Part shown: piece by piece, positions 1-64,000 of the stretch
How positions within the stretch are numbered: position 1 is the first letter of the stretch
Layout: every line of letters begins with the position of its first letter
Assembly: GCA_947364365.1 (NCBI GenBank)
Contig: CANASP010000003.1
Coordinates: 62,001 to 126,000, forward strand
Length of the DNA: 64,000 bases
From: an uncultured Alistipes sp.
GTDB lineage: Bacteria > Bacteroidota > Bacteroidia > Bacteroidales > Rikenellaceae
Direction of reading: 5' to 3'
Notes under the pieces: generated by a model
What the model was told of the DNA's origin: nothing
Databases searched by the model: none
Seen by the model: only the letters and a program-made list of their open reading frames with translations
Translations under genes and position numbers: made by a program

Positions 1-962
1 ATGGCCAACGACCCCGTGTCGCCCATGAAGATCTGCGCCGGGAAGGAGTTGTACCACAGGAAGCCCACCAGGGCGCCCATCATCGCCGCGGCGAAGACCA
101 TCAGCTCGCCGGCGTCGGGGATGTACATGATGTTGAGGTAGTCGGCGTAGACGATGTGGCCCGAGAGGTAGGCCAGCGCACCCAGCACGGCGACGATCGG
201 CACCGAAACGCCCGTGGTCAGGCCGTCGAGGCCGTCGGTGAGGTTGGCGCCGTTGGAGACGGCCGTGACGACGAAGATCGCCACCAGCACGTAGAGCAGC
301 CACGTGGCGGGGCCGTTGCCGCCCGTCAGGCGGCCGTAGTCGAACTCGTTGTTCTTGATGAAGGGGATGGTGGTCTGCGTGGTCTTGAGGCTCTCGGTGG
401 CCACGACGACCTGCCGCTGCGCCGTGCCGACCACGGCGCCCGAGGCGTCGACGTACTGCGTCTCGACGGGCTGGGTGGTCTTCTCGCAGACGACGATCTG
501 GGGCGAGAGCCACATCGTCGTGCCGACGATGACGCCCAGGCCGACCTGGCCCACGACCTTGAAACGCCCCTTGAGCCCCTCCTTCTTGTGGCGGAAGACC
601 TTGATGTAGTCGTCCAGTCCGCCGATCAGCCCCAGCCAGACCGTCGAGACGATCATCAGCCGGATGTAGACGTTGTCCAGCCGGCCGAAGAGCAGGATCG
701 GCACGAGGATGGCCACGAGGATGATGACGCCGCCCATGGTGGGGGTGCCGCGCTTCTGCAACTGGCCCTGAAGGCCGAGATCGCGGATCTCCTCGCCGAT
801 CTGCTTGCGGCGCAGGAAGTCGATGATCGACCGGCCGAAGATGATGGCGATGAGCAGCGAGAGGATGATGGCCGCCGCCGCGCGGAACGAAATGTACTGG
901 AACATACCCGAGCCGGGAAGGTCCCACACGCGGTCGAGGTAACGGAAAAGATGATAGAGCAT
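1..962 (-). CDS. mraY: MraY, phospho-N-acetylmuramoyl-pentapeptide transferase (partial)
   Basis: MraY moves phospho-MurNAc-pentapeptide from UDP onto undecaprenyl phosphate to make lipid I at the inner membrane. The reading frame opens MLYHLFRYLDRVW and shows the family signatures in order: GTPTMGG near residue 75, the DDYIK acidic motif, NGANLTDGLDG, and GDTGSLA at the window edge. Hydrophobic segments alternate throughout. About 320 residues are present; the 3' end lies outside the window. A hydrophilic insert after the DDYIK region (around VETQYVDASG) resembles the periplasmic loop seen in Bacteroidota MraY. The gene follows murE by 24 bp in the division/cell-wall run, so it is presumably co-transcribed from the rsmH promoter. 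Identification is firm; only completeness is limited. Confidence 0.95.
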   Translation of the reverse strand, partial: MLYHLFRYLDRVWDLPGSGMFQYISFRAAAAIILSLLIAIIFGRSIIDFLRRKQIGEEIRDLGLQGQLQKRGTPTMGGVIILVAILVPILLFGRLDNVYIRLMIVSTVWLGLIGGLDDYIKVFRHKKEGLKGRFKVVGQVGLGVIVGTTMWLSPQIVVCEKTTQPVETQYVDASGAVVGTAQRQVVVATESLKTTQTTIPFIKNNEFDYGRLTGGNGPATWLLYVLVAIFVVTAVSNGANLTDGLDGLTTGVSVPIVAVLGALAYLSGHIVYADYLNIMYIPDAGELMVFAAAMMGALVGFLWYNSFPAQIFMGDTGSLA

Positions 963-986
963 GGTTGTATCGGATGAATCGTAGGG

Positions 987-2447
987 TTAGGAACGGTGGG
1001 TGGCGTCGAAGGCCCGGCGGAGCTCCTCGCGGTCGTCGAAATGGCGTCGCTCGTCGCCGACGATCTGGTAGGTCTCGTGCCCCTTGCCCGCGACGAGCAG
1101 GATGTCGCCCGCGCGGGCGAGCATCGCGGCGGTGCGGATCGCCTCGGCGCGGTCGACGATGCGCAGGTAGCGCACCGAGGGGTCGAGCGAGGCGGTCATC
1201 TCATCGAGGATGGCCGCGGGGTCCTCGTGGCGCGGGTTGTCGGAGGTGAAGATCGCCGTGGAGGCGTATTTCACCGCGATGGCGGCCATCTCGGGGCGCT
1301 TGGTACGGTCGCGGTCGCCGCCGCAGCCGCACACCGCGAGGAGCTGCTGGCCGGGGCGGCGCAGCTCCCCGATCGTGCGCAGGACGTTCTCCAGCGCGTC
1401 GGGCGTGTGGGCGTAGTCGACCACGGCCGTCGTGCCGTCGGCCGCGCGGACGATCTGGAAACGCCCGTCGACCGAGCGCAGGGCGCTCAGGGCCTGCAAC
1501 GTCTCGTCGGCATCCAGCCCCAGCAGACGCGCCGCGCCGTAGACCGCCGCGAGGTTCGCGGCGTTGAAGCGCCCGGGAAGGTGGGTCCACACCTCGCGGC
1601 CGTCGATGCGCAGCAGCATCCCTTCGAGGTGGGTCTCGACGATCCGGCAGCGGAAGTCGGCCGCCGAGCGCAGCGAGTAGGCGCTCACCGCGGCCGCGGT
1701 GTTCTGCACCATCACGCGGCCGTTGCGGTCGTCGGCGTTGACCAGCGCGAAGGCGTCGCGCGGCAGGTCGTCGAAGAAGCGTTTCTTGGCCCGCAGGTAC
1801 TCGGCGAAGGTCTTGTGGTAGTCGAGGTGGTCGTGCGTGAGGTTGGTGAAGAGTCCTCCGGCGAAGTGCAGCCCCCGCGTGCGCAGCTGGACGATGGCGT
1901 GCGACGAGCACTCCATGAAGCAGTAGGCGCACCCGGCGTCGACCATCTCGCGCATCATGGCGTTGAGCCGGATGGCGTCGGGGGTCGTGTGGGTCGCCTC
2001 CACGGCACGGCCGCCGATGCGGTAGACCACCGTGGAGATCAGCCCCGCCTCGTAGCCCAGCGCCCGCACCAGGTCGTAGAGCAGCGTGGCGACGGTGGTC
2101 TTGCCGTTGGTGCCGGTGACGCCCACCAGCCGCAGCTCGCGGCTCGGATGGTCGTAGAAGGCGGCGGCCATATCGGCCATCGCGGCCGAGGTGTCGGCCA
2201 CGACGAGGTAGCAGACCGCCTCGGAGAGCTGCTCGGGCAGCCGCTCGCAGACCACGGCCGCGGCCCCCGCGGCCACGGCCTGGGGGATGTAGGCGTGGCC
2301 GTCGCTCAGCGTGCCGACCACGGCGAAGAAGCAGTCGCCGGCCCCTACCTGCCGCGAGTCGTAGACGAGGCGTCCGACCGCTGCGTCGGCAGGGCCCACG
2401 CGGCGGAGCACGCAGGTCGCCCGGGATAATTCGTCGATCGTTTTCAT
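987..2447 (-). CDS. murE: MurE, UDP-MurNAc-L-Ala-D-Glu:meso-diaminopimelate ligase
   Basis: MurE adds the third amino acid of the peptidoglycan stem peptide in the cytoplasm, using ATP. The 486-residue product has the Mur ligase N-terminal domain, the P-loop GVTGTNGKTT at about residues 109-118, the central-domain THDHLDYH segment, and near residue 400 the DNPRHEDP motif. In this family DNPR marks meso-diaminopimelate rather than lysine specificity, so the cell wall should be of the DAP type. Length is normal. The start lies 1 bp from the ftsI stop (2449), implying coupled translation, and mraY follows. No oddities were seen. Confidence 0.96.
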   Translation of the reverse strand: MKTIDELSRATCVLRRVGPADAAVGRLVYDSRQVGAGDCFFAVVGTLSDGHAYIPQAVAAGAAAVVCERLPEQLSEAVCYLVVADTSAAMADMAAAFYDHPSRELRLVGVTGTNGKTTVATLLYDLVRALGYEAGLISTVVYRIGGRAVEATHTTPDAIRLNAMMREMVDAGCAYCFMECSSHAIVQLRTRGLHFAGGLFTNLTHDHLDYHKTFAEYLRAKKRFFDDLPRDAFALVNADDRNGRVMVQNTAAAVSAYSLRSAADFRCRIVETHLEGMLLRIDGREVWTHLPGRFNAANLAAVYGAARLLGLDADETLQALSALRSVDGRFQIVRAADGTTAVVDYAHTPDALENVLRTIGELRRPGQQLLAVCGCGGDRDRTKRPEMAAIAVKYASTAIFTSDNPRHEDPAAILDEMTASLDPSVRYLRIVDRAEAIRTAAMLARAGDILLVAGKGHETYQIVGDERRHFDDREELRRAFDATHRS

Positions 2448-2448
2448 T

Positions 2449-4710
2449 CTATTTCAATATAATCGTCACCGCGGTGCCCGGTCGGATACGGGTACCGGCG
2501 GCGATACTCTGCGTTGCGACGGCCCCGTGGCCCGAAAACTTCACGCTAAGACCGCGGCTTTCGAGCACGAAGAGCGCATCCTTGAGCCCCATGCCCCTCA
2601 CGTCGGGCATCGTGCCGGCGTCGTCGGGCAGCGAGGCGATCCGCACGCGCGAGGCGCTGTCGACCGCCACGCGGCCCCAGCCCGTGCGGCGGTCGTAGTC
2701 GACATCGGGCGAGAACTTGCCGGCGATGCGGCGGACCTGGGCGATGTCGCCCCCCTTGATCCGCTCGGGATAGCAATGGCGCCCCTTGCGGGCCGCGCGG
2801 GCCGACCAGTCGGCACCGCGGGCATAGAGGTAGTCGACCACCCGCTTGACCACGGGACCCGCCAGCGGACCGCCGTAGTAGGCCTTGCCGGCCTGCGCGC
2901 GGGTCTCGATCGTCGTGAGGACCGTATAGCGGGGGTTGTCGGCCGGGAAGTAGGCCACCATCGTACCGAGGTAGTGGCGCCCCTCGCGGCTGCGGGCGTC
3001 GGTGATCTGCGCCGTGCCGGTCTTGGCCGCCACGCGCAGGCGCAGCGTATCGCGGAAGTAGGCGCTGGCCGTGCCCTCGGTGCAGACCGCCTCGAGGCAC
3101 TCGCGCACGATGCGCAGCGACGCCTTGGAGCAGATCTCGTCGCGGATCGTCCGGGTCTTGAAACGCTCCTCGACATGCCCGTCGCGCCGCAGCTCGCGCA
3201 CGATCACCGGGGCGACCATCCGCCCGCCGTTGGCGATGGCGTTGTAGAGCGTGAGGGTCTGGATCGGGGCCAGCCGCACGCGGTAGCCGTAGGCCATCTT
3301 CACCAACATCACGCCCGGATCGGGGACCTTCCATTCGGAGGTCACCTGCGGCGGGCGCTCGCCCAGGCGGTCGAGCCCCACGGTGGTGTCGAGAGCCAGC
3401 CGCTCGCGCAGGAAGTTGCTGTAGTCCGTCTTCTTGCCTGTCTTGCCGTAGTAGTCCCAGATCGCCTTGGCGAAGTAGACGTTGGACGAGGCGGCCGTCG
3501 CGCGACGGAAGTCGATGGTGCGGTCGCCGCGGTGCGAGTCGCGGATATTCTTGGCCGGCCCGATCGTCACCGGGTCGCCGTTGTGGGTGTCGTACAGGGT
3601 CTCGACGGGCATGCGCGCGTCCTCGAGCAGCGTGAGCATCGTCGTCAGCTTGAAGGTCGAGCCGGGTTCCATGCTGCGGCCCAGGGCGTAGTTCTCCCGC
3701 TCGGCGTAGCTCCCGTCGGCGTTGCGGCCCAGGTTGGCCATGGCGAGGATCTCGCCCGTGGAGACCTCCATGACGACGGTGGTGCCCCACGTGGCGTTCT
3801 GGGCCGTGAGCTGGCGGCGCAGCGCCTTGTCGGCCACGTCCTGGAGATCCAGATCGAGCGTCGTCACCACGTCCATGCCGTCGAGCGGATCCTCGTGGTC
3901 GCCGCCCGGCACGCGGCCGTAGAAGCCGCGGGCGATGCGCTGGCGCTGGGCCTTGCCGTCGCGCCCGGCGAGCTCCTCGCGGTAGCTGTCCTCGATGCCG
4001 TAGTTGCCCCTGTCGCCCGTCAGGCCGATCGTGCGGCGCGCCAGCTCGCCCTGGGGGTAGATGCGCTCGTCGCGCTCGACCAGACGGTAGACCATGCCCA
4101 TGTTCCAGTTGAGCAGCGGGTAGCGCCGCAGCTGCTCCCACTCGGCGTAGTCGACCTCGCGGGGGAAGATCGCCACGGGGGTGTGGTCGCGCAGCGTGTC
4201 GTAGATGCGCCGCCGCTCGTACTCCTCGCCCCGCAGGCGGTTGAGCATGCGCGTGAGGAAGCCGCCGGGACGCAGGAAGTCGGAATCGCGGCCGTTGACC
4301 AGCCGGTAGCGACGGTCGTGCTCGCGGCGGAAGAAACGGCTGTATTCGGCCGCCGAACGGTCGCCGAAGAAGGCCGAGAGGAGCTTGGCCAGCGAGTCGG
4401 CCTGCTCGTGGAAGGTGCGGAGCGAGTCGAGCCCCTCCGAACCGAAGTCGAAGGCGGCCTGGTAGCGGAAGATAGACGTAGCCAGCGGCTCGCCGTCGCG
4501 CGAGAGGATGTTGCCCCGCTGGGCGGGGATGGTCTCCTCGGTGAAGATGCGCCCGGCCAGCCGGCGGGCGTTGTAGGCCACCTCGCCGCTGAAGAGCTGG
4601 ACCCACACGAGCCGCCCGAGCACGACGCCGCCCGCCACCATGAAGAGCAGGTAGAGCAGCCGCACACGCAGCAGGATATCGCTTTTGATCTTCGACGGAG
4701 CGCGTTTCAT
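2449..4710 (-). CDS. ftsI: FtsI-type penicillin-binding protein (division transpeptidase) with PASTA domain
   Basis: A class B penicillin-binding protein that cross-links septal peptidoglycan in the periplasm. The 753-residue protein has one N-terminal membrane anchor (about residues 15-36), a dimerisation domain, and a transpeptidase domain with the three active-site motifs: SxxK as STFK near residue 348, SSN near 407, and KTGT near 563. A PASTA domain occupies roughly the last 65 residues (beginning PDVRGMGLKDA). The position between ftsL-like and murE in the division cluster supports the septal rather than the elongation role. The start 4 bp before the preceding stop (4715) indicates coupling. 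Confidence 0.94.
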   Translation of the reverse strand: MKRAPSKIKSDILLRVRLLYLLFMVAGGVVLGRLVWVQLFSGEVAYNARRLAGRIFTEETIPAQRGNILSRDGEPLATSIFRYQAAFDFGSEGLDSLRTFHEQADSLAKLLSAFFGDRSAAEYSRFFRREHDRRYRLVNGRDSDFLRPGGFLTRMLNRLRGEEYERRRIYDTLRDHTPVAIFPREVDYAEWEQLRRYPLLNWNMGMVYRLVERDERIYPQGELARRTIGLTGDRGNYGIEDSYREELAGRDGKAQRQRIARGFYGRVPGGDHEDPLDGMDVVTTLDLDLQDVADKALRRQLTAQNATWGTTVVMEVSTGEILAMANLGRNADGSYAERENYALGRSMEPGSTFKLTTMLTLLEDARMPVETLYDTHNGDPVTIGPAKNIRDSHRGDRTIDFRRATAASSNVYFAKAIWDYYGKTGKKTDYSNFLRERLALDTTVGLDRLGERPPQVTSEWKVPDPGVMLVKMAYGYRVRLAPIQTLTLYNAIANGGRMVAPVIVRELRRDGHVEERFKTRTIRDEICSKASLRIVRECLEAVCTEGTASAYFRDTLRLRVAAKTGTAQITDARSREGRHYLGTMVAYFPADNPRYTVLTTIETRAQAGKAYYGGPLAGPVVKRVVDYLYARGADWSARAARKGRHCYPERIKGGDIAQVRRIAGKFSPDVDYDRRTGWGRVAVDSASRVRIASLPDDAGTMPDVRGMGLKDALFVLESRGLSVKFSGHGAVATQSIAAGTRIRPGTAVTIILK

Positions 4711-4714
4711 CGGT

Positions 4715-5227
4715 TTACTTGTCGATCACTTCGCCCGGCGAGAGCGGGTCGTAGAGCGGGATGCCCCGGGCGGCGAGCGCCTCGACGACGGCCGAGTGCG
4801 ACGTGGCGCGGTAGCGCCGCTCCTCGAGGCGGATCGAGCGCTCGCGCAGGATCTGCACCTCGCGTTCGAGACGCGTGTACTTGCGGTCGAGGTGCAGCGA
4901 CCAGAACATCACCATGATACTCAGGAAAAACATGCCCGCCACGACGAGCATGTAGGGGTAGTGGCGCGAGACCCCCTCGCGCACGAGGATCGTGCCCGAG
5001 ACCAACTGCCAGAAGGTGCTCGACCGGCGGCGACGCTCGCGCCGTTCGGCCTCCTCGGCCTCCTCGCGCTCGGCCTCCTCCAGCTCCTCGTCGCGGCGGA
5101 TATCCTCCTCGGCCTCGCCCCGCTCGATGCGCAGCACTTCGCGCCGCACGCGGCGGGCGAACTCCTCGTCCTGGGCGCGGCGGGCCTCCTCCTCGGGAGT
5201 AACGGGATCGAATTCGTGGTCGAGCAT
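4715..5227 (-). CDS. ftsL: FtsL-like cell-division membrane protein
   Basis: A 170-residue bitopic protein: a very acidic, Arg/Glu-rich cytoplasmic N-terminus (residues 1-70, predicted helical), one membrane segment near residues 91-111 (MLVVAGMFFLSIMVMF), then a periplasmic coiled coil (YTRLEREVQILRERSIRLEE) and a short conserved tail ending in PLSPGEVIDK. This plan and the position between rsmH and ftsI match FtsL, which links FtsB/FtsQ to FtsWI in the divisome. Sequence conservation in FtsL is poor, so the call rests mainly on topology and context. The long charged N-terminal extension is larger than in proteobacterial FtsL. Confidence 0.7.
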   Translation of the reverse strand: MLDHEFDPVTPEEEARRAQDEEFARRVRREVLRIERGEAEEDIRRDEELEEAEREEAEEAERRERRRRSSTFWQLVSGTILVREGVSRHYPYMLVVAGMFFLSIMVMFWSLHLDRKYTRLEREVQILRERSIRLEERRYRATSHSAVVEALAARGIPLYDPLSPGEVIDK

Positions 5228-5237
5228 CGTCGTCGGC

Positions 5238-6140
5238 TTATTTTTTTACGGCACCGCGCAGTTTGGCCGAGCGCGAGCGGGGGTTGCGCGCCAGCTCGTC
5301 GGCCGAGGGGACCACGGCCTTGCGCGTGACGAGATCGAAGGGTACGGAGGCACGGCCGAAGAAATCCTTCTCGACCGTCCCCGCGAAGTTGCCGCTGCGC
5401 AGGAAGTTCTTGACCAGCCGGTCCTCGAGCGAGTGGTAGGCGATCACTGACAGCCGCCCGCCGGGGCGCAGCACCCGGAGGCTCTGTTCGAGCGCCATCT
5501 TCAGCGCCTCCATCTCGCCGTTGACCTCGATGCGGAGGGCCTGGAAGAGCTTGGTGAGGAACTTCGCTTCGTCGCGCCGCGGCGTGCAGGGGGCGACGGC
5601 CGCGACGAGCTGGGCCGTGGTGCGGATCGGCTCCGCCGTGCGGGCCCGCACGATGCAGTTGGCCGCCTTCCACGGGGTGTCGATCTCGCCCCAGTCGCCC
5701 AGGATGCGCGTGAGCTCCTCGGCCGAGGCCGTGTTGACCAGATCGGCGGCCGTGGGGCCTCCGCGGCGGTTCATGCGCATATCGAGCGGCGCCTCGCCGC
5801 GGAAGGAGAAGCCCCGCTCCAGGGCGTCGAAGTGGTGCGACGAGACACCCAGGTCGGCCAGGATGCCGTCGACGGCATCCACGCCCCGCAGGCGCAGCGC
5901 TCCGCGCAGGAAGCGGAAATTGCTCTCGACGTAGTGGAACCGGGGGTCGTCGGGGCGGTTGGCACGCGTGTCGCCGTCCTGGTCGAAGGCGAAGAGGCGC
6001 CCCTCGGGGCCCAGCGCCGCGAGGATACGGCGCGAATGGCCGCCGCCGCCGAACGTGAGGTCGACGTAGGTGCCACCCGGGACGATATCGAGCAGCGCGA
6101 CGCTCTCTTCGAGCAGGACGGGGGTGTGGTATTCCGACAT
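5238..6140 (-). CDS. rsmH: RsmH, 16S rRNA (cytosine-1402-N4)-methyltransferase
   Basis: RsmH methylates C1402 of 16S rRNA using S-adenosylmethionine. I chose the start at MSEYHTPVLLEES, which matches the family N-terminus and gives 300 residues; the open frame extends much further upstream but is antisense to the next gene. Visible motifs are the SAM-binding DLTFGGGGHS near residue 28, GILADLGVSSHHFD, and PGGRLSVIAYHSLEDR near the C-terminus. It is the first gene of the division run, 10 bp from the ftsL-like gene. No mraZ is found upstream, where many bacteria have it. Confidence 0.95.
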   Translation of the reverse strand: MSEYHTPVLLEESVALLDIVPGGTYVDLTFGGGGHSRRILAALGPEGRLFAFDQDGDTRANRPDDPRFHYVESNFRFLRGALRLRGVDAVDGILADLGVSSHHFDALERGFSFRGEAPLDMRMNRRGGPTAADLVNTASAEELTRILGDWGEIDTPWKAANCIVRARTAEPIRTTAQLVAAVAPCTPRRDEAKFLTKLFQALRIEVNGEMEALKMALEQSLRVLRPGGRLSVIAYHSLEDRLVKNFLRSGNFAGTVEKDFFGRASVPFDLVTRKAVVPSADELARNPRSRSAKLRGAVKK

Positions 6141-6169
6141 GGGCGTTTCCGAATAGGAGTGTTTGGGGT

Positions 6170-6177
6170 CAAAGTTA
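6170..6177 (-). promoter_or_regulatory. Promoter -7 box for the division cluster
   Basis: On the minus strand this reads TAACTTTG, matching the Bacteroidota -7 consensus TAnnTTTG, 30 bp before the rsmH start. It is back to back with the glsA-like promoter box, so the two promoters share about 30 bp. Position and match are seen; activity is inferred. Confidence 0.6.
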
Positions 6178-6200
6178 GGCAAAATTCGAAAAACAATGCC

Positions 6201-6208
6201 TATCTTTG
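6201..6208 (+). promoter_or_regulatory. Promoter -7 box for the glsA-like gene
   Basis: TATCTTTG matches the Bacteroidota -7 consensus. An ATG at 6210 begins one base after the box and so would probably lie at or before the transcription start. This favours the in-frame ATG at 6234 as the real start. Confidence 0.55.
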
Positions 6209-6233
6209 TATGGATAATTTTTTCGACACCCTC

Positions 6234-7073
6234 ATGCCCCGAATCGACATAGGCGCCGTGGTGGCCGGCAAGGCCCCGCGGCTGGCGCGCTGGATCCCGC
6301 GCCCGGCGATCGACTACCTGCGCCGCACGGTCCACGAACAGGAGATCAACCGCATACTGGAAAACTACTGGACACTCCCGCCGCAGGAGTTCATCCGCGC
6401 CTGCTTCGGCGACTGGCAGGTGAGCTACGCGATGGAGGGGCTCGACGCGCTCGACCCCGCGGGGCGCTACCTGTTCGCGGCGAACCACCCCTTCGGCGGG
6501 ATGGACGGCATGATGCTCGCCGACGAGCTCATCGGCCGTTTCGGCGACGTAAGGGTCGTGGTCAACGACCTGCTCCTGCACATCGAGCCGCTGCGGCCGC
6601 TGTGGGTGCCGGTCAACAAGCACGGGGCGCAGAACGCCGCCTACGCCCGCCGCATGGAGGAGGCCTTCGCGGGCGATCTGCCCGTGCTGACCTTCCCGGC
6701 CGGGCTCTGCTCGCGGCGCGAGCGGGGCGTGGTGAGCGACACCCCCTGGCGGACGAGCTTCGTGAAGAAGGCCGCGGCCACGGGGCGGCAGATCGTGCCG
6801 GTGTTCGTCGAAGGGCAGCTGTCGGACTTCTTCTACAACCTCTCGACGTGGCGCAAGCGGCTGGGGGTGAAGTTCAACATCGAGATGCTGTGGCTGCCCG
6901 ACGAGATGCTGCGCCAGCGGGGCCGTCGCTTCCGCCTGGTGGCGGGCGAGCCGATCTCCCCCGACGAACTGCGGGCGGCGGGATCGCTGCGCGAGCAGGT
7001 CGAATACGTACGTAAAAAGACCTATTCGCTCGAAAAAAAGGGCGGCGGAGCGGAAAAGGCGGCTGAAAAATAG
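6234..7073 (+). CDS. GlsA-like acyltransferase (glycine-lipid O-acyltransferase candidate)
   Basis: A 279-residue PlsC-superfamily acyltransferase. The catalytic NHxxxxD box is NHPFGGMDG near residue 83, followed by the PVNKHGA and FPAGLCSRR motifs typical of hemolysin-type acyltransferases. There is no signal peptide. Start 6234 (MPRIDIGAV) was preferred over 6210 because the -7 box at 6201-6208 abuts 6210. The next gene is a GNAT-type acyltransferase; in Bacteroides such a pair (GlsB N-acyltransferase, GlsA O-acyltransferase) makes glycine lipids from acyl-ACP. The substrate here is inferred from that pairing. An ornithine-lipid or other N-acyl amino acid lipid role is the alternative. Confidence 0.75.
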   Translation: MPRIDIGAVVAGKAPRLARWIPRPAIDYLRRTVHEQEINRILENYWTLPPQEFIRACFGDWQVSYAMEGLDALDPAGRYLFAANHPFGGMDGMMLADELIGRFGDVRVVVNDLLLHIEPLRPLWVPVNKHGAQNAAYARRMEEAFAGDLPVLTFPAGLCSRRERGVVSDTPWRTSFVKKAAATGRQIVPVFVEGQLSDFFYNLSTWRKRLGVKFNIEMLWLPDEMLRQRGRRFRLVAGEPISPDELRAAGSLREQVEYVRKKTYSLEKKGGGAEKAAEK

Positions 7074-7081
7074 TACATTTG
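7074..7081 (+). promoter_or_regulatory. Possible internal promoter -7 box before the glsB-like gene
   Basis: TACATTTG overlaps the glsA-like stop codon and ends 8 bases before the ATG at 7090. If used, the transcript would be almost leaderless. It could let the second gene be expressed alone. Confidence 0.4.
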
Positions 7082-7089
7082 CCGTCGCT

Positions 7090-8118
7090 ATGGAAATGCA
7101 ACCCATCATCGAACCCGTCGACCGGGCGCTGCTCGAAGCCGAGCTCACGCCCGCGCGCCGGGCACGCGCCACCAAACGGGGCGGCAACGAGATCTACCTC
7201 TTCCGCGCGGCCGAATGCCCGGCGCTCATGCGCGAGGTGGGGCGCCTGCGCGAGGAGGCGTTCCGCGGCGCCGGGGGCGGCACGGGGGCCGAGGTCGACA
7301 TCGACGCCGAGGACCTGGCCGGGGACGGCTACTGCCAGCTCGTCGTGTGGGATCCCGCGGCACGCGAGATCATCGGCGGCTACCGCTTCATCGTCTGCAA
7401 GACGGAGCGCCCGGCGCACCTCTCGACCGAACACTACTTCCGCTTCAGCGACCGCTTCCGCCGCGAATACCTCCCCTACACCATCGAGCTGGGACGCTCG
7501 TTCGTGCAGCGCGCCTACCAGGCCCGCCAGAACCCCAAGAGCCTCTACGCGCTCGACAACCTGTGGGACGGGCTGGGGGCGCTGATCGTCCTCAACCCCG
7601 AGGTGCGCTACCTGTTCGGCAAGGTGACGATGTACACCTCCTACAAGGCCGTGGCGCGCAACGCCCTCATCTGGTTCCTGCGCCGCTACTTCCCCGACCG
7701 CGAGCAGCTGGTCGAGGGCATCCGCCCGCTGGCGCTGGACCTCGACGACCCCTACTACGAGCGGCTCTTCACGGGTGCGGACTACCAAGAGAACTACCGC
7801 ATACTGATCCGCAAGATCCGCGAGTTCAACGAGAACATCCCCCCGTTGATCAACGCCTACATGAACCTCTCGCCCACGATGCGGGTCTTCGACACGGTGT
7901 CGAACCCCGACTTCGGCGACGTGGAGGAGACGGGCATCCTGCTGACGATCGCCGACATCTACCGCGACAAGCGGCTGCGCTACACCCGCTGGGAGGGGTG
8001 GCGCATCGGGCTGATGTACCGCCGGGCGCTCTTCCGCCAGCAACTCTCCGACAAGCTCTCGCGCCTGGCCGAAGCCCGCAAGCGGGCCCGCTCGCGCCGG
8101 AAGCGGCAGGCGGAGTAA
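7090..8118 (+). CDS. GlsB-like GNAT N-acyltransferase (glycine N-acyltransferase candidate)
   Basis: A 342-residue cytoplasmic protein of the hemolysin/OlsB-like GNAT family: YRFIVCKTE and YTIELGRSFVQRAYQ are typical of the fold and of acyl-ACP-dependent amino-acid N-acyltransferases. The second half (LWDGLGALIVLNPEVRYLFGKVTM, then a C-terminal basic tail RKRARSRRKRQAE) also matches the longer Bacteroidota enzymes. It lies 16 bp after the glsA-like gene. By analogy with Bacteroides GlsB it would attach a 3-hydroxy fatty acid to glycine, with the upstream enzyme adding the second chain. The family is seen; the substrate is inferred from the pairing. Confidence 0.75.
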   Translation: MEMQPIIEPVDRALLEAELTPARRARATKRGGNEIYLFRAAECPALMREVGRLREEAFRGAGGGTGAEVDIDAEDLAGDGYCQLVVWDPAAREIIGGYRFIVCKTERPAHLSTEHYFRFSDRFRREYLPYTIELGRSFVQRAYQARQNPKSLYALDNLWDGLGALIVLNPEVRYLFGKVTMYTSYKAVARNALIWFLRRYFPDREQLVEGIRPLALDLDDPYYERLFTGADYQENYRILIRKIREFNENIPPLINAYMNLSPTMRVFDTVSNPDFGDVEETGILLTIADIYRDKRLRYTRWEGWRIGLMYRRALFRQQLSDKLSRLAEARKRARSRRKRQAE

Positions 8119-8265
8119 CACGGGAGACACCCCCGGCTCTTCGCAGGTGCGCTTCGGGAGAACCCGAAACATGGCGGACCGCAACCGGGGGAGGCCGCTT
8201 TCGAGCAACGCAAGAGGGGCACGAGAGGTGCGCAAAAGATGCGCGAGAGGTGCGCGAGAGATGCG

Positions 8266-8294
8266 GCCCTCCGCCGGGAGTGGCTGCAGGCCGC
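8266..8294 (+). repeat. Dispersed GC-rich intergenic repeat, copy 1
   Basis: A 29-bp core, CCCTCCGCCGGGAGTGGCTG followed by CAGGCCGC, in the 256-bp gap between the glsB-like gene and pth. Closely related cores occur at 9821-9844 (inverted), 35548-35574 and 38292-38319. The rest of this gap holds short AGAGGTGCGC-like repeats and no gene. Confidence 0.55.
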
Positions 8295-8316
8295 AAGGAA
8301 TACGACAGACAAACGA

Positions 8317-8353
8317 AAGGCGGGAGAGTCGCACGAGCGACCCTCCCGCTTTT
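8317..8353. terminator. Bidirectional terminator between glsB-like gene and pth
   Basis: GCGGGAGAGTCGC and GCGACCCTCCCGC pair across a 4-base loop with one mismatch, flanked by AAA on the left and TTTT on the right. It can serve both converging genes. Confidence 0.75.
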
Positions 8354-8374
8354 CGTCATGCTCCGGCCGGAGCG

Positions 8375-8938
8375 CTATTTCTTGTTGAAGAAATTCATGG
8401 TCATGGCGCAGCCCACGGTGGCGAACGATTTGATCGCGTCGCCGAAGAGCTTCAGCCGCTCGGGCATCGCCGCACGCTCCTCGGCGGTCCACTCGCCCAG
8501 CACGTACTCGACCTGGTGGCCGCGCGGGAAGTCGCCGCCCACGCCGAAGCGCATGCGGGCATACTCCTCGGTGCCGAGCAGCTCGGCGATGTTCTTCAGT
8601 CCGTTGTGGCCCCCGGCGCTCCCCTTGGGACGCAGGCGCAGCGTGCCGAACGGCAGGGCGATGTCGTCGGAGACGACCAGCAGGTTCTCCACGGGGATCT
8701 TCGCCGCGTCGAGCCAGTAGCGCACGGCCTTGCCCGAGAGGTTCATGTAGGTCGAGGGCTTGAGCAGCACGAGCGTGCGCCCCTTCCACTTCATCTCGGC
8801 CACGTCGCCGTAGCGCGCCGTGGTAAAAACAGCGTTGGACGCCCCGGCGAGGGCGTCCAACACGTTGAACCCGATGTTGTGCCGGGTATCGGCATATTCG
8901 GCGCCGATATTGCCCAGGCCAACGATGAGGTATTTCAT
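8375..8938 (-). CDS. pth: Pth, peptidyl-tRNA hydrolase
   Basis: Pth releases tRNA from peptidyl-tRNA that drops off ribosomes. The 187-residue protein shows the family start [20 protein letters not shown] with catalytic His20 and Asn10, the [13 protein letters not shown] segment, and [11 protein letters not shown] with the catalytic Asp, then GHNGLKNI and RMRFGVGG. Length is normal. It follows rplY by 15 bp, a common ctc-pth pairing. Confidence 0.96.
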
Positions 8939-8953
8939 CGGCTGTCGGGATTA

Positions 8954-9526
8954 TTAGCGGCCCTGCTCGGCGGCACCGCGCGAAGCACGCGTCACGCGCA
9001 CGGCGCAGACGGCCGTCGTGGCGGGCGTCACGAACTTGAGGTTCTCGAAGCTCAGGTCGCCGACGAAGATCGTCTTGCCCACGTTGAGCTCCGTCACGTC
9101 TACCACGACCTCGTCGGGCAGGTTCTCGACCAGCGCGCTCACGGTCACCTTGCGGGCCGACAGCACGAGCTTACCGCCGACCTTCACACCGGCGGCGTTG
9201 CCGGTCAGGCGGACGGGAATGGCGATCGACACGGGCTTGCCGGCGGCGATGCGGTAGAAGTCGAGGTGGAGAATCTCCTCACGGACGGGGTGGAACTGGG
9301 CCTCGCGGAGCACGGCCTGCACCTTCTCGCCCTCGAAGTCGAACTCGACGATGTAGGAGTTGGGGGTGTAGATCAGGGGCTTGATCTCGCGGGGGTCGAC
9401 CGAGAAGTTGACGGTCTCGCCATTGCCGCAGAGGACGCAGGGTACCAGACCCTCGCGACGGACGGCCTTGGCGGCCTTCTTGCCGAAGTCTTCGCGCTTG
9501 ACGGCTTTTACGGATACGGTTTTCAT
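8954..9526 (-). CDS. rplY: Ribosomal protein L25, Ctc (long form)
   Basis: A 190-residue L25/Ctc protein with the 5S rRNA-binding N-terminal L25 domain (GKKAAKAVRREGLVPCVLCG) and the C-terminal TL5/Ctc beta domain (IPVRLTGNAAGVKVGGKL, LPDEVVVDVTELNVG). It binds 5S rRNA in the 50S subunit. The short tail ASRGAAEQGR is typical of the variable end. It is first in a two-gene operon with pth and has its own promoter at 9615-9622. Confidence 0.94.
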   Translation of the reverse strand: MKTVSVKAVKREDFGKKAAKAVRREGLVPCVLCGNGETVNFSVDPREIKPLIYTPNSYIVEFDFEGEKVQAVLREAQFHPVREEILHLDFYRIAAGKPVSIAIPVRLTGNAAGVKVGGKLVLSARKVTVSALVENLPDEVVVDVTELNVGKTIFVGDLSFENLKFVTPATTAVCAVRVTRASRGAAEQGR

Positions 9527-9568
9527 CGTAATTTGTTGTTTTTAATGTGTTACCTCGGGCGGTTCTCA

Positions 9569-9590
9569 ATGCGGCCTCGTCGGGCCGCAT
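9569..9590 (-). promoter_or_regulatory. Leader hairpin before rplY
   Basis: ATGCGGCC and GGCCGCAT form a perfect 8-bp stem with a 6-base loop, about 45 bases upstream of the rplY start and inside the predicted 5' leader. It could be an autoregulatory leader element of a ribosomal protein gene. There is no U tract, so it is not a simple terminator. Confidence 0.35.
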
Positions 9591-9614
9591 CCCACATCCG
9601 CCTGTTTCAGCGGG

Positions 9615-9622
9615 CAAAGATA
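9615..9622 (-). promoter_or_regulatory. Promoter -7 box for rplY-pth
   Basis: Minus-strand TATCTTTG matches the Bacteroidota -7 consensus, about 90 bp before the rplY start, giving a leader of roughly 80 bases that contains the 9569-9590 hairpin. Confidence 0.6.
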
Positions 9623-9820
9623 GGGCAAATAATTGAGAATGAAAAATTAAAAATCAAGAATTAAAAATTAGAAGCGATCCTTGTGAATTCGGCTCTTCAG
9701 AGCCGGCGGGCCGCAGCCTCCGGCGGCGAAGGCCCGCAACTCACTCCCAGTTCGTTGCGCCCTTCGCAGGCTGCGTCCCGAACACATAACTGCAAAATGG
9801 CGTCCGTCAAAGCCGCACAG

Positions 9821-9844
9821 CCCGCAGCCACCCCCGGCGGAGGG
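9821..9844 (-). repeat. Dispersed GC-rich intergenic repeat, copy 2 (inverted)
   Basis: CCCGCAGCCACCCCCGGCGG followed by AGGG is the reverse complement of the core at 38292-38319. It lies just downstream of pepO, next to its terminator. Confidence 0.55.
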
Positions 9845-9868
9845 CTGCCCGACCTGCCTCGGAGCACG

Positions 9869-9899
9869 AAAAACGCCCGAAGCCTTCCGGCTTCGGGCG
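9869..9899 (-). terminator. Rho-independent terminator of the M13 peptidase gene
   Basis: CGCCCGAAGCC pairs with GGCTTCGGGCG over a TTCC loop. On the minus strand the stem is followed by TTTTT. It lies 23 bp past the stop codon. Confidence 0.85.
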
Positions 9900-9921
9900 C
9901 AAAAGGATGCGAAAGCGGTCG

Positions 9922-11952
9922 TTACCAGATCACCACGCGCTCCTCCTCGGGGAGGAACATGGCGCCATCGGTGATGCCGAAGGCGTCGTAGAACGACTGG
10001 AGGTTGCGCAGCGTGGCGTTGACGCGCCACTTGCCCAGCGAGTGGACGTCGATCTTGGTCAGGCGCGCGATCTCCTCGTCGCGGATGTTCTGACCCCACA
10101 GCGCGGCATAGGCCAGGTAGAAGCGCTGGGCGGCGGTGAAGCCGTCGACGGGTGCGGGCTCCTCGCCGCCGAGGGCGTTGCGGAGCGCCGTCCAGGCCAC
10201 GCGCAGACCGCCCTGGTCGGCGATGTTCTCGCCCAGCGAGAGCGAGCCGTTGGCATGGAGCGCCGGCTGGTCGCCCTGCGCGGGCAGCACCTCGATGGCG
10301 TCGAACTGCTTGACCAGGATGTCGGTCTTGGCCTTGAAGGCCTCGGCGTCGGCCTCGGTCCACCAGTTGTTCATGTTGCCGTCCTTGTCGAACTGGCGGC
10401 CCTGGTCGTCGAAGCCGTGGGTCATCTCGTGGCCGATCACCACGCCGATGGCGCCGTAGTTGACCGCGTCGTCGGCATCGGGGTTGTAGAACGGCGGCTG
10501 GAGAATGGCCGCGGGGAAGCAGATCTCGTTGGTCGTGGGGTTGTAGTAGGCGTTGACCATCTGGGGCGGCATGTGCCACTTGGCGCGGTCGACGGGACGA
10601 CCCAGCTCGGCGAGGTTGTCGGCCGTGTACCAGCGGCTGGCCTCGACGATGTTCTCCCAGTAGCTCTTCGCGGGGTCGATCGTAAGGGTCGAGTAGTCCT
10701 TCCACGTGTCGGGATAGCCGATCTTGACGGTGAACGACGCCAGTTTCTCGCGGGCGCGGGCCTTGGTCTCGTCCGACATCCAGTCGAGCGCGTCGATGTG
10801 CTCGCCGAGGGCCGTCTGGAGGTTCTTCACCAGCGACAACATGCGCTCCTTATCCTTGGCGGGGAAGTACTTGGCGACATACATCTCGCCCACGGCCTCC
10901 GACAGCGTGCCGTTGGGCACCGACATGGCGCGCTTCCAGCGGGGACGCATCTCCTGCTGGCCGGCCATCGTGCGGCCGAAGAAGTCGAACGACGCCTGCT
11001 GGAAATCGTCGCTCAGGTACGACGTGGCGGCGTTGATGTACTGTGCGGCGAGGTAGTAGCGCACGTCCTCCAGGGGCAGCGTGCGCAGCAGCGCGTCGGC
11101 ATTGGCCAGCGCCGAGGGGGTGGTGACGATGATGCGGTCGAAATCGCCCAGACCCAGCGCCTCGTAGTAGGCCGCCCAGTCGATCGCTCCGTAGGCCTTC
11201 TCGAAGTCGGCCTTCGACATGGGGTTGTACTGCGCGGCGATGTTGCGCAGCTCGACGTTGGACCACATCTTCTCGGCCAGGCGGGTCTCGACGGCGAGGG
11301 TCTTCTCGACGGCCGCGGCGACCTCGGCCTCGGGGATGCCGGCGAGCGCGAAGATCTTGGCGAGATAGCCCTTGTAGGCTTCGCGGATCGAGGCGTTCTC
11401 GGCGTCGAGGTAGTAGTCGCGGTTACCCATCATAAGACCCGACTGCGAGACGTAGAGGGCGTTGACGTCGCTGTTCATCAGGTCGGCCTCGACGCCCATC
11501 GAGAAGAAGGGGTTGCAGACCGAGGCGTGGAGCGAACCGATCACGCGGCCCAGCTCCGTACGGTCGCCGATCCCGAGCAGCGCGCGGACCCCTTCGGCAA
11601 CGGGCGCGGCGCCCTCGGCGTTGAGACGCACCGAGTCGAGGCCCATGCGATAGAGGTCGGAGATCTTCTGCTCGACCGTGCCGGGGGCGGCATCGAGACC
11701 GGCCATCTGCGAGAAGAGCTCGTTGATGCGGATCTCGTTGTTCTCGCGCAGCACGTCGAAGGCGCCGTAACGCGAAAATTCGGGTTTGAGCGGATTGCGG
11801 GCCTGCCAGCCGCCGGTGGCGTACTGGTAGAAATCCTCGTTGGGGGCCACCCCGAGGTCGAAATTGGCGAGGTCGATGGCCGGGACTTTCGTCGTATTGT
11901 TCTGACAGGCTGCCATAAGGAATACGCAGGAAAGCATACAGAGTTTTTTCAT
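9922..11952 (-). CDS. M13 (neprilysin/PepO) family zinc endopeptidase lipoprotein
   Basis: A 676-residue secreted metallopeptidase. The start at 11952 gives a lipoprotein signal with lipobox MAAC at residue 16, so it is probably anchored in the envelope. The M13 N-terminal domain begins GVAPNEDFYQYATGGW. The zinc site HEMTH lies near residue 507, and the third ligand and structural motif GENIADQGG near 575. Length fits the family (about 670-680). It probably cleaves oligopeptides in the periplasm or outside. It is monocistronic, with its own promoter box and terminator. An upstream in-frame extension to 12045 is AT-rich noncoding sequence and was not used. Confidence 0.92.
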   Translation of the reverse strand: MKKLCMLSCVFLMAACQNNTTKVPAIDLANFDLGVAPNEDFYQYATGGWQARNPLKPEFSRYGAFDVLRENNEIRINELFSQMAGLDAAPGTVEQKISDLYRMGLDSVRLNAEGAAPVAEGVRALLGIGDRTELGRVIGSLHASVCNPFFSMGVEADLMNSDVNALYVSQSGLMMGNRDYYLDAENASIREAYKGYLAKIFALAGIPEAEVAAAVEKTLAVETRLAEKMWSNVELRNIAAQYNPMSKADFEKAYGAIDWAAYYEALGLGDFDRIIVTTPSALANADALLRTLPLEDVRYYLAAQYINAATSYLSDDFQQASFDFFGRTMAGQQEMRPRWKRAMSVPNGTLSEAVGEMYVAKYFPAKDKERMLSLVKNLQTALGEHIDALDWMSDETKARAREKLASFTVKIGYPDTWKDYSTLTIDPAKSYWENIVEASRWYTADNLAELGRPVDRAKWHMPPQMVNAYYNPTTNEICFPAAILQPPFYNPDADDAVNYGAIGVVIGHEMTHGFDDQGRQFDKDGNMNNWWTEADAEAFKAKTDILVKQFDAIEVLPAQGDQPALHANGSLSLGENIADQGGLRVAWTALRNALGGEEPAPVDGFTAAQRFYLAYAALWGQNIRDEEIARLTKIDVHSLGKWRVNATLRNLQSFYDAFGITDGAMFLPEEERVVIW

Positions 11953-11976
11953 GGTAAATAGGGATGTTGTTGCGGG

Positions 11977-11984
11977 CAAAAATA
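11977..11984 (-). promoter_or_regulatory. Promoter -7 box for the M13 peptidase
   Basis: Minus-strand TATTTTTG matches TAnnTTTG, 24 bp before the chosen start at 11952. This supports that start over the upstream one. Confidence 0.55.
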
Positions 11985-12322
11985 TAAAATAGTTTCTCAC
12001 GATCTTATTTTTATTGTTTTTTTTTTCAATTTTAGCATAGTGCACAAGACAAGTTGCTCCCGAACAACCTTATATTAGAAACAAAAGCGTCAAGAAAATC
12101 CGAAGGCTGTGATTCAAATCTGTATGCAAGTATTTATTTGCACATGGTGAGGCTATCGAACTGCAAAACCACAGCTACAACGAATAAAAGGACACATTTG
12201 GCTTGCGCTTTTGGAATCATGCGCGCCACAAACAACATCATAAAAACAGCCACAAAAAATAGCCAATATTTTTGATTTGCGCTTTTTATTTTTAACTTTG
12301 TATTTATATAAACAGAAGTTAT
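11985..12322. other. AT-rich intergenic region before the small membrane protein
   Basis: About 340 bp of clearly AT-richer sequence. An open frame of 73 codons at 12054-12275 has no start context or family resemblance and is not called. Apart from the promoter at 12271-12300, nothing functional is recognised. It marks the left side of the low-GC patch. Confidence 0.6.
12271..12300 (+). promoter_or_regulatory. Promoter of the low-GC gene pair
   Basis: TTTG at 12271-12274 and TAACTTTG at 12293-12300 are separated by 18 bp, close to the Bacteroidota -33/-7 arrangement. The first gene starts at 12323. Confidence 0.6.
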
Positions 12323-12505
12323 ATGAAAAAAAGAAAATTCAAAGTCCTTTATTACCTTTCACTGTTTTTATTTTTGCTTTACATTATTTTATCTTTCGCA
12401 AAGGCACCAATCGACAAGATCTATTTAGACATACTGTATATAATACCAGCTATATCAATAATAACTTATCATTATTTAAATAGACATACAAATGAAAAAG
12501 ATTAA
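12323..12505 (+). CDS. Small two-helix membrane protein, function unknown
   Basis: A 60-residue protein with a basic start (MKKRKFK), two hydrophobic stretches (about residues 9-26 and 34-48) and a hydrophilic tail. It has its own promoter and overlaps the following lipoprotein gene by 14 bp, so the two are probably co-translated. Base composition is far more AT-rich than the surroundings, indicating recent acquisition. I recognise no family. A small membrane partner or immunity-type protein for the next product is possible but unproven. Confidence 0.55.
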   Translation: MKKRKFKVLYYLSLFLFLLYIILSFAKAPIDKIYLDILYIIPAISIITYHYLNRHTNEKD

Positions 12506-13235
12506 ATTTTTTGGCTTAGCTTTATTTACCATCGCGAGTATTAGTTCATGCAACATCGACGAAAATCCTACCATCAACAACGACGAGAATAAAATCGAGG
12601 ATATTGAAAGTATAACACAAAAATACGTATTAGCGCATGAAAACATGTTTAAAGCTTTCATGCGAGAAAGTAAAAGAACCATCGAATCAGATGGCAACCT
12701 AACCGAATTTTGCGAAAATTTCAAAGAAACTTACCTATCCAAATTAGCAACCAAAGAAGAGAAGCAGCTTCTTAATAAAAAACAAGTAGCTCTTACTCGT
12801 AATCCTGAAGGGCTATCCACGCTAATTCCAGATATTTGGATGGCAAAATTCACAGACGTATTGTTTAATGAAAACGTAGGTTTATTGCGTGAAAAGATCA
12901 ATCAATTTTACAGCGATTCATTTTTTATAAATTTGAATCCGACAGAACAGCTGGGATTAAGAATTCAACTCGAAACATTGGAAAAATATCGAGACGAAAT
13001 GATCAACATGCTAATTGAGGCTTATAAAAACGAAAATATATTAACAAGAATGTCTCCTGGCGATAGGATGATTTGGGTTGAATGTTCTCATACAATGCCA
13101 GAAGAATATAGAAAAATGACATTCCAAACATGCATGGCTCTATGGGGGTTTTTACCTATAACTGGAATTTCAACTATAACAGGAGCTGCTGGTATAGCGA
13201 GCTTGCTTTACGATTGGTTTGAACTTATTTTTTAA
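12492..13235 (+). CDS. Putative lipoprotein with hydrophobic Gly-rich C-terminus, function unknown
   Basis: A 247-residue protein with a lipoprotein signal (MKKIKFFGLALFTIASISSC, Cys20) followed by an acidic helical body rich in Lys, Glu and Asn. The last 35 residues are hydrophobic with ITGISTITGAAGIASLL, resembling a membrane-inserting hairpin, and end in DWFELIF. Codon use is strongly AT-biased compared with all neighbours. It overlaps the upstream small membrane gene and is followed by its own terminator. No family is recognised. The lipoprotein body plus insertable tail next to a small membrane protein could be an effector/immunity arrangement, which is speculation. Confidence 0.7.
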   Translation: MKKIKFFGLALFTIASISSCNIDENPTINNDENKIEDIESITQKYVLAHENMFKAFMRESKRTIESDGNLTEFCENFKETYLSKLATKEEKQLLNKKQVALTRNPEGLSTLIPDIWMAKFTDVLFNENVGLLREKINQFYSDSFFINLNPTEQLGLRIQLETLEKYRDEMINMLIEAYKNENILTRMSPGDRMIWVECSHTMPEEYRKMTFQTCMALWGFLPITGISTITGAAGIASLLYDWFELIF

Positions 13236-13240
13236 ATGTA

Positions 13241-13270
13241 CGGGGTGCCTCTTTTATAGAAGGCACCCCG
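13241..13270 (+). terminator. Terminator of the low-GC lipoprotein gene
   Basis: CGGGGTGCC pairs with GGCACCCCG around an AT-rich loop just after the stop codon. The T tract is poor, but the stem is strong. Confidence 0.6.
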
Positions 13271-13281
13271 CTTTGCAATGG

Positions 13282-13311
13282 AAAAGAGCCGCTTGCGAGG
13301 CGGCTCTTTTT
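13282..13311 (-). terminator. Terminator of pgk
   Basis: AAAAGAGCCGC and GCGGCTCTTTT form an 11-bp stem with U tracts on both strands. It lies 6 bp past the pgk stop and can also stop readthrough from the left. Confidence 0.85.
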
Positions 13312-13316
13312 CGGTG

Positions 13317-14576
13317 TTAGTCGCGGATCGCGTCGACGCCCGGCAGCGTGCCGAACTCGATGTATTCGAGCAGTGCACCGCCGCCCGTCGAGATGTAGGA
13401 GACCTGGTCGGCCAGACCGAACTTGTTGATGCAGGCCACCGAGTCGCCGCCGCCGATGAGCGAGTAGGCGCCGTTCTTCGTAGCCTCGGCGATGGCCAGG
13501 GCCACCTCCTTGGATCCCGTGGCGAACTTGTCGATCTCGAAGACGCCCACCGGACCGTTCCAAAGGATCGTCTTGCAGCCGAGGATGTGCTCGCGGAAGG
13601 CCTTCTTGCCCTCGTCGGCGATGTCGACGCCCTCCCACTCGTCGGGGATGTTGCCCACGGGGGCCGTCGAGGTGTTGGCATCGGCCGAGAAGTCGTCGGC
13701 GATCAGCGCGTCGGGCGACATGACCAGCTGCACGCCCTTCTGCTTGGCCAGCTCGAGGATTTCGAGCGCCACGGGGAACATGTCGGGCTCGCAGATCGAC
13801 TTGCCGACCTTGCCGCCCAGTGCGCCGGCGAAGGTGTAGGTCATACCGCCGCCGATGATGATCGAATCGACCTTCTCGATCAGGGCCTTGATGACGCCGA
13901 TCTTCGACGAGACCTTCGAACCGCCGACGATGGCGCAGAAGGGATGGGCCGGAGCCTCCATGAGCGACGAGATGGCCTTGACCTCCTTCTCCATCAGGTA
14001 GCCGAACATCTTGTCCTCGAAGTGCTTGGCGATCAGATAGGTCGAAGCGTGCTTGCGGTGGGCCGTGCCGAAGGCGTCGTTGATGTAGCAGTCGGCATAC
14101 GAAGCCAGCTTCTTGACGAACTCCTTCTGCGGACCCTCCTTCAGGGCCTTCTTGGCGGCGTCCTTCTCCTCCTTGGTGGCGTCGTCGGCCAGACCGCGGG
14201 GCTTGCCCTCCTCCTCGGCGTAGAAACGCAGGTTTTCCAGCAGGACGACCTCGCCCGGCTTGATCGCCTTGCACATCTCGGCGGCCTTCTCGCCCATGCA
14301 GTCGCCGGCGAAGGCGACCTTCACACCGAGGTTCTTCTCGATGGCCGGGACGATCTGTTCGAGCGAGTACTTGGGATCGGGATTCTTCTTGGGACGCCCC
14401 ATGTGCGACATGAGGATGACGGCGCCGCCCTCGGCCAGCACCTTCTTGACGGTGGGCATGGCGGCACGGATGCGGGTGTCGTCGGTCACCTGGCCCTCGG
14501 CGTTGACGGGCACGTTGAAGTCCACGCGAATGATCGCGCGCTTGCCTTTGAAATCGTAGTTGTCGATCGAAATCAT
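13317..14576 (-). CDS. pgk: Pgk, phosphoglycerate kinase
   Basis: Glycolytic enzyme converting 1,3-bisphosphoglycerate and ADP to 3-phosphoglycerate and ATP in the cytosol. The 419-residue protein starts at [23 protein letters not shown], the canonical N-terminal motif. It also shows [15 protein letters not shown], the [13 protein letters not shown] hinge motif, and the C-terminal [11 protein letters not shown] phosphate loop. An upstream in-frame extension was rejected because it crosses the promoter region. The gene is monocistronic, with a promoter box at 14625-14632 and a strong terminator. Confidence 0.96.
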
Positions 14577-14624
14577 AGCTTTTTGGTTTTGTGTTATGTC
14601 GTTGTATTTCGTTCTCTTGACCGG

Positions 14625-14632
14625 CAAATTTA
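14625..14632 (-). promoter_or_regulatory. Promoter -7 box for pgk
   Basis: Minus-strand TAAATTTG matches TAnnTTTG, 48 bp before the pgk start and just past the end of the upstream gene. Confidence 0.6.
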
Positions 14633-14686
14633 ATAAATCGGCGGACCATTTACAACTTTACGTCCGATTCTTTTGGGGGTTCGGCC

Positions 14687-15046
14687 TCAAAGACGCCGCA
14701 TGCGCACCCGCTCGGTGAGGCGCAGGGTCGCGTAGTCGAGCCCCGAGAGGACGACGGCGACGCCCCCCGGCGCCGGGCAGCCGACCGCAGCGAGCGCCTC
14801 GCCGAGCGGCCGGCCCGCCAGCGCGGCGAGGCGCCGGAAGGCCTCCTTGCTGTCAGCGGGGAAGTCGGCGACCAGCACACCGGCGTAGAACGCGGTGGCG
14901 GGCTGGCGGTCGGGAGCCGGGCAGACCGCGACCGCGGCGATGCGCCCCTCCGCCGTCAGCGAGACGAGCGGATCGCGCAGCAGGCGGCCGTCGCGCCACA
15001 GCAGGTTAGAGGCTATCCGCCGGAGCGGCTGCGCGGAGGAATTCAT
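14687..15046 (-). CDS. Small conserved Bacteroidales protein, function unknown
   Basis: A protein of about 119 residues starting MNSSAQPLRRIASNLLWRDG; the frame is open to 15079 and an ATG there would add 11 residues. The PATAFYAGVLVADFP segment and N-terminal RRIASNLLWRDG resemble a small conserved Bacteroidales family linked with amidohydrolase-like N-termini, but I cannot name a function. It overlaps the end of the DUF4296 gene by about 41 bp, the last member of the long minus-strand train, with the pgk promoter just downstream. Confidence 0.6.
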   Translation of the reverse strand: MNSSAQPLRRIASNLLWRDGRLLRDPLVSLTAEGRIAAVAVCPAPDRQPATAFYAGVLVADFPADSKEAFRRLAALAGRPLGEALAAVGCPAPGGVAVVLSGLDYATLRLTERVRMRRL

Positions 15047-15836
15047 CGGCGAAGATGCGGATGTCGAGTTGGCGGGCATAGAGGCTGTCGACCGCGCGGG
15101 CGGCGGGCGGGATATAGCTCACCCTCACGTCGCGGAAGGTGACCGAAGGCTGCCTGGGCGGCGCGGTGAAACGCAGCAGGTCGACATGGAGCCGGCTGTG
15201 GGTCGAGTCGACGGCGAAGACACGCTGGAAGCGGTCGGGCCGGTCGCGATACATCGACTGGTAGTAGACCGAGGCGCGGCCGCCGCGCACGGTTTCGAGC
15301 CAGAACTCGCCCCGCAGGGCCCGGCCGTTGGCATCGAGCGAGTCGACCTCGAAACGGTATTCGACGCGGTATTCGCCCGGCACGACGTCGAAGGTCAGGC
15401 GGCAGCGGGCCGTATCGCGCAACGACCGCACGCGCAGCAGCGAATCGGCGAAGAGCGTCCGCGTGAAGGTGCGCTGGGCGACCCGGTCGATCGTGTCGAG
15501 CACGGCCACCTCGCCCTCGTAGCGCAGCCCCTCCTCTTCGAGCAGGGCGATGGCCCGCTCCACGACATCGGACAGGCGGGCGCTCTTGCGGCGCGAGAAG
15601 GTGCCCACCGTATACTCGACATCGGCGGTCGTGTAGCCGTAGCGGGCGAAGACCGGCTCGTAGATACGCAGCGAGTCGCGCCGCTCGTGGCTGTCGGTGA
15701 AGTAGGCGTTGGAGAGGTAGGCGTCGCGGAAGATCAGCGCCAGCTCGTCGTCGGGGATGACCGTGCGGCGGGCGCACGAGGCGACGGCGAAAAGCGCGAG
15801 CGCCGCGGCGAAAGGGATTCGGAAGAGGGATTTCAT
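15006..15836 (-). CDS. DUF4296-type lipoprotein
   Basis: A 276-residue protein with a lipoprotein signal (AVASC near residue 21) followed by the short helical DUF4296 module typical of Bacteroidota (VIPDDELALIFRDAYLSNAYF). The remainder is a beta-rich region ending in IFADEFLRAAAPADSL. Function is unknown; envelope location is expected. Its ATG overlaps the stop of the LolC/E-type permease gene by 4 bp (ATGA). Confidence 0.75.
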   Translation of the reverse strand: MKSLFRIPFAAALALFAVASCARRTVIPDDELALIFRDAYLSNAYFTDSHERRDSLRIYEPVFARYGYTTADVEYTVGTFSRRKSARLSDVVERAIALLEEEGLRYEGEVAVLDTIDRVAQRTFTRTLFADSLLRVRSLRDTARCRLTFDVVPGEYRVEYRFEVDSLDANGRALRGEFWLETVRGGRASVYYQSMYRDRPDRFQRVFAVDSTHSRLHVDLLRFTAPPRQPSVTFRDVRVSYIPPAARAVDSLYARQLDIRIFADEFLRAAAPADSL

Positions 15837-17044
15837 CGGATCGGATGGTTTTTCACCAGGCTGCGCACGGTGAGGTGGGAGAGGACGAGAGCCACGGCGG
15901 CGAAGGCCGCGACGACGGCCGCCAGGTCGCCCGGGCGGAACTCCACGGGGTAGCTCTTCGTGAGGAACGAATCGGAGGGGAGCTCGATGAGCCCCAGGTG
16001 CTGCTGCGCGAGGCTCGCCCCCACGCCCAGCACGGCGCCGATCGCCCCGCCCCAGGCGCAGATCAGCAGCCCTTCGCAGCGGAAAATCGAGCGGACGAGC
16101 GCCGTCGGGGCGCCCAACGCGCGCAGCGTGGCGATGTCGCGCCGTTTCTCGACGACCAACATGGCCAGCGCGCCGACCACCGAGAACGAGGCGACGATCA
16201 TCACCAGCAGCGCGATGCAGAAGATGCCCCACTTCTCGTAGGTCATGATGCGGTAGAACGAGGCCCGGAGCTCGTGGCGCGTCGCGACGCGGAAATCGGA
16301 TCCCGCGATGCGCCCGACAACCCGCTTCGCGGCGGCGGCATCGGCCCCGGGGAGGAGCCGCACGACGAGCGCCGAGACCCGGCCGTCGCGGCCGGAGAGC
16401 TCCTGCGCCACGGCGAGCGGAGCGAGCAGGTAGCGTCGTTCGGTGTCGAGGTCGAGCGAGAAGAAGCCCCCCGCGGCGATCTGCGCACGGGAGTAGTTGG
16501 CCATGGGAAGGAGCGACGAGAAGCCGCCCGGACGGACGGCATAGAGGTCGACCGGCTCGCCGTCGCGGCGGATGCGCAGCCGGGAGGCCAGCGCCTGGCC
16601 CAGGATGAGCCGCCCGTCGCCGTCGAGCCCCGCACCGCCGCCGCGCAAGGCGCCGTCGAGCGGCAGCACGTCGAAATAGGCGCCGTCGACACCCCGCAGC
16701 GTCGCGGTGGCCTGCCGCCCGTCGTGTTCGACGAGCACCTCCTGCTCCAGGACGAACGACAGCGCCCCGACCCCCTCCGCACGGGCGAGGGCCGCGGTGT
16801 CGAGCTGCGCGGGGGCGAACGTCCGCCCCCGCACGGGGGTCACCGTCAGTTCGGCGTCGAAGGCCGAATACATCGACCGGACGAGGCTCTCGAAGCCATT
16901 GAAGACCGACAGCAGGACGATCATCGCCGCGACGGGCATGGCCACGGCGGCCACGCTCACCCCCGAGATGAGGTTGACCACCGACCGCGAGTCGGGCGAG
17001 AAGAGGTAGCGACGGGCGAAAAACCGGGAAAGCACGGGTCTCAA
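15833..17044 (-). CDS. LolC/LolE-type ABC transporter permease
   Basis: A 403-residue FtsX/MacB-superfamily inner-membrane protein: one N-terminal membrane helix (about 20-45, ISGVSVAAVAMPVAAMIVLLSVFNGFE), a large periplasmic domain (about 50-260), then three helices in the C-terminal third, with the VEKRRDIATLRALGA signature. LolCDE extracts lipoproteins from the inner membrane. The matching ATPase is not next to it, as is usual in Bacteroidota, where this permease follows rbfA. The start overlaps the rbfA stop by 4 bp. Distinguishing LolC from LolE is not possible here. Confidence 0.85.
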   Translation of the reverse strand: MRPVLSRFFARRYLFSPDSRSVVNLISGVSVAAVAMPVAAMIVLLSVFNGFESLVRSMYSAFDAELTVTPVRGRTFAPAQLDTAALARAEGVGALSFVLEQEVLVEHDGRQATATLRGVDGAYFDVLPLDGALRGGGAGLDGDGRLILGQALASRLRIRRDGEPVDLYAVRPGGFSSLLPMANYSRAQIAAGGFFSLDLDTERRYLLAPLAVAQELSGRDGRVSALVVRLLPGADAAAAKRVVGRIAGSDFRVATRHELRASFYRIMTYEKWGIFCIALLVMIVASFSVVGALAMLVVEKRRDIATLRALGAPTALVRSIFRCEGLLICAWGGAIGAVLGVGASLAQQHLGLIELPSDSFLTKSYPVEFRPGDLAAVVAAFAAVALVLSHLTVRSLVKNHPIR

Positions 17045-17382
17045 TCGTTACCGAGGGCCTTGTCGATGTTTTCGATGTATTCGAGCGAGTCGTCGAGGAA
17101 GAACTGCAACTCGGGAATGCTCTTGATCTGGTTGCGCATGCGCTGGCCCAGGGCACGGCGGACGAACCAGTTCTCGCGCTCCAATGCGCGCATCACCTCG
17201 GCGCTGCGGTCGAAGGGGAAGACGCTGACGTAGATCTTGGCATAGGCGAAATCGGGCGACACGCGCACCGACGTGACCGTCACGAGCGAGCCGCGGACGA
17301 TCTGCGCACCCTCCTTCTGGAGGATCTCGGCGACATCCTTGCGGATCTGCATGGCGATTTTCTGCTGACGGGTAGTTTCCAT
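17041..17382 (-). CDS. rbfA: RbfA, 30S ribosome-binding factor
   Basis: A 113-residue small KH-like protein that binds the 30S subunit during 16S rRNA maturation. METTRQQKIAMQIRKDVAEIL and VTVTSVRVSPDFAYAKIYVSV are the family signatures. The start at 17382 is supported by the family N-terminus and lies 3 bp after the stop of the upstream beta-barrel gene. The frame is open far upstream but antisense to nothing useful, so the long version was rejected. Confidence 0.94.
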   Translation of the reverse strand: METTRQQKIAMQIRKDVAEILQKEGAQIVRGSLVTVTSVRVSPDFAYAKIYVSVFPFDRSAEVMRALERENWFVRRALGQRMRNQIKSIPELQFFLDDSLEYIENIDKALGND

Positions 17383-17384
17383 AA

Positions 17385-18200
17385 TCAATGTGTGAAATCG
17401 TATTTGAACACTTCGCGGTTCTTCGACCGCTTGGGCCGCGGCTTCCACGCCTCGAAACCCTGTTTGTTGAAACGGAAGTTCAGCCCCGCACCGATCGAGA
17501 GGTTGTCGATCGGCGACCGCGAGGGGGTGCTGTAGAAGGGGTTTTCGGGACCGTCGAGCGCGTTGCCCGCATAGCGGTTGCGGTTGCGCACGATGTCCGA
17601 GAAACCGAAGCAGTAGCGCACGCGGAAGTTGAGCTCGAACCGCCCCACGAGGAAGGCGATGCCTCCGCCGCCCGCCAGGCCGTAGCCCCAGCGGTTGTCG
17701 CGCGCGAGCTTGAAGGGGTAGTCGCCCCGCCAGGCCGGATCGCCCGCTTCGCGCGCCGCCTCGTTCTCGTAGGTCGACGAGAGGTTGCAGGAGAAGGTGG
17801 CGGCCGCTTCGAGGTAGACCCGCACGTGGTTGCGCAACATGTAGAAGTGGGGCTGCCAGACGATGGGCAGCACGATCGAGTTGATGCGGCGCGTATAATA
17901 AAGGTAATCGGCCGGATCGTCGACCTGCGCGGTGTTCTGGGCGTAGGAGAAACCCTGCTGGAGAAACTCCAGGTCGATGCCGAAGCCGCCGATGATGCGC
18001 TGGCGGCCGTAGTAGCGCCACGAGAGGCCGCCGCCGTAGGTTCCCCACACGGCCCGCTTCTCGACCGCCGGATCGATACGGCCCGAGCTCATGCCGTAGC
18101 CGGCGATGAAGCCCAGCGTATGCTGCGCCGCGGCGGAGTGCCACGACACCAGGGCGACGAGAAGCGTCACCGCCGTTTTTATCGTCGTTCGCATCGTCAT
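17385..18200 (-). CDS. Outer-membrane beta-barrel protein (PorT-like)
   Basis: A 271-residue exported protein: signal peptide ending SAAA near residue 25, then alternating amphipathic strands (GLSWRYYGRQRIIGGFGIDLEF, ELNFRVRYCFGFSD) and a final strand SIGAGLNFRF. A basic tail follows. It fits the PorT/OMP_b-brl family of 8-stranded barrels of Bacteroidota. The role is not determined. Its start overlaps the Ig-like lipoprotein stop by 4 bp, suggesting joint function at the envelope. Confidence 0.75.
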   Translation of the reverse strand: MTMRTTIKTAVTLLVALVSWHSAAAQHTLGFIAGYGMSSGRIDPAVEKRAVWGTYGGGLSWRYYGRQRIIGGFGIDLEFLQQGFSYAQNTAQVDDPADYLYYTRRINSIVLPIVWQPHFYMLRNHVRVYLEAAATFSCNLSSTYENEAAREAGDPAWRGDYPFKLARDNRWGYGLAGGGGIAFLVGRFELNFRVRYCFGFSDIVRNRNRYAGNALDGPENPFYSTPSRSPIDNLSIGAGLNFRFNKQGFEAWKPRPKRSKNREVFKYDFTH

Positions 18201-20257
18201 CTGAATTGGTTGAACATGTTGCCCGTGGCGCTCATCGAATTGTCGATCCGCCCGCGCTCCGACCGGTCGGAGCGGTCGTTCCGGTTTTTATTCCCCTCCT
18301 TGGCCCGTTTGGCGGCTTCGCGCTGGAGCCGCTGCGCCTCGCGCTCGTCGAGCAGCCGCGTGAGCGACTGCATGGTCACGGGTGCGAAGATCCGCCGCAT
18401 GTCCATCGTCAGTTCGAACTCCCAGTTGGCCTTCGTCGAGAAGGTGTCGATCCCCTCGTCGTTGACGTAGATCTCGGTGCGCTCGGGCTGGCGCTGCCCG
18501 ACGAGCGAGCCGGTGTCCCACGTGCCGTTGCCGTTGAGGTCCTCGATGACGCGGAAGCGGATCTCGCCCGCCGGGACATAGTTGAAGCGCACGTCGCCCG
18601 TGGCGACGTCGCGCCGCTCCTGCTTCAGCGCCCCCGTGCCGTCGAGCAGCTGGACGATGTATTTCGCCTCGGGGTCGCGCCCCTCGACATGGAGGAGCAC
18701 CGAGGCGTATTGCTCGGGGTCGGCGACCGTATAGCGGCCGACGATCGAATCGTTGGACATCCCCGCGATGTCGGTGAAGACGCCCGCGGGAAGCGTGAGC
18801 GTGTAGTCGCCCTCCAGCTTCCACGGCGCACGGATCCGCCAGCGGCGCAACTGCGCCGTATCGCGCTCCATCCTCACGGGAAGGTCCTCGATCGTGCCGT
18901 CGGCCATCGTCCGCGTGAGCAGCAGGCGCGACGAGTCGATCGACCGCAGCGGGTAGTCGAAGTCGATCGTGAGCTCCTGCTCGGGGTTCACCTCGCCCTT
19001 GAGCGGGAGCTTGTAGGCGAAGGGGTTGGGCTTGTCGGGCTCCTTCCACTCCTCGCCCGCCTCCTCGGCCTTGCGGCGCGCACGCTCCAGCTTCTCGCGC
19101 TCGCGCTCCTCGGCCTTCGACTCGATCCGGCGCCACGGCAGCGTCAGCCGTTCGGTCGTGGGTTGCAGGCGGTTGAGCGTGTCGTGCTTCAGGTAGGTGA
19201 TACGCCCGCGGATGGTGTCGGGCAGCGCCTCCGGAGCCATGTCGAACCACAGGGCCACCGTATCGCGGCCGAGGGTCTGGGGGTCCCAGATCACCCGCTC
19301 GGCGGGGATGCTGTCGAAGACGATCTCCTCGACGCAGGGGCGGGAGGCGCCGAAGTAGAGCATCGCCTTGTGTTGCAGGGGCCGTTCGCTCAGGGTGAGC
19401 AGCTGGCGGCGGAAGGCCCGGTCGGTGAACATGCGCAGGTACAACTGCGGCTCGGCCGAGACATAGTGGCGGAGCGAGTCGTACCAGATGGCGAAATCGG
19501 GCATCCGGGCGGGGTTGTAGGCCCGGTCGAGAAAGCCGACCTGATCGACGCCGGGGTCGTAGAGCTGGTTGTCGTTGCGGTCCTCGACGGCATAGACGAG
19601 GTAGTCGACGGGCTTGAGGTTCTGGGCGATGAAGATGCCGTTGGTCTCGGCCCGGGCGATCACGGCGGGGCGGTGCTTGAAGACGGTCGAATCGTAATCG
19701 GGAGTGCGGGCCGTCGAGTCGGGCGGGAAGAACCAGATGAAGCTCTTGGGCACCGAGTCGGACTTGTAGCTGTCGGCCGTGTAGCCCGAGAGGACCATCG
19801 AATCGATCGTGGGCCCGGTGGAGAAGACGTAGCGCATCGAATAGAGGGGGTTGCCCTCGTTGTTGTCGCGGATCGAGCTGCCGAAGTTGAGCGCATAGGT
19901 GGTGTTCTCGTCGAGCGTGTCGCGCAGCTGGACGACGATGCCGCGGCCGCGCAGCGTCACCAGCGGTTTCTTGCGCATGGCGGGCGAGGTGAAGAACTCC
20001 TTCTGCTGGTCCTTGAGCTGGATGAATTCGTCGAACTCGATGTAGATGCGCTCGTGGCCCGAGGTGGGACGATCGGTCGAGAAGTTGTCGGGGGTGAGGG
20101 CGACGATCGCCGGGGGCAGCGTATCGCGCGGTCCCCCCGTGGGGGTCATCATGCTGGCGCAGCGGCTCAGGAAAGCCGGCAGGAAGAGCAGCAGCACGGC
20201 CCAGCGCACGAGACGCGGGGCCTTCGGGCAGCGGAGATCGGTCGTTCGGCGGTTCAT
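18197..20257 (-). CDS. Large Ig-like (Big_5) domain lipoprotein
   Basis: A 686-residue lipoprotein. The start at MNRRTTDLRCP gives a signal sequence with lipobox near LSRC (Cys about 32), then the Big_5/SbsA Ig-like domain (MTPTGGPRDTLPPAIV, STDRP, IYIEFDEFIQLKD, TTYALNFGSSIRDNNEGN). This is followed by further beta-sandwich repeats, a charged helical stretch (KAEEREREKLERARRKAEEAG) and a basic tail rich in Arg/Asn/Asp. It is common in Bacteroidota, often near FolK and rbfA; no enzymatic role is known to me. The stop and start overlap both neighbours by 4 bp. Confidence 0.8.
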   Translation of the reverse strand: MNRRTTDLRCPKAPRLVRWAVLLLFLPAFLSRCASMMTPTGGPRDTLPPAIVALTPDNFSTDRPTSGHERIYIEFDEFIQLKDQQKEFFTSPAMRKKPLVTLRGRGIVVQLRDTLDENTTYALNFGSSIRDNNEGNPLYSMRYVFSTGPTIDSMVLSGYTADSYKSDSVPKSFIWFFPPDSTARTPDYDSTVFKHRPAVIARAETNGIFIAQNLKPVDYLVYAVEDRNDNQLYDPGVDQVGFLDRAYNPARMPDFAIWYDSLRHYVSAEPQLYLRMFTDRAFRRQLLTLSERPLQHKAMLYFGASRPCVEEIVFDSIPAERVIWDPQTLGRDTVALWFDMAPEALPDTIRGRITYLKHDTLNRLQPTTERLTLPWRRIESKAEEREREKLERARRKAEEAGEEWKEPDKPNPFAYKLPLKGEVNPEQELTIDFDYPLRSIDSSRLLLTRTMADGTIEDLPVRMERDTAQLRRWRIRAPWKLEGDYTLTLPAGVFTDIAGMSNDSIVGRYTVADPEQYASVLLHVEGRDPEAKYIVQLLDGTGALKQERRDVATGDVRFNYVPAGEIRFRVIEDLNGNGTWDTGSLVGQRQPERTEIYVNDEGIDTFSTKANWEFELTMDMRRIFAPVTMQSLTRLLDEREAQRLQREAAKRAKEGNKNRNDRSDRSERGRIDNSMSATGNMFNQFR

Positions 20258-21219
20258 CGCAGCGGGATTCGGGCCGCATCGGCGGCGGGTTCGAAACTTT
20301 CGTCGACCATGCGCCACCCCTCCTCGACATAGAGGTATTCGCGGCGCCACGGACGGAACACCACGGAGAGGACGGGCGACTCGCCCTCCAGATCGACAGC
20401 GACCTGGCAGTAGGCGTAGCGCGACGACGTGCGGTCGACCACCACGACCATGAGCGAGCGATCGGAGACGGTCATGCGGAAGGCCCCGACCTCCTCGTCG
20501 GGGTAGGCCGTGAAATTGGGGGCATCGCGCCGCTGGCCGGGGTCGTTCTTCGAGGTGATGACGCCGTTGAGCGCATCCTGGTAGGAGGCGACGCGCCAGA
20601 GGGTCGTATCGGCGACGTAGGCGTAGGCGCGCACGGCCGACGACGAGACGGGGAGAGGCTCCTCCGCACCCTCCTCCTCCGTCTGGACGAGCGGCCGCAG
20701 GAGGCAGTCGAGCTCGGCGAGGGGCTCGTAGAAGTCGTTACGGAAGATCCAGTCGCCCTCGCGGTACTCCCGGCCTTCGCGGTAGGGTTTGAACGGCAGC
20801 GTCACGTAGAGCGCGGGCAGGTTCTCGGGCATATTCACCTGGGTGAAGGCGTAGAGCCGATCGGCGGGATCGACCGCCACGACGAGCTGCGTGGGCAGCG
20901 CGAGGTGCATGGCGATCCGCCCGGCCAGCGCCTCGTCGGCGACGGGTTCGGCCACGGCGGAGGGGAGGGCGATCCGCTCGGAGGGGTTCGAGCGCGAGGT
21001 GATGACACCCTGGAGGGCGTCGTCGTACGACGCGACGGTCCACGCCGCCGTATCGGCGTCGAAGGCGTAGGCGCGGGCCCCCTCGACGTTGCGGAGCAGA
21101 TCGCCCGACGAGAGCTGCACGAGGGGCTTGAGCACGTAGTCGGTCTCGCGGAGCACCGACTTGGAGCACCCGGCGACCAAAACGACGAGAGCGAAGAGGT
21201 ATGAAAACTTAATTTTCAA
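20254..21219 (-). CDS. Lipoprotein with internal duplication, function unknown
   Basis: A 321-residue lipoprotein (lipobox VAGC, Cys18). The body consists of two related halves: in the first, VLKPLVQLSSGD, ARAYAFDADTAAWTVASYDD and QGVITSRSNP; in the second, LLRPLVQTEEEG, VRAYAYVADTTLWRVASYQD and NGVITSKNDP, about 155 residues apart. Each half ends with a strand such as LYVTLPFKPYREG or LSVVFRPWRREY. The family is unknown to me; likely a periplasmic-face envelope protein. It begins the ATGA-coupled set that runs to DUF4296. Confidence 0.75.
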   Translation of the reverse strand: MKIKFSYLFALVVLVAGCSKSVLRETDYVLKPLVQLSSGDLLRNVEGARAYAFDADTAAWTVASYDDALQGVITSRSNPSERIALPSAVAEPVADEALAGRIAMHLALPTQLVVAVDPADRLYAFTQVNMPENLPALYVTLPFKPYREGREYREGDWIFRNDFYEPLAELDCLLRPLVQTEEEGAEEPLPVSSSAVRAYAYVADTTLWRVASYQDALNGVITSKNDPGQRRDAPNFTAYPDEEVGAFRMTVSDRSLMVVVVDRTSSRYAYCQVAVDLEGESPVLSVVFRPWRREYLYVEEGWRMVDESFEPAADAARIPLR

Positions 21220-21245
21220 TTTTTAATTTCTCATTTTTAATTTTC
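21208..21245. repeat. AT-rich heptamer-like tract after folK
   Basis: A run of TTTTTAATTT and AATTTTCAA units in a GC-rich neighbourhood. Similar tracts lie at 9640-9672, 34427-34454 and 38226-38250. It sits across the folK stop and the start of the next gene, so it may affect translation initiation there. Confidence 0.5.
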
Positions 21246-21734
21246 AACTGCTTTCAGCTCCTCGAGCATCTCGCCCACGCTCCGTCCCGTCGCGGGGTGG
21301 CGCTTCGCGCGGGCGATCTCGGCGAGCGGCACGAGCGCGAAGGCCCGCTCGGCCAGGCGGGGATGGGGCACCGCGAGGCGCTCGGTCGAGATCACCTCGT
21401 CGTCGTAGAAGAGGATGTCGATGTCGATCGGCCGCGAGGCGTAGAGCGCCCCCGTCGCGGCCTTCTCGACCTGCTCGGCCGCGCGGTTGCGCCCCAGCTC
21501 CTGCTCGATGGCCTGGCAGGCGTCGAGCACCTCCTCGGGCGTAAGGTCGGTCGCAACCTCCAGCGCCTGATTCCAGAAACGCGCTTCGGAGGAGAAACCC
21601 CACGCCTCGCTTTCGTAGCGGTGGGAGCAGCGCATGACGGCGCCCACGCGGGCGTTGATGCGCTGCTGCGCGGTCTGAAGCGTCCGCTTCACGTCGCCGG
21701 TATTGCCTCCGGCCAGCAGAAAAACTCGTGCCAT
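21237..21734 (-). CDS. folK: FolK, 6-hydroxymethyl-7,8-dihydropterin pyrophosphokinase
   Basis: FolK transfers pyrophosphate from ATP to 6-hydroxymethyl-dihydropterin in folate synthesis. The 165-residue protein has the family opening VFLLAGGNTGD, SEAWGF, FWNQALEVATDL, and the signature LGRNR then SRPIDIDILFYDDEVI with the metal-binding Asp pair, and VPHPRLAERAF. Length is normal. The start is 4 bp after the holB-like stop. Confidence 0.93.
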   Translation of the reverse strand: MARVFLLAGGNTGDVKRTLQTAQQRINARVGAVMRCSHRYESEAWGFSSEARFWNQALEVATDLTPEEVLDACQAIEQELGRNRAAEQVEKAATGALYASRPIDIDILFYDDEVISTERLAVPHPRLAERAFALVPLAEIARAKRHPATGRSVGEMLEELKAVEN

Positions 21735-21738
21735 AGCC

Positions 21739-22884
21739 TTACAGGTGTTTGATCATCTTGCTCACCGAGAGAGCGAAATGGGTGAATACGATCGTCGGGT
21801 TGCCGTTTTGCGAGAGCTGCGCCATCGCCGTCTCGATCTCGGCGACGAGCGGTTCGATGTTCTGCGAGCCGACGAAGGGGGCGAACTTCGAACAGAAGGC
21901 CAGCTCGTCGCCCCACAGGTAGCCGATGCGGCCCAGCCCGGCGTGGAGCATGAAGCTCTCGCGCAGCAGGCGCGCGGCATCGACGAGCAGCGCCCGCTGC
22001 TGCTCGCGCGAGAGTTGCGCGGCCTCCTCGGCCCAGCCGATCAGTTCGAGGTGCTTATCGTTGTAACTCAACCGCATGAGCGAGCAGAAGAGCTCGAAGT
22101 TATCGCGCCGCGCGGCATCGTCGTCGCCCGTTGCCAGGCGCCGCAGCTCCAGCACATCGCCGCCCGAGAGGCGGGCCAGCGCATGGGCCCGGGCCGCGTC
22201 GCCGACCCCCAGCCGCACGGCCTCGCCCTCGAGCACCTCGGGGGCGATGCGCGGCACGGCGACCTCCTGCGTGCGCGAGAGGATCGTGGCCAGCAGCCGG
22301 TCGGGGCGCTCCGAAACGAGGATGAAGAGCGTGCGCTCCCAGGGCTCCTCAAGGATCTTGAGGATCTTGTTGGCCGCCTCCTCGTTCATCGTCTCGGGCA
22401 GCCAGACCAGCATGGTCTTGTAGTCGGCCTCGAAACTCTTGAACGAGAGTTTGCGGATGATGCCGTCGGCCTCCTTGGCCGAGATCATCCCCTTGAGGGT
22501 CTTGCCCAGGTCGAGCCGGTCGAACCACTCGCGGGGCGAGAAGTAGCCGCCCCGCTCGGCGAACAGGGCGCGGAACTGCGGCAGGAAGCTATCGCTCAGG
22601 ACCGCCTCGCCCGACTTCTTGCCCTGCCGGTTGACCGGGAAGACCAGATGCAGGTCGGGGTGGGCCAGGTCGGCGATCTGCCGGCAGTCGGGGCATTCGC
22701 CGCACGAGTCGCCGTCGCGGCGGTGGCGGCAGCACAGATACTGCACGTAGGCCACGGCCAACGCCAGCGCGCCCGAGCCCGCGGCTCCCGTGAAGAGCTG
22801 GGCGTGGCTCACCCGGCCCGAGTCGACCGCCTGCACCAGACGCCGCTTGAGCTCCTCCTGTCCTATGATATCGGCGAATCGCAT
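21739..22884 (-). CDS. holB: DNA polymerase III delta-prime subunit (HolB-like)
   Basis: A 381-residue AAA+ clamp-loader subunit. The opening FADIIGQEELKRRLVQAV and AHAQLFTGAAGSGALALA replace the usual P-loop Lys/Thr, as expected for the non-ATPase delta-prime. It has a zinc module (C...CGECPDC), NEEAANKILKILEEP, and ILSRTQEV (sensor 1/SRC-like). The C-terminal collar region is weakly conserved. It helps load the sliding clamp. It lies between the cyclophilin and folK, an arrangement common in Bacteroidota. Confidence 0.85.
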   Translation of the reverse strand: MRFADIIGQEELKRRLVQAVDSGRVSHAQLFTGAAGSGALALAVAYVQYLCCRHRRDGDSCGECPDCRQIADLAHPDLHLVFPVNRQGKKSGEAVLSDSFLPQFRALFAERGGYFSPREWFDRLDLGKTLKGMISAKEADGIIRKLSFKSFEADYKTMLVWLPETMNEEAANKILKILEEPWERTLFILVSERPDRLLATILSRTQEVAVPRIAPEVLEGEAVRLGVGDAARAHALARLSGGDVLELRRLATGDDDAARRDNFELFCSLMRLSYNDKHLELIGWAEEAAQLSREQQRALLVDAARLLRESFMLHAGLGRIGYLWGDELAFCSKFAPFVGSQNIEPLVAEIETAMAQLSQNGNPTIVFTHFALSVSKMIKHL

Positions 22885-22893
22885 GGTCGGCAG

Positions 22894-23613
22894 TTACTCT
22901 TCGAGGATTTCCACTCCGAGAATCCGCACGTCCTCCTTCGGACGGTCCAGCGCGTCGGTGGCGACCCGCTGGATCGCCTCCACCACGTCGAGCCCCTCGG
23001 TGACGCGGCCGAAGACGGTGTACTGCCCGTCGAGGTGGGGCGTGCCGCCCACCGTGCGGTAGAGCGCCCGCAGCGAGTCGGTGATGACCGCACGGCCGCC
23101 GGTGGCGGAGGCCACGCGCTCCTGCACGCGGTCGAGCTGCGCGTCGTCCATCGCGCCGCCCCAGACGATGTAGAACTGGCTCGACGACGAGCGGCGGAGG
23201 GGGTTGGTCGCGTCGCCCTCGCGGGCGGCGGCCAGCGCCCCGCGCGTGTGGGCCAGCGCCGGGTAGACGATCTCGGCGTCGAGCTCGTAGCCCGCGTCGC
23301 CCTCGCCGAGCGGCTGCCCGGCCGGAGCGCGGCGCGAGTCGGGATCGCCGCCCTGGATCATGAAGCCCTCGATGACGCGGTGGAAGAGCAGCGAGTCGAA
23401 GAAGCCTTCGCGCGCCAGGCGCACGAAGTTATCGCGGTGGCGGGGCGTGCGCCCGTCGAGCACGAGGCGGATGTCGCCCGCCGTGGTGTGCATCACCGCC
23501 TCGACGTCGCGGCCGCCGGCATCGCCGGCCACGCGCGCGGCACGGCCGCCGCAGGCAGCCCCCGAGAGGGCGAGAATCAGCGCCGCAGCGCCGCCAAGAA
23601 GGGTTCGTTTCAT
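22894..23613 (-). CDS. Cyclophilin-type peptidyl-prolyl isomerase lipoprotein
   Basis: A 239-residue exported PPIase. The signal includes a lipobox-like SGAAC (Cys21). The cyclophilin domain runs from about residue 37: TTAGDIRLVLD, PRHRDNFVRLAREGFFDSLLFHRVIEGFMIQGGDP, then SSSSQFYIVWGG and TVFGRVTEGLDVVEAIQ. The middle carries a longer loop with YELDAEIVYPALAHTRGALAAAR. It probably acts on proteins in the periplasm. It abuts the flippase gene (1-bp gap), the second gene of the train. Confidence 0.92.
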   Translation of the reverse strand: MKRTLLGGAAALILALSGAACGGRAARVAGDAGGRDVEAVMHTTAGDIRLVLDGRTPRHRDNFVRLAREGFFDSLLFHRVIEGFMIQGGDPDSRRAPAGQPLGEGDAGYELDAEIVYPALAHTRGALAAAREGDATNPLRRSSSSQFYIVWGGAMDDAQLDRVQERVASATGGRAVITDSLRALYRTVGGTPHLDGQYTVFGRVTEGLDVVEAIQRVATDALDRPKEDVRILGVEILEE

Positions 23614-23614
23614 C

Positions 23615-25087
23615 TTATTTGCGTTTCAATACCGATCGGGCCAACGCCCCCACGTCGATCCGCTCGCGGCGGACGACATAGGCCAGGTAGGCCGCGAACA
23701 TCAGACAATCGAAGGCATAGCCCGCCGCAGGGCAGGCGACGGCGCGCATCGCCGCCTCGCACGCGAAGAAGACGGCGAGGGCCACGACGACATACTCGCC
23801 GATGCGCCGCCAGTCGTAGGGCGTGGGGAAGTAGCGGCGGTTGAGCCACCAGCTGACGGCGACCATCGTCGCCTCGCTCGCCAGACGGGCCCAGGCAGCG
23901 CCGTAGTAGCCCCAGGCGCGGATCGCGGCGGAGCCGAAAAGGAGCATCGCCGCGAGGCCCGCCCCCGTGACGACGATCGCCAGCGAGGTGCGCTCCTCGC
24001 GCTTGTACCAGAACGAGAGGTTGAGCCACACGCCCGCCAGCACGTTGGCTCCCAGCACCACCGGGAGGATGAAGATCCCCTCGCGGAAGTCGCGGCCGAC
24101 GATCAGGGCGAACAGATCGCGGAAGAGGGCGATGCCGAGGAAGATCGCCATCGAGGCGATGACGTAGTACTTGAGCGCGGCGGCGTTCATCGCCACGAAA
24201 TCCTCCTTGCGGAAGTTGGAGAGGAAGAAGGGCTCGGCCGCCAGGCGGTACATCTGGTAGAAGAGCATCATCACCACGGCGATCTTGGTGATGGCGCCGT
24301 AGATGCCCAGCTGGGCCATCGCCACCGTCTCGGGGACGAGGTACTTGATGAGCTGGCGATCGAGAAACTCGCCGGCCGTGCCGGCCAGCCCGCCCAGGAG
24401 CAGCGGCAGCGAGTAGGCGAAGACCGCGCGGAGCAGCGTGCCGTCGATGCGGGGAAGCGTGCGATCGACCGTCGCGAGGATCATGGCCCACGTCGCGACG
24501 CTCGCCGCGAGGTTGGCGACGAAGACCCACCCCACGCCGAAATCGGACGAGAAGAGCCCCGCGGCGCCGAAGGCCAGGGCCAGGGCGACGTTGAGCACGA
24601 CGTTGAGCGCCTTGAGCCCCACGAACGTCAGCGAGCGCCCCTGCTCGCGCAGCCGCGAGAAGGGGATGCACGACCAGACGTCGAACAGCACGATCGCGGC
24701 GACCCACGCCACGTACCCGGGATGGGCGACATAGGCCTCGCCCATGACGCGGGCGACGCCGCCGCGACAGGCGACGACAAGGACGAAGAAAACGAGCGCG
24801 GCGAGCGACGTAGCGCCCCACGTGGTGGCGAAGAGCCGCCGCTTGGCGGCACGCACGTCGCCCCCCGCGGCCTCGGCGCGGGCCGAGAAGCGGAAGTAGC
24901 TCGACTCCATGCCCATCGTAAGGAGCGTGAGCGCCAGCGGGATCAGGGCGTAGACGTCGGTGACGATGCCGTAGGTGCCGGGGCCGAACACACGCGTGTA
25001 GTAAGGCGTGAGCAGGTAGCTCAGGAACCTCACCACGATGGTGCTGATGCCGTAGACGGCCGTCTGTTTCGCCAGTTTTTCGAGCAT
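23615..25087 (-). CDS. Wzx-type polysaccharide flippase (MOP superfamily)
   Basis: A 490-residue polytopic membrane protein with about 14 hydrophobic helices. The opening LAKQTAVYGISTIVVRFLSYLLTPYYTRVF is typical of Wzx/RfbX-type lipid-linked oligosaccharide flippases and lipid II flippase relatives. The frame begins 7 bases after the box at 25095-25102, so the message may be nearly leaderless. A frame open further upstream would cross the promoter and is rejected. It heads the minus-strand train down to about 14.7 kb. The substrate (O-antigen, capsule or other) cannot be told. Confidence 0.85.
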   Translation of the reverse strand: MLEKLAKQTAVYGISTIVVRFLSYLLTPYYTRVFGPGTYGIVTDVYALIPLALTLLTMGMESSYFRFSARAEAAGGDVRAAKRRLFATTWGATSLAALVFFVLVVACRGGVARVMGEAYVAHPGYVAWVAAIVLFDVWSCIPFSRLREQGRSLTFVGLKALNVVLNVALALAFGAAGLFSSDFGVGWVFVANLAASVATWAMILATVDRTLPRIDGTLLRAVFAYSLPLLLGGLAGTAGEFLDRQLIKYLVPETVAMAQLGIYGAITKIAVVMMLFYQMYRLAAEPFFLSNFRKEDFVAMNAAALKYYVIASMAIFLGIALFRDLFALIVGRDFREGIFILPVVLGANVLAGVWLNLSFWYKREERTSLAIVVTGAGLAAMLLFGSAAIRAWGYYGAAWARLASEATMVAVSWWLNRRYFPTPYDWRRIGEYVVVALAVFFACEAAMRAVACPAAGYAFDCLMFAAYLAYVVRRERIDVGALARSVLKRK

Positions 25088-25094
25088 AATCGTG

Positions 25095-25102
25095 CAAATA
25101 TA
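25095..25102 (-). promoter_or_regulatory. Promoter -7 box of the flippase-to-DUF4296 train
   Basis: Minus-strand TATATTTG is a full match to TAnnTTTG and lies 7 bases before the flippase start. Confidence 0.6.
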
Positions 25103-25189
25103 GCAAATTTCGTCCAATGGGCAGCCTCCGCAGCGCTTCTTTCTAAAGAAAGAAGAAAAACGGGATAGGAAATTCGACCGGAAAAGCGC

Positions 25190-25197
25190 TATCTTTA
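25190..25197 (+). promoter_or_regulatory. Promoter -7 box of the glutaminase-type lipoprotein
   Basis: TATCTTTA, one base off the consensus, 35 bp before the start at 25233 and divergent from the flippase promoter. Confidence 0.5.
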
Positions 25198-25232
25198 CAC
25201 TCCCGCAAAACGCAAAAACCAATTCATCCAAT

Positions 25233-27716
25233 ATGAAACGACTCCTGACCCTCTGCCTGCTGGCGGCCGCTCTCTGCGGCTGCGGCACCGGGGCCGACCA
25301 CCGGCCCAACCGACTGCGCCCCTCGGCCTACCCGCTCATCACGATCGACCCCTACACCGCGGGATGGTCGTTCGCCGACAACCTCTACGACGACGTCGTG
25401 CGCCACTGGACGGGCGACGAGTTCCAGCTGCTCGGCGTGGCGAAGGTCGACGGACGTCCCTACCGGTTCATGGGCAAGGAGCGGCCGCAGTTCGACATCG
25501 TGGCGCCCGACGCCGCCGACACCCCCTGGCAGGGGCGCTACACCCGCACGGCACCGGCCGAGGGGTGGATGCAGCCCGACTTCGACGACCGCGCATGGCG
25601 CCGCGGCGAGGGGGCCTTCGGCTCGGAGCACGAGCGCACGGCCCGCACGCGCTGGTCGGGCGACACGATCTGGGTGCGCCGCGAGATCGACCTCACGGCC
25701 GAGGAGCTCGCCTGCACGCTGTGGCTCACCTACTCGAACGACGACGACGTGGAGATCTACGTCAACGGCCGCCTGGCGGTAGCCGAGCGGGACTGCCACC
25801 ACGACGAGCGCCTGCCGCTCGCGGGCGAGCTGACCGCGGCGCTCCACCCCGGACGCAACGTCATCGCCGCCCGCTGTATCGACCGCGGCGGCGCCGCTCT
25901 CGTCGACTTCGGCCTGCTGTCCCAGCGCCCCATCGACACCTTCTTCGCCGAGACGGCGATCCAGCGGCAGGTCGACGTGCAGGCCACGCAGACTCACTAC
26001 CTCTTCACGTGCGGCCCCGTGGACCTGAAGGTCGACTTCATTGCCCCGCTGCTGCTCGACGACCTCGAACTGGTGTCGCGCCCGGTCAACTACATCGCCT
26101 ACGAGGCCACATCGAACGACGGCAAGGCCCACGCCGTGGAGATCTACTTCGAGGCGTCGCCCGCCTGGGCCATCTACGGCGACATGGAGTCAGAGAGCGA
26201 CGGATTCGACGCCTCGGGGCTCCGCCTGCTGCGCACCGGATCGGTCGACCAGCCCGTACTCGGGCGCGAGGGCGACCACGTGACCATCGACTGGGGCCAC
26301 TTCTTCCTCGCGGCTCCCGACGCCGAGGTCACCTGCCGCATCGGCGAGGAGGCGACGATCCGCCGCGCCTTCCTCGACGGCGCCCCCGAGGAGTCGCTCG
26401 CACCGCGCCGCCACACCACGCAGCAGCTGGCCCTCGCGCACGACCTGGGGACAGCCAAGCGGAGCGACGGCCATGTTCTGGTCGGCTACGACGACGGCTA
26501 CTCGATCCAGTACTTCGGCGAGAACATGCGGCCGTGGTGGAACCGCAAGGGCGACCGGTCGAGCGCTGACCTGTTCTCCGACGCCGAGCGCCAGTTCCCG
26601 GCCCTCCGCGCGCGCTGCGACGCCTTCGACCGGCAGCTCATGCGCGAGGCCGAGGCTGCGGGCGGCCGCGCCTACGCCGAGCTCTGCGCCACGGCCTACC
26701 GCCAGGCCGTGAGCGCCCACAAGCTCATCGAGGCCCCCGACGGGGAGATCCGCTTCCTCTCGAAGGAGAACTTCAGCAACGGATCGATCGGCACGGTCGA
26801 CATCACCTACCCCTCGGCGCCGATGTTCCTCTGCTACAACCCCCGGCTGGTCGAGGGGATGATGAACGCCATCTTCGACTTCAGCGAGAGCGGCCGCTGG
26901 ACCAAGCCCTTCCCCTCGCACGACGTGGGCACCTACCCGCTGGCCAACGGCCAGACCTACGGCGGCGACATGCCCGTCGAGGAGAGCGGCAACATGCTGA
27001 TCCTCACGGCAGCCATCGCAGCCGTGGAGGGCAACGCCGACTACGCCTCGCGCCACTGGGAGACGCTCACCACCTGGACCGACTACCTGGTGGAGAAGGG
27101 CCTCGACCCCGAGAACCAGCTCTGCACCGACGACTTCGCGGGCCACTTCGCCCACAACGCCAACCTCTCGATCAAGGCGATCCTGGGCATCGCCTCCTAC
27201 GGCTATCTGGCCGCGCTGCGCGGCGAGACCGAGACGGCCGAGCGCTACACGTCGACGGCCCGCGAGCTGGCGGCCCGCTGGGTCGAGATGGCCGACGACG
27301 GCGACCACTACCGCCTGACGTTCGACCGTCCGGGCAGCTGGAGCCAGAAATACAACCTGGTGTGGGACAAGCTCTTCGGCTGGGGTATCTTCCCCGACGA
27401 GGTACGCGCCCGCGAGACGGCCTTCTACCCCACGGTGCAGAACCGCTACGGTCTGCCGCTCGACAACCGCCAGGCCTACACCAAGACCGACTGGGTGCTG
27501 TGGACAGCGACGCTGTGCGACGACCGCGCCGCCTTCGAGGCGATGGTGGCGCCCATCTGGGACTTCATGAACGAGACGACCGACCGCGTGCCGATGTCGG
27601 ACTGGGTATGGACCGACCGCGCCGAGCAGCGCGGCTTCCAGGCCCGGTCGGTGGTGGGCGGCTACTGGATCAAGATGCTGGAAAAGAGGTTGCAGGACAA
27701 GCAGGCGCAGCGGTAA
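25233..27716 (+). CDS. Glutaminase A family lipoprotein (DUF5127-DUF4965-DUF1793)
   Basis: An 827-residue exported protein: lipobox CGC near residue 15, then the DUF5127 N-terminal domain (about 100-240), the DUF4965 central domain and the DUF1793 six-hairpin-like C-terminal domain (LSIKAILGIASYGYLAAL, TYGGDMPVEESGNM, NQLCTDDFAGHFAHNANLSIKA). This architecture is that of fungal GtaA and abundant Bacteroidota homologues annotated as glutaminase. Several lack proven glutaminase activity, and a glycosidase-like role has been suggested by the fold. It is monocistronic with a strong terminator. Confidence 0.85.
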   Translation: MKRLLTLCLLAAALCGCGTGADHRPNRLRPSAYPLITIDPYTAGWSFADNLYDDVVRHWTGDEFQLLGVAKVDGRPYRFMGKERPQFDIVAPDAADTPWQGRYTRTAPAEGWMQPDFDDRAWRRGEGAFGSEHERTARTRWSGDTIWVRREIDLTAEELACTLWLTYSNDDDVEIYVNGRLAVAERDCHHDERLPLAGELTAALHPGRNVIAARCIDRGGAALVDFGLLSQRPIDTFFAETAIQRQVDVQATQTHYLFTCGPVDLKVDFIAPLLLDDLELVSRPVNYIAYEATSNDGKAHAVEIYFEASPAWAIYGDMESESDGFDASGLRLLRTGSVDQPVLGREGDHVTIDWGHFFLAAPDAEVTCRIGEEATIRRAFLDGAPEESLAPRRHTTQQLALAHDLGTAKRSDGHVLVGYDDGYSIQYFGENMRPWWNRKGDRSSADLFSDAERQFPALRARCDAFDRQLMREAEAAGGRAYAELCATAYRQAVSAHKLIEAPDGEIRFLSKENFSNGSIGTVDITYPSAPMFLCYNPRLVEGMMNAIFDFSESGRWTKPFPSHDVGTYPLANGQTYGGDMPVEESGNMLILTAAIAAVEGNADYASRHWETLTTWTDYLVEKGLDPENQLCTDDFAGHFAHNANLSIKAILGIASYGYLAALRGETETAERYTSTARELAARWVEMADDGDHYRLTFDRPGSWSQKYNLVWDKLFGWGIFPDEVRARETAFYPTVQNRYGLPLDNRQAYTKTDWVLWTATLCDDRAAFEAMVAPIWDFMNETTDRVPMSDWVWTDRAEQRGFQARSVVGGYWIKMLEKRLQDKQAQR

Positions 27717-27764
27717 TCGCGCCTGCCGGCATCCAGCGAGCCCCGCCGCACGGGGCGTCCGAAG

Positions 27765-27800
27765 AAAAAATCCCGATCCTGCGCAAGGATCGGGATTTTT
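27765..27800. terminator. Bidirectional terminator between the glutaminase-type gene and corA
   Basis: AAAAAATCCCGATCCT and AAGGATCGGGATTTTT form a near-perfect stem with a GCGC loop, giving U tracts in both directions. Confidence 0.9.
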
Positions 27801-27827
27801 CATACCTGCCCGCGGCCGGAGGGCCGG

Positions 27828-28811
27828 TCAGAGCCACTTGCGGTATTTGAAATACCACATCGTGAGCCCCGAACAGAAGAGCATGAGCAGGATGGCGAAG
27901 ATATATCCCACGGGGACGGTCCAGCCGTTGGGAAGGGTCCAGACCCACTCCAGCTCGGGCATCACGCGGAAGTTCATGCCGTAGATCGAGGCGATGAGCG
28001 TCGCCGGAAGGAAGATCACCGCCGCCACCGAGAAGATCTTGACGATCTCGTTCTGCTCGATGTTGATAAGACCCAGCGCGGCGTCCTGGATGTAGTCCAG
28101 ACGCTGGAAGCTGAAGTCGGCGTGGTTGATGAGCGAGTTGACGTCCTTGATCATCAGTTGCAGGCGGGGGTAGATATCGTTGGGGAAGCGCTCCGAGCGG
28201 AGGATGCCCGACAACACGCGCTGGCGGTCGAAGATGTTCTCGCGCAGCAACATGGTGCTCTCCTGAAGGGCGCTGATGCGGTGGAGCACCTGCTTGTCGA
28301 TCGCGTCCTCGGAGTTGATCGCCTTCGACAGCGAGGCGACCTGCTTGGCCACCAGCTCGACCATGTCGGCATCGTAGTCGATGCGCACCTCCAACAGCGA
28401 GATGAAGAGGTGGTAGCCCGTCGAATAGCTGCGGTAGTTCATCTGGAGCCGCTTTTCCGTCTCGCGGAAGGTGCGCGACTCGGCCGTGCGCACCGAGACG
28501 AGCACGCCCTCGTTGGAGATGATGAACGAGACGGGCTCGACGACGAACGACTCGCCCGTGGGCACGAAGAAGTTGGAGTTGGAGATGATGGCGTTCTCGT
28601 TCTCGGAGTATTTCGAGGTCGACTCGATCTCCTCGACCTGCTGCTGGGTCTGGAGGCCGATCTCCATGAAGTTCTCGACCGCCTTCTGCTCCTTGATCGT
28701 GGGCAGCATCATGTCGATCCACAGGATGTCGTCGTAACCCAGCTCGTCGAAGAGCCGCGTGTCGGCGTTGCGGATGATCTTGTTGTACTGCTTGAGATAG
28801 ATGGTAATCAT
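27828..28811 (-). CDS. corA: CorA-family magnesium/cobalt transporter
   Basis: A 327-residue inner-membrane channel protein. A long cytoplasmic domain is followed by two C-terminal helices, with the signature YGMNFRVMPELEW between them (GMN selectivity motif) and a basic end MWYFKYRKWL. The segment SSKAINSEDAIDKQVLHRISALQEST is the long stalk helix. It mediates Mg2+ (and Co2+/Ni2+) uptake. No promoter box is evident in the 70 bp before it. Confidence 0.93.
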   Translation of the reverse strand: MITIYLKQYNKIIRNADTRLFDELGYDDILWIDMMLPTIKEQKAVENFMEIGLQTQQQVEEIESTSKYSENENAIISNSNFFVPTGESFVVEPVSFIISNEGVLVSVRTAESRTFRETEKRLQMNYRSYSTGYHLFISLLEVRIDYDADMVELVAKQVASLSKAINSEDAIDKQVLHRISALQESTMLLRENIFDRQRVLSGILRSERFPNDIYPRLQLMIKDVNSLINHADFSFQRLDYIQDAALGLINIEQNEIVKIFSVAAVIFLPATLIASIYGMNFRVMPELEWVWTLPNGWTVPVGYIFAILLMLFCSGLTMWYFKYRKWL

Positions 28812-28857
28812 TTGGTGCGCTCTCTGTTAAGTTCTGGAATCCGTGTACCGAAGAGAG

Positions 28858-28874
28858 GCGGACCCGGGGTCCGC
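28858..28874 (-). terminator. Weak hairpin past mqnA
   Basis: GCGGACC and GGTCCGC pair over CGG, 8 bp after the mqnA stop. It lacks a clear U run. Confidence 0.35.
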
Positions 28875-28882
28875 TAACCCCT

Positions 28883-29473
28883 TCAGCCGGGATTGGCGCG
28901 CGGGGCGGTCTTCAGCCCCTCGTCCCAGAACTTTTCGAGCGCCCGCCGCCGCTCCATGCCGAAGACATAGTCCAGACGGGTCAGGTAGCCGTAGGCGTCG
29001 TAGGACTTTCCGGCATAGCCGTACTCGACCACCGCCTCGTAGATGCGCTCCAGCCCCTCGGTCAGCGCGAGCCGGAAAGCCTCCTCGACCGACGGATCGA
29101 CATCGGCGCGGGCGACCCACACGGCATAGGGGAAGGGCTCGGCGGCGGCGAGCAGCGGGGCGAGCGGGGCGTCGTCGCCGTAGAAATAGGCGAGGATGCC
29201 GGCCTCGGGCTCGCACTGGGCCAGGGCCGCGATCATCACGGGCGACGGCGCGGCGATGCAGTAGTCGGTGGCCGGCCGCACCCCTTCGAGCGACGGGACG
29301 ACGTGCGAGGGCACCAGCGCGAAGTCGGCTTCGCCCCGGCGGAAACGGTCGATGACGGCGGGAAAATCGGACAACAGCAGTTCGGCCCGCAGCTCAGCTG
29401 CGTGCGCGACCCCATAGAGGAAGGGTATCGTATCGAGATACGACACGGCGGCTATACGGGTGACTGTGGCCAT
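28883..29473 (-). CDS. mqnA: MqnA-like protein (futalosine pathway), shortened
   Basis: A 196-residue homologue of chorismate dehydratase MqnA, the first enzyme of the futalosine menaquinone pathway. Family features visible are IAAVSYLDTIPFLYG at the start, EADFALVPSHVVPSL near residue 50, TDYCI, and FPYAVWVARADV. Usual length is about 240-280; here the segment after TDYCI (around residues 95-110), which normally has 50-60 more residues, is short. The family SYxNT motif has Asp in place of Asn. I keep the family name but catalytic competence is uncertain. It is monocistronic with its own promoter. Confidence 0.7.
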   Translation of the reverse strand: MATVTRIAAVSYLDTIPFLYGVAHAAELRAELLLSDFPAVIDRFRRGEADFALVPSHVVPSLEGVRPATDYCIAAPSPVMIAALAQCEPEAGILAYFYGDDAPLAPLLAAAEPFPYAVWVARADVDPSVEEAFRLALTEGLERIYEAVVEYGYAGKSYDAYGYLTRLDYVFGMERRRALEKFWDEGLKTAPRANPG

Positions 29474-29508
29474 CGTCCATAGAGAGTTCGAAGATTGGTT
29501 CGATCGGA

Positions 29509-29516
29509 CAAAGGTA
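29509..29516 (-). promoter_or_regulatory. Promoter -7 box of mqnA
   Basis: Minus-strand TACCTTTG, full match to TAnnTTTG, 35 bp before the start. Confidence 0.55.
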
Positions 29517-29568
29517 CGTCAAAATTCGCGATTTTTTCCACAATTCATGGAAAAAGTGCGCCGGGGTC

Positions 29569-29600
29569 TTGACAAGGGGGTATCGGCCGTCGTATATTTG
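29569..29600 (+). promoter_or_regulatory. Promoter of the phage-like cluster
   Basis: TTG (29569-29571, in a TTGACA context) and TATATTTG (29593-29600) spaced by 21 bp, the best -33/-7 pair in the window. It predicts a leader of about 290 bases before the first gene. Confidence 0.65.
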
Positions 29601-29638
29601 TCCCATCGATGAACAGCATCCAGGCCTTCACGCGCCGG

Positions 29639-29724
29639 TTATCGACAATGATTGCAGATTGGTTCTCAATCGTATAGCGACCCTTATCAACATCTTTCAA
29701 CATTTCGTCAACACGTTATCGACA
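29639..29724 (+). repeat. DnaA-box-like phased repeat array
   Basis: TTATCGACA (29639-29647), then TTATCAACA (29684-29692), TTTCAACA (29695-29702), GTCAACA (about 29707-29713) and TTATCGACA (29716-29724). The last four lie 10-11 bp apart, one helical turn. They resemble the DnaA box TTATCCACA; another near-match TTTTCCACA is at 29534-29542. No dnaA gene is nearby. Confidence 0.5.
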
Positions 29725-29893
29725 CCCCGGCCCCTTGCCGCCGGGTCCGTCCGCCGCCTCACGGTCCGCCCGGGTTTCCCCGCGTCGGGCAGAAGGCCGG
29801 CCCGGGGCGTCCCGCCTCCCGGGAGAGACCCCGTGCCGCTGCGGCGCCGCAGCGATCCGCCCGCATTTCCAACCTCAAACCACCCACTTCTCG

Positions 29894-30862
29894 ATGGCTC
29901 TCTTCACCCGAATTCCGCTCTCGGGAGCGCCGCTCGGCGGCCGGCTCCTCTACGGCGTCGCAGGCAGCGCGCCCCAGACCTTCGACCTGCGGCTCTACGA
30001 CGCAGCGACCCGCGCGCCGCTCGGCGCCAGACGTTTCACCGGCGTCGCCTCCTTCGCCTCGGACGTCGCGCCCCTGCTACGCAGGGCCCTGCGCTTCGTC
30101 CCCTCCTCCGGTTCCACGGGCTTCTGCGAAGCGACCGACCGCACCCTTCGGGTCGTCGCCGAGGCGACAGGGACGCTCGACGGAACGGCGACCGCCGCAT
30201 CCCGCACCTTCCTCCCCTGCGCGGGCGAGGCGGCGGCCCCGGCGCTGCTCACGTCGATGCCGCGCGAACGGCTCCTCGCGCCGGGCGAGTGCGACGAGCT
30301 GACGCTGTTGCACGAAGGGGCGCTGACCGTCACCGTCACGGCTTCGGACCACCGCACGACAGACGCACGCAGCTACCGCACGGCGACGGGAGGGCTCCTC
30401 CTCTTCCGCATCGCGGCCGACGACTTCGCCGGAGCCGAACGCCTCGAAGTCGACGCAGGACCCTGCGGCCGCATCGGCTACACGCTGCTCCCCGCGCCCG
30501 AGGGGGCGCAGCGACTGGCGTGGCGCACGGCCGAGGGGTCGATCGAGCACTACACCTTCCCCGTCGGAGTGCGGACGACGATCGCCGCCGCCAAGCGCCG
30601 GGCCTGCGGCTCGGAAGAGCACGTCGCCACGACGACGCAGCGGGAGCGGCGCGACCTCCTGCGCTCGGCCTGCGAAACGGGCGAGACGCTCGAAGCGCTG
30701 GCCGGCCTGCTCGCCGCACCGCAGGTGTGGGCCTGCACGGGCGGGGCGTACCGGCCCGTCGACGTGCTGACCACCGAGGCCGCGATCCGCCGCCACGGCG
30801 CACTCGGCACGTTCGACATCGAGATCCGTTCCACCGCCAGAGAAGCCCTGCCATGGAACTGA
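29894..30862 (+). CDS. Phage-like protein A, probable tail/adsorption component
   Basis: A 322-residue protein, start MALFTRIPLSG chosen where coding character begins (an open frame to 29735 is Pro/Arg-rich noise). It is beta-rich with no signal peptide. The pattern RLAWRTAEGSIEHYTFPVGV followed by RRDLLRSACETGETLEALAGLLAAPQVW is reminiscent of a structural protein seen in Bacteroidales prophages next to the following gene. I recognise no catalytic motif. It is the first gene of the cluster and overlaps the next by 10 bp. Confidence 0.55.
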   Translation: MALFTRIPLSGAPLGGRLLYGVAGSAPQTFDLRLYDAATRAPLGARRFTGVASFASDVAPLLRRALRFVPSSGSTGFCEATDRTLRVVAEATGTLDGTATAASRTFLPCAGEAAAPALLTSMPRERLLAPGECDELTLLHEGALTVTVTASDHRTTDARSYRTATGGLLLFRIAADDFAGAERLEVDAGPCGRIGYTLLPAPEGAQRLAWRTAEGSIEHYTFPVGVRTTIAAAKRRACGSEEHVATTTQRERRDLLRSACETGETLEALAGLLAAPQVWACTGGAYRPVDVLTTEAAIRRHGALGTFDIEIRSTAREALPWN

Positions 30863-33255
30863 CGATCGACCAGATGCCCTGCGACCTGGGCGACGCCCCG
30901 ATCCGCATTCCGGGATACGATGCCGACACGGCCGCCGACATCGACGCCTGCCGCACGGGGCGGTCGCTGACGATCGAGCTCCCGGCGACCCCGCGCAACG
31001 ACCGAGCGACCCGCTTCGCCCGCGACCCCCACGGCGCCGAACGGTTCGACGCCACGCTCCACCGCGCCGAGCTGCGGGCCGAGGGGGCGCTGCTGTTCGA
31101 AGGCACGGTCCGGCTGCTGGCCCTCTCCGAAGCGGGCTACACGCTCCAGATCCGCGAGGGTGGGGCCGCATGGGCCCGGCAGGCGGCGCTGCGCACCCTC
31201 GACCAGCTGGGCTTCGATCTCCGCATGCGGCTCGACACGGCCACCGTATGCGCGGGCTGGACGGGCAGCGACCCCGTGAAGTTCTTCCCCGTGGCGCGCG
31301 ACGCCTGGCCGCAGCGCAACGCCCCGCAGGACCTGCTGCCCGACGAACGGATGCTCTCGGTCGACGACTACCGCCCCTTCCTCCACATCCGTTCGCTCGC
31401 GGAGCGGATCTTCGCCGAGGCGGGCTACACGGTGCAGAGCCGCTTCTTCGCCTCGGAGTTCTTCCGCTCGCTCTACATGAGCGGCGCCTACGCCCGGCGC
31501 GACACGGCGGCGCTCGACGCGCGGATGGGCTTCGTCGCGGGGCGGCGGGACGAAGCGTCGGCGACGGGCGACGACGTAGGACGCGTCTACGCCGACCCCA
31601 AGGCCCTCGCCCACACCGTGGGCAACTTAGTCGACACGGCCGTGCCGCTGACGCCCGACGCCAACGGCGAGCCCATGACCGGACTGCGCAACAACGGCGG
31701 GTGTTTCGACACCGTCGACGGCGCCGTCCGCTTCACCCCCACGGCCGAGGTCGACGCGGCGTTCGAATACACGCTGCGCTACACCACCGACCACCGCATC
31801 CTCGACCGCACGCGGCTGCGGGGCTACGATGTGATCTATCTGGGTCCGGGAGCAGAGGTGAGCTGCCCGCTGGCCAACCGTTATGCCGACCGGCGGGCGG
31901 CCATCGCACCCGGGCACAGCTACCTGGCGATCGTCTTCGACCACGCCGCGGAGGCATGCTACCGCCTCGTCTACACCCGCAACGGGGTGGCAGGGGTGCA
32001 GTGGAGCGACTTCGAAGGGCGCTCGGCCCGGGTCGTCGTCCCGGCGTCGGGCACGGCGACCGACCCGCAGCTGCACGTGCGGGGGAGCGACGGCACGTGG
32101 GCCCCCTACGCGGGCGACTGGGCCCTCTACGACGGCCACATCGGCGAAACGGGGACGACCACCGTGACGCTGAAGGTCCGCGACACCGCCCGGCGCTGCT
32201 CGCCGTCGTCGCCCGCGCGGTTCGATCTCATCTACTTCGGCGGCGCCGAACCGGGCATGCGGCTCACGCTGCACCGGGAGTGCCGCGTGGCGAGCAGTTT
32301 CCAGGCCGCACCGGGCTACGGCACGCCGCTCGCCTTCGCCGACGTCGCCCGGGGAGGCATCCGGCAGGCCGGGCTGCTCGCGGCGCTCGCCCACCTGTTC
32401 AACCTCCGCTTCCACACCGACCGCCGCACCCGCACGGTCACGGTGGAGCCCGCCGACGCCTTCTACGCCGGGCCCGAGACGGACTGGAGCGACCGCACCG
32501 ACTTCGCGCATCCCGTCGAGCGGCGGATGCTCGCCCCCAGCCATGCCGAGAAGCGCACTTGGCGTTACCGCACCGGCGAAGGGGCCGCCGCACGCCTCGA
32601 AACCGACGAAGGCGCCGCTCCGGGCAGCTGGAGCTACGAGGCACCGACCTTCGCCGCCGGGGAGGGCGAGCAGGTGGTGCCGAACCCGCTCTTCGCGGCC
32701 TCGGCGAGCGTCGCCGGGAGCTACCGCAACGCACCGTCAGCCCTGCTGCTCTCGGCGGGCGACCGCGACGACCCGTCCGACGACGGATCGTTCGTCACGC
32801 CGCGCATCGTAGGCTATGCGGGCCTCCACCCGCTGCCCGGGGGCGAACGCTGGGGCCACCCCTGGGGTCAGGCCTCCTACCCGCTCGCGGCGTTCCACTT
32901 CGCGGGCGACGACCTGGCGGAGCCCTTCACACTCGGATTCGACGACCGCGACGGGGCCGAGGGGCTCCATCGCTTCTACGACCGGCAACTGGAGCAGGAG
33001 GCCACGGGCGAGGAGATCGCCCTTTGGCTGCGCATCGCGCCCCACGAGTTCGAGGCGCTCGGCAACCCCTCGCCGGAGGCGCCGTCGCTGCGCTCGGTCT
33101 TCCGCCTCGACACGGGCGACGGCTGCGTCCTGGCCTCGCTCCGCCGCATCGAAGCCTACGATCCCGAAGCGGCCTCGGTGCGCTGTCTCTTCCGCCGGCT
33201 GCCCGAGGACCCCGAGGATCGGGGCGACGACGGCCCCAACGCCCTGCGCCGATGA
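30853..33255 (+). CDS. Phage-like protein B, large tail or minor structural protein
   Basis: An 800-residue protein. The opening LTIELPATPRNDRATRFARDP and FDATLHRAELRAEGALLFEGTVRLL matches a Bacteroidales prophage structural family that begins with such a beta module. The middle holds Gly/Tyr-rich beta strands, and the region RTVTVEPADAFYAGPETDWSD is typical of the same family. There is no transmembrane segment or signal. It is likely a tail-tip or adsorption protein by family resemblance; the receptor is unknown. Its stop overlaps the next start by 4 bp. Confidence 0.6.
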   Translation: MELTIDQMPCDLGDAPIRIPGYDADTAADIDACRTGRSLTIELPATPRNDRATRFARDPHGAERFDATLHRAELRAEGALLFEGTVRLLALSEAGYTLQIREGGAAWARQAALRTLDQLGFDLRMRLDTATVCAGWTGSDPVKFFPVARDAWPQRNAPQDLLPDERMLSVDDYRPFLHIRSLAERIFAEAGYTVQSRFFASEFFRSLYMSGAYARRDTAALDARMGFVAGRRDEASATGDDVGRVYADPKALAHTVGNLVDTAVPLTPDANGEPMTGLRNNGGCFDTVDGAVRFTPTAEVDAAFEYTLRYTTDHRILDRTRLRGYDVIYLGPGAEVSCPLANRYADRRAAIAPGHSYLAIVFDHAAEACYRLVYTRNGVAGVQWSDFEGRSARVVVPASGTATDPQLHVRGSDGTWAPYAGDWALYDGHIGETGTTTVTLKVRDTARRCSPSSPARFDLIYFGGAEPGMRLTLHRECRVASSFQAAPGYGTPLAFADVARGGIRQAGLLAALAHLFNLRFHTDRRTRTVTVEPADAFYAGPETDWSDRTDFAHPVERRMLAPSHAEKRTWRYRTGEGAAARLETDEGAAPGSWSYEAPTFAAGEGEQVVPNPLFAASASVAGSYRNAPSALLLSAGDRDDPSDDGSFVTPRIVGYAGLHPLPGGERWGHPWGQASYPLAAFHFAGDDLAEPFTLGFDDRDGAEGLHRFYDRQLEQEATGEEIALWLRIAPHEFEALGNPSPEAPSLRSVFRLDTGDGCVLASLRRIEAYDPEAASVRCLFRRLPEDPEDRGDDGPNALRR

Positions 33256-33521
33256 ACCGCCGCCAACGCATCCTTGCGCCCCGGCTCGCCCGGCTCATCG
33301 GCGGGCAGCTGCCCGCCGGAGCCGTAGAGCTGCTGCTCGACCGGGGACTGCTCGACCTGAGGGCCTGCGAGCGTCACGTGGTGGCCGACGAGATCGGGCG
33401 GCTCGAAAGCCGGGGCGTGCCCCGTTGCGGCGCGATGTACCGTGTCGCCGAGGAGCTGGGGTGCTCCTACGCCAAAGTCAGAACACTCTATTACGAAACC
33501 TTCAAACAACCCAAACGATGA
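33252..33521 (+). CDS. Small helix-turn-helix protein
   Basis: An 89-residue basic protein starting MNRRQRILAPRLARLIGG. The C-terminal part CGAMYRVAEELGCSYAKVRTLYYE looks like a helix-turn-helix, so it probably binds DNA. It lies between the tail-like and protease genes with 4-bp overlaps on both sides. It could be a small terminase-like subunit or a regulator; neither is shown by sequence. Confidence 0.6.
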   Translation: MNRRQRILAPRLARLIGGQLPAGAVELLLDRGLLDLRACERHVVADEIGRLESRGVPRCGAMYRVAEELGCSYAKVRTLYYETFKQPKR

Positions 33522-34423
33522 AACCATCCATCCGCATCACCGACCGGGCCGACACATGCCTCATCGAGATCGAGGGGACGATCGGCGTCCCCGAAGCGTG
33601 GCAGTTCGACGAGCCCGAGGCCCGCGTGGCCACCTACGAGACCTTCCGCGAGACGGTGCGCCGCATCGCGGCGGTCGACGCCCGCGAAATCGTCGTCGAG
33701 ATCCGCTCGACGGGCGGCGACGTCAACGACGCCCTGCTGATCCACGACGCCCTGCGCTCGCTGCCGGGGCGCATCACCACCCGCTGCCACGGCTACACCG
33801 CCTCGGCGGCGACGCTCATCGCCCAGGCCGCGTCGGAGGGGTGTCGCGAGATCGCCCCCAGCGCCCTCTACCTGATCCACCGCGCCGCCTGCTCGACCGA
33901 AGGCAACGCCGCGGAACTGACGGCGACCGTCGACCTGCTGCGCCGCACCGACGAACGCATCGCCGCGGTCTATGCCGCCCGCTCGGGACGCCCGGCCGAG
34001 GAGTTCGAGCGCCTCATGGACGAGAACAACGGCACGGGGCGCTGGCTCTCGCCCGCCGAGACCGTCGCCGCAGGGCTCGCCGACCGCATCGCGGGCGGAG
34101 AACAGCCCGTCGACGCAGCCCTGCCGCGCATCGCCGAGGGGGTGCGCACGGGGTGGCGGCGTCTCATGGAGCGGCTCGGGGCCGAGCCCGCGGCAGAGCC
34201 GCTGCCCGAGCCGGTCAACGTCCTCCACACCGACGATCCCGGGCGGCCGCTCCCCGCCGCGACCTCCGAAGCGCTGGCCGCCGCAGCCGCCGAACGGGCC
34301 CGCAACGCCGCGGCGCCGACCCGCACCCGCCCGCGCGAGGATCCGTCGCTGGGCGATTCGATCCTCTCGGCCAACCAGCGCGCCTACGCCGACGACGCAC
34401 GGCGGTTCCACAAGAGCTGCTGA
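33518..34423 (+). CDS. ClpP-type (S14-like) prohead protease
   Basis: A 301-residue protein. The ClpP/crotonase fold is visible: RSTGGDVNDALLIHDAL, catalytic Ser in GYTASAAT near residue 95, catalytic His in LIHRAACS near 121. The C-terminal third is Ala/Pro/Arg-rich and scaffold-like, as in head maturation proteases that double as scaffolds, ending DDARRFHKSC. It lies directly upstream of the capsid gene, as expected for prohead protease. Confidence 0.82.
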   Translation: MKPSIRITDRADTCLIEIEGTIGVPEAWQFDEPEARVATYETFRETVRRIAAVDAREIVVEIRSTGGDVNDALLIHDALRSLPGRITTRCHGYTASAATLIAQAASEGCREIAPSALYLIHRAACSTEGNAAELTATVDLLRRTDERIAAVYAARSGRPAEEFERLMDENNGTGRWLSPAETVAAGLADRIAGGEQPVDAALPRIAEGVRTGWRRLMERLGAEPAAEPLPEPVNVLHTDDPGRPLPAATSEALAAAAAERARNAAAPTRTRPREDPSLGDSILSANQRAYADDARRFHKSC

Positions 34424-34426
34424 GCG

Positions 34427-34454
34427 TTGAAAATTGAAAGTTGAAAATCGAAAA
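34427..34454 (+). repeat. AT-rich heptamer tract before the capsid gene
   Basis: Four 7-bp units: TTGAAAA, TTGAAAG, TTGAAAA, TCGAAAA. It lies between the protease stop and the capsid start (40 bp upstream), where an AT-rich unstructured leader could aid initiation. Confidence 0.6.
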
Positions 34455-34493
34455 TGGGGAATCATCCCTCCGAACCTAAAAAAACCTACTACC

Positions 34494-35471
34494 ATGAGTT
34501 ACCTCGAAAATGCGAAACAGTACACCGGCACCGAGCTGGAAACCGTCTTCTTCCGCCCCATGCTGACGGGCGCCTCGGCCCGGGATCTGGGCGTCAGAAT
34601 CCTCTACAACCTCCCCGCGCCGACCACCGTCCAGCTGTGGGACGGCCAGCGCAACATCCTCCAGAAGTACGACACGGCAGGCTGGACGGGCGGCGCCGCG
34701 GCCGCGAAGTACCAGAAGACCATCCATCTCAAGCGCGTCAAGGCCGAGCTGGGATTCTCGGCGGCCGACTACTTCTCGATGGTCTTCGAGCGCATCGCCG
34801 CCCGCGCCGACGTCAACATGGACGACCTCTCGGGCACCGAGCTCGAACAGGCCGAGACGGCGCTCTTCCGTCAGGCCGTGGCCGAGAACATCCGCGCCAC
34901 GATGTGGCTGGGCGACAGCGCCGCCGCGTCGGGTTACAACACCTTCGACGGCTTCCTGAAGGCCGTCGAGGAGTTCGCCGCCGACGAGCAGATCCACACC
35001 GCGACCTACACGGCCGCCTCGCTCGCCGAGCCCGGGCGCACCGTGGAGATCTTCGACGACCTGTGGCAACATGCCGACGGACGGCTCCAGGACCTGCGCG
35101 CCGAGGGGCAGCTGGCGTTCTTCGTCACCTCCGACCTCTACTACCTCTACGAGAAGTACCTCGACGCGAAGGGGGCCGACGCCGCCTACGTCGACACGAT
35201 CAACGGCCGCAAGACGCTCGCCTACCACGGCATCCCGGTCGTCGACGTACGCCTGGGCAAATACCTCCCCGACACGACGTTCAACCAGTCGTTCTGCATG
35301 CTGACCGACCGCCGCAACCTCGTCCTGGCGGTCAACACGGCCGACTTCCCCGGCAACGAGGTGCGCATGTGGTACAACCCCGACGAGATGGAGAACCGCC
35401 AGCGGGCGCTCTTCATGGCCGGCTGCGACGTATTGGACGAGGCGCTGGTCTGCTACGCCTACCGGCAGTAG
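34494..35471 (+). CDS. Major capsid protein, HK97-like fold (probable)
   Basis: A 325-residue protein starting MSYLENAKQYTGTELETVFF. It resembles capsid proteins of Bacteroidales phages: the TVQLWDGQRN segment, the FSAADYFSMVFERIAARADV helix, a domain with GIPVVDVRLGKYLPDTTF, and the end FCMLTDRRNLVLAVNTADFPGNEVRMWYN then ALFMAGCDVLDEALVCYAY. It follows the ClpP-type protease, the usual order. No N-terminal scaffolding extension is obvious. Confidence 0.72.
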   Translation: MSYLENAKQYTGTELETVFFRPMLTGASARDLGVRILYNLPAPTTVQLWDGQRNILQKYDTAGWTGGAAAAKYQKTIHLKRVKAELGFSAADYFSMVFERIAARADVNMDDLSGTELEQAETALFRQAVAENIRATMWLGDSAAASGYNTFDGFLKAVEEFAADEQIHTATYTAASLAEPGRTVEIFDDLWQHADGRLQDLRAEGQLAFFVTSDLYYLYEKYLDAKGADAAYVDTINGRKTLAYHGIPVVDVRLGKYLPDTTFNQSFCMLTDRRNLVLAVNTADFPGNEVRMWYNPDEMENRQRALFMAGCDVLDEALVCYAYRQ

Positions 35472-35499
35472 GATCGGTCGCCCGACGCCGGGCCCGGGT

Positions 35500-35596
35500 C
35501 CGCAGCCGGCGGAGGCGGCTCTGCGAGCGACAGCGAAAAGAGCGGCCCTCCGCCTCGGGCGGCTGCGGGCCGCCGCTTCGGACTTATCCGAAGCGG
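35500..35596. repeat. Dispersed repeat copy 4 with hairpin, between capsid and portal genes
   Basis: An inverted pair CCGCAGCCGGCGGAGG (35500-35515) and CCTCCGCCTCGGGCGGCTGC (35549-35568), then a hairpin CGCTTCGG...CCGAAGCG (35575-35596). The right part matches the copy at 38292-38342 almost base for base. It fills the 257-bp gap between capsid and portal genes. Confidence 0.6.
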
Positions 35597-35728
35597 GCAA
35601 AAACGAGCCCGGCCTGCTGCGCCGGCTGCGGACCGAACAACCATCTTGAAAAACGCCGGACGACGCGGCCCGGGGCGCGGGGTGCACACCCGCTCCGGTC
35701 GCCCGGACGGCCCGAACCTTCCGAACCC

Positions 35729-36961
35729 ATGAATCCACCCACCGAACGACACCGCACGGCCGTAGCCGTGACCAACCGCACCGATCCCTACCTCACGCTG
35801 GGCGCCGGACGCATCGACGACGAGCGCATCTGGCGCTGGGGCGACGACAACCTCTTCCCCGCGGCGCTGACGCAGATGGCCCGCCGCTCGACCACCCACC
35901 GGCGCATCATCAACGACAAGGCCGACTACATCGCCGGCAAGGGCTTCGCCTGCGACGAGGGGCAGACGCGGCTCAGGGCCTTCATCGACCGGGCCAACGG
36001 CGACGGCGAGAGCCTGCGCCGCATCATCTCGCGCCTGGCCTTCGACAAGGCGCTCTTCGGCAACGCCTTCCTGGAGGTGGTGACCGACCCCGCCCACTCG
36101 TTTCTCTCGCTCTACCATCAGGACGCCTCGCGCTGCCGCGTGGCGCGCGACTCGCGACACATCATCCTCCACCACGACTGGACGGCCTTCGACGCCTCGG
36201 AGGCGCAGACGCTGCCGCTCTACCCGCTCTTCGAACCGCAGACCGACGGCACGCTGCGCTCGATGGTCCACTACAAGGATTACGAACCCGCGTTCGAGCA
36301 CTACGGCGTGCCGCCCTACATCGCCGGATTCGGCGTCTCGGCCATCGCCTACAAGACCGACCGCTGGAACATCGCGCGGCTCGACAACTCGTTCCAGCTC
36401 TCGGGCGTCATGCTGCTCGACGCCGGAGTCGACAGCGACGAGGAGGCCGACCGCATCGTGCGGCTGGCCGAGAGCAAGTTCGCCGGCAACCCCGGGCAGG
36501 TGATGTTCATGCTGCGCGCGGGCGAGGGCGACGGGGCCGACAACTCGCGCTTCATCCCCATCGACTCGCGCCAGGAGGGCGACTGGAAGGCGCTCCACGA
36601 GCAGGCCGTGGCCGACATCGTGGTGGCCCACTCGTGGTTCCGCACGCTGAGCGGGCTCGACTACGCCGCCGGCTTCAGCGCCGAGCGCATCCTCCACGAG
36701 TACGAGGTGGCGCTCAACACGGTGATCCTGGCCGAGCAGGCCGAGCTGCTCGAACCCGTCCGCGCGCTGCTCGCGGCCATACTCGGCATCGACGCCTCGT
36801 CGCTGGCCGTAATCAACCGCCCGCCGACGCGTTCGAAACCCATCTACATGAAGGTGTGGGAGGCCCGCAAGGCCGACGGCCTCGACTACGACCCCGACGA
36901 CGAGCGCCAGCAGCAGTTCCTTTCCGAAATCACCAAGTACAACATCCGAAGCATCGAATGA
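35729..36961 (+). CDS. Phage portal protein
   Basis: A 410-residue protein: RRIINDKADYIAGKGF, then FDKALFGNAFLEVV, YHQDASRCRVARDS, and GVPPYIAGFGVSAIAYKTDR followed by NSFQLSGVMLLDAG, patterns of PBSX/HK97-class portals that form the dodecameric DNA gate at a capsid vertex. There is no signal peptide or membrane helix. The start at MNPPTERHR is preceded by the repeat-bearing gap. The stop overlaps the connector start by 4 bp. Confidence 0.85.
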   Translation: MNPPTERHRTAVAVTNRTDPYLTLGAGRIDDERIWRWGDDNLFPAALTQMARRSTTHRRIINDKADYIAGKGFACDEGQTRLRAFIDRANGDGESLRRIISRLAFDKALFGNAFLEVVTDPAHSFLSLYHQDASRCRVARDSRHIILHHDWTAFDASEAQTLPLYPLFEPQTDGTLRSMVHYKDYEPAFEHYGVPPYIAGFGVSAIAYKTDRWNIARLDNSFQLSGVMLLDAGVDSDEEADRIVRLAESKFAGNPGQVMFMLRAGEGDGADNSRFIPIDSRQEGDWKALHEQAVADIVVAHSWFRTLSGLDYAAGFSAERILHEYEVALNTVILAEQAELLEPVRALLAAILGIDASSLAVINRPPTRSKPIYMKVWEARKADGLDYDPDDERQQQFLSEITKYNIRSIE

Positions 36962-37431
36962 AAACCCTCATCTCACCCACACAGGTCCGCCGCCTCGCCT
37001 TCGGCGACGGCGAACAGCTCGCCCCCGACGCCATCACGCAGCCCGACATCGCGGCGGCCGAGGAGCGCCACCTGGTGCCCGTCGTCGGCCGCGCGCTCCA
37101 CGAAAAACTGCTCGGCGGGAGCTACCCCGAGCTCGTCGACGACTACCTCGCCGCACCCGTAGCGCTCCTCGCACGCCTGGCGGCCCAGCCGCGCCTCGAC
37201 CTGCGCACGGGACGCCGCGGCACCACCGTCGCCTACGACGACGCGGCACGGCCGGCCGACGAGGCGACGCGCCGAAGGCTGATGCAGGCGCTGCGCAGCG
37301 AGGCGCGGGCGCTGCTGCGCCGGGCCGCGCGCCATCTGGCCACAGAGAACCGCCGCTATCCCGAATACGTCGACGCGTCGAACATCTTAAACCGCTGCAC
37401 CACCGATGGAGGCCTCGTACAGATTCATTAG
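36958..37431 (+). CDS. DUF6712-like head-tail connector
   Basis: A 157-residue helical protein (IAAAEERHLVPVVGRALHEKLLGG, then AEARALLRRAARHLATENRRYPEYV), like the DUF6712/gp6-type connector that follows portals in Bacteroidota prophages. It would complete the head neck. Its C-terminus overlaps the holin gene by 26 bp. Confidence 0.65.
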   Translation: MKTLISPTQVRRLAFGDGEQLAPDAITQPDIAAAEERHLVPVVGRALHEKLLGGSYPELVDDYLAAPVALLARLAAQPRLDLRTGRRGTTVAYDDAARPADEATRRRLMQALRSEARALLRRAARHLATENRRYPEYVDASNILNRCTTDGGLVQIH

Positions 37432-37828
37432 CGGCACAGCGGCCTCGCTGGCCGCCCTCGCGGCACCCGCAGGGCCGCTCGTCGCATGCGCCGCGGGGTG
37501 CATCGCCGCCGACTTCGTAGCAGGCATCGCCGCCTCGCGCGCCGAGGCCCGCAAGACCGGGCAGCGGTGGTATTTCGAGAGCTGCGAGGCGTGGCGCACC
37601 GTCCGCAAACTGGCGCTGGCATCGACGGCGATCGTCATGGCCGGCCTGTTGGACGGCTGTCTCGAAGGGGTCGTGCGGCTCGATCTGGCGCGCATCTTCG
37701 CGGGCTTCACCTGCGGCGTGGAGCTCTGGTCGTTTCTCGAAAACGCCGCGACGATCTCCGACGCCCCGCTCTTCCGCCTCATGCGCCGCTACGCCCGGCG
37801 CCGCATCGGAAAGGAGGCCGGGCGATGA
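37406..37828 (+). CDS. Phage holin-like membrane protein
   Basis: A 140-residue protein with three hydrophobic segments: about 10-30 (AASLAALAAPAGPLVACAAGC), about 68-86 and about 95-112. The middle SRAEARKTGQRWYFESCEAWRTVRKL is the charged stretch common to Bacteroidales phage holin families. It would form pores for lysin release. A basic C-terminal tail and a 4-bp overlap with the lysin gene support the lysis-cassette call. Confidence 0.75.
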   Translation: MEASYRFISGTAASLAALAAPAGPLVACAAGCIAADFVAGIAASRAEARKTGQRWYFESCEAWRTVRKLALASTAIVMAGLLDGCLEGVVRLDLARIFAGFTCGVELWSFLENAATISDAPLFRLMRRYARRRIGKEAGR

Positions 37829-38232
37829 GCCGGGGCCTGCGCAACCGCAACCCGGGCAACATCCGCCGCTCGGGGGTGCGCTACAAGGGCGAGGTGCGCC
37901 CCTCGACCGACCCGGCGTTCAAGCAGTTCGGGTCGATGGCGCTGGGCTACCGGGCCATCTTCGTCCTCGTGGAGACCTACCGCATCCGCTACGGGATCGA
38001 CACCGTGCGGGGGATCGTCTCGCGCTGGGCCCCGTCCTCGGAGAACGACACCGGGGCCTACATCCGCACGGTCTGCCGCCTGACGGGACTCGACGCCGAC
38101 CGCAAGATCGACACGCGCGACCGGGCGACGATGACGGCGCTGGCGGCAGCCATCTCGCGCGTGGAGAACGGCACGGAGGCCGTCATGCGCGATGTCGAGG
38201 CGGGGTGGGAGCTGTTCTGCGATGAAAAATGA
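37825..38232 (+). CDS. P5-like phage lysin (structural protein P5 family)
   Basis: A 135-residue protein starting RGLRNRNPGNIRRSG, then FGSMALGYRAIFVLVETYRIRYGIDTVRGIVSRWAPSSENDTGAYI, the signature of the P5-type muralytic family encoded by many Bacteroidales prophages next to a holin. It presumably cuts peptidoglycan. There is no signal peptide, which fits holin-dependent release. It is the last gene before the dispersed repeat copy at 38.29 kb. Confidence 0.8.
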   Translation: MSRGLRNRNPGNIRRSGVRYKGEVRPSTDPAFKQFGSMALGYRAIFVLVETYRIRYGIDTVRGIVSRWAPSSENDTGAYIRTVCRLTGLDADRKIDTRDRATMTALAAAISRVENGTEAVMRDVEAGWELFCDEK

Positions 38233-38250
38233 AAGATTAAGAATTAAAAA
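38226..38250. repeat. AT-rich tract at the right end of the phage-like cluster
   Basis: GAAAAATGAAAGATTAAGAA followed by TTAAAAA spans the lysin stop, similar to the tracts at 9640-9672, 21208-21245 and 34427-34454. It lies next to a copy of the dispersed repeat, as at 9.64-9.73 kb. Confidence 0.5.
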
Positions 38251-38291
38251 TAAGGCCATCGGGTTCTGCATGCGGCGGTCGCCTTATCGGT

Positions 38292-38342
38292 CCTCCGCCG
38301 GGGGTGGCTGCGGGCCGCCACGCTTCGGGCTGATCCGAAGCG
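38292..38342 (+). repeat. Dispersed GC-rich repeat copy 3 with hairpin
   Basis: CCTCCGCCGGGGGTGGCTGC then GGGCCGCC, followed by the hairpin CGCTTCGGGCTGATCCGAAG CG (38321-38342). It lies just past the lysin gene, outside coding sequence. The same core plus hairpin is at 35548-35596, and the core alone at 8266-8294 and inverted at 9821-9844. Confidence 0.6.
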
Positions 38343-38442
38343 TGCCCGCCTTTCCCGACAACCCGCGGCACGGCGGACGGCAATGCACCCCGATTTTCGG
38401 CCCCGACCGGCCCGAACAGCGCATATTCCCGCCCGAATTCAT

Positions 38443-38450
38443 TATCTTTG
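38443..38450 (+). promoter_or_regulatory. Promoter -7 box of comEC
   Basis: TATCTTTG, full consensus, ending 4 bases before the first ATG (38455). The message would be leaderless from that ATG, or have a normal short leader to the in-frame ATG at 38491. Confidence 0.55.
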
Positions 38451-38454
38451 CCGC

Positions 38455-39930
38455 ATGACCCTCCGCCCGCTCTACGACCGTCTGGAGCGCATGCCCTTCG
38501 TGCGCATCGCCGCCCCCTTCGCGGCGGGTATCGCGCTGGCCGACGCATGGAACTGGCCCCTGTGGTTCGTCGCAGGGGCCTTTCTCCTTTCGGGTGTGCT
38601 GGCGCTGCTCTTCCGCTCGCAGGCCGCCGCGGCGATGCTGCTCGCCGCAACGGGCGTGGGTGCCGTGCAGCTCCGCACGGCGCCGCCTGCCGTGCCACGC
38701 GGCATCGATACCCTCTTCGAGCTGGAGGTCGACGAATTTCCCGCCGACCGGGGCCGTTACACCGTCGCCGGGGCCACCGTCGCCGCCTGGCTCGACCCCG
38801 AGACGGAGCGCTGGCACCCCGCCGCGGACCGCATCCGGCTCTACGGCGACAGCCTCGTCTCTCTCGCGGGCGGCGAACGGATCCGTGCGCTGGGACGCAT
38901 CCGCCCCTTCGGCGGCGGGGCGCACTACCGCACGCAGATGACCCGCCGGGGCGCGGTCGGCACCCTATGGCTCACCCCGCACGGGCTGCTCGACCGCCGG
39001 CCGGCCGCCACGCGGTCGCTCCATCGCGCGGCCGTCGAGCGCATCGGCCGGCTGGGCGTCGGGGGCGACGCGGGGGCCGTAGTCCGCGCCATGACCACGG
39101 GCGAGCGGAGCGGGATCACCCCCGAGCTGCGTGCCGCCTATTCGCGCAGCGGCCTGAGCCACCTGCTGGCACTCTCGGGGCTCCACACGGGGATTCTCTT
39201 CGCCGTGGTCAACGCCGCGCTGTGGTGGCTGCCGCTGCTCCGCCACGGCCACCGGCTGCGCAACGCGGCGGCGATCGCGGCCGTGTGGACGTTCGTCGCC
39301 GCGGCGGGATTCCCGGCCAGCGCCGTGCGGGCCGCCGCGATGTGCACGCTACTCCAGGCGTCGCTCGCCTCCTCGTCGCACTACGACGGGATGAACGCCC
39401 TGGGGGCCGCCGCGTTCGGCATGCTGCTCTGGAACCCCGCATGGCTCTACGACACGGGCTTCAGGCTCTCCGTCGCGGCCGTGGCGGGGATTCTCGCCTG
39501 GGGCGTGCCGCTGGCCCGCAGGGTGCGCACCGGCCGACGGTGGGTCGACCTGGCGACGGGGGCGCTCCTCGTGAGCTTCGCTGCGACGGCGGCCACGGCG
39601 CCGCTCGTGGCCGGCACCTTCGGCGCGATTCCGCTCGCGGGCATCGTCCTCACCCCCGCAGCGATCCTGCTGTCGGGCATCGTCGTGGGTTGCGGCGCGC
39701 TGTGGCTGCTGCTCCCCCTCGCACCGCTCGCGCCGCCCCTGCGTCTGGCGGCGGGCCTCGCCGCCGAGGGGATCGACCGCCTCGCCGAAGCCGCGGCCGG
39801 GCTGCCCGCCGCACGCATCGAGATCGGTCTTACGGGGGCGCAAACGGCGGCATGCTACCTCGCGTTCGCCGTCGCGACGGCGGCGGCATGGTGCGTCGAA
39901 CAGAAAAAAGTCGTACATTTGCCCTCGTGA
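38455..39930 (+). CDS. comEC: ComEC/Rec2-type DNA-uptake channel
   Basis: A 491-residue polytopic membrane protein with the ComEC competence domain: RSGLSHLLALSGLHTGILFAV with several helices, AAGFPASAVRAAAMCTLLQAS, and NPAWLYDTGFRLSVAAVAGI. It is shorter than ComEC proteins with a C-terminal metallo-beta-lactamase domain, but typical of Bacteroidota. The N-terminal OB-like region (about 85-185) is present. ComEC moves single-stranded DNA across the inner membrane. The start could also be 38491. The stop overlaps the next gene's GTG start (GTGA). Confidence 0.9.
   Translation: MTLRPLYDRLERMPFVRIAAPFAAGIALADAWNWPLWFVAGAFLLSGVLALLFRSQAAAAMLLAATGVGAVQLRTAPPAVPRGIDTLFELEVDEFPADRGRYTVAGATVAAWLDPETERWHPAADRIRLYGDSLVSLAGGERIRALGRIRPFGGGAHYRTQMTRRGAVGTLWLTPHGLLDRRPAATRSLHRAAVERIGRLGVGGDAGAVVRAMTTGERSGITPELRAAYSRSGLSHLLALSGLHTGILFAVVNAALWWLPLLRHGHRLRNAAAIAAVWTFVAAAGFPASAVRAAAMCTLLQASLASSSHYDGMNALGAAAFGMLLWNPAWLYDTGFRLSVAAVAGILAWGVPLARRVRTGRRWVDLATGALLVSFAATAATAPLVAGTFGAIPLAGIVLTPAAILLSGIVVGCGALWLLLPLAPLAPPLRLAAGLAAEGIDRLAEAAAGLPAARIEIGLTGAQTAACYLAFAVATAAAWCVEQKKVVHLPS
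39914..39921 (+). promoter_or_regulatory. Possible -7 box before the methyltransferase
   Basis: TACATTTG inside the end of comEC, 5 bases before the GTG start. It is a candidate internal, near-leaderless promoter. Confidence 0.35.
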
Positions 39931-41081
39931 CCACACCCGAAGAATACGCCCTGCTGCTCACCGACGACCTCCGCCGCGCCGTGGAGCAAAACCGCGGCCG
40001 CGACCCGCTGGAGGTCGCCCTCGACCGCCGCGTGCCCCATGCCGCCGCCGTCGCGACGCAGCTCAAGTACCTCGCCCGCGCCGCGCGCAAGCTCCCGACC
40101 TTCGCCGCGGCGGGGTGCATCCTCCCGCCGCGGGCCTTCGAGCAGGCGTCGAGCGAGCGCTGCGCCCTGCACAAGCCGCTGGAAGGGGATACGGCACTCG
40201 ACCTCACGTGCGGGCTGGGCGTCGACAGCTGGGCCCTCGCCCGGCGCTTCGGCCGCGTGGTGGCGCTCGAACGCGACGCCGCGCTGGCCGCCGTCGTCCG
40301 CGAGAACCTGCGACGGCTCGGCGTGGGCAACGTCGAGGTCGTCGCCGCCCCGGCCGAGGAGTATCTCGCCCGGTGCGACGAGCGGTTCGACTGGGTCTAT
40401 GCCGACCCCGACCGCCGCTCGGCCGAGGGGCGCAAGCTCGTAAGGCTGGAGGATTGCTCGCCCGACATTCGGGCGCTGCTGCCCCGCATCCGCGCCGTGG
40501 CGCCGCGCTTCTGTCTGAAGAACTCGCCGCTGTTCGACGTCGACGAGGCGCTGCGGCTCTTTCCCCGCAGCCGCGTGGAGGCGGTCTCGCTCGACGGCGA
40601 GTGCAAGGAGGTGCTCGTCTGCGACGACGGCACGGGGCCCCTGCTCACGGCGACGGCCCTCGGCCGGGGATCGTTCTCGGCACCGCCCGCAACGCCCGCG
40701 CCGCAGCCCGAGGGGCCGTTCGACCCCGCGCGCTGCCGCTACCTGGTCATCCCCGACGTCGCGTTGCAGAAGGCGCGCCTCACGGCGCACCACCTCGTCC
40801 CGCTGGGCGTCGACATCCGCAGCGACAACGGCTTCGGTTTCGCTGCCGAGGAACCCCGCGGCATCCTGGGCCGCACGCTGCGGATCGAGCGCATCGAACC
40901 CTACGACCCCAAGCGGCTCAAACGCGCGCTCAGGGGCCGCGGCGCCGAGATCCTCAAGCGCGACTTTCCGTTAGCTCCCGCCGAGATCGCCGCCCGCCTG
41001 GGGCTGCACGCCGGCGACGAGCTCCGCCTCGCCTTCACGCGCATCGACGGCCGCTTCTGGACAGTCTTCCTCGAAAAATAG
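39927..41081 (+). CDS. THUMP-like / RNA N2-guanine-type methyltransferase
   Basis: A 384-residue protein with a Rossmann methyltransferase domain: DLTCGLGVDSWALARRFG, VVALERDAALAAVVRENL, VVAAPAEEYL, then YADPDRR (DPPY-like acceptor motif). The C-terminal third (LGVDIRSDNGFGFAAEEP) matches the THUMP_like domain of a conserved Bacteroidota family. It probably methylates RNA; the target is unknown. The start GTG overlaps the comEC stop, giving MTTPEEYALL; no ATG start fits as well. Confidence 0.8.
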   Translation: MTTPEEYALLLTDDLRRAVEQNRGRDPLEVALDRRVPHAAAVATQLKYLARAARKLPTFAAAGCILPPRAFEQASSERCALHKPLEGDTALDLTCGLGVDSWALARRFGRVVALERDAALAAVVRENLRRLGVGNVEVVAAPAEEYLARCDERFDWVYADPDRRSAEGRKLVRLEDCSPDIRALLPRIRAVAPRFCLKNSPLFDVDEALRLFPRSRVEAVSLDGECKEVLVCDDGTGPLLTATALGRGSFSAPPATPAPQPEGPFDPARCRYLVIPDVALQKARLTAHHLVPLGVDIRSDNGFGFAAEEPRGILGRTLRIERIEPYDPKRLKRALRGRGAEILKRDFPLAPAEIAARLGLHAGDELRLAFTRIDGRFWTVFLEK

Positions 41082-41122
41082 GCGCCGGGGCCCCGACTTC
41101 CGGCCCGCAGCCGCAACCGACG

Positions 41123-41160
41123 AAAAAAAGGGCCCGGGATATTTCCCGGGCCCTCCGTTT
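41123..41160. terminator. Bidirectional terminator between methyltransferase and susD
   Basis: AGGGCCCGGGA (41129-41139) pairs with TCCCGGGCCCT (41144-41154), with A tract before and CCGTTTT after. It serves both converging transcripts. Confidence 0.85.
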
Positions 41161-41197
41161 TCCAGGCTCCGCTCGCGCGGGGCACCGTTCAGCGAAT

Positions 41198-42865
41198 CTA
41201 CTTTCCGCTCATGGGGTTCTGCTCCGACTGGTCGATCCGGTCGTTGTGCGAGAACTCGTCGGCGGGGATCTGGAGGAAGTAGCTGTAGTCGTTGGCGGCG
41301 AGCGTCGCGCGGTCGTTGCCCTCGGGCGTGCCCCAGTAGCCGATACCCACCGTGAAGTGACCGGCGAAGTCGTTGGCGGCGCTGCTCACCTCGCGCGTCA
41401 CGTTCTTCTGCAGGCGGCAGTTGTCGTACATGCCCGTCACACCCTCGCCCAGCAGCTCCTTGCGGCGCTCGACGTAGATCGCCTCGAGCAGCGCCTGCTT
41501 GTCGGTCGTCGTGGTCAGGACAGCGACGTTGCGGGCGCGTTGCAGGGTCTGGAGCAGCTCCAGCGCCTTGGCGGGCTGGTCGAGCTGCGCCTGCGCCTCG
41601 GCCATGATGAGCAGCATCTCGGCGCTGCGGATCAGGCAGATGTCGGGACGCGTGTTGCCGTTGACGCCGTAGTGCTTGAACTTGTTGTAGGCCCACTTGT
41701 GCGAGACCTCGTTGTCGGCGTTGGTGCAGCGGTGCCACAGCATCACAGCCTGCACCTCTTCGTCGGTCACCTGCTTCGAGGGATCGGCGGCGACCTCCTC
41801 GGGCGTCGTGGAGAGACGCTTGGCGCGGAAATCCTGGTCGTCGAACAGATCCACCCACTGCTGCGTCACGAAGTAGGTCTTGTAGGTGTAGATGTGGTTG
41901 GTGCTGTTGTTCTCGCCGTCCGACGGATCGGCGTTGAACCACATGTTGTGGGGCGTGCTGTTGCCGGCGTTCGAATCGTCGGTGTTCTGGTAACCCCACA
42001 CCAGCTCGTCGTAGCCGCCCGAGACGAAGTCGTCGAAACCGCCGCACCACTGCTCCTCGGTGAGCAGCGTCTTGTGGTTGTTGTAGACCGCCTCGGCGTT
42101 GGCCAGCGTCGCGGCCCAGTCGTCGCCCTTGACCTGGCAGACGCGCGCCAGCCAGGCGCTGGCCACCTCCGCGGTGATGCGCCACTCGTTGCCCGGTGCG
42201 TAGCTCTTCAGGTCGCTCTTGGCGTCCTCCAGGTCGCGTACGATCTGGGCGTAGACGTCGGCCACGGTCGAGAAGGGCATCTGGTCGGGATCGTCGGCAT
42301 GAAGGCGCAGCAGCACGCCGCGCTTCTGCTTGGCCACGGCATAGGTCTGCTGGTAGTTGAGGATCAGCTGGAAGTAGGCGATGGCGCGGATGGCCTTGGC
42401 CTGACCGCGGATGACGGTCTTGTCGGCCTCCGTGCCGCTGGCCGCGTCGAGCGCGTCGAGCACGATGTTGCACCGGTTGACATGGTCGTAGTACTGCGTC
42501 CAGATCACCTTGGTGTAGAGGCCCGAGGCCTGCGTGCGCGAGTCGGCGAAGGTGTAGGAGACGTGCTCGCTGGTGCCCATGCCGCCGAGCGACGTCATGT
42601 CGACGCCCGCCAGGTCGTAGTAGGACATCATGCCCGTGAGGCCCGCCAGACCGCGGTCGGCCGAGGAGACGTTGCCGCCCATGAAGAGCCCCTTGTAGGT
42701 ACCCAGCAGGATCTTGTCGAGGTTGTTGGTGTTCGACAGGGCGACCGTATCGTCCAGGTCGGTCGAAGAGTTGGTCTCCAGGAAATCGCTGCAACCCGAG
42801 GCGCAGAGCGCGGCGGCGGCGACGAAGGCGACGGAGAGTTTCTTCAGTATCTTTTTCATAGCCAT
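41198..42865 (-). CDS. SusD/RagB-type outer-membrane glycan-binding lipoprotein
   Basis: A 555-residue surface lipoprotein: signal and lipobox CASGC near residue 25, then DFLETNSSTDLDD, a SusD N-terminus. TPR helices include NRCNIVLDAL and KAIRAIAYFQLILNY, and RSAEMLLIMAEAQAQLDQPAKALELL is the conserved helix. The end YSYFLQIPADEFSHNDRI is typical (Y/FLQIP before a terminal NP). It binds glycan as a lid on the SusC barrel. The start is MAMKKILKK; MKK two codons in is possible. The partner lies 14 bp upstream. Confidence 0.93.
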   Translation of the reverse strand: MAMKKILKKLSVAFVAAAALCASGCSDFLETNSSTDLDDTVALSNTNNLDKILLGTYKGLFMGGNVSSADRGLAGLTGMMSYYDLAGVDMTSLGGMGTSEHVSYTFADSRTQASGLYTKVIWTQYYDHVNRCNIVLDALDAASGTEADKTVIRGQAKAIRAIAYFQLILNYQQTYAVAKQKRGVLLRLHADDPDQMPFSTVADVYAQIVRDLEDAKSDLKSYAPGNEWRITAEVASAWLARVCQVKGDDWAATLANAEAVYNNHKTLLTEEQWCGGFDDFVSGGYDELVWGYQNTDDSNAGNSTPHNMWFNADPSDGENNSTNHIYTYKTYFVTQQWVDLFDDQDFRAKRLSTTPEEVAADPSKQVTDEEVQAVMLWHRCTNADNEVSHKWAYNKFKHYGVNGNTRPDICLIRSAEMLLIMAEAQAQLDQPAKALELLQTLQRARNVAVLTTTTDKQALLEAIYVERRKELLGEGVTGMYDNCRLQKNVTREVSSAANDFAGHFTVGIGYWGTPEGNDRATLAANDYSYFLQIPADEFSHNDRIDQSEQNPMSGK

Positions 42866-42879
42866 ATTCTGTTTTTGGA

Positions 42880-45800
42880 TTAGAACGTGAGGTTGACGCC
42901 GAACGTGTAGATACGGCGGCCGCCGGCATAACCCTCGCTGTCGGAGTTACCGTTGTAGGTGTTGCCCGAAATACCGGTCTCGGGGTCGGTGTAGTACTTC
43001 TTGGCCTCGCCGAAGGTCAGCAGGTTGTCGCCCGAGAAGTAGAGCCGCACGCGGTCGATGCCCGCCTTCGAGAGCCACTTGCGGGGCAGCGTGTAACCCA
43101 CCGTGAGGTTGCGCAGACGCAGGTAGTCGTTGTCGATGACGTAGTAGTCGCTGTAGCCGATCGAGGCCGTCGAGCGGTAGTCGCAGTAGTTGATCGGGGT
43201 CTTGGCCGACGTGTCGCCCGGACCCGTCCAGCGGTCGGTCGTCAGATCCCACACGGGGCTCACGGCCGCACGGCCGTAACCGCCCAGCTCCGACTTGTTG
43301 TAGCAATACATCTTGCCGCCGAGCGAGTAGTACCACATGAACGAGACGTCGACACCGTAGAAGTCGAACGAGTTGGTGATCGAGCCGTAGACCTTGGGCA
43401 GCGCCGAACCGATCTTCACGTAGTCCTCCTCCTTGACCAGCTTGCTCGAATGGTCGACAACGGTGCCGTCGGCCTTGTAGTAGGTGGCCACGCCCGTCTG
43501 GGGATCGATGCCGGCGAAGCGCGGCGCCCACAGGTCGTAGAGTGATCCGCCCTCCTCGAGCTTGTAGTTGGCCACGACGTTGGACCAGAAGCCCACCTCG
43601 TTGGGCAGGTAGGTCACCTTGTTGGTCAGCGTCGAGAGGTTGGCGTCGATACGCCAGCGGAAGTTGCGGCGGTTGAAGGCCTGGAAGCCCAGCGTGAGCT
43701 CGAAGCCGCTGTTGCGGATGTTGCCCAGGTTGACGTTCTTGCCCATGACCGAACCCACCTGCGCCGACAGGGGCAGCTCGTAGTAGTAGAGCAGGCCGTC
43801 CGAATCGCGCGTGTAGTACTCCAGCGTACCGTTCAACCAGCCGAACAGGGCGAAGTCGGCAGCCACGTTCCACTGGCGGTTCTCCTCCCAGTGCAGATCG
43901 GGCGTGGCCATCGTCGAGGGCTTCAGACCGGCCTGGGCCCAAAGGTCGTCGCTCTCGTAGGTGCCCTGGTAGGCGTAGAGGTACTCCGAACCGGCCTTGC
44001 CGTTCGAGTTGCGGGCGATCAGGCGGTCGTTACCCGACGTACCGTAAGAGGCGCGCAGCACCAGGTTCTCCAGCCAGTCCGAGGCCGAAGCGGCGAAACG
44101 CTCCTTGGAGATGCGCCACGAAGCGCCCACTGACCAGAAGTTGCCCCAGCGGTTCTCCTTCGAGAAGCGCGACGAGCCGTCGCGGCGGTACGATGCCGAC
44201 AGATAGTAGCGGTTGTCGTAGTTGTAGTCGGCCTTGGCGATCCACGAAAGCAGGGCGTACTTGTCGCTGCTCGACGAGGAGCTGAAGTAGTCCGAGGCCG
44301 AGGCGATCTGGTACTGGCCCAGCTGGTAGATGCCGCGTCCGTAGGAGTAGGCGTACTCGGTGCGGTAGTAGTAGGACTCCTGGCCCACCAGTGCGTTGAT
44401 GTTGTGCTTGCCGAAGGCGTGGTCCCACGTCAGCACATTGGTGTTGGTCACCGACATCACCTGGTAGTTCGAGCGCGAGGCGTCGCCGCCGCCGTTGCGG
44501 ATCGTGATGCCGTAGGGTGCCTGCTGGTTGCCGCCCCACACCGCCGAGCCGTAGCCGTACGAGCGCGACTGGTTGTCGTCGAGGTTGATCGTCGACTTGA
44601 AGCGGATGTTCCACGGCAGGGTCACCTGCGCATAGTAGCGGGCGTTGATATTGCTACCGTCGGAGTTCGAGAACGACTCGTCGTTGTCGTTGTCCCAGTA
44701 GTCGCCCAGCTGGCCGAAGGGCGAGGCTCCGAAGAAGCCCTGCGTGTAGGCGCCGTACTGGTAGACGCGCTGGCCGGTCTTCTCCGAACGCTCCCAGTCG
44801 GTGTTGTCGGCGTTGCGCAGCCAGGGCGACGAGAAGGTGTTGGTGTAGTTGAGCGCGCGGGTCTGGCCGCCCGAGTTCTGACGGCTGTAGGAGTAGCGCA
44901 CCGAACCGCCCATCGTCAGCCACTTGTTGATCTCGGTGTTGACGTTGGCGTTGAACGAGAAGCGCTTGTAGTAGTCGTTACCGCCGTAGCCCCGGTCGTT
45001 GAGGTAGCCGGCCGAGGTGAAGTAGTTGGTCTTGCCGTTCTGCGAGGCGCCCGAGATGTCGAAGCTGTAGTTCTGGCGCAGCTTGTGCTGGTAGTAGGCG
45101 CCGAACCAGTCCCAGTCCGAAGGGCTCCAGGCATACTCCAGATCGGGGTTGATCGTGGGGTTGCCGTTGCCGTCGTGCAGCACCCAGTCGGCGTCGATGT
45201 GCTTGAAGGGCGAGATGTAGCCCGCCTGACCCTGCGAGTTGGTCACCTTGCGCGAGAAGATCTTGCCCAGCAGGTTCTGCGAAGCGTAGTCGCCCGCCTC
45301 GGCCGGCGAGGCGCCGTCGTGGTAGTGCTTGTCGTTGTAGAGCGCCTCCCAGAGCAGCAGCAACGACTGCTTGGGATCGGCCTTCTCGCCGTAGCCCACG
45401 GCGTTGTCCGACGTACCCCAGCTGGCGTTGACGTTGACCTTGAGCGAGCCGGTCTTACCGGTCTTGGTGGTGATGATGACCACACCGTTGGCCGCACGCG
45501 AACCGTAGAGCGATGCCGCCGCGGCGTCCTTGAGCACCGTCAGCGACTCGATGTCGTTGGGGTTGATCGAGTTGAGCGAGCCGTCGTAGGGAATGCCGTC
45601 GACCACGTAGAGCGGCGTGGTCGTACCCGACATGTTGGCCACGCCGCGGATGGCGATACGCGCCTCGGCGCCGGGGTTGCTGGCGTCGTTGGTCACGTTC
45701 ACGCCGGCCGACATACCCTGCAAGGCGTCGGTGAAGCCCGTGCCCGAGAATTTCGACAGCTCGGAGGCCTTGACCACCGAGGCCGAACCGGTGAACGACG

Positions 45801-46146
45801 ACTTTTTGGTCGTACCGTAGGCCACGACGATCACCTCGTCGATGTCGCTCGCCGCGGCTTTCAATACGATGCGCATCTGGCCGGAGATGGGAACCCGCTG
45901 CGTCTCGAAACCGAGGAACGACACCTCGATCGTCTTGTCGCCGGCCTTGGCGTTGAGCTCGAAGCGGCCGTCCGCCGTGGTGGCCACACCGACGTTCGAT
46001 CCGACGACGACGACCGATGCACCGACCACGGGCATGTTCTCCTCGTCGACGACGATGCCGCGCACCTTCGTCTGTGCGAACAGCGATCCGCACATCAGCA
46101 CGCAAAGAGCCGTCAAAAGCCATGTTCTGAAGTCTGCTTTTTTCAT
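42880..46146 (-). CDS. SusC/RagA-type TonB-dependent transporter
   Basis: A 1088-residue outer-membrane transporter: signal 1-25, carboxypeptidase-regulatory-like domain (about 28-100, VRGIVVDEENMPVVGASVVV), DEVIVVAYGTTKKSSFTGSA TonB box region, plug domain (ITTKTGKTGSLKVNV) and a 22-stranded barrel with aromatic end GVNLTF. There is no N-terminal STN domain, so coupling to an anti-sigma factor is not expected. It imports oligosaccharides with SusD, energised by TonB. Regulation likely involves the direct repeats at 46344-46389. Confidence 0.94.
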   Translation of the reverse strand: MKKADFRTWLLTALCVLMCGSLFAQTKVRGIVVDEENMPVVGASVVVVGSNVGVATTADGRFELNAKAGDKTIEVSFLGFETQRVPISGQMRIVLKAAASDIDEVIVVAYGTTKKSSFTGSASVVKASELSKFSGTGFTDALQGMSAGVNVTNDASNPGAEARIAIRGVANMSGTTTPLYVVDGIPYDGSLNSINPNDIESLTVLKDAAAASLYGSRAANGVVIITTKTGKTGSLKVNVNASWGTSDNAVGYGEKADPKQSLLLLWEALYNDKHYHDGASPAEAGDYASQNLLGKIFSRKVTNSQGQAGYISPFKHIDADWVLHDGNGNPTINPDLEYAWSPSDWDWFGAYYQHKLRQNYSFDISGASQNGKTNYFTSAGYLNDRGYGGNDYYKRFSFNANVNTEINKWLTMGGSVRYSYSRQNSGGQTRALNYTNTFSSPWLRNADNTDWERSEKTGQRVYQYGAYTQGFFGASPFGQLGDYWDNDNDESFSNSDGSNINARYYAQVTLPWNIRFKSTINLDDNQSRSYGYGSAVWGGNQQAPYGITIRNGGGDASRSNYQVMSVTNTNVLTWDHAFGKHNINALVGQESYYYRTEYAYSYGRGIYQLGQYQIASASDYFSSSSSSDKYALLSWIAKADYNYDNRYYLSASYRRDGSSRFSKENRWGNFWSVGASWRISKERFAASASDWLENLVLRASYGTSGNDRLIARNSNGKAGSEYLYAYQGTYESDDLWAQAGLKPSTMATPDLHWEENRQWNVAADFALFGWLNGTLEYYTRDSDGLLYYYELPLSAQVGSVMGKNVNLGNIRNSGFELTLGFQAFNRRNFRWRIDANLSTLTNKVTYLPNEVGFWSNVVANYKLEEGGSLYDLWAPRFAGIDPQTGVATYYKADGTVVDHSSKLVKEEDYVKIGSALPKVYGSITNSFDFYGVDVSFMWYYSLGGKMYCYNKSELGGYGRAAVSPVWDLTTDRWTGPGDTSAKTPINYCDYRSTASIGYSDYYVIDNDYLRLRNLTVGYTLPRKWLSKAGIDRVRLYFSGDNLLTFGEAKKYYTDPETGISGNTYNGNSDSEGYAGGRRIYTFGVNLTF

Positions 46147-46276
46147 GTTGAATAGTTTGGGTTAGTTGGTTTTTGTCGGGGCAAGACGGAAAGCCGTTCT
46201 TCGGGCGGGGCGCATTCCTATTATATAAGGCCTGCCGACCGCCCCGGAACGGCGCTTTTCCGCCGCTTTCCGATAA

Positions 46277-46284
46277 TAAAAGTA
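46277..46284 (-). promoter_or_regulatory. Possible -7 box of susC
   Basis: Minus-strand TACTTTTA, with TTG about 17 bp upstream. The final base departs from the consensus, so activator dependence is plausible. The leader would be about 125 bases. Confidence 0.45.
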
Positions 46285-46343
46285 GGGATTTGCCCCGGGA
46301 GCAAGGGACACGACCGATTCAAAATGCGATTCTATAATCTATG

Positions 46344-46389
46344 TTAGACTTTTATTCTAAAATTTAGACGCTCGTTTTGTTTATTAGAC
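46344..46389 (-). promoter_or_regulatory. Three 20-bp-spaced direct repeats upstream of susC
   Basis: GTCTAA on the minus strand (TTAGAC on plus) at 46344-46349, 46364-46369 and 46384-46389, exactly 20 bp apart, 60-105 bp upstream of the susC -7-like box. This is the position and spacing expected for AraC-type HTCS sites. Binding is inferred. Confidence 0.55.
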
Positions 46390-46732
46390 GAACCGGCGGA
46401 AATCGTTAATTATCTTAATAAATCGATCCGCCGAAACCGGGCGGGCAGGCGCCCCTGCATACGGGAAAAACCGTCGGGGACACCCCGCTTTCGGGCGGTA
46501 AAGCGGGCGGCGATCCGGATGGCGACGCGGGCGGCGGGATGGGTTGCGGGGTGGGCGACGCGCGGGCGGAGACATCGGCTGCGGGAGGGGCGGAGACGCG
46601 GGGTGCAGGACAGGTTAGACGACGCGGACAGGAATGCGGACAGGAATGCAGCTGGCGGTCCCGGTCCGGCCGCGGGGTAAAATGCCGGACGAAAAGAGAA
46701 AGGGAGCGAGGAGAAAGGAGTAAAGACAAGAA

Positions 46733-46896
46733 CCGCCCCGAGGGATGCGGAGGAACGGGAGAGAGGAAAGGCACCCCGAATGGATACGGCGACGGAACGG
46801 GCCATGAACCGGGACACGAACCGGGACACGAACCGGGACACGAACCGGGACACGAACCGGGACACGAAAAGCCGCCCCGAGGGATGCGGAGGAACG
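46733..46896. repeat. Duplicated 25-bp segment flanking a tandem repeat
   Basis: CCGCCCCGAGGGATGCGGAG followed by GAACG occurs at about 46733-46757 and again at about 46872-46896, 139 bp apart, flanking the 12-bp tandem repeat. Confidence 0.6.
46806..46865. repeat. 12-bp tandem repeat, five units
   Basis: Five perfect copies of GAACCGGGACAC. It is noncoding here; a translated frame would give a repeating GHEP but lacks support. Confidence 0.85.
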
Positions 46897-46904
46897 AAGA
46901 CAAG

Positions 46905-46933
46905 AAAGGGCCGCCCGGAAGGACGGCCCTTTT
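46905..46933 (-). terminator. Terminator of the esterase gene (enzyme operon end)
   Basis: AAAGGGCCG pairs with CGGCCCTTT over a GC-rich loop, with A/T tracts on both sides. It lies about 36 bp past the stop. Confidence 0.75.
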
Positions 46934-46968
46934 CCATGCACCCGGCAAACCGGAGCGTCCCGGCCCGG

Positions 46969-48447
46969 TCACTCCGCGAAGAGCTCCTCCGAGGGGATCT
47001 CCCAGCGGTCGGTGCGGAAGGGCACCAGCGGCTGGCCGAGCGTGGTCTTGACGTTGCACCGGACATAGTTGCGGAACCCGTAGCGCACGGCGACGGGCTC
47101 GGCCACCTCGTCGGCCCACACCTCGATCCTATTCTCGTTCCACTGCAAGCGCGCTTTGGCCGGATGGAAGACCCGGTCGGCACCGGCGATCTCGAATCCC
47201 ACGGGGGTGATGACCTTGCCCTCGTCGTCGAGCCACGAGAAGCTGCGCGGGTCGGCCTGGTCGCCCGGAGCGGCCAGGTTGTCGAACGACAGGATCGCCC
47301 GGCCCTCCTCGGTCACCTCCATCGACCGGTAGGTCGGCGAATCGGACGGCACGCCCTCCACGCCGTAGTCGCGGCGCAGGGCCATATAGGCCAGCCGCTC
47401 GCCCACGGGGCGCTTGTCGGGCTCGTGGATCAGCGAGAACATCCCCAGATCCACCGTCGACGCGATCCCCGCGTGCGGGATCGCGGCCAACGCGTCATAC
47501 TGCTGCTCGACCAGCGCGGCGCGGGCCCTGAAGTCGGGTCCGTCGTAGCGGTAGGGCGCGATCTCGACATAGTAGAAGGGCATCCGGTCGTCGCCCCACG
47601 CCGCACGCCACGACCGGACCAGCTCGGCCATCATCGTCTTGTAGTCGTAGTAGTTGCCGATGTTCGACTCGCCCTGGTACCAGATGAACCCTCGGGCCGT
47701 CATGCGCGTCGCGGGGGCCACCATGCCGTTGTAGAGCACCGAGGGCGCGGAGTGGGTCTCGGTCCAGTTGCGGGCGATGAAGTCGCGGTCGACGTCGAGC
47801 CCGGCCAGCGCCGCGGCGTCCATCCACGCCTCGATGTTGGTTCCGCCCCAATGCACGGCCACCAGCCCCACGGGCACGTCGAGGTAGCGGTGCAGGCAGC
47901 GGCCGAAGAAATAGCCCACGGCGCTGAACGCCCCCACGTTCGCGGGCGTGGGGTGCAGCCACGCGCCCCGGCAGTCGCGCTGCGGCACGGCCTGCGAGCT
48001 GCGCTCGACCGTGAAGAGCCGGATGTCGGGCCACAGCGCGGCGTCGCGCATCGTCTCCGCGGCGTGGTAGCAGGGCTGGCCGAAGAAGCCCTGCACGGGC
48101 ATCTCCATGTTGGACTGCCCGGCGCAGATCCACACCTCGCCCAGCAGGATGTCGTCGAGCGTCAGGGGCTCGCCGTCGCTCAACGTGATCGAGTGGGGGC
48201 CTCCGGCCGCGCCCGTGCGCACCTTCGCCTCCCAATGGCCCGCGCGGTCGGCCCGCACCGCATAGCGGGCGCCGTCCCACGAGGTGAGGATCTCCACCTC
48301 GGCGCCGGCGGCCGCGTCGCCCCACAGCCTAACCTCGGCGTCGCGCTGCAACACCATGCCGCTGCCCAGCAGGGCCGGCAGCTCGATCTTCGCCCGGGCG
48401 GAAGCGACCGCGCACAGGGCGCACAACAAACACAGAATCCGTTTCAT
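46969..48447 (-). CDS. Sialate O-acetylesterase
   Basis: A 492-residue secreted esterase: signal peptide ending SARA about 19, then the SGNH/SASA fold with catalytic Ser in GQSNMEM near residue 112, GGTNIEAW, GFIWYQGESNIG, and the His motif HEPDKRPVGERLA near 339. N-terminal and C-terminal beta domains fit the 9-O-acetylesterase family. It removes O-acetyl groups from sialic acids so that sialidases can act. It is the last gene of the enzyme operon, 12 bp after a GH97 gene. Confidence 0.88.
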   Translation of the reverse strand: MKRILCLLCALCAVASARAKIELPALLGSGMVLQRDAEVRLWGDAAAGAEVEILTSWDGARYAVRADRAGHWEAKVRTGAAGGPHSITLSDGEPLTLDDILLGEVWICAGQSNMEMPVQGFFGQPCYHAAETMRDAALWPDIRLFTVERSSQAVPQRDCRGAWLHPTPANVGAFSAVGYFFGRCLHRYLDVPVGLVAVHWGGTNIEAWMDAAALAGLDVDRDFIARNWTETHSAPSVLYNGMVAPATRMTARGFIWYQGESNIGNYYDYKTMMAELVRSWRAAWGDDRMPFYYVEIAPYRYDGPDFRARAALVEQQYDALAAIPHAGIASTVDLGMFSLIHEPDKRPVGERLAYMALRRDYGVEGVPSDSPTYRSMEVTEEGRAILSFDNLAAPGDQADPRSFSWLDDEGKVITPVGFEIAGADRVFHPAKARLQWNENRIEVWADEVAEPVAVRYGFRNYVRCNVKTTLGQPLVPFRTDRWEIPSEELFAE

Positions 48448-48459
48448 ATCGCGTAGGGT

Positions 48460-50442
48460 TTACATTTTTTCAAGTCGCACGACGAAGCCGCCGCCCGGGG
48501 CGCAATGCACCTTGAGCGGTTCGGAACAGTCGGTCGCAAAGGTCTCTATCGCATAGTCCTCGGCCACACGGTCGGCGTTCACGCCGTCGCGGAACAGCGT
48601 CGCGCGCCACCGGCCCCCGCCCAGCAGCGGGGCGAGATCGACCTCCACGTCGCGCGGCGTCCACGACGTGATGCCGCCGATCCACCACGTATCGCCCTTG
48701 CGGCGGGCCGTGACGACCCACTCGCCGCGCTCGCCCTGCAACACGCGCGTGCGGTCCACCACCGTCGGGATCGAGGCGATGAACCGCGTGGTCTCCGCCT
48801 CGCGCTCGTAGTGGGTGGGGGTGTCGCAGAGGATGACCAGCGGCGAGTCGAAGATCACGTAGAGCGCCACCTGATGTGCGCGCGTCCCCTGGCTCATGGG
48901 GCACTGGTCCACGGCGCGGAAGTTGGCCCGCGTGGCGTTGAGCATCGCCCCGGGGGTGTAATCGAGCGGCCCCACGGCACCGCGCGTGAAGGGCAGCAGC
49001 GCGTCGTTGCGCGGCATGTCGGCCTCGGTGCGGTCGGTCCACTTGAGCTGTTCGAGGCCGAAGACGCCCTCGTAGTTGACCACGTTGGGATAGGTGCGGC
49101 TGAGCCCCGTGGGTTTGTAGATCCCGTGGAAGTCGATCGTCAGGCCGTAGCGCGCCGTCGTCTCGGCCATGCGGTAGAGCGACTCGACAAGCGGCTGGTC
49201 CTGGCGGTCGAAGAAGTCGACCTTGAACCCCTTGACGCCCATCGCGGCATAGTGGGCGCAGACGGCCTCCAGCTGCTCGCAGAAGGTGTTGCCCACGGCC
49301 CACAGCAGGATGTCGACCCCGCGGCTCCGGCCGTAGGCGACGATCTTCGCCAGGTCCACCTCGTCGCGCGGACGCAGCAGATCGTGGTGTTCGTAGCTGT
49401 ACCAGCCGTCGTCGATGAGCACGTATTCGAGCCCGTAGCGGGCCGCGAAATCGACATAATGTAGGTAGGTCTCGGTGTTGACGCCCGAGCGGAAATCGAC
49501 GCCGGCCACCGTGATGCCGTTCCACCAGTCCCAGGCGGCATGGCCGCCGCGGATCCACGACGTGTCGGCCACGCGCGACGGCGAGGCCGTCTGGTAGACC
49601 ATGTTGTTGTCGGCCAGTTCGGCATCGGTGCGGCCGTAGACGAGCAGACGCCACGGGAAGGTCCGCGTCCCCTCGACACGGGCGATATGGCCGGCATAGG
49701 CCGACGGGTAGCGGGCGTTGCTGCCGTCCGTGACATAGTCGGTCGGATAGCCCGGGTGCTCGGCCTCGACCGAGTGGGGCTGCCCGCCCGCGCGGAGGAA
49801 CATGCCCGGATAGCTCTCGACGTCGGATTCGGTGACGAGCACCCGTCCCGCCGCGCCGCAGTCGACGTAGAGGGGCGCGAAGATCAGCGTCTCGCGGCCA
49901 CGGCACGCCGAGAGGGGCTCCGACAGGTACTGGTTCTCGAACGACGAGCGGTAGGGGTCGCTGCCGCCCGGACGCACGTAGGTCACCTCGGCGGCGAAAT
50001 CGGCGGCGAAGCACCACTCGGCCGTCTCGCGCTCGACGCGAAAGGGCTCCTTCGACGCCGTGCGGAAGCGGTAGGCCACGCCGTCGGGATAGAGGCGGAA
50101 CTCCACGGCGTAGTCGCCCGCGAACTCCAGTTCCAGCAGTTCGTAGTGCGTCTCGAAGAGGCGCTGACGGTAGAGCGGGGCCTCGATGGTCTCCCCGACC
50201 GTGCGGCGCACCGAGCGGCGCACGCGCGGCGCCTCGCCCAGCGTGCGCCCGTCGCCCAACGTCATCGCCAGGCGGCTCGGCAGCAGGATCGGCCCGGCCG
50301 GGGCGTCGACCGCATAGCGGATCGCATCGTCGACCTCGACGCGCAGCGTCAGGCGGTCGTTGGCAAGGGTATAGACGCGCGGTGCCGAGACCGCGACGGC
50401 GGCGGCGAACAGGGCCGCCGACAGCAACAGGAAACGTTTCAT
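48460..50442 (-). CDS. GH97 alpha-glycosidase (copy 1)
   Basis: A 660-residue GH97 enzyme: signal peptide ending VSA near residue 20, an N-terminal beta-sandwich, a TIM barrel (about 270-560) and a C-terminal beta domain. The motif GFKVDFFDRQDQ near residue 407 resembles the retaining branch of GH97, where an Asp at the VDF position is the nucleophile in alpha-galactosidases; the inverting SusB branch differs. It probably removes alpha-galactose in the periplasm. It is a paralogue of the protein at 52192-54162, with the GH110 gene between them. Confidence 0.88.
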   Translation of the reverse strand: MKRFLLLSAALFAAAVAVSAPRVYTLANDRLTLRVEVDDAIRYAVDAPAGPILLPSRLAMTLGDGRTLGEAPRVRRSVRRTVGETIEAPLYRQRLFETHYELLELEFAGDYAVEFRLYPDGVAYRFRTASKEPFRVERETAEWCFAADFAAEVTYVRPGGSDPYRSSFENQYLSEPLSACRGRETLIFAPLYVDCGAAGRVLVTESDVESYPGMFLRAGGQPHSVEAEHPGYPTDYVTDGSNARYPSAYAGHIARVEGTRTFPWRLLVYGRTDAELADNNMVYQTASPSRVADTSWIRGGHAAWDWWNGITVAGVDFRSGVNTETYLHYVDFAARYGLEYVLIDDGWYSYEHHDLLRPRDEVDLAKIVAYGRSRGVDILLWAVGNTFCEQLEAVCAHYAAMGVKGFKVDFFDRQDQPLVESLYRMAETTARYGLTIDFHGIYKPTGLSRTYPNVVNYEGVFGLEQLKWTDRTEADMPRNDALLPFTRGAVGPLDYTPGAMLNATRANFRAVDQCPMSQGTRAHQVALYVIFDSPLVILCDTPTHYEREAETTRFIASIPTVVDRTRVLQGERGEWVVTARRKGDTWWIGGITSWTPRDVEVDLAPLLGGGRWRATLFRDGVNADRVAEDYAIETFATDCSEPLKVHCAPGGGFVVRLEKM

Positions 50443-50455
50443 ACTGCGATCCGTT

Positions 50456-52177
50456 CTATCGTTCGATCACCACGTTGTCGCAATGCTCCACCACGAAGCG
50501 CCTGTCGGGATCGCCATAGGCGGGGTAGTCGGAGGTCGTCTCGATGCGGTTGCCGCGGAAGGTGAAGCCGTCGACGCAGTAGAGGTAGAGAATGCGTTCG
50601 TCGAAGCCGCGGAAGGTGTTGCCCTCGACGCGGATGTTGCGGTGGTAGCGGGCCCCCTCGCGCTCGGGGATGCCGCTGCCCACGGCGATCACGCCGCCGC
50701 CCCAGTTGAGCGAGCCGTACATGCAGTTGTCGAACACATTGTCGCGGATCACGACGTCGCGCACGCCCGACTGCTCGTACCAGTAGTTGCCGTCGCCCTC
50801 GAAAAGGATCGCGGCGCCGGGCGTGTGGAACGTGCACCCCTCGACCACGATGCGGCCGCGCGAACCGAGCAGCAGGCCGCGGGCGCGGTTGTTGCCGATG
50901 TAGCAGCCGCGGATCTCCACGTCGGGATACTCCCCGTCCTCGGCCACCACGTGGCCCGGCTGCACGCGCTCGGGCAGCCGTCCGGCCAGCCGCACCTCGG
51001 CGTACTCGGCGTTGAGGTAGCGCACCTGGGCGATCTTCACGCGGGCGTAGCTCTCCATCGTGCGGTTGTCGACCACCTCGATCTGCATGCCCGGGCGGAG
51101 GAACCGCACGCCATACTGGCCGCTGTTGCGCCAGCGCAGCAGCACCCGATCGTCGGCCAGCCGCCGCTCGATCGACATGTACCAGCCGTGGATGTTCGTC
51201 GCGTCGTCCTTCTGGTTGCGGAACACGCAGTCGATCATGCGGATCGCCCCCTTGCAGTTGACGAAGTGGGTGGCGTCGGCCGAGATGCTGACGATGCGGC
51301 CGGAACCTTCGGCCGGCTCCACGCGCACGCGCTCCAGCGTGATGTCGCGGCTGCTCTGGGCGATCACGCCCATGCCGCCGCAGTGGTTGATCGCCACGTC
51401 GGCGAGCGTGAAGCCCGCGCAGTCGAGCAGCGTGAAGGCGGGGTTCCAGCGCGCCGTGGCGCCGAAGAGCATGGTGTTGCCGATCTGCGCCGTGCCGAAG
51501 TCCTTGCGGTAGAGGCGCCAGTTGCCCTCGGCGGTCTTCACCGCGGGGTAGCTCTGGCCCCAGATCCAGTAGTCGTTGGCGTGGTAGGCCACCTCCTTCC
51601 GTTCGGTGTCGAACTCCAGCAGGCTCGAATAGGGATAGGTCTTGCCCGCCGCATCGCGGAAGCGCAGCGACCCGTCGTGCAGGTCGACGCGGTAGTCGTC
51701 GGGAAAGCGGAACTCGAACCACCCGTCGCCCGCCGCCACGATGCGCCCCTCCGAGACGAACGGACGCTCGTAGTCGATCGAGAGGTTCTCCACGCGGATG
51801 CGCTCGCACCCTTCGAGGCTGAAGGCCGACATGAAGCCCGAGAAGAGCAGCCGCGTGCCGTTGCCGCGCACGGTGAAGTCCTTCATGCCCTCCAGCAGGA
51901 AGGCGATGCGCTTCATCGAGGGGTCGTTGTTGCTGATGTATTCGTAGCGTTCGAAGGCCCCGTCGGGCTTGAGCGGCAGCGTGCCGCCCGGCAGGATGAG
52001 CTCCGAGGCGCGCAGGCGGGCGCAATCCTCCAGCGCGGCCCGCAGCGCGGGCATCGCATCGACGGTCGACGTGGAGTCGGCCTGCAGATAGTCCTGGAGC
52101 CGGACGGTGCCTTTGGCAGCGGCTCCGAGCGTCGTCGCCAGCGCGACCGCAAGCGAGATAAGACGAGTGAGTTTCAA
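50456..52177 (-). CDS. GH110 alpha-1,3-galactosidase
   Basis: A 573-residue secreted protein: signal peptide 1-22, then a right-handed parallel beta-helix with the GH110-type sequence DATHFVNCKGAIRMIDCVF, NQKDDATNIHGWYM and GYIG/CYIGNNRARGLLLGSRG ladders, plus GCTFHTPGAAILFEGDGNYWYE. GH110 removes terminal alpha-1,3-galactose from blood group B or linear alpha-Gal structures. The presence of KDDATNIHG supports GH110 over other beta-helix families. It lies between two GH97 genes with 13-14 bp gaps. Confidence 0.87.
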   Translation of the reverse strand: MKLTRLISLAVALATTLGAAAKGTVRLQDYLQADSTSTVDAMPALRAALEDCARLRASELILPGGTLPLKPDGAFERYEYISNNDPSMKRIAFLLEGMKDFTVRGNGTRLLFSGFMSAFSLEGCERIRVENLSIDYERPFVSEGRIVAAGDGWFEFRFPDDYRVDLHDGSLRFRDAAGKTYPYSSLLEFDTERKEVAYHANDYWIWGQSYPAVKTAEGNWRLYRKDFGTAQIGNTMLFGATARWNPAFTLLDCAGFTLADVAINHCGGMGVIAQSSRDITLERVRVEPAEGSGRIVSISADATHFVNCKGAIRMIDCVFRNQKDDATNIHGWYMSIERRLADDRVLLRWRNSGQYGVRFLRPGMQIEVVDNRTMESYARVKIAQVRYLNAEYAEVRLAGRLPERVQPGHVVAEDGEYPDVEIRGCYIGNNRARGLLLGSRGRIVVEGCTFHTPGAAILFEGDGNYWYEQSGVRDVVIRDNVFDNCMYGSLNWGGGVIAVGSGIPEREGARYHRNIRVEGNTFRGFDERILYLYCVDGFTFRGNRIETTSDYPAYGDPDRRFVVEHCDNVVIER

Positions 52178-52191
52178 GGTCGGTAAGATTT

Positions 52192-54162
52192 TTAGAGTTT
52201 ACGGATAATCAGGGCGAAACCGCCGCCCGAGGCGAGGTCGAAGCGGAGCGTCGAACCGCTGTCGATGCGTTGGGTCGAGAGGCTGTATTGCGTCGGGAGG
52301 TCGTCCGCCACGTCGCGCATCACGCGCGCCTCGTAGTGCGCCCCCTCATCGAGGAACGAGCAGTCGAGTTCGAGGCTGCGGGGCGTCCAGTCGGTCAGGC
52401 CGCCCACGTACCACACCCCGTCGCGCTCGCGCGCCGTGACGATATACTCGCCCAGACGGCCGGCGAGCACCCGCGTGCGGTCCCACCGCGTGGGGATCGC
52501 GGCGATGAACTCGGTGCACGGCGCATCGGCGCGGTAGAGCGACGGCGACTCGCACAGCATGGCCAGCGGCTGGTCGAAGACCACGAACGTCGCCGCCTGG
52601 TGCGTGCGCGTGCCCTGCGTCATCGGACGCCGGTAGTCGATGCGGAACCCCTCGCGCGTGGCGTTGCGGTAGCCGCCCGAAGTGTAGTCGACGGCCCCCT
52701 GCGCCATGCGGATGTAGGGGAAGGTCACGTCGTAGGCCATCATGTCGGGGTTGGCCCACTTGAACTCCTCCATGCCGAACACCCCCTCGAAGTTGACGAT
52801 GTTGGGGAAGGTGCGTTCGAGCCCCGTGGGCTTGTACATGCCGTGCAGGTCGACCATCAAGCGGTGGCGGGCCGCCGCCTCGGCGATGCGGTAGACCATC
52901 TCCACGGCCAGCTGGTCGTCGCGGTCGAAGAAGTCGACCTTGAACCCCTTGACGCCACGGGCCGCATAGTGGGCCATCGCCTCTTCGAGCTTGTCGTCGA
53001 GCACGTTGGCCACCGCCCAGAGGAAAACGCCCACGCCGCGCTCGCGGCCGTAGGCGATGATGCGGTCGAGATCCACGTCGTCGATCGCCCGCATCACGTC
53101 GCCGCCGCGCGGGTCCGACCACCCTTCGTCCAGGATGACGTACTCCAGCCCGTAGTCGGCGGCGAAGTCGATATAGGCCTCGTAGGTGGCCGTGTTGACG
53201 CCCGGCGTGAAATCGACATCGGCGAGACAATAGTCGTTCCACCACTCCCAGGCCGCCTTGCCGCCGGCGATCCAGTCGGTCGACTCCACGCGGCTCGGCT
53301 CGCCGAGGGCGTAGACCAGGTTGCACACCGGCAGCTCGGTATCGGCACCGATGGCCAGCAGGCGCCACGGGAAGGTCCGCGACCCCTCGGTCCGGGCGAT
53401 GCAGTCGTGGCGCGAGACGACGCGCAGCTGGCACCGCCGCGGCGTCGTGACGAGGCTGTCGGGCAGGCGGGCGAACGTGCCGCGCAGCACGCCTCCGTCG
53501 CCCGTGAGCATCATGCCGGGATAGGAGCGCAGGTCCGACTCGCTCACCAGCACCTTCACGCCCGACGCGAGCCCGACGGCCAGCGGCGTGAGCGCCAGCC
53601 CGTCGGGGCGGAACTCCGCCACCGTGGTCACGTCGTAGGGGAACTGGAAGGCGTTGTCGACTCCGTCGGAATAGGCGGCCCAGCAGCGGTCGGCCCCGTC
53701 GAAACGGAACTCGGCCACCTCGTCCTCGACGACGATCGGTTCGCGCCGCGAGGTGACGAAGCGGTAGGCGCACCCCTCGTCGTAGGCACGGAACTCCACG
53801 GCATAGTCGCCGTCGAAGCGCACCAGCAGCTTGTTGTAGCGCACCTCGACCGAAGGCTGGCGGTAGAGCGGCGCGTCGATCCGTTCGTCGACCCGCTCGC
53901 GCGCGGTCGACCGCACGACCGGCGCCGCGCCCAGCGTGTCGCCGCCCTCCAGGCAGAGCGCGATGGCCGAACGGTCCACCACCCGCTCGCCGCGGTAGGC
54001 GACCGAATAGGTCAGCCGCTCGCCGGTTTCGACAATGACCACCACGTCGCCGTCGGGCGACACGAGGCGGAAGGGAGCCTGCTCGCGGCATCCCGTCAGC
54101 GCCGCGAGGGCGAAGGCGAGGAGCGGCAGGAGATGGGCAAAACGCAAATCAGCGATCTTCAT
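52192..54162 (-). CDS. GH97 alpha-glycosidase lipoprotein (copy 2)
   Basis: A 656-residue GH97 enzyme with a lipoprotein signal (LTGC, Cys24), so unlike copy 1 it is probably membrane-anchored. GFKVDFFDRDDQ near residue 406 matches the retaining alpha-galactosidase type. The beta-sandwich, barrel and C-terminal domain align with copy 1 throughout. It lies 14 bp upstream of GH110. The two copies may act in different places or on different linkages. Confidence 0.88.
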   Translation of the reverse strand: MKIADLRFAHLLPLLAFALAALTGCREQAPFRLVSPDGDVVVIVETGERLTYSVAYRGERVVDRSAIALCLEGGDTLGAAPVVRSTARERVDERIDAPLYRQPSVEVRYNKLLVRFDGDYAVEFRAYDEGCAYRFVTSRREPIVVEDEVAEFRFDGADRCWAAYSDGVDNAFQFPYDVTTVAEFRPDGLALTPLAVGLASGVKVLVSESDLRSYPGMMLTGDGGVLRGTFARLPDSLVTTPRRCQLRVVSRHDCIARTEGSRTFPWRLLAIGADTELPVCNLVYALGEPSRVESTDWIAGGKAAWEWWNDYCLADVDFTPGVNTATYEAYIDFAADYGLEYVILDEGWSDPRGGDVMRAIDDVDLDRIIAYGRERGVGVFLWAVANVLDDKLEEAMAHYAARGVKGFKVDFFDRDDQLAVEMVYRIAEAAARHRLMVDLHGMYKPTGLERTFPNIVNFEGVFGMEEFKWANPDMMAYDVTFPYIRMAQGAVDYTSGGYRNATREGFRIDYRRPMTQGTRTHQAATFVVFDQPLAMLCESPSLYRADAPCTEFIAAIPTRWDRTRVLAGRLGEYIVTARERDGVWYVGGLTDWTPRSLELDCSFLDEGAHYEARVMRDVADDLPTQYSLSTQRIDSGSTLRFDLASGGGFALIIRKL

Positions 54163-54184
54163 TCAAAGGAATTTTTAGCGGTTT

Positions 54185-56221
54185 TCACTGGATACGGAGG
54201 GTCGTCTCGCCCCCCTCGGCGATGCGCACCGTGCGCACGCGGCCTGTCGTGCGGTCGGTCATCGCGATTTCGAGCCGTCGGTCCCCGATGCGGCGCACCT
54301 CGAGGTCGAAGTCGCCCCCGAAGGCGCGGATCCGGCGCAGCGCCATGCGGTCCCATCCTTCGGCCAGGCGCGGCGCGAGGGTGAACGAGCGGAAGCCCGT
54401 GGGCCGGATGCCGAACATCCCTTCGGTCACCACGCGGCAGTAGAGGCCGCTCTCGGCGGCCAGGTGGCGCTGCGACCCCTCGGGCCACGCCTCGATGGGA
54501 TAGGGCACGTGGTCGCCCAGCAGGCGGCGCGCCGAATAGTCGTGGAGGAAGCGTCCAGCCGTCGCGGTGGCTCCGGCGACATACATGCCCCGCAGCGCAT
54601 AGAGGGTCGAGCGGTCCCAGAAGGTGTCGCTCCCCTGCTGCGTCAGCACGCCGTCGGCCGTGAAGAGCGCGGGCGACGTGAGCGCCGCCACGGTCCCCTC
54701 GGCCCGGTCGACGAGGCCCGCGATGAGCGGCATGCAGATCCACGAGCGCAGCAGCTCGCAGCCCGCATAGTAGCGGTAGGTGGCGAAGCCCCCCACCTCG
54801 GCGCCGAAGTGGCGCTCGATGGCGGCGGCGAGCCGCACGGCCTCGCGGCGGTAGTCGGCCAGCCGGCGGGCGTCGACCCCCAGCTCGCGTCCCAGCGCGG
54901 CGGCCGAGAGCAGGGCGTCGTAGCAGAGCGTCGAGGTGCAGAGGTTGGCGTCGCCCGACGGGAAACGCCCCTCCAGCTCGTCGCTGTCCGAGGCCACCAC
55001 CCCGTCGGCGTCGACCTGCCGGCGGCAATACTCCAGACACCATTCGATGAGCGGCCACAGCTCGCGCGCCTCGGCACGGTCGGCCCGCGCCAGCGCATAG
55101 CGTGCGGCGCCGTAGGCGATCATCGCCGCGTCGCCGCGGTCGCCCGCGCCGGCCCAGATGTCGCGCCCCTCGGCGATGATCGAGCTGGGAAGCGGACGGT
55201 AGTCGTCGTTCATGAAGCGGGCGAAGTGGCGGAACGCGTTGAGCGCCGAGGCGTTGCCCGTCGCATAGCCCAGGAACGGGAAGAAGGGATTGGCGTATTC
55301 GGCCTGGTCGTTGGCCCAGATCGCGGCGTAGTACGACTCGCCGCCCGGGGCGTGCATCGGCCCGCCCGCCGTGCGCACGATGCTCTCCGAGACGCGGATC
55401 TTGGCGAAGCGGAAGGCGCGGTCGATCACCTCGTCGGGGGTCTCCAGCACCAGGTTGTCGTCGAGCTGCGCGACCAGCGCCAGGCGGGCCGCCAGCTCGG
55501 CGTCGAGATCGGGCCGCAGCGGCTCCTCCGCGGCCCGGTGGGCCTGGTAGGTCACGCCGAAGCGCAACTTCGCGCCCGGCTCCAGACGGAACGTGCCCGC
55601 CCCCTGCAGGTCGGCCCGCACCGTATAGGCGCCGTAGAGCCCCTTGTCGGCCTCGGTCGCGTAACGCACGGCGTAGTCGGGGACGTGGAGCACGATCGCC
55701 CGGTCGGCGATGTTGCGCAACGTGTAGATCTCGCCCATCAGCGGCTTGTCGGTCGAGGGGAAGATCACCCGCTCGGCCTCGACCACGGGCCGGGTCGCCG
55801 TGCCGCCGCCCGTGCCCACGTTGGCCTTGCCCACGGCCAGGCGGCTCCGCACGCGCACGCAGCCGTCGATCTCGACGCACTCCACCCGCTCGTCGCGCAG
55901 CGGCAGGCCCCCCACCGTCACCAGCGACGGAATGTCGCCCGCCATGCGGTGCATCAGGCTGGCGTGGGTGTTGTCGGGCAGCGTGCGCAGCAGCGGGAAG
56001 ACCAGCGAACGCTCCGCGAGGAAACGCCCCTCAGCGTCGACGCCCCAGCGCAGCACCACGGCCATCCGCTCGCCGCTCATCTCGATGTGGTCGGCGTGCG
56101 GCAGCGAGGCCGCGTCGACCCGCCACACGATGCCGTTCCCTTCGGCAGGCGACCAGCGGGTCTGCGCCCCGGCGCCGGCGGCCCCCAGCAGCGCGAGGGC
56201 CAAAACAACTCGTTTCATCAT
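54185..56221 (-). CDS. Six-hairpin glycosidase, family unclear
   Basis: A 678-residue secreted protein: signal ending GAGA near residue 19, an N-terminal beta domain (about 20-260), then an (alpha/alpha)6 barrel: GGESYYAAIWANDQAEYANPF, PLPSSIIAEGRDIWAGAGDRGD, SDSDELEGRFPSGDANLCTS, and a C-terminal beta domain. IWANDQAEY resembles an acid-bearing segment of other six-hairpin hydrolases. I cannot assign a CAZy family. In the PUL it probably removes a terminal sugar such as fucose, rhamnose or alpha-Gal. The start could be one codon later (MKRVV). Confidence 0.7.
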   Translation of the reverse strand: MMKRVVLALALLGAAGAGAQTRWSPAEGNGIVWRVDAASLPHADHIEMSGERMAVVLRWGVDAEGRFLAERSLVFPLLRTLPDNTHASLMHRMAGDIPSLVTVGGLPLRDERVECVEIDGCVRVRSRLAVGKANVGTGGGTATRPVVEAERVIFPSTDKPLMGEIYTLRNIADRAIVLHVPDYAVRYATEADKGLYGAYTVRADLQGAGTFRLEPGAKLRFGVTYQAHRAAEEPLRPDLDAELAARLALVAQLDDNLVLETPDEVIDRAFRFAKIRVSESIVRTAGGPMHAPGGESYYAAIWANDQAEYANPFFPFLGYATGNASALNAFRHFARFMNDDYRPLPSSIIAEGRDIWAGAGDRGDAAMIAYGAARYALARADRAEARELWPLIEWCLEYCRRQVDADGVVASDSDELEGRFPSGDANLCTSTLCYDALLSAAALGRELGVDARRLADYRREAVRLAAAIERHFGAEVGGFATYRYYAGCELLRSWICMPLIAGLVDRAEGTVAALTSPALFTADGVLTQQGSDTFWDRSTLYALRGMYVAGATATAGRFLHDYSARRLLGDHVPYPIEAWPEGSQRHLAAESGLYCRVVTEGMFGIRPTGFRSFTLAPRLAEGWDRMALRRIRAFGGDFDLEVRRIGDRRLEIAMTDRTTGRVRTVRIAEGGETTLRIQ

Positions 56222-56252
56222 CGGTCGGTTTTATTCGGTTCGTCGACGGCGG

Positions 56253-57548
56253 TTATTGCCAGCACGCCTCCAGCATGCGCATTTCGTCGGGGGTGTAGCA
56301 GGTCGCCGCGACATCCTCGCCCGCGTGCTTCGAGACCACGCGCCAGAAGTTGCACACCTTCTCCCAGCGGCTCATCCCCTCGAACGAGGCGTCGTCGGCC
56401 GCGCGCAGCTCGCGGAAGGCCGCCTTGAAGGGCTCCCAGCCGTAGCGGTTCTTGATGCGCATATAGGTATAGTGGAGCGCGTCGCCGTTGTTCTCGGCCA
56501 GGCCGCGGCCCAGCGTCGCGTCGTAGGCGAGCTTGTAGTAGTCGGTATTATCGCCCGTGTAGAGCACGTCGCGCTGCGACATGGTGCCCCCGAGCGCCTC
56601 CAGCGCATAGGACATGCGGAAGTTGGCGAAGATCTCGTCGTTCCAGTTCCACGCCGTGCAGCCCGTCTGGTTGAAGTCGTGGCCGATCTCGTGCATCAGG
56701 CCGAAGCCCCAGTCGCCCTGCGCGGCGAAGCGCTCGAATAACTGCGCGTTCTTCACCCCGGCGTTCCACAGGATGGGGTTGCCGGCCAGCGCCCAGTAGC
56801 CGCGCTCCATGCCCGGCGTAGAGAGGATCAGGATCTTCTCGCCGTCGTAGGGGAAGCCGCCCACCAGATCGCCGTAGGCCTCGTAGACGCGGTCCCAGCA
56901 GGCCACCAGACGCTCCATCGCCTCGTCGTCGACGGTCACCATCGCAGGCTCCAGCGCGATGCGGATGTGCTCGCCCTCGTAGAGACGGAGGCTGTCGGTC
57001 ACCTCCTCGATCCACACGCGGTCGTAATAGACGCGGCCCGAGGCCACGCCGCCGTTGTAGGTCCCTTCGGGGAATCCCAGGCCGCAGCACACCGTCGCCG
57101 AGCCGTCGCGCGCGGGGGTGAAGTCGACATGGACCTCGCGCCAGTCGTTGTCGCCGTAGAGGAACTCCGAGGCGTTCCACGGCTGGTCAGCATGCGCCTC
57201 CATGTCGAGAAAGAGCACGGCGCCGCGCCCCTCGGCCACCTCCTCGGTGCGGACCGTCGCTCCGAAGCGATAGATCGCACCCGGACGCAGCCCCTCGATG
57301 CGGCGGCGCACGGCCACGCACGCACGCTCGCGGCTCTCGACCGCCAGGCAACCGCCGCCGTCCGGGCCGGCAGCGGGATCGATGCGCACCGACGCGCCGT
57401 CGGGCAGCGAATCGACCGTCCAGCGACCGAGTACGGTTTCGGAGTCAAAACGCTCCGAGAGGATCGGGCCGGAATCCCCGGCGCACGACGTCGCCGCACC
57501 GCACACTCCGAGCAGCAGCGCGAAAACCAAAGAAGAGAGACGATACAT
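56253..57548 (-). CDS. M60-like zinc metallopeptidase (mucinase-like)
   Basis: A 431-residue secreted protein: signal with a lipobox-like TSC near residue 23, a carbohydrate-binding-like beta-sandwich (about 30-185, IEGLRPGAIYRFGATVRTEE), then an M60/enhancin-type catalytic domain with HEIGHDFNQ near residue 285 and a downstream NDEIFANF supplying a Glu. M60-like enzymes cut glycosylated mucin. It is the first gene of the enzyme operon, so it would be made with the glycosidases. The N-terminal module may bind host glycans. Confidence 0.78.
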   Translation of the reverse strand: MYRLSSLVFALLLGVCGAATSCAGDSGPILSERFDSETVLGRWTVDSLPDGASVRIDPAAGPDGGGCLAVESRERACVAVRRRIEGLRPGAIYRFGATVRTEEVAEGRGAVLFLDMEAHADQPWNASEFLYGDNDWREVHVDFTPARDGSATVCCGLGFPEGTYNGGVASGRVYYDRVWIEEVTDSLRLYEGEHIRIALEPAMVTVDDEAMERLVACWDRVYEAYGDLVGGFPYDGEKILILSTPGMERGYWALAGNPILWNAGVKNAQLFERFAAQGDWGFGLMHEIGHDFNQTGCTAWNWNDEIFANFRMSYALEALGGTMSQRDVLYTGDNTDYYKLAYDATLGRGLAENNGDALHYTYMRIKNRYGWEPFKAAFRELRAADDASFEGMSRWEKVCNFWRVVSKHAGEDVAATCYTPDEMRMLEACWQ

Positions 57549-57630
57549 ATCTTAAAGCGATTTTAGGATTTCCGGTCCGAACGGCCGCGGCGGCCCGCGG
57601 CGAAACGGGAGCCGCGCGGCGACGGCAGCG

Positions 57631-57638
57631 TAAAGGTA
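57631..57638 (-). promoter_or_regulatory. Possible -7 box of the enzyme operon
   Basis: Minus-strand TACCTTTA, one base off consensus, 82 bp before the M60-like start. Confidence 0.45.
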
Positions 57639-57700
57639 CGGGAAAATGCACGGGGCGAGGAACGGTTCCGATGAAAAATAAACACGCGGGTACAAACCGT

Positions 57701-57728
57701 ACGATCGTGCTATAAATTACACGATCGT
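57701..57728. promoter_or_regulatory. Two palindromic repeats at 20-bp spacing
   Basis: ACGATCGT at 57701-57708 and 57721-57728, separated by 12 bp (20 bp start to start), 63-90 bp upstream of the enzyme-operon box. The same 20-bp periodicity is seen before susC, though the sequence differs. Confidence 0.45.
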
Positions 57729-57797
57729 TGCATTGTTCAGCCTAATCTGTCGAAAAATAAAAAATCGGGATAGTGGATGGGCCGGCGGTTTTTTTCG

Positions 57798-57805
57798 TAC
57801 ATTTG
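57798..57805 (+). promoter_or_regulatory. Promoter -7 box of the HTCS gene
   Basis: TACATTTG, full consensus, 55 bp before the start at 57861. This supports MKKTQTRKGG as the start rather than the ATG at 57777. Confidence 0.55.
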
Positions 57806-57860
57806 TATCGAATCGCCGCATCCGCCACCCGGCCCCGACCCTGCGGCACACCGCATCGCC

Positions 57861-60800
57861 ATGAAAAAAACGCAAACCCGCAAGGGGGGGGGTGAGCTGC
57901 GACGGAGCGTGCACGCGCTGTGCGCCGTCGTGGCGCTGATCCTCGGACCGACGGACCGGCTCTCGGCCCAGTTCCGCTACTACACCACCGAGACGGGGCT
58001 CCCGTCCAACACCGTCAACACGATCTACCAGGACCGCCAGGGATTCGTCTGGGCCGGCACCATCTCGGGTCTCTCGCGCTACAACAGCCTCGATTTCCAG
58101 GATTTCGACGGGCAGGACAACCTGCTGACCGGGAAAAACGTCTACGCCCTCTGCGAGCCCGCCGACTCGACGCTCTGGATCGGGTCGAGCGAGGGGCTCT
58201 TCGCACTCAACCGCCAGCACTCCACCCTGCGCCGCATCCCCATCCGCGTCGGCGACCGCATCCACGAGACGATGATCTACCGCATGAAGGCCGACGAGCG
58301 GGGCAACGTCTGGGTCGGGGGCTACGGACAGGGACTCTTCCGCTACGATGCGGCCGCGGACCAGTGGAAAGGCTACGACCTCAAATCGGAAAAGGCCGTC
58401 GTCTCCGACATCCTCATCGGCAGCGACCGCGCGGTGTGGGTTCTCTGCATGGACCGCAACATCTACCGCTACAACGCCGGCCGCGACGAGTTCACCGCCA
58501 TCCCCCTCGTCGACCGGTTCACCAAACGGGCCATCGGCGAGGCGCGCTGCTGCTGCCAGGACTCCTTCGGCGACATCTGGATCTGCGACGCCAACGCCGA
58601 CCTCTTCCGCCTCGACCTGACCACCATGACGGCCGTCTCGGCGACCGTGCGCGCCCCCGGTTCGCAGATCACCAGCCGCACGCTCATCGAGCAGACCCCC
58701 GGGCAGCTGCTCGTGGGAACCAACCTCGGACTGCTCGCCTTCGACACGGCGCACCGCCGCTACGAGTGGATCGACCGCGGCGACCGGCGCCAGGCGGGCA
58801 CGCTCAACGACCGCTTCGTCCACGCCCTGATGAAGGACCGCGACGGCGGACTGTGGGTCGGCACCTACTTCGGCGGCATCGACTACCGCCCCTACGACAC
58901 CGAGGTCGTGCGGGCGATCTACCCCTCGGACGGGTGCGGCAACATCATTTCGAGCCTCAGCGAGATGAGCGACGGACGCATCCTGGTGGGCAGCGACGAC
59001 GGCGGTCTGAGCCTCTACGATCCCCCGACGGGGAGCTACGAGCGGCTGACGATCGATCCCGACAACCGCAACCTGAACATCCACTCGATCTTCGTCGACT
59101 ACCGCGACATCTGGGTGGGGACCTACGGCAACGGGCTCTACCGCCTCGACACCGCCCTCGGGGTCGTGCGCCACTACGGCGACGACGACGTCTCGACGGG
59201 CGACATGAACGTCTACTCGATCTTCCGCGACCCCTCGGAACAGCTGTGGATCGGAACCAAGCGGGGAATCTGCCGCTACGACGCGGCCGGCGACCGGTTC
59301 GAGCGCACGGTGACCGTCAACGACAACTGCGACATCCTCGACATCTGCCGCACGGGCGACACGCTCTGGTTCGCCTCGCAGGGCGGCGGCGTGATCCGCT
59401 ACGACATCGCCACGGGCCGCTACGCCTCGCTGCTCGACGAACAGCCCGACTCGCCGAGCCACGCCACCTGCCTGGCCCAGCACGACGGCCGGCTCTACAT
59501 CGGCACCATGAAGGGGCTCTACCGCCTCGAAGGCTCCTCGGCGGAACCCTGCCCGTCGCTCCCGCGCGACTGCGTCATCAAGAGCCTCGTGGCCGACAAC
59601 AGCGGGCTGTGGATCACCACCGACCAGGGGCTCTTCTGCTACGATTCCGAGGAGCGTCTGCGCCGCTTCACGGCCGAGGACGGCTTCATGAGCCAGTCGT
59701 TCAGCTTCAATTCGGCCATCCGGCTCTCCACGGGCGAGATCCTCGCGGGCACCGACCGGGGCATCAACGCCTTCCACCCCAAGATGCTCCGCGAGACCCC
59801 GCTGCCCCGCGACCTGCGGGTGGTCATCACCGACTTCGACGCGATCGACGAAAAGGGGCGCCGGAGCCTCTCCACCGACACCGGCGCCATCCGCATCGAG
59901 AGCGACAACGCCTCGTTCTCCATCGACTTCGTCGCGCTCAACTACCGCTCGCCGAGCAAGAGCCGTTACCGCTACCGCCTCGCGGGCCACGACGACGCGT
60001 GGAGGACCTTCACGCGCGACCGCAACTTCCGCGACGTGGTCTACACCGACGTCGAGCCCGGCAACTACCGCTTCGAGGTCGCAGCCGCCGCAGCCTTCGA
60101 CGAGCCCTTCGGTCCCGTCACGCCGCTCGACATCGTCGTCAAACGCCCCCTGAGCCACATCCTGCGCAGCGGCCTGCTCCTCGCCGCAGCCGCAGCGCTG
60201 CTCGCGGGAACCCTTCTGGTCTTCATCCGCAACGGCCGGCTGCGCTACGCCCTGAAGGCCCGCCGCCGCGAGAGCGTGCGGCACCGCCTCTACCAGAATA
60301 TCCTCGAGGAGATCATCCGCGAGGTGAACAACACGCTGGAGATGCAGACGCTGGCCGCACGGCTCGACGAGGGCGGGCAGGAGCTCCCGGCCTCGCTCAA
60401 GTCCGACTTCGCGATCCTCAAGAACAACATCCTGCGGCTGCACCGCTTCATCGACGAGCGGTCGGCCGCCTACCGCCGCCTCGCCTCCGACCAGCGGTCG
60501 GCCGTGGCGGAACTGCGCAGCGACCTGGCCCCCGTCGTCGAGGCGATCTGCACGGCCTACCGCGGCCTGGCGGCCGACTGCTACGGCGTGGAGATCGACG
60601 TGAGGGTCTCGGACCGGGCCCGCACGACCCGCGCGGCCATCGACCCCACGGCGATGATCCACGCCCTGACGGGGCTCGTCGACCGGATGATCGACCACGC
60701 CGACCGGCGGATCCTCCTCAGCCTCGACGCCACCCCCGAGGCATTCGTCGTGCGCATCGCCCGCGACGGCGACGTCCGGGCCGGGCTGCCGCCGGTCGAC

Positions 60801-61736
60801 GAGTGGCTGACCCGCCGGGGCGTCGCCGTCGTCCCGGTCGAGCCGCGCGAGGGGGAGCGGGTCGCCGCCGAGCTGCGCTTCGCCCTCCCGGCCCCGGAGA
60901 CGACGCTCCCCGAGACGGCGGCCGACCCGGCCGAGGCGGGCTTCGACGCGGCCTGCTACAACATCGCCGTGGTCGATCCCTCGCTCCACTTCCGCCCCTT
61001 CACCGCCGCGGGCGACGGCTGTGATTTCCGCCTGGTGCCCTGCGCCGATCCCCGCACGGTGCTCCGGGCCCTCGACGACTACCCCGTCGCAGCGGTGGTC
61101 TACGACGCCGAGGCCCCCGCGGGGCGCGACGAGGCCTTCCGCGAGGCGCTCCACAACGACCGGCGCCACGTTCTCGCCGTCGCCGTGTGCAACGCCCTCA
61201 CCGACGCCGACAAACGCGTATGCCTCCGCCAGGGGGCCGACATCTGCCTGGCCAAGCCCCTCTCCCCCGAGTTGCTCGCGGCCCAGATCGAGGCGCTGCT
61301 GCGCCTGCGGCGCCACACCGACGACATGCCGGCGCCCGCCGCCGCACCCGCCGTCTCGCTCATCGACGAGGCGCTGCGCCGGGACAAATTCTCGGCCCGC
61401 GTATGCGATTTCATCGACAGCCGGCTCGAAGACCCCGAGCTCTCGGTCGACGACATCGCCCAGGCGATGAACGTCAGCCGCGCGACGCTCTTCAACCGGC
61501 TGAAGACCACCATGAACACCACGCCCAACATCCTCATCCGCATGCTCCGGCTCGAACGCGCCGCCCGCATGCTCCGCCAGCCGGGCGTGCGCATTTCGGA
61601 GGTCTATTACACCGTGGGCTTCATCTCGGGATCCTACTTCGCCAAGCTCTTCCGACAGGAGTTCGGCGTCACCCCCAAGGAGTATTCCAACCGCTACGGC
61701 GGCGAGGAGACCGGCGAGACACCCTCCGACGAATGA
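57861..61736 (+). CDS. Hybrid two-component system regulator (HTCS), kinase half degenerate
   Basis: A 1291-residue one-protein sensor-regulator: signal 1-36, two Reg_prop beta-propellers (about 40-680), Y_Y_Y domain (about 690-760), one membrane helix near 768-790, a coiled-coil segment, an ATPase-like region (about 870-1010), receiver (about 1030-1150) and AraC helix-turn-helix (about 1180-1282). It would sense a PUL product in the periplasm. The linker after the membrane helix shows no H-box (HExxTPL) and the ATPase region lacks clear N and G boxes. The receiver keeps the phosphoacceptor Asp (VVYDAEAP) and Lys (AKPLSP) but lacks the usual second acidic residue (VVDPS) and conserved Thr (AVCNA). 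The AraC domain looks intact. Confidence 0.85.
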   Translation: MKKTQTRKGGGELRRSVHALCAVVALILGPTDRLSAQFRYYTTETGLPSNTVNTIYQDRQGFVWAGTISGLSRYNSLDFQDFDGQDNLLTGKNVYALCEPADSTLWIGSSEGLFALNRQHSTLRRIPIRVGDRIHETMIYRMKADERGNVWVGGYGQGLFRYDAAADQWKGYDLKSEKAVVSDILIGSDRAVWVLCMDRNIYRYNAGRDEFTAIPLVDRFTKRAIGEARCCCQDSFGDIWICDANADLFRLDLTTMTAVSATVRAPGSQITSRTLIEQTPGQLLVGTNLGLLAFDTAHRRYEWIDRGDRRQAGTLNDRFVHALMKDRDGGLWVGTYFGGIDYRPYDTEVVRAIYPSDGCGNIISSLSEMSDGRILVGSDDGGLSLYDPPTGSYERLTIDPDNRNLNIHSIFVDYRDIWVGTYGNGLYRLDTALGVVRHYGDDDVSTGDMNVYSIFRDPSEQLWIGTKRGICRYDAAGDRFERTVTVNDNCDILDICRTGDTLWFASQGGGVIRYDIATGRYASLLDEQPDSPSHATCLAQHDGRLYIGTMKGLYRLEGSSAEPCPSLPRDCVIKSLVADNSGLWITTDQGLFCYDSEERLRRFTAEDGFMSQSFSFNSAIRLSTGEILAGTDRGINAFHPKMLRETPLPRDLRVVITDFDAIDEKGRRSLSTDTGAIRIESDNASFSIDFVALNYRSPSKSRYRYRLAGHDDAWRTFTRDRNFRDVVYTDVEPGNYRFEVAAAAAFDEPFGPVTPLDIVVKRPLSHILRSGLLLAAAAALLAGTLLVFIRNGRLRYALKARRRESVRHRLYQNILEEIIREVNNTLEMQTLAARLDEGGQELPASLKSDFAILKNNILRLHRFIDERSAAYRRLASDQRSAVAELRSDLAPVVEAICTAYRGLAADCYGVEIDVRVSDRARTTRAAIDPTAMIHALTGLVDRMIDHADRRILLSLDATPEAFVVRIARDGDVRAGLPPVDEWLTRRGVAVVPVEPREGERVAAELRFALPAPETTLPETAADPAEAGFDAACYNIAVVDPSLHFRPFTAAGDGCDFRLVPCADPRTVLRALDDYPVAAVVYDAEAPAGRDEAFREALHNDRRHVLAVAVCNALTDADKRVCLRQGADICLAKPLSPELLAAQIEALLRLRRHTDDMPAPAAAPAVSLIDEALRRDKFSARVCDFIDSRLEDPELSVDDIAQAMNVSRATLFNRLKTTMNTTPNILIRMLRLERAARMLRQPGVRISEVYYTVGFISGSYFAKLFRQEFGVTPKEYSNRYGGEETGETPSDE

Positions 61737-61739
61737 AAA

Positions 61740-61777
61740 CACCGACGCCCGGACCTTTTTCGGTCCGGGCGTCGGTG
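61740..61777 (-). terminator. Terminator of the bactofilin-cupin run
   Basis: CACCGACGCCCGGACC and GGTCCGGGCGTCGGTG form a 16-bp stem. On the minus strand a TTTTC tract follows; it also ends the HTCS transcript. Confidence 0.75.
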
Positions 61778-61794
61778 CGAAATCTCCGCCGGCA

Positions 61795-62475
61795 TCACGC
61801 CGCGGCGAAGTCCCTCCAGAGGTTGTAGACGAGCAATGCGCCCCAGAGGAGCATGCCGGCCGCAGCGGCAAGCAGCGTGCCCAGCCGCCGCAGGCGCGTC
61901 TCCACGACCGGAGACGCCGCATCCGCGCCCTGACACGGCACGCCGTCGTAGCCCGCGACGGCCGCGCAACCCTCCCAGCGCGGACAGACCTCCGAGCAGG
62001 CGAAAGGCCACGGGATCGCCCCGCCCGAGCGGTCGCGGAGCTGCACCCCCACCGAACAGAAGTCGTAGCGGCCGAAGGACTTTCCGCGTGCGATGTCCCG
62101 CGAAACCAGCCCCACCCACTCCTGCAGGGCGGCATCCACCGGGAAGGTCATGAACGCCCGGTCGAAGAGAGCGTCCTCGTAGAGGTGGTAATGCCCGTCG
62201 CGGGGGCGGTACTCCAGCACCTCGGAGCCGGGCGCGACGACGCAGCGGCGCAGCCGGCGGCCGTCGATCGCCACGGCGCTCCCCTGCGTCAGCTCGTAGG
62301 AGAAGCTGCCGAAAGCCAGCCGCACACGGCCCGCGCAGCAGAACAGCGCCACATGGCGGCGCCGCGCGACCGCCAGCGAAGCCTCGCGGTCGGCACGCCA
62401 CAGCGTGAAGGGGCCCGAGGCACGGCCCCGGACCCATACGCGCCCTTCGGCGCCGCTATCCTTCGTCCGCGCCAT
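61795..62475 (-). CDS. Cupin-like protein with C-terminal membrane anchor
   Basis: A 226-residue protein. Residues about 15-110 look like the sensory cupin half of AraC-type regulators (VALFCCAGRVRLAFGSFSYELTQGSAVAIDG, then VLEYRPRDGHYH). A middle Cys-containing region has CSVGVQLRD and FACSEVCPRWEGC, and a single hydrophobic helix is near 203-218. No helix-turn-helix is present. It could be a membrane-anchored sensor or an anti-activator; the function is unknown. It lies 9 bp after the bactofilin stop, the last gene before a terminator. Confidence 0.6.
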   Translation of the reverse strand: MARTKDSGAEGRVWVRGRASGPFTLWRADREASLAVARRRHVALFCCAGRVRLAFGSFSYELTQGSAVAIDGRRLRRCVVAPGSEVLEYRPRDGHYHLYEDALFDRAFMTFPVDAALQEWVGLVSRDIARGKSFGRYDFCSVGVQLRDRSGGAIPWPFACSEVCPRWEGCAAVAGYDGVPCQGADAASPVVETRLRRLGTLLAAAAGMLLWGALLVYNLWRDFAAA

Positions 62476-62484
62476 CCCGCGTCG

Positions 62485-63201
62485 TCACTCCTCCGCTCCG
62501 GAAGTCTCGTCCGACGCCGCGACGTCGACCTCCTCGAACGAAATCTCCGTCTCGACCGTCGGCGTCGGCACGGCGACGACCGCCGGACGGACCGGAGGCG
62601 TTGCGGGACGCTCGCGGGAGATGGTGATCTGACCGTTCATCGACGCACCCTCCTCGACGCTCAGTCCCGCGGCCATGATGTTGCCCTGGATGTTGGCCTC
62701 GCGCTGGAGCGTGAGCGTGCCGCGGACCGTGATGTCGCCCTCGATGGGGTTGTTGATCCGGGCATGGGTGGCCGACAGGGCGCCCTTGATCTGGCTGTGG
62801 TCGATATGGAGCATCTCCGAGGCCGTCACATCGCCCTGGACCCCGCCGCCGCTGATCCGCACGTTCTTGCCCTTGACATCCCCCACGATCTCGCCGCTGA
62901 TCTCCACGTCGCCGCGGCACGTGACGTCGCCGCGGACCGTGCCCCGGATCACGATGGCCGTCTCCGAGAAGACGTTGCCCTCGATGACCAGCCCTTCGGT
63001 CAGGATGTTCATGTCGCGGCCGACGGGTGCCGACGGCTCGCGGACGGCAGCGGCGGGACGCACAGGAAGCTCCGCGGGCTCTGCGGCCGCGCGCTCGCCG
63101 ATCGTCGCGTCGGCGGCCTCGCGTTCGCCGCGCCGGCCGAACCGGCTCATGAAACCGCCCTTCTGATCCTGGGCAGCCGTCTCTTTCTTCGTTTCGTTCA
63201 T
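62485..63201 (-). CDS. Bactofilin
   Basis: A 238-residue cytoskeletal protein. A charged N-terminus (1-60) is followed by the bactofilin beta-helix with Gly/Val ladders: NILTEGLVIEGNVFSETAIVIRGTVRGDV, GEIVGDVKGKNVRISGGGVQGDV, then an acidic tail SFEEVDVAASDETSGAEE. Bactofilins polymerise into filaments that organise cell shape or envelope sites. There is no M23 peptidase next door, unlike many bactofilin loci; instead small membrane proteins flank it. Confidence 0.92.
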   Translation of the reverse strand: MNETKKETAAQDQKGGFMSRFGRRGEREAADATIGERAAAEPAELPVRPAAAVREPSAPVGRDMNILTEGLVIEGNVFSETAIVIRGTVRGDVTCRGDVEISGEIVGDVKGKNVRISGGGVQGDVTASEMLHIDHSQIKGALSATHARINNPIEGDITVRGTLTLQREANIQGNIMAAGLSVEEGASMNGQITISRERPATPPVRPAVVAVPTPTVETEISFEEVDVAASDETSGAEE

Positions 63202-63231
63202 TGTTCTATCGGTTTTTTGGTGAATAACTTG

Positions 63232-63423
63232 TCAGCGGTGGGTCATCCACCACAACGCCGCGACACCCGCGAGCCACACCGCGAGCCGCAGCCGGCGCAC
63301 CCAGCGCGCGCGACGGAGACGCCGCCGCTCCGCGCGGCCGACGGCCCACGACAGGCTCACGATGTCGGCATCGCGGCGGTAGTCGCGGTAAGCCGCGGAG
63401 GGCGGAGGGATACGGCGGTTCAT
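63232..63423 (-). CDS. Small single-pass membrane protein
   Basis: A 63-residue protein (MNRRIPPPSAAYRDY) with a strongly basic middle (RRRLRRARWVRRLRL) and one hydrophobic helix near residues 47-59 (LAVWLAGVAALWW), ending MTHR. It lies between the DUF1573 fusion and the bactofilin gene with short gaps. It may tether the bactofilin or a partner to the membrane; no family is recognised. Confidence 0.55.
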   Translation of the reverse strand: MNRRIPPPSAAYRDYRRDADIVSLSWAVGRAERRRLRRARWVRRLRLAVWLAGVAALWWMTHR

Positions 63424-63431
63424 GACGGCGG

Positions 63432-64000
63432 TCACTCCACGTTGCCCCGCACCACCAGCGTCGACGTGCGTTCGGTGCCCCCGACGTGGAGACGCACGCG
63501 GAGCGTCTTGCGGAAATAGCCCCGCTCCTTGGCCGTGAAACGGACCGTCACGGCATCCTCCGCACCCGCCGCGAGCGGCCGGCGCGGAACGTCGGCCTGC
63601 GTGCAGTCGCAGTTCGTCACGGCGGAGAGCACCACCACGGGGTCGGACCCGGCACGCAGGCCGAAGGTCGTCGTGCGCGTCTCGCCCAGCGGGATCGTCC
63701 CGAAATCGTGCTCCGTGCACAGCCACGCCGGCTCGGCGGACGGGGCGGCGGACGGGGCCTGCGCGGCCGAAACAGCGGCCGAGGCCGAGGCCGAGGCGGA
63801 GGCCGGAGCAGCAAAAGCAGCAGATGCAGCCGGAGCGGCCGCAGCGGCGCCGTAGAGCGACGCGGCCGTCAGCGGCCCGACGCGCCCGGCGAGATCCTGC
63901 GCGCGGACCCATGCCTCCAGCTGGTCGTAGCGCACGTCCTTCAGCAGCACGTGCTTCGTGCGGTCGAGCAGGTAGAGCGACGGCAACGACGGGAGGTCGT
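63432..64000 (-). CDS. Thioredoxin-like/DUF1573 fusion protein (partial)
   Basis: The C-terminal 189 residues of a protein cut by the window edge. The first visible part (DLPSLPSLYLLDRTKHVLLKDVRYDQLEAWV) matches the C-terminal strand and helix of a TlpA/DUF5106-type thioredoxin fold. Then comes a low-complexity Ala/Ser/Pro linker (about 65 residues, from GAAAAAPAASAAF), and a DUF1573 Ig-like domain (EHDFGTIPLGETRTTTFGLRAG, NCDCTQADVP, VTVRFTAKERG). Probably exported. A TTG near 63986 is not needed as a start because the frame runs on. First in the run with the bactofilin. Confidence 0.75.
   Translation of the reverse strand, partial: DLPSLPSLYLLDRTKHVLLKDVRYDQLEAWVRAQDLAGRVGPLTAASLYGAAAAAPAASAAFAAPASASASASAAVSAAQAPSAAPSAEPAWLCTEHDFGTIPLGETRTTTFGLRAGSDPVVVLSAVTNCDCTQADVPRRPLAAGAEDAVTVRFTAKERGYFRKTLRVRLHVGGTERTSTLVVRGNVE

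Follow-up and report, generated by a model that had tools for sequence, protein, structure and literature searches.

Gene transfer agents (GTAs) have been defined as Caudoviricete-derived phage-like particles whose genes are endogenized, often at several loci, and are mostly inherited vertically; the particles mostly carry random host DNA, the GTA's own genome is not fully packaged in one particle, and the DNA is delivered to other cells (PMC9662315, excerpts). In the excerpted text of the same source, the alphaproteobacterial type I GTA (RcGTA; Rhodogtaviriformidae) shares Caudoviricete derivation, a distribution over several chromosomal loci and vertical descent with the system described here, and its large terminase (TerL) is encoded within the GTA genome as gene g2. 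The FpGTA of Faecalibacterium likewise has a gut host, two separate loci, a compact head operon, and a holin and endolysin. According to the available excerpts of PMC12946183, TerL and TerS are part of the FpGTA head operon, the baseplate, tail fibre and lysis genes form the second locus, and the purified particles contain about 9 kb of DNA and have no identifiable tail.

Here, we analysed a stretch of 64,000 nucleotides from an uncultured Alistipes sp. of the family Rikenellaceae (the window), which contains a block of phage-like genes. The best reading of the block and of its counterparts in the family is a vertically inherited, split, GTA-like system. To our knowledge, no earlier GTA-like system is known in Bacteroidota. 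The Rikenellaceae system differs from RcGTA in belonging to another phylum and, judging from gene order and the relatives of its TerL, in its phage ancestor; its TerL is encoded apart from the head genes, beside an S24 repressor, and the lineage of the window is without a tail-tube-like gene. Unlike in FpGTA, the head, tail-tip and lysis genes share one locus, with TerL set apart. The Rikenellaceae system is described here from its gene content. The block also resembles capsid-forming phage satellites (cfPICI) in that its compact head operon is not accompanied by a full set of tail genes. These satellites are mobile and have an integrase, whereas the block has no integrase in or beside it and shows vertical descent.

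The head block and its phage relatives

Among the open reading frames of the window, nine intact frames were confirmed at 29894..38232, all on the forward strand. As the preliminary description had noted, they are tightly joined, with overlaps of 4–26 nt at five junctions: 4 nt of stop and start at g2/g3, g3/g4, g6/g7 and g8/g9, and 26 nt at g7/g8. Gaps of 70 nt and 257 nt separate g4/g5 and g5/g6, respectively. The G+C content of the block (0.68–0.73 in 2-kb windows) lies within the range of the surrounding DNA, in agreement with the host-like base composition described before, and the nearest two genes on either side belong to the host (CorA, MqnA, ComEC and a methyltransferase), which confirms the location between mqnA and comEC in the window.

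The first two genes encode putative tail-tip-like proteins, namely g1 (29894..30862, 322 aa) and the large g2 (30853..33255, with its start at 30853 or 30874). Neither matched a family in Pfam or PHROGs; their homologues belong to the tail genes of free phages, for g1 at the matching place in contigs L211 (2e-10) and, weakly, L374 and L379 (also alignment A4), and for g2 in L202, L372, L374, L375 and L379 (alignment A3). This is consistent with the two upstream tail-like proteins reported earlier. The small HTH-like protein g3 (33252..33521, 89 aa) has a profile match at the corresponding place in phage L379 (1e-4) and is present in 16 of the 20 family regions that were fetched; it is a candidate regulator or small terminase, and no small terminase was identified. 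The matches of g4 to g9 in Pfam and PHROGs agree with the head and lysis functions previously assigned to them. They comprise a ClpP-type head protease (g4, 33518..34423; PF00574 3e-26, phrog_94 2e-39), a major capsid protein candidate (g5, 34494..35471; phrog_1623, a virion protein, 9e-10, and phrog_11320, 1e-4, both also matched by the capsid of phage L202), a portal protein (g6, 35729..36961; phrog_11226 9e-21, with a Pfam portal match slightly below the family cut-off), a DUF6712 connector-like protein (g7, 36958..37431; PF20459 5e-10), a holin (g8, 37406..37828; PF05105 3e-6) and an endolysin-like protein (g9, 37825..38232; phrog_873 6e-45). Searches of PDB sequences with the capsid and g2 gave nothing useful. 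None of the nine proteins matched terminase, integrase, tape measure or tail-tube families in Pfam and PHROGs, and no integrase was present among them or the two open reading frames on each side.

The block was initially described as having an unusual gene order, but its order is that of related free Bacteroidota phages. In the contigs L379 (IMG/VR 3300037461_000299) and L370/L202 (IMG/VR 3300010163_000110), the genes run g1, g2, tape measure, (HTH), protease, capsid, tail-tube-like, portal and DUF6712, contiguously on one contig, unlike the split loci of Rikenellaceae. A DUF6712 gene follows the portal in phages L370 and L376–L379 as well. The protease of L370 is of the XkdF type, whereas that of the window is of the ClpP type. 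The free phages have tape-measure-like (704–745 aa) and tail-tube-like genes, both of which are absent from the lineage of the window. A relocated tail-tube-like gene was rejected, as profile A6 had no match anywhere in the window's own genome and 11 other genomes, yet recovered it from the head locus in each of the five genomes expected to have one. From this comparison, the window's lineage appears to have lost both tail genes.

A pattern search located a promoter-like element, TTGACAAGGGGG-N12-TATATTTG, upstream of the block (29569..29600, forward strand). It occurs exactly once in 13 of the 14 genomes searched and twice in the remaining one (G160), and the reversed pattern occurs in none of the 14. 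The element was found in 46 of 86 oriented head loci, which is a lower count because 19 of the 105 loci were not oriented. The leader contains three DnaA-box-like TTATCNACA repeats on the forward strand (29639, 29684 and 29716, spanning 29639..29724); the whole window has four copies against 0.24 expected, and the repeats recur at similar offsets in loci of the same genus. The head block is predicted to have its own dedicated promoter.

Large terminase locus and descent of both loci

The preliminary description had found no terminase, which is correct for the block, whereas the genome does have one. The search for a terminase elsewhere, suggested at the time, revealed a full TerL gene on another contig (C21, 7657–9072; phrog_38 1e-81, also PF03237), so the block is not a terminase-less remnant. 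The ATPase and nuclease motif residues of TerL are invariant in 20 sequences, and profile A5 detected TerL in 181 of 200 family genomes. PF03237 found it in 21 of 22 genomes, and the one it missed (G049) has TerL by profile A5. Among 80 kept matches, the TerL of phage L202 had the highest identity (59%). In 19 of 20 loci, a gene for a LexA/CI-type repressor is divergent to terL; the two repressors scanned consist of HTH and Peptidase_S24 domains, and the Ser, Lys and Ala-Gly residues are kept in 17 of 19 aligned sequences. Other terminase leads were discarded. Matches to phrog_2 were weak in 12 of 12 genomes, and the three places read (L061, L063 and L064) encode a host ATPase, which we take to be PhoH. 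PF03354 had no match in the window's own genome, and we attribute the PF04466 matches seen in 3 of 22 genomes to other prophages.

The portal gene was found in 181 of 200 genomes of Alistipes and its relatives (105 of 109 good-quality genomes), as a single match in 174 of the 181, and g1, g2, capsid and portal occur in the same order in all 20 fetched regions. This conserved order is far beyond chance and answers the earlier call to look for the block in related genomes. Both loci are present in 175 genomes, portal only in six, TerL only in six, and neither in 13 (Fisher p 7e-12). The loci are separate: in G087, which is assembled as one contig of 3.38 Mb, the portal lies at 1.26 Mb and TerL at 3.27 Mb. 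The distance is just 11–18 kb in G037 and G057.

Our phylogenetic comparison covered 23 genomes, after the outgroup and non-shared rows were dropped and G160 and G016 were left out for want of an rpoB match. Tree distances correlated with those of rpoB for the portal (r 0.80) and TerL (r 0.73), and 0 of 1000 label shuffles reached such values; the portal shared 11 of 20 splits with rpoB and TerL 10 of 20, against at most 3 in shuffles. Both loci are vertically inherited and co-diversify with the host. The dN/dS calculation proposed earlier gave medians of 0.15–0.35 for eight block genes, with every pairwise value below 1, and 0.09–0.23 for terL (six computable of eight pairs). The eight compared block genes are under purifying selection.

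Proposed function and alternatives

We consider it probable that the block holds the head, tail-tip and lysis genes of a GTA-like system that came from a Bacteroidota tailed phage through a Rikenellaceae ancestor, and whose TerL has moved to a second locus behind a LexA/CI-type repressor. At the sequence level, this is supported by phage homology, two loci, their co-occurrence, vertical descent, purifying selection, invariant TerL residues and the absence of tail genes. As in the definition of GTAs, the proteins are Caudoviricete-derived, judging from the homology of the head, lysis and TerL genes and the gene order of free phages; the genes are endogenized at separate head and terL loci; and inheritance is mostly vertical, as seen from the congruence with rpoB. 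The domesticated, GTA-like particle kept by selection that was among the readings first offered gains support from the family-wide conservation, this congruence and the low dN/dS. Since intact, host-inherited genes for a shell and for DNA loading occur in nearly all members, these bacteria may make particles that take their DNA to other cells. Joint packaging of the head and terL loci is implausible where they lie megabases apart. Several observations count against a GTA-like reading. In a faecal virome study, Rikenellaceae belong to the most abundant families of the total DNA, but they are absent from the families it names with GTA-like packaging, which are given for 23 of 25 events (PMC12946183, excerpts). 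Besides, no small terminase was identified, the tail-tube-like gene is missing from the own genome and 11 others, the lysis genes and the protease are unevenly conserved, and some members look decayed or incomplete.

The particle would probably be stub-tailed, the portal bearing a short or tube-less stub of g1 and g2, and packaging is probably switched by DNA damage. Damage would cause self-cleavage of the repressor, TerL would then be made, capsids from the head operon would be filled with host DNA, and holin and endolysin would release the particles. More tentatively, the system may represent an undescribed GTA lineage of Bacteroidota, ancestral to Rikenellaceae, in which a long-tailed phage was cut down to a tube-less, stub-tailed DNA particle under split control. 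The head operon would stand on a private promoter with a TTATCNACA array (possibly bound by DnaA and linked to replication) and the packaging motor under an SOS-type repressor, with filling by host DNA only after DNA damage.

Several other readings were weighed against the GTA-like system. A domesticated phage system with another use, such as interference with infecting phages by decoy capsid, portal or terminase parts and no delivery of host DNA, is unlikely. Purifying selection and single copies would fit any host function, and the loss of the tail-tube-like and tape-measure-like genes makes a working DNA-delivery particle less obvious. However, the TerL ATPase and nuclease residues are kept, TerL co-occurs with the head locus, and most loci of the same genus retain holin and endolysin, a whole set that a decoy would not need. 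We regard as quite unlikely a lysis or killing device, in which holin and endolysin release capsid-like particles that kill as a bacteriocin, or a fraction of the population is simply lysed, and packaging is incidental, although the lysis genes of the window are intact and g1 and g2 are large tail-tip proteins. Tailocin-type bacteriocins have a tail tube or sheath and are without capsid and terminase. Here, capsid, portal and TerL, which killing does not require, are kept, no contractile sheath or tube was found, the own genome has no tail-tube-like gene, and the lysis genes are less well conserved between genera than the rest.

Prophages and satellites are recognized by an integrase in or beside the element, patchy presence and trees discordant with the host. 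That the block is still a mobile prophage, or a capsid-forming satellite using the functions of another phage, is very improbable: its head operon is compact and its flanks vary between genera, but no integrase is found in it or among the two genes on each side, each locus is present in 181 of 200 genomes, mostly as a single copy, the trees follow rpoB, and the own genome carries its TerL elsewhere. The satellite and trimmed prophage initially entertained are disfavoured. We give almost no credence to a neutral, decaying remnant. Tail genes are missing, and stops occur in the portal and g2 of G139, which also has no TerL match, and in the portal of G020; against this, the other listed portal rows have open frames, all pairwise dN/dS values are below 1 and the private promoter is conserved. 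Neither a contiguous full prophage nor a decaying block confined to one strain, the findings that were to speak against a domesticated particle, was encountered; a decaying copy is seen in one genome, G139.

Rikenellaceae are abundant gut bacteria. If the GTA-like reading is true, they would possess an inbuilt means of transferring chromosomal genes, probably controlled by DNA damage and perhaps active during antibiotic or inflammatory stress, and a further phylum would join the few with known GTAs. The free phages, the genera with a short tape-measure-like gene, and the Alistipes lineages without tube and tape measure would form a graded series for the taming of a phage.

Variation among genera and neighbouring sites

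Individual genomes depart from the family pattern: portal and g2 are missing from G046 (99% complete), although TerL is there, and G013 is without g2. G128 and G054 appear to carry both loci. Little can be read from six of the 13 genomes without either locus (G001, G051, G073, G078, G085 and G111), which are no more than 70% complete. The remaining seven fall in genera g10, g12 and g22, and the six that were placed on the tree (all but G050) form one clade. Holin and endolysin are kept in most loci of the same genus, and many other genera have a block without them. Profile searches detected the endolysin in 8 and the holin in 12 of the 20 fetched regions; among 80 others, the numbers were 63 and 65, respectively. 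In these counts, loci cut by contig ends are scored as without the gene. Of the fetched regions, 4 of 20 have a protease match that is short or weak. Given these patchy lysis genes and weak protease matches, both lysis and maturation must proceed differently in other genera.

The genes flanking the head block differ between genera. The adjacency to comEC had been considered of interest, but not all of the family shares it. At a distance of at most 5 kb, comEC follows the block in 4 of the 20 fetched regions and, with short-flank loci left out, in 31 of 69 others, and a comEC link as a family feature was rejected. A palindrome, TTCAANNNTTGAA (at most one mismatch), is found no more than 60 bp from the start of the repressor gene in 13 of the 19 terL loci that have one, by raw count. 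It is absent from the window, even allowing one mismatch, and the 800 bp preceding the head block contain it in 4 of 20 regions; a common operator for the head and terL loci was therefore rejected. A 14th match, at L196, lies outside a promoter context.

Gene content and phage ancestry of the head block

The block comprises nine tightly overlapping open frames on the forward strand (window 29894-38232), as the preliminary description had it, and its base composition lies inside the range of the neighbouring DNA, in agreement with the host-like composition claimed there. Library searches assigned families to the proposed head protease, capsid-like protein, portal, holin and endolysin, and placed DUF6712 at the position of the supposed connector; the tail-tip-like g1 and g2 matched no library family. 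The block is preceded by genes for CorA and MqnA and followed by those for ComEC and a methyltransferase; whole-window searches found neither tRNA genes nor Rfam matches. The mqnA frame (28883-29473) encodes 196 aa, of which the best PF02621 match covers residues 111-184 only; mqnA frames are longer in some relatives, and the one in the window may be shortened or mis-started. At 11000-14000, the G+C content is lower, at about 0.45 compared with about 0.67 in the flanking sequence, resembling recently acquired DNA.

Relatives of the system occur in one piece on free phage contigs in IMG/VR. The 42-kb contig L379 encodes, in this sequence, g1 (a weak match), g2, a 704-aa protein in the tape-measure position, a g3-like HTH protein (1e-4), the ClpP protease and the capsid, followed by a tail-tube-like protein, the portal and DUF6712. 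A second contig, fetched as L370 and L202, has the gene for the large terminase TerL (59% identity) followed by two small genes, one gene in the g1 position, g2 and the tape measure; next come an XkdF-type protease and the capsid, then the tail-tube-like gene, the portal and DUF6712 (weak, 1e-3), and after these some large genes and an endolysin. Because both show it contiguously, the gene order of the block is that of the phage, and the claim that it is unusual does not hold. The changes from the phage are the departure of terL and, in the lineage of the window, the loss of the tape-measure-like and tail-tube-like genes. Intermediate states between the two exist: a tail-tube-like gene was present in 12 of 20 fetched 20-kb regions and 40 of 80 other loci, a tail-completion-like gene in 14 and 30, and a short protein (100-250 aa) with an end similar, by eye, to that of the phage tape measure in seven and none, respectively, these names denoting position, size and weak similarity with no curated family behind them, except for a weak phrog_1538 match (0.002) of the tape measure in L202.

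Conservation of the head block and of a separate terminase locus

The preliminary description had proposed a search for the block in related genomes, dN/dS estimates and a search for a terminase elsewhere, the results of which follow. The portal was present in 181 of 200 Rikenellaceae genomes, as a single match in 174 of these, and in 105 of the 109 family genomes with completeness of 90% or more and contamination of 5% or less. Among the matches listed other than the own genome, identities were 62-80%, and two of the listed portals (G139 and G020) had an internal stop. The best 80 of 235 portal loci among named genomes were Alistipes, Rikenellaceae and Bacteroidales records; outside the family but in the same order, 3 of 292 genomes matched, all more distantly. 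The order of g1, g2, capsid and portal was identical in all 20 fetched regions. Profiles detected DUF6712 and protease in every one of them, the protease match being short or weak in L048, L050, L055 and L056; the HTH-like g3 was detected in 16 regions, holin in 12 regions and endolysin in eight. In 80 further loci of the family, some of which end at contig ends, lowering the counts, we found portal in 80, DUF6712 in 80, capsid in 79, protease in 74, g2 in 70, g1 in 66, holin in 65, endolysin in 63 and g3 in 39.

The large terminase, reported as missing, is indeed missing from the block but not from the genome: contig C21 of the own genome encodes a full TerL of 471 aa (7657-9072; phrog_38, 1e-81). 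PF03237 matched in 21 of 22 family genomes at a place separate from the head block, and a TerL profile matched in 181 of the same 200 genomes, once in 167 of them. Among 20 aligned sequences, G49, K50, S51, D151, D152, D310, D313, D317, E366, D442 and D445 are invariant; the conserved residues include what we take to be Walker A (PPQHGKS), Walker B (ILDD) and acidic motifs of the nuclease half.

Portal and TerL occurred together in 175 of the 200 genomes, portal alone in six, TerL alone in six and neither in 13 (Fisher p 7e-12, treating related genomes as independent and with 6 of the 13 at most 70% complete). In the 45-row rpoB tree, the six tested genomes that lack both loci, each more than 80% complete, formed one clade (support 100) nested inside the family (support 82), a placement that fits one loss. 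All six portal-only genomes carry g2. Of those with TerL only, G115 has g2, which makes an assembly gap the probable cause of the missing portal there; in G046 (99% complete), portal and g2 are both absent. In G013, portal and TerL are present and g2 was not detected.

Tree distances across 23 genomes correlated between portal and rpoB (r 0.80), TerL and rpoB (0.73), and portal and TerL (0.82), values reached by none of 1000 label shuffles; shared splits numbered 11, 10 and 9 of 20, respectively, against at most three by shuffle. Nei-Gojobori dN/dS, from 30 close pairs picked by portal (18-30 usable per gene), had medians of 0.15 for portal and holin, 0.20 for protease, 0.23 for lysin and capsid, 0.28 for g2, 0.29 for DUF6712 and 0.35 for g1; the highest single value among these eight genes (g3 being outside the set) was 0.78, single values being rough owing to high G+C and saturation. 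For TerL, dN/dS was 0.09-0.23 in six of eight pairs, and the remaining two were saturated.

Several individual loci deserve mention. G139 (C26), with in-frame stops in its portal as well as its g2 and no TerL match, may be in the process of losing the system. The genome G087, a single contig, has an IS110-type transposase ORF (by eye; L037, 5900-6979, reversed strand) between g1 and g2, and the genes on either side remain open. Outside the family, G370 carries two elements of about 8 kb (L081-L086) with a divergent TerL-like gene, a protease-like gene, capsid, portal and DUF6712 and no evident tail genes, and G356 carries a similar one (L087-L088); these may represent a further domesticated or satellite element without a tail. 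In G331, the 20 kb around the match (L089) hold a portal-like gene (weak match to profile A1) and the next small gene, alone among host genes.

Control regions of the two loci

In 19 of 20 loci, terL has a divergent repressor-like gene as its neighbour; in 17 of 20, a protein of 90-125 aa is encoded beside terL. Both repressors scanned contain HTH and Peptidase_S24 domains, and 17 of 19 aligned repressors keep the Ser, Lys and Ala-Gly pair of self-cleaving S24 repressors, residues whose roles we assume from LexA and CI. In 13 of 19 loci, the palindrome TTCAANNNTTGAA occurs close to the start of the repressor gene, covering the promoter that precedes the small gene and terL.

The head block has a separate control region, with the promoter-like pattern TTGACAANGGGG-N(9-15)-TATATTTG (window 29569-29600). 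Exactly one site was found in 13 of 14 genomes searched and two in G160, and the reversed form was found in none of the 14. Coordinate comparison puts one site in each genome at the upstream edge of the head block: it precedes the first block gene by 0.15-1.7 kb where mapped, and the portal by 5.8-7.2 kb in G081, G123 and G160. Downstream of it are TTATCNACA repeats, three in the leader of the window, which has four in total versus 0.24 expected; their offsets recur among loci of the same genus, and in sequence they resemble DnaA boxes. The second site of G160 (L350, C1:366571-366602) has no phage gene in the 3 kb examined there and no TTATCNACA array behind it.

Comparison with gene transfer agents

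The published definition of gene transfer agents names six features (PMC9662315). Three can be read from sequence, and we found all of them: proteins of phage origin, genes endogenized at more than one locus, and vertical co-diversification. Experiments are required for the remaining ones, namely random host DNA inside, incomplete self-packaging and delivery, and we therefore call the system gene-transfer-agent-like, short of a gene transfer agent proper. We regard this reading as probable; the patchy lysis genes and the short protease in other genera slightly lower our confidence in it.

The best comparison is FpGTA of Faecalibacterium (PMC12946183), another compact system that is divided between two loci and has no identifiable tail. 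Titles and abstract openings of the open-licence literature on gene transfer agents or domesticated prophages of Alistipes, Rikenellaceae, Bacteroidales or Bacteroidota, or on DUF6712, gave no account of such a system. In the consulted portion of the faecal study that describes FpGTA, Rikenellaceae are abundant in total DNA yet absent from the families named with GTA-like packaging (PMC12946183), which argues against strong constant activity of the system in this family.

Pieces of this or a related block are also carried as viral contigs by IMG/VR records (L031-L036, L200 and L201) and by the GenBank phage records MT838805 and MT838736; virus catalogues may thus count a chromosomal locus as a free virus.
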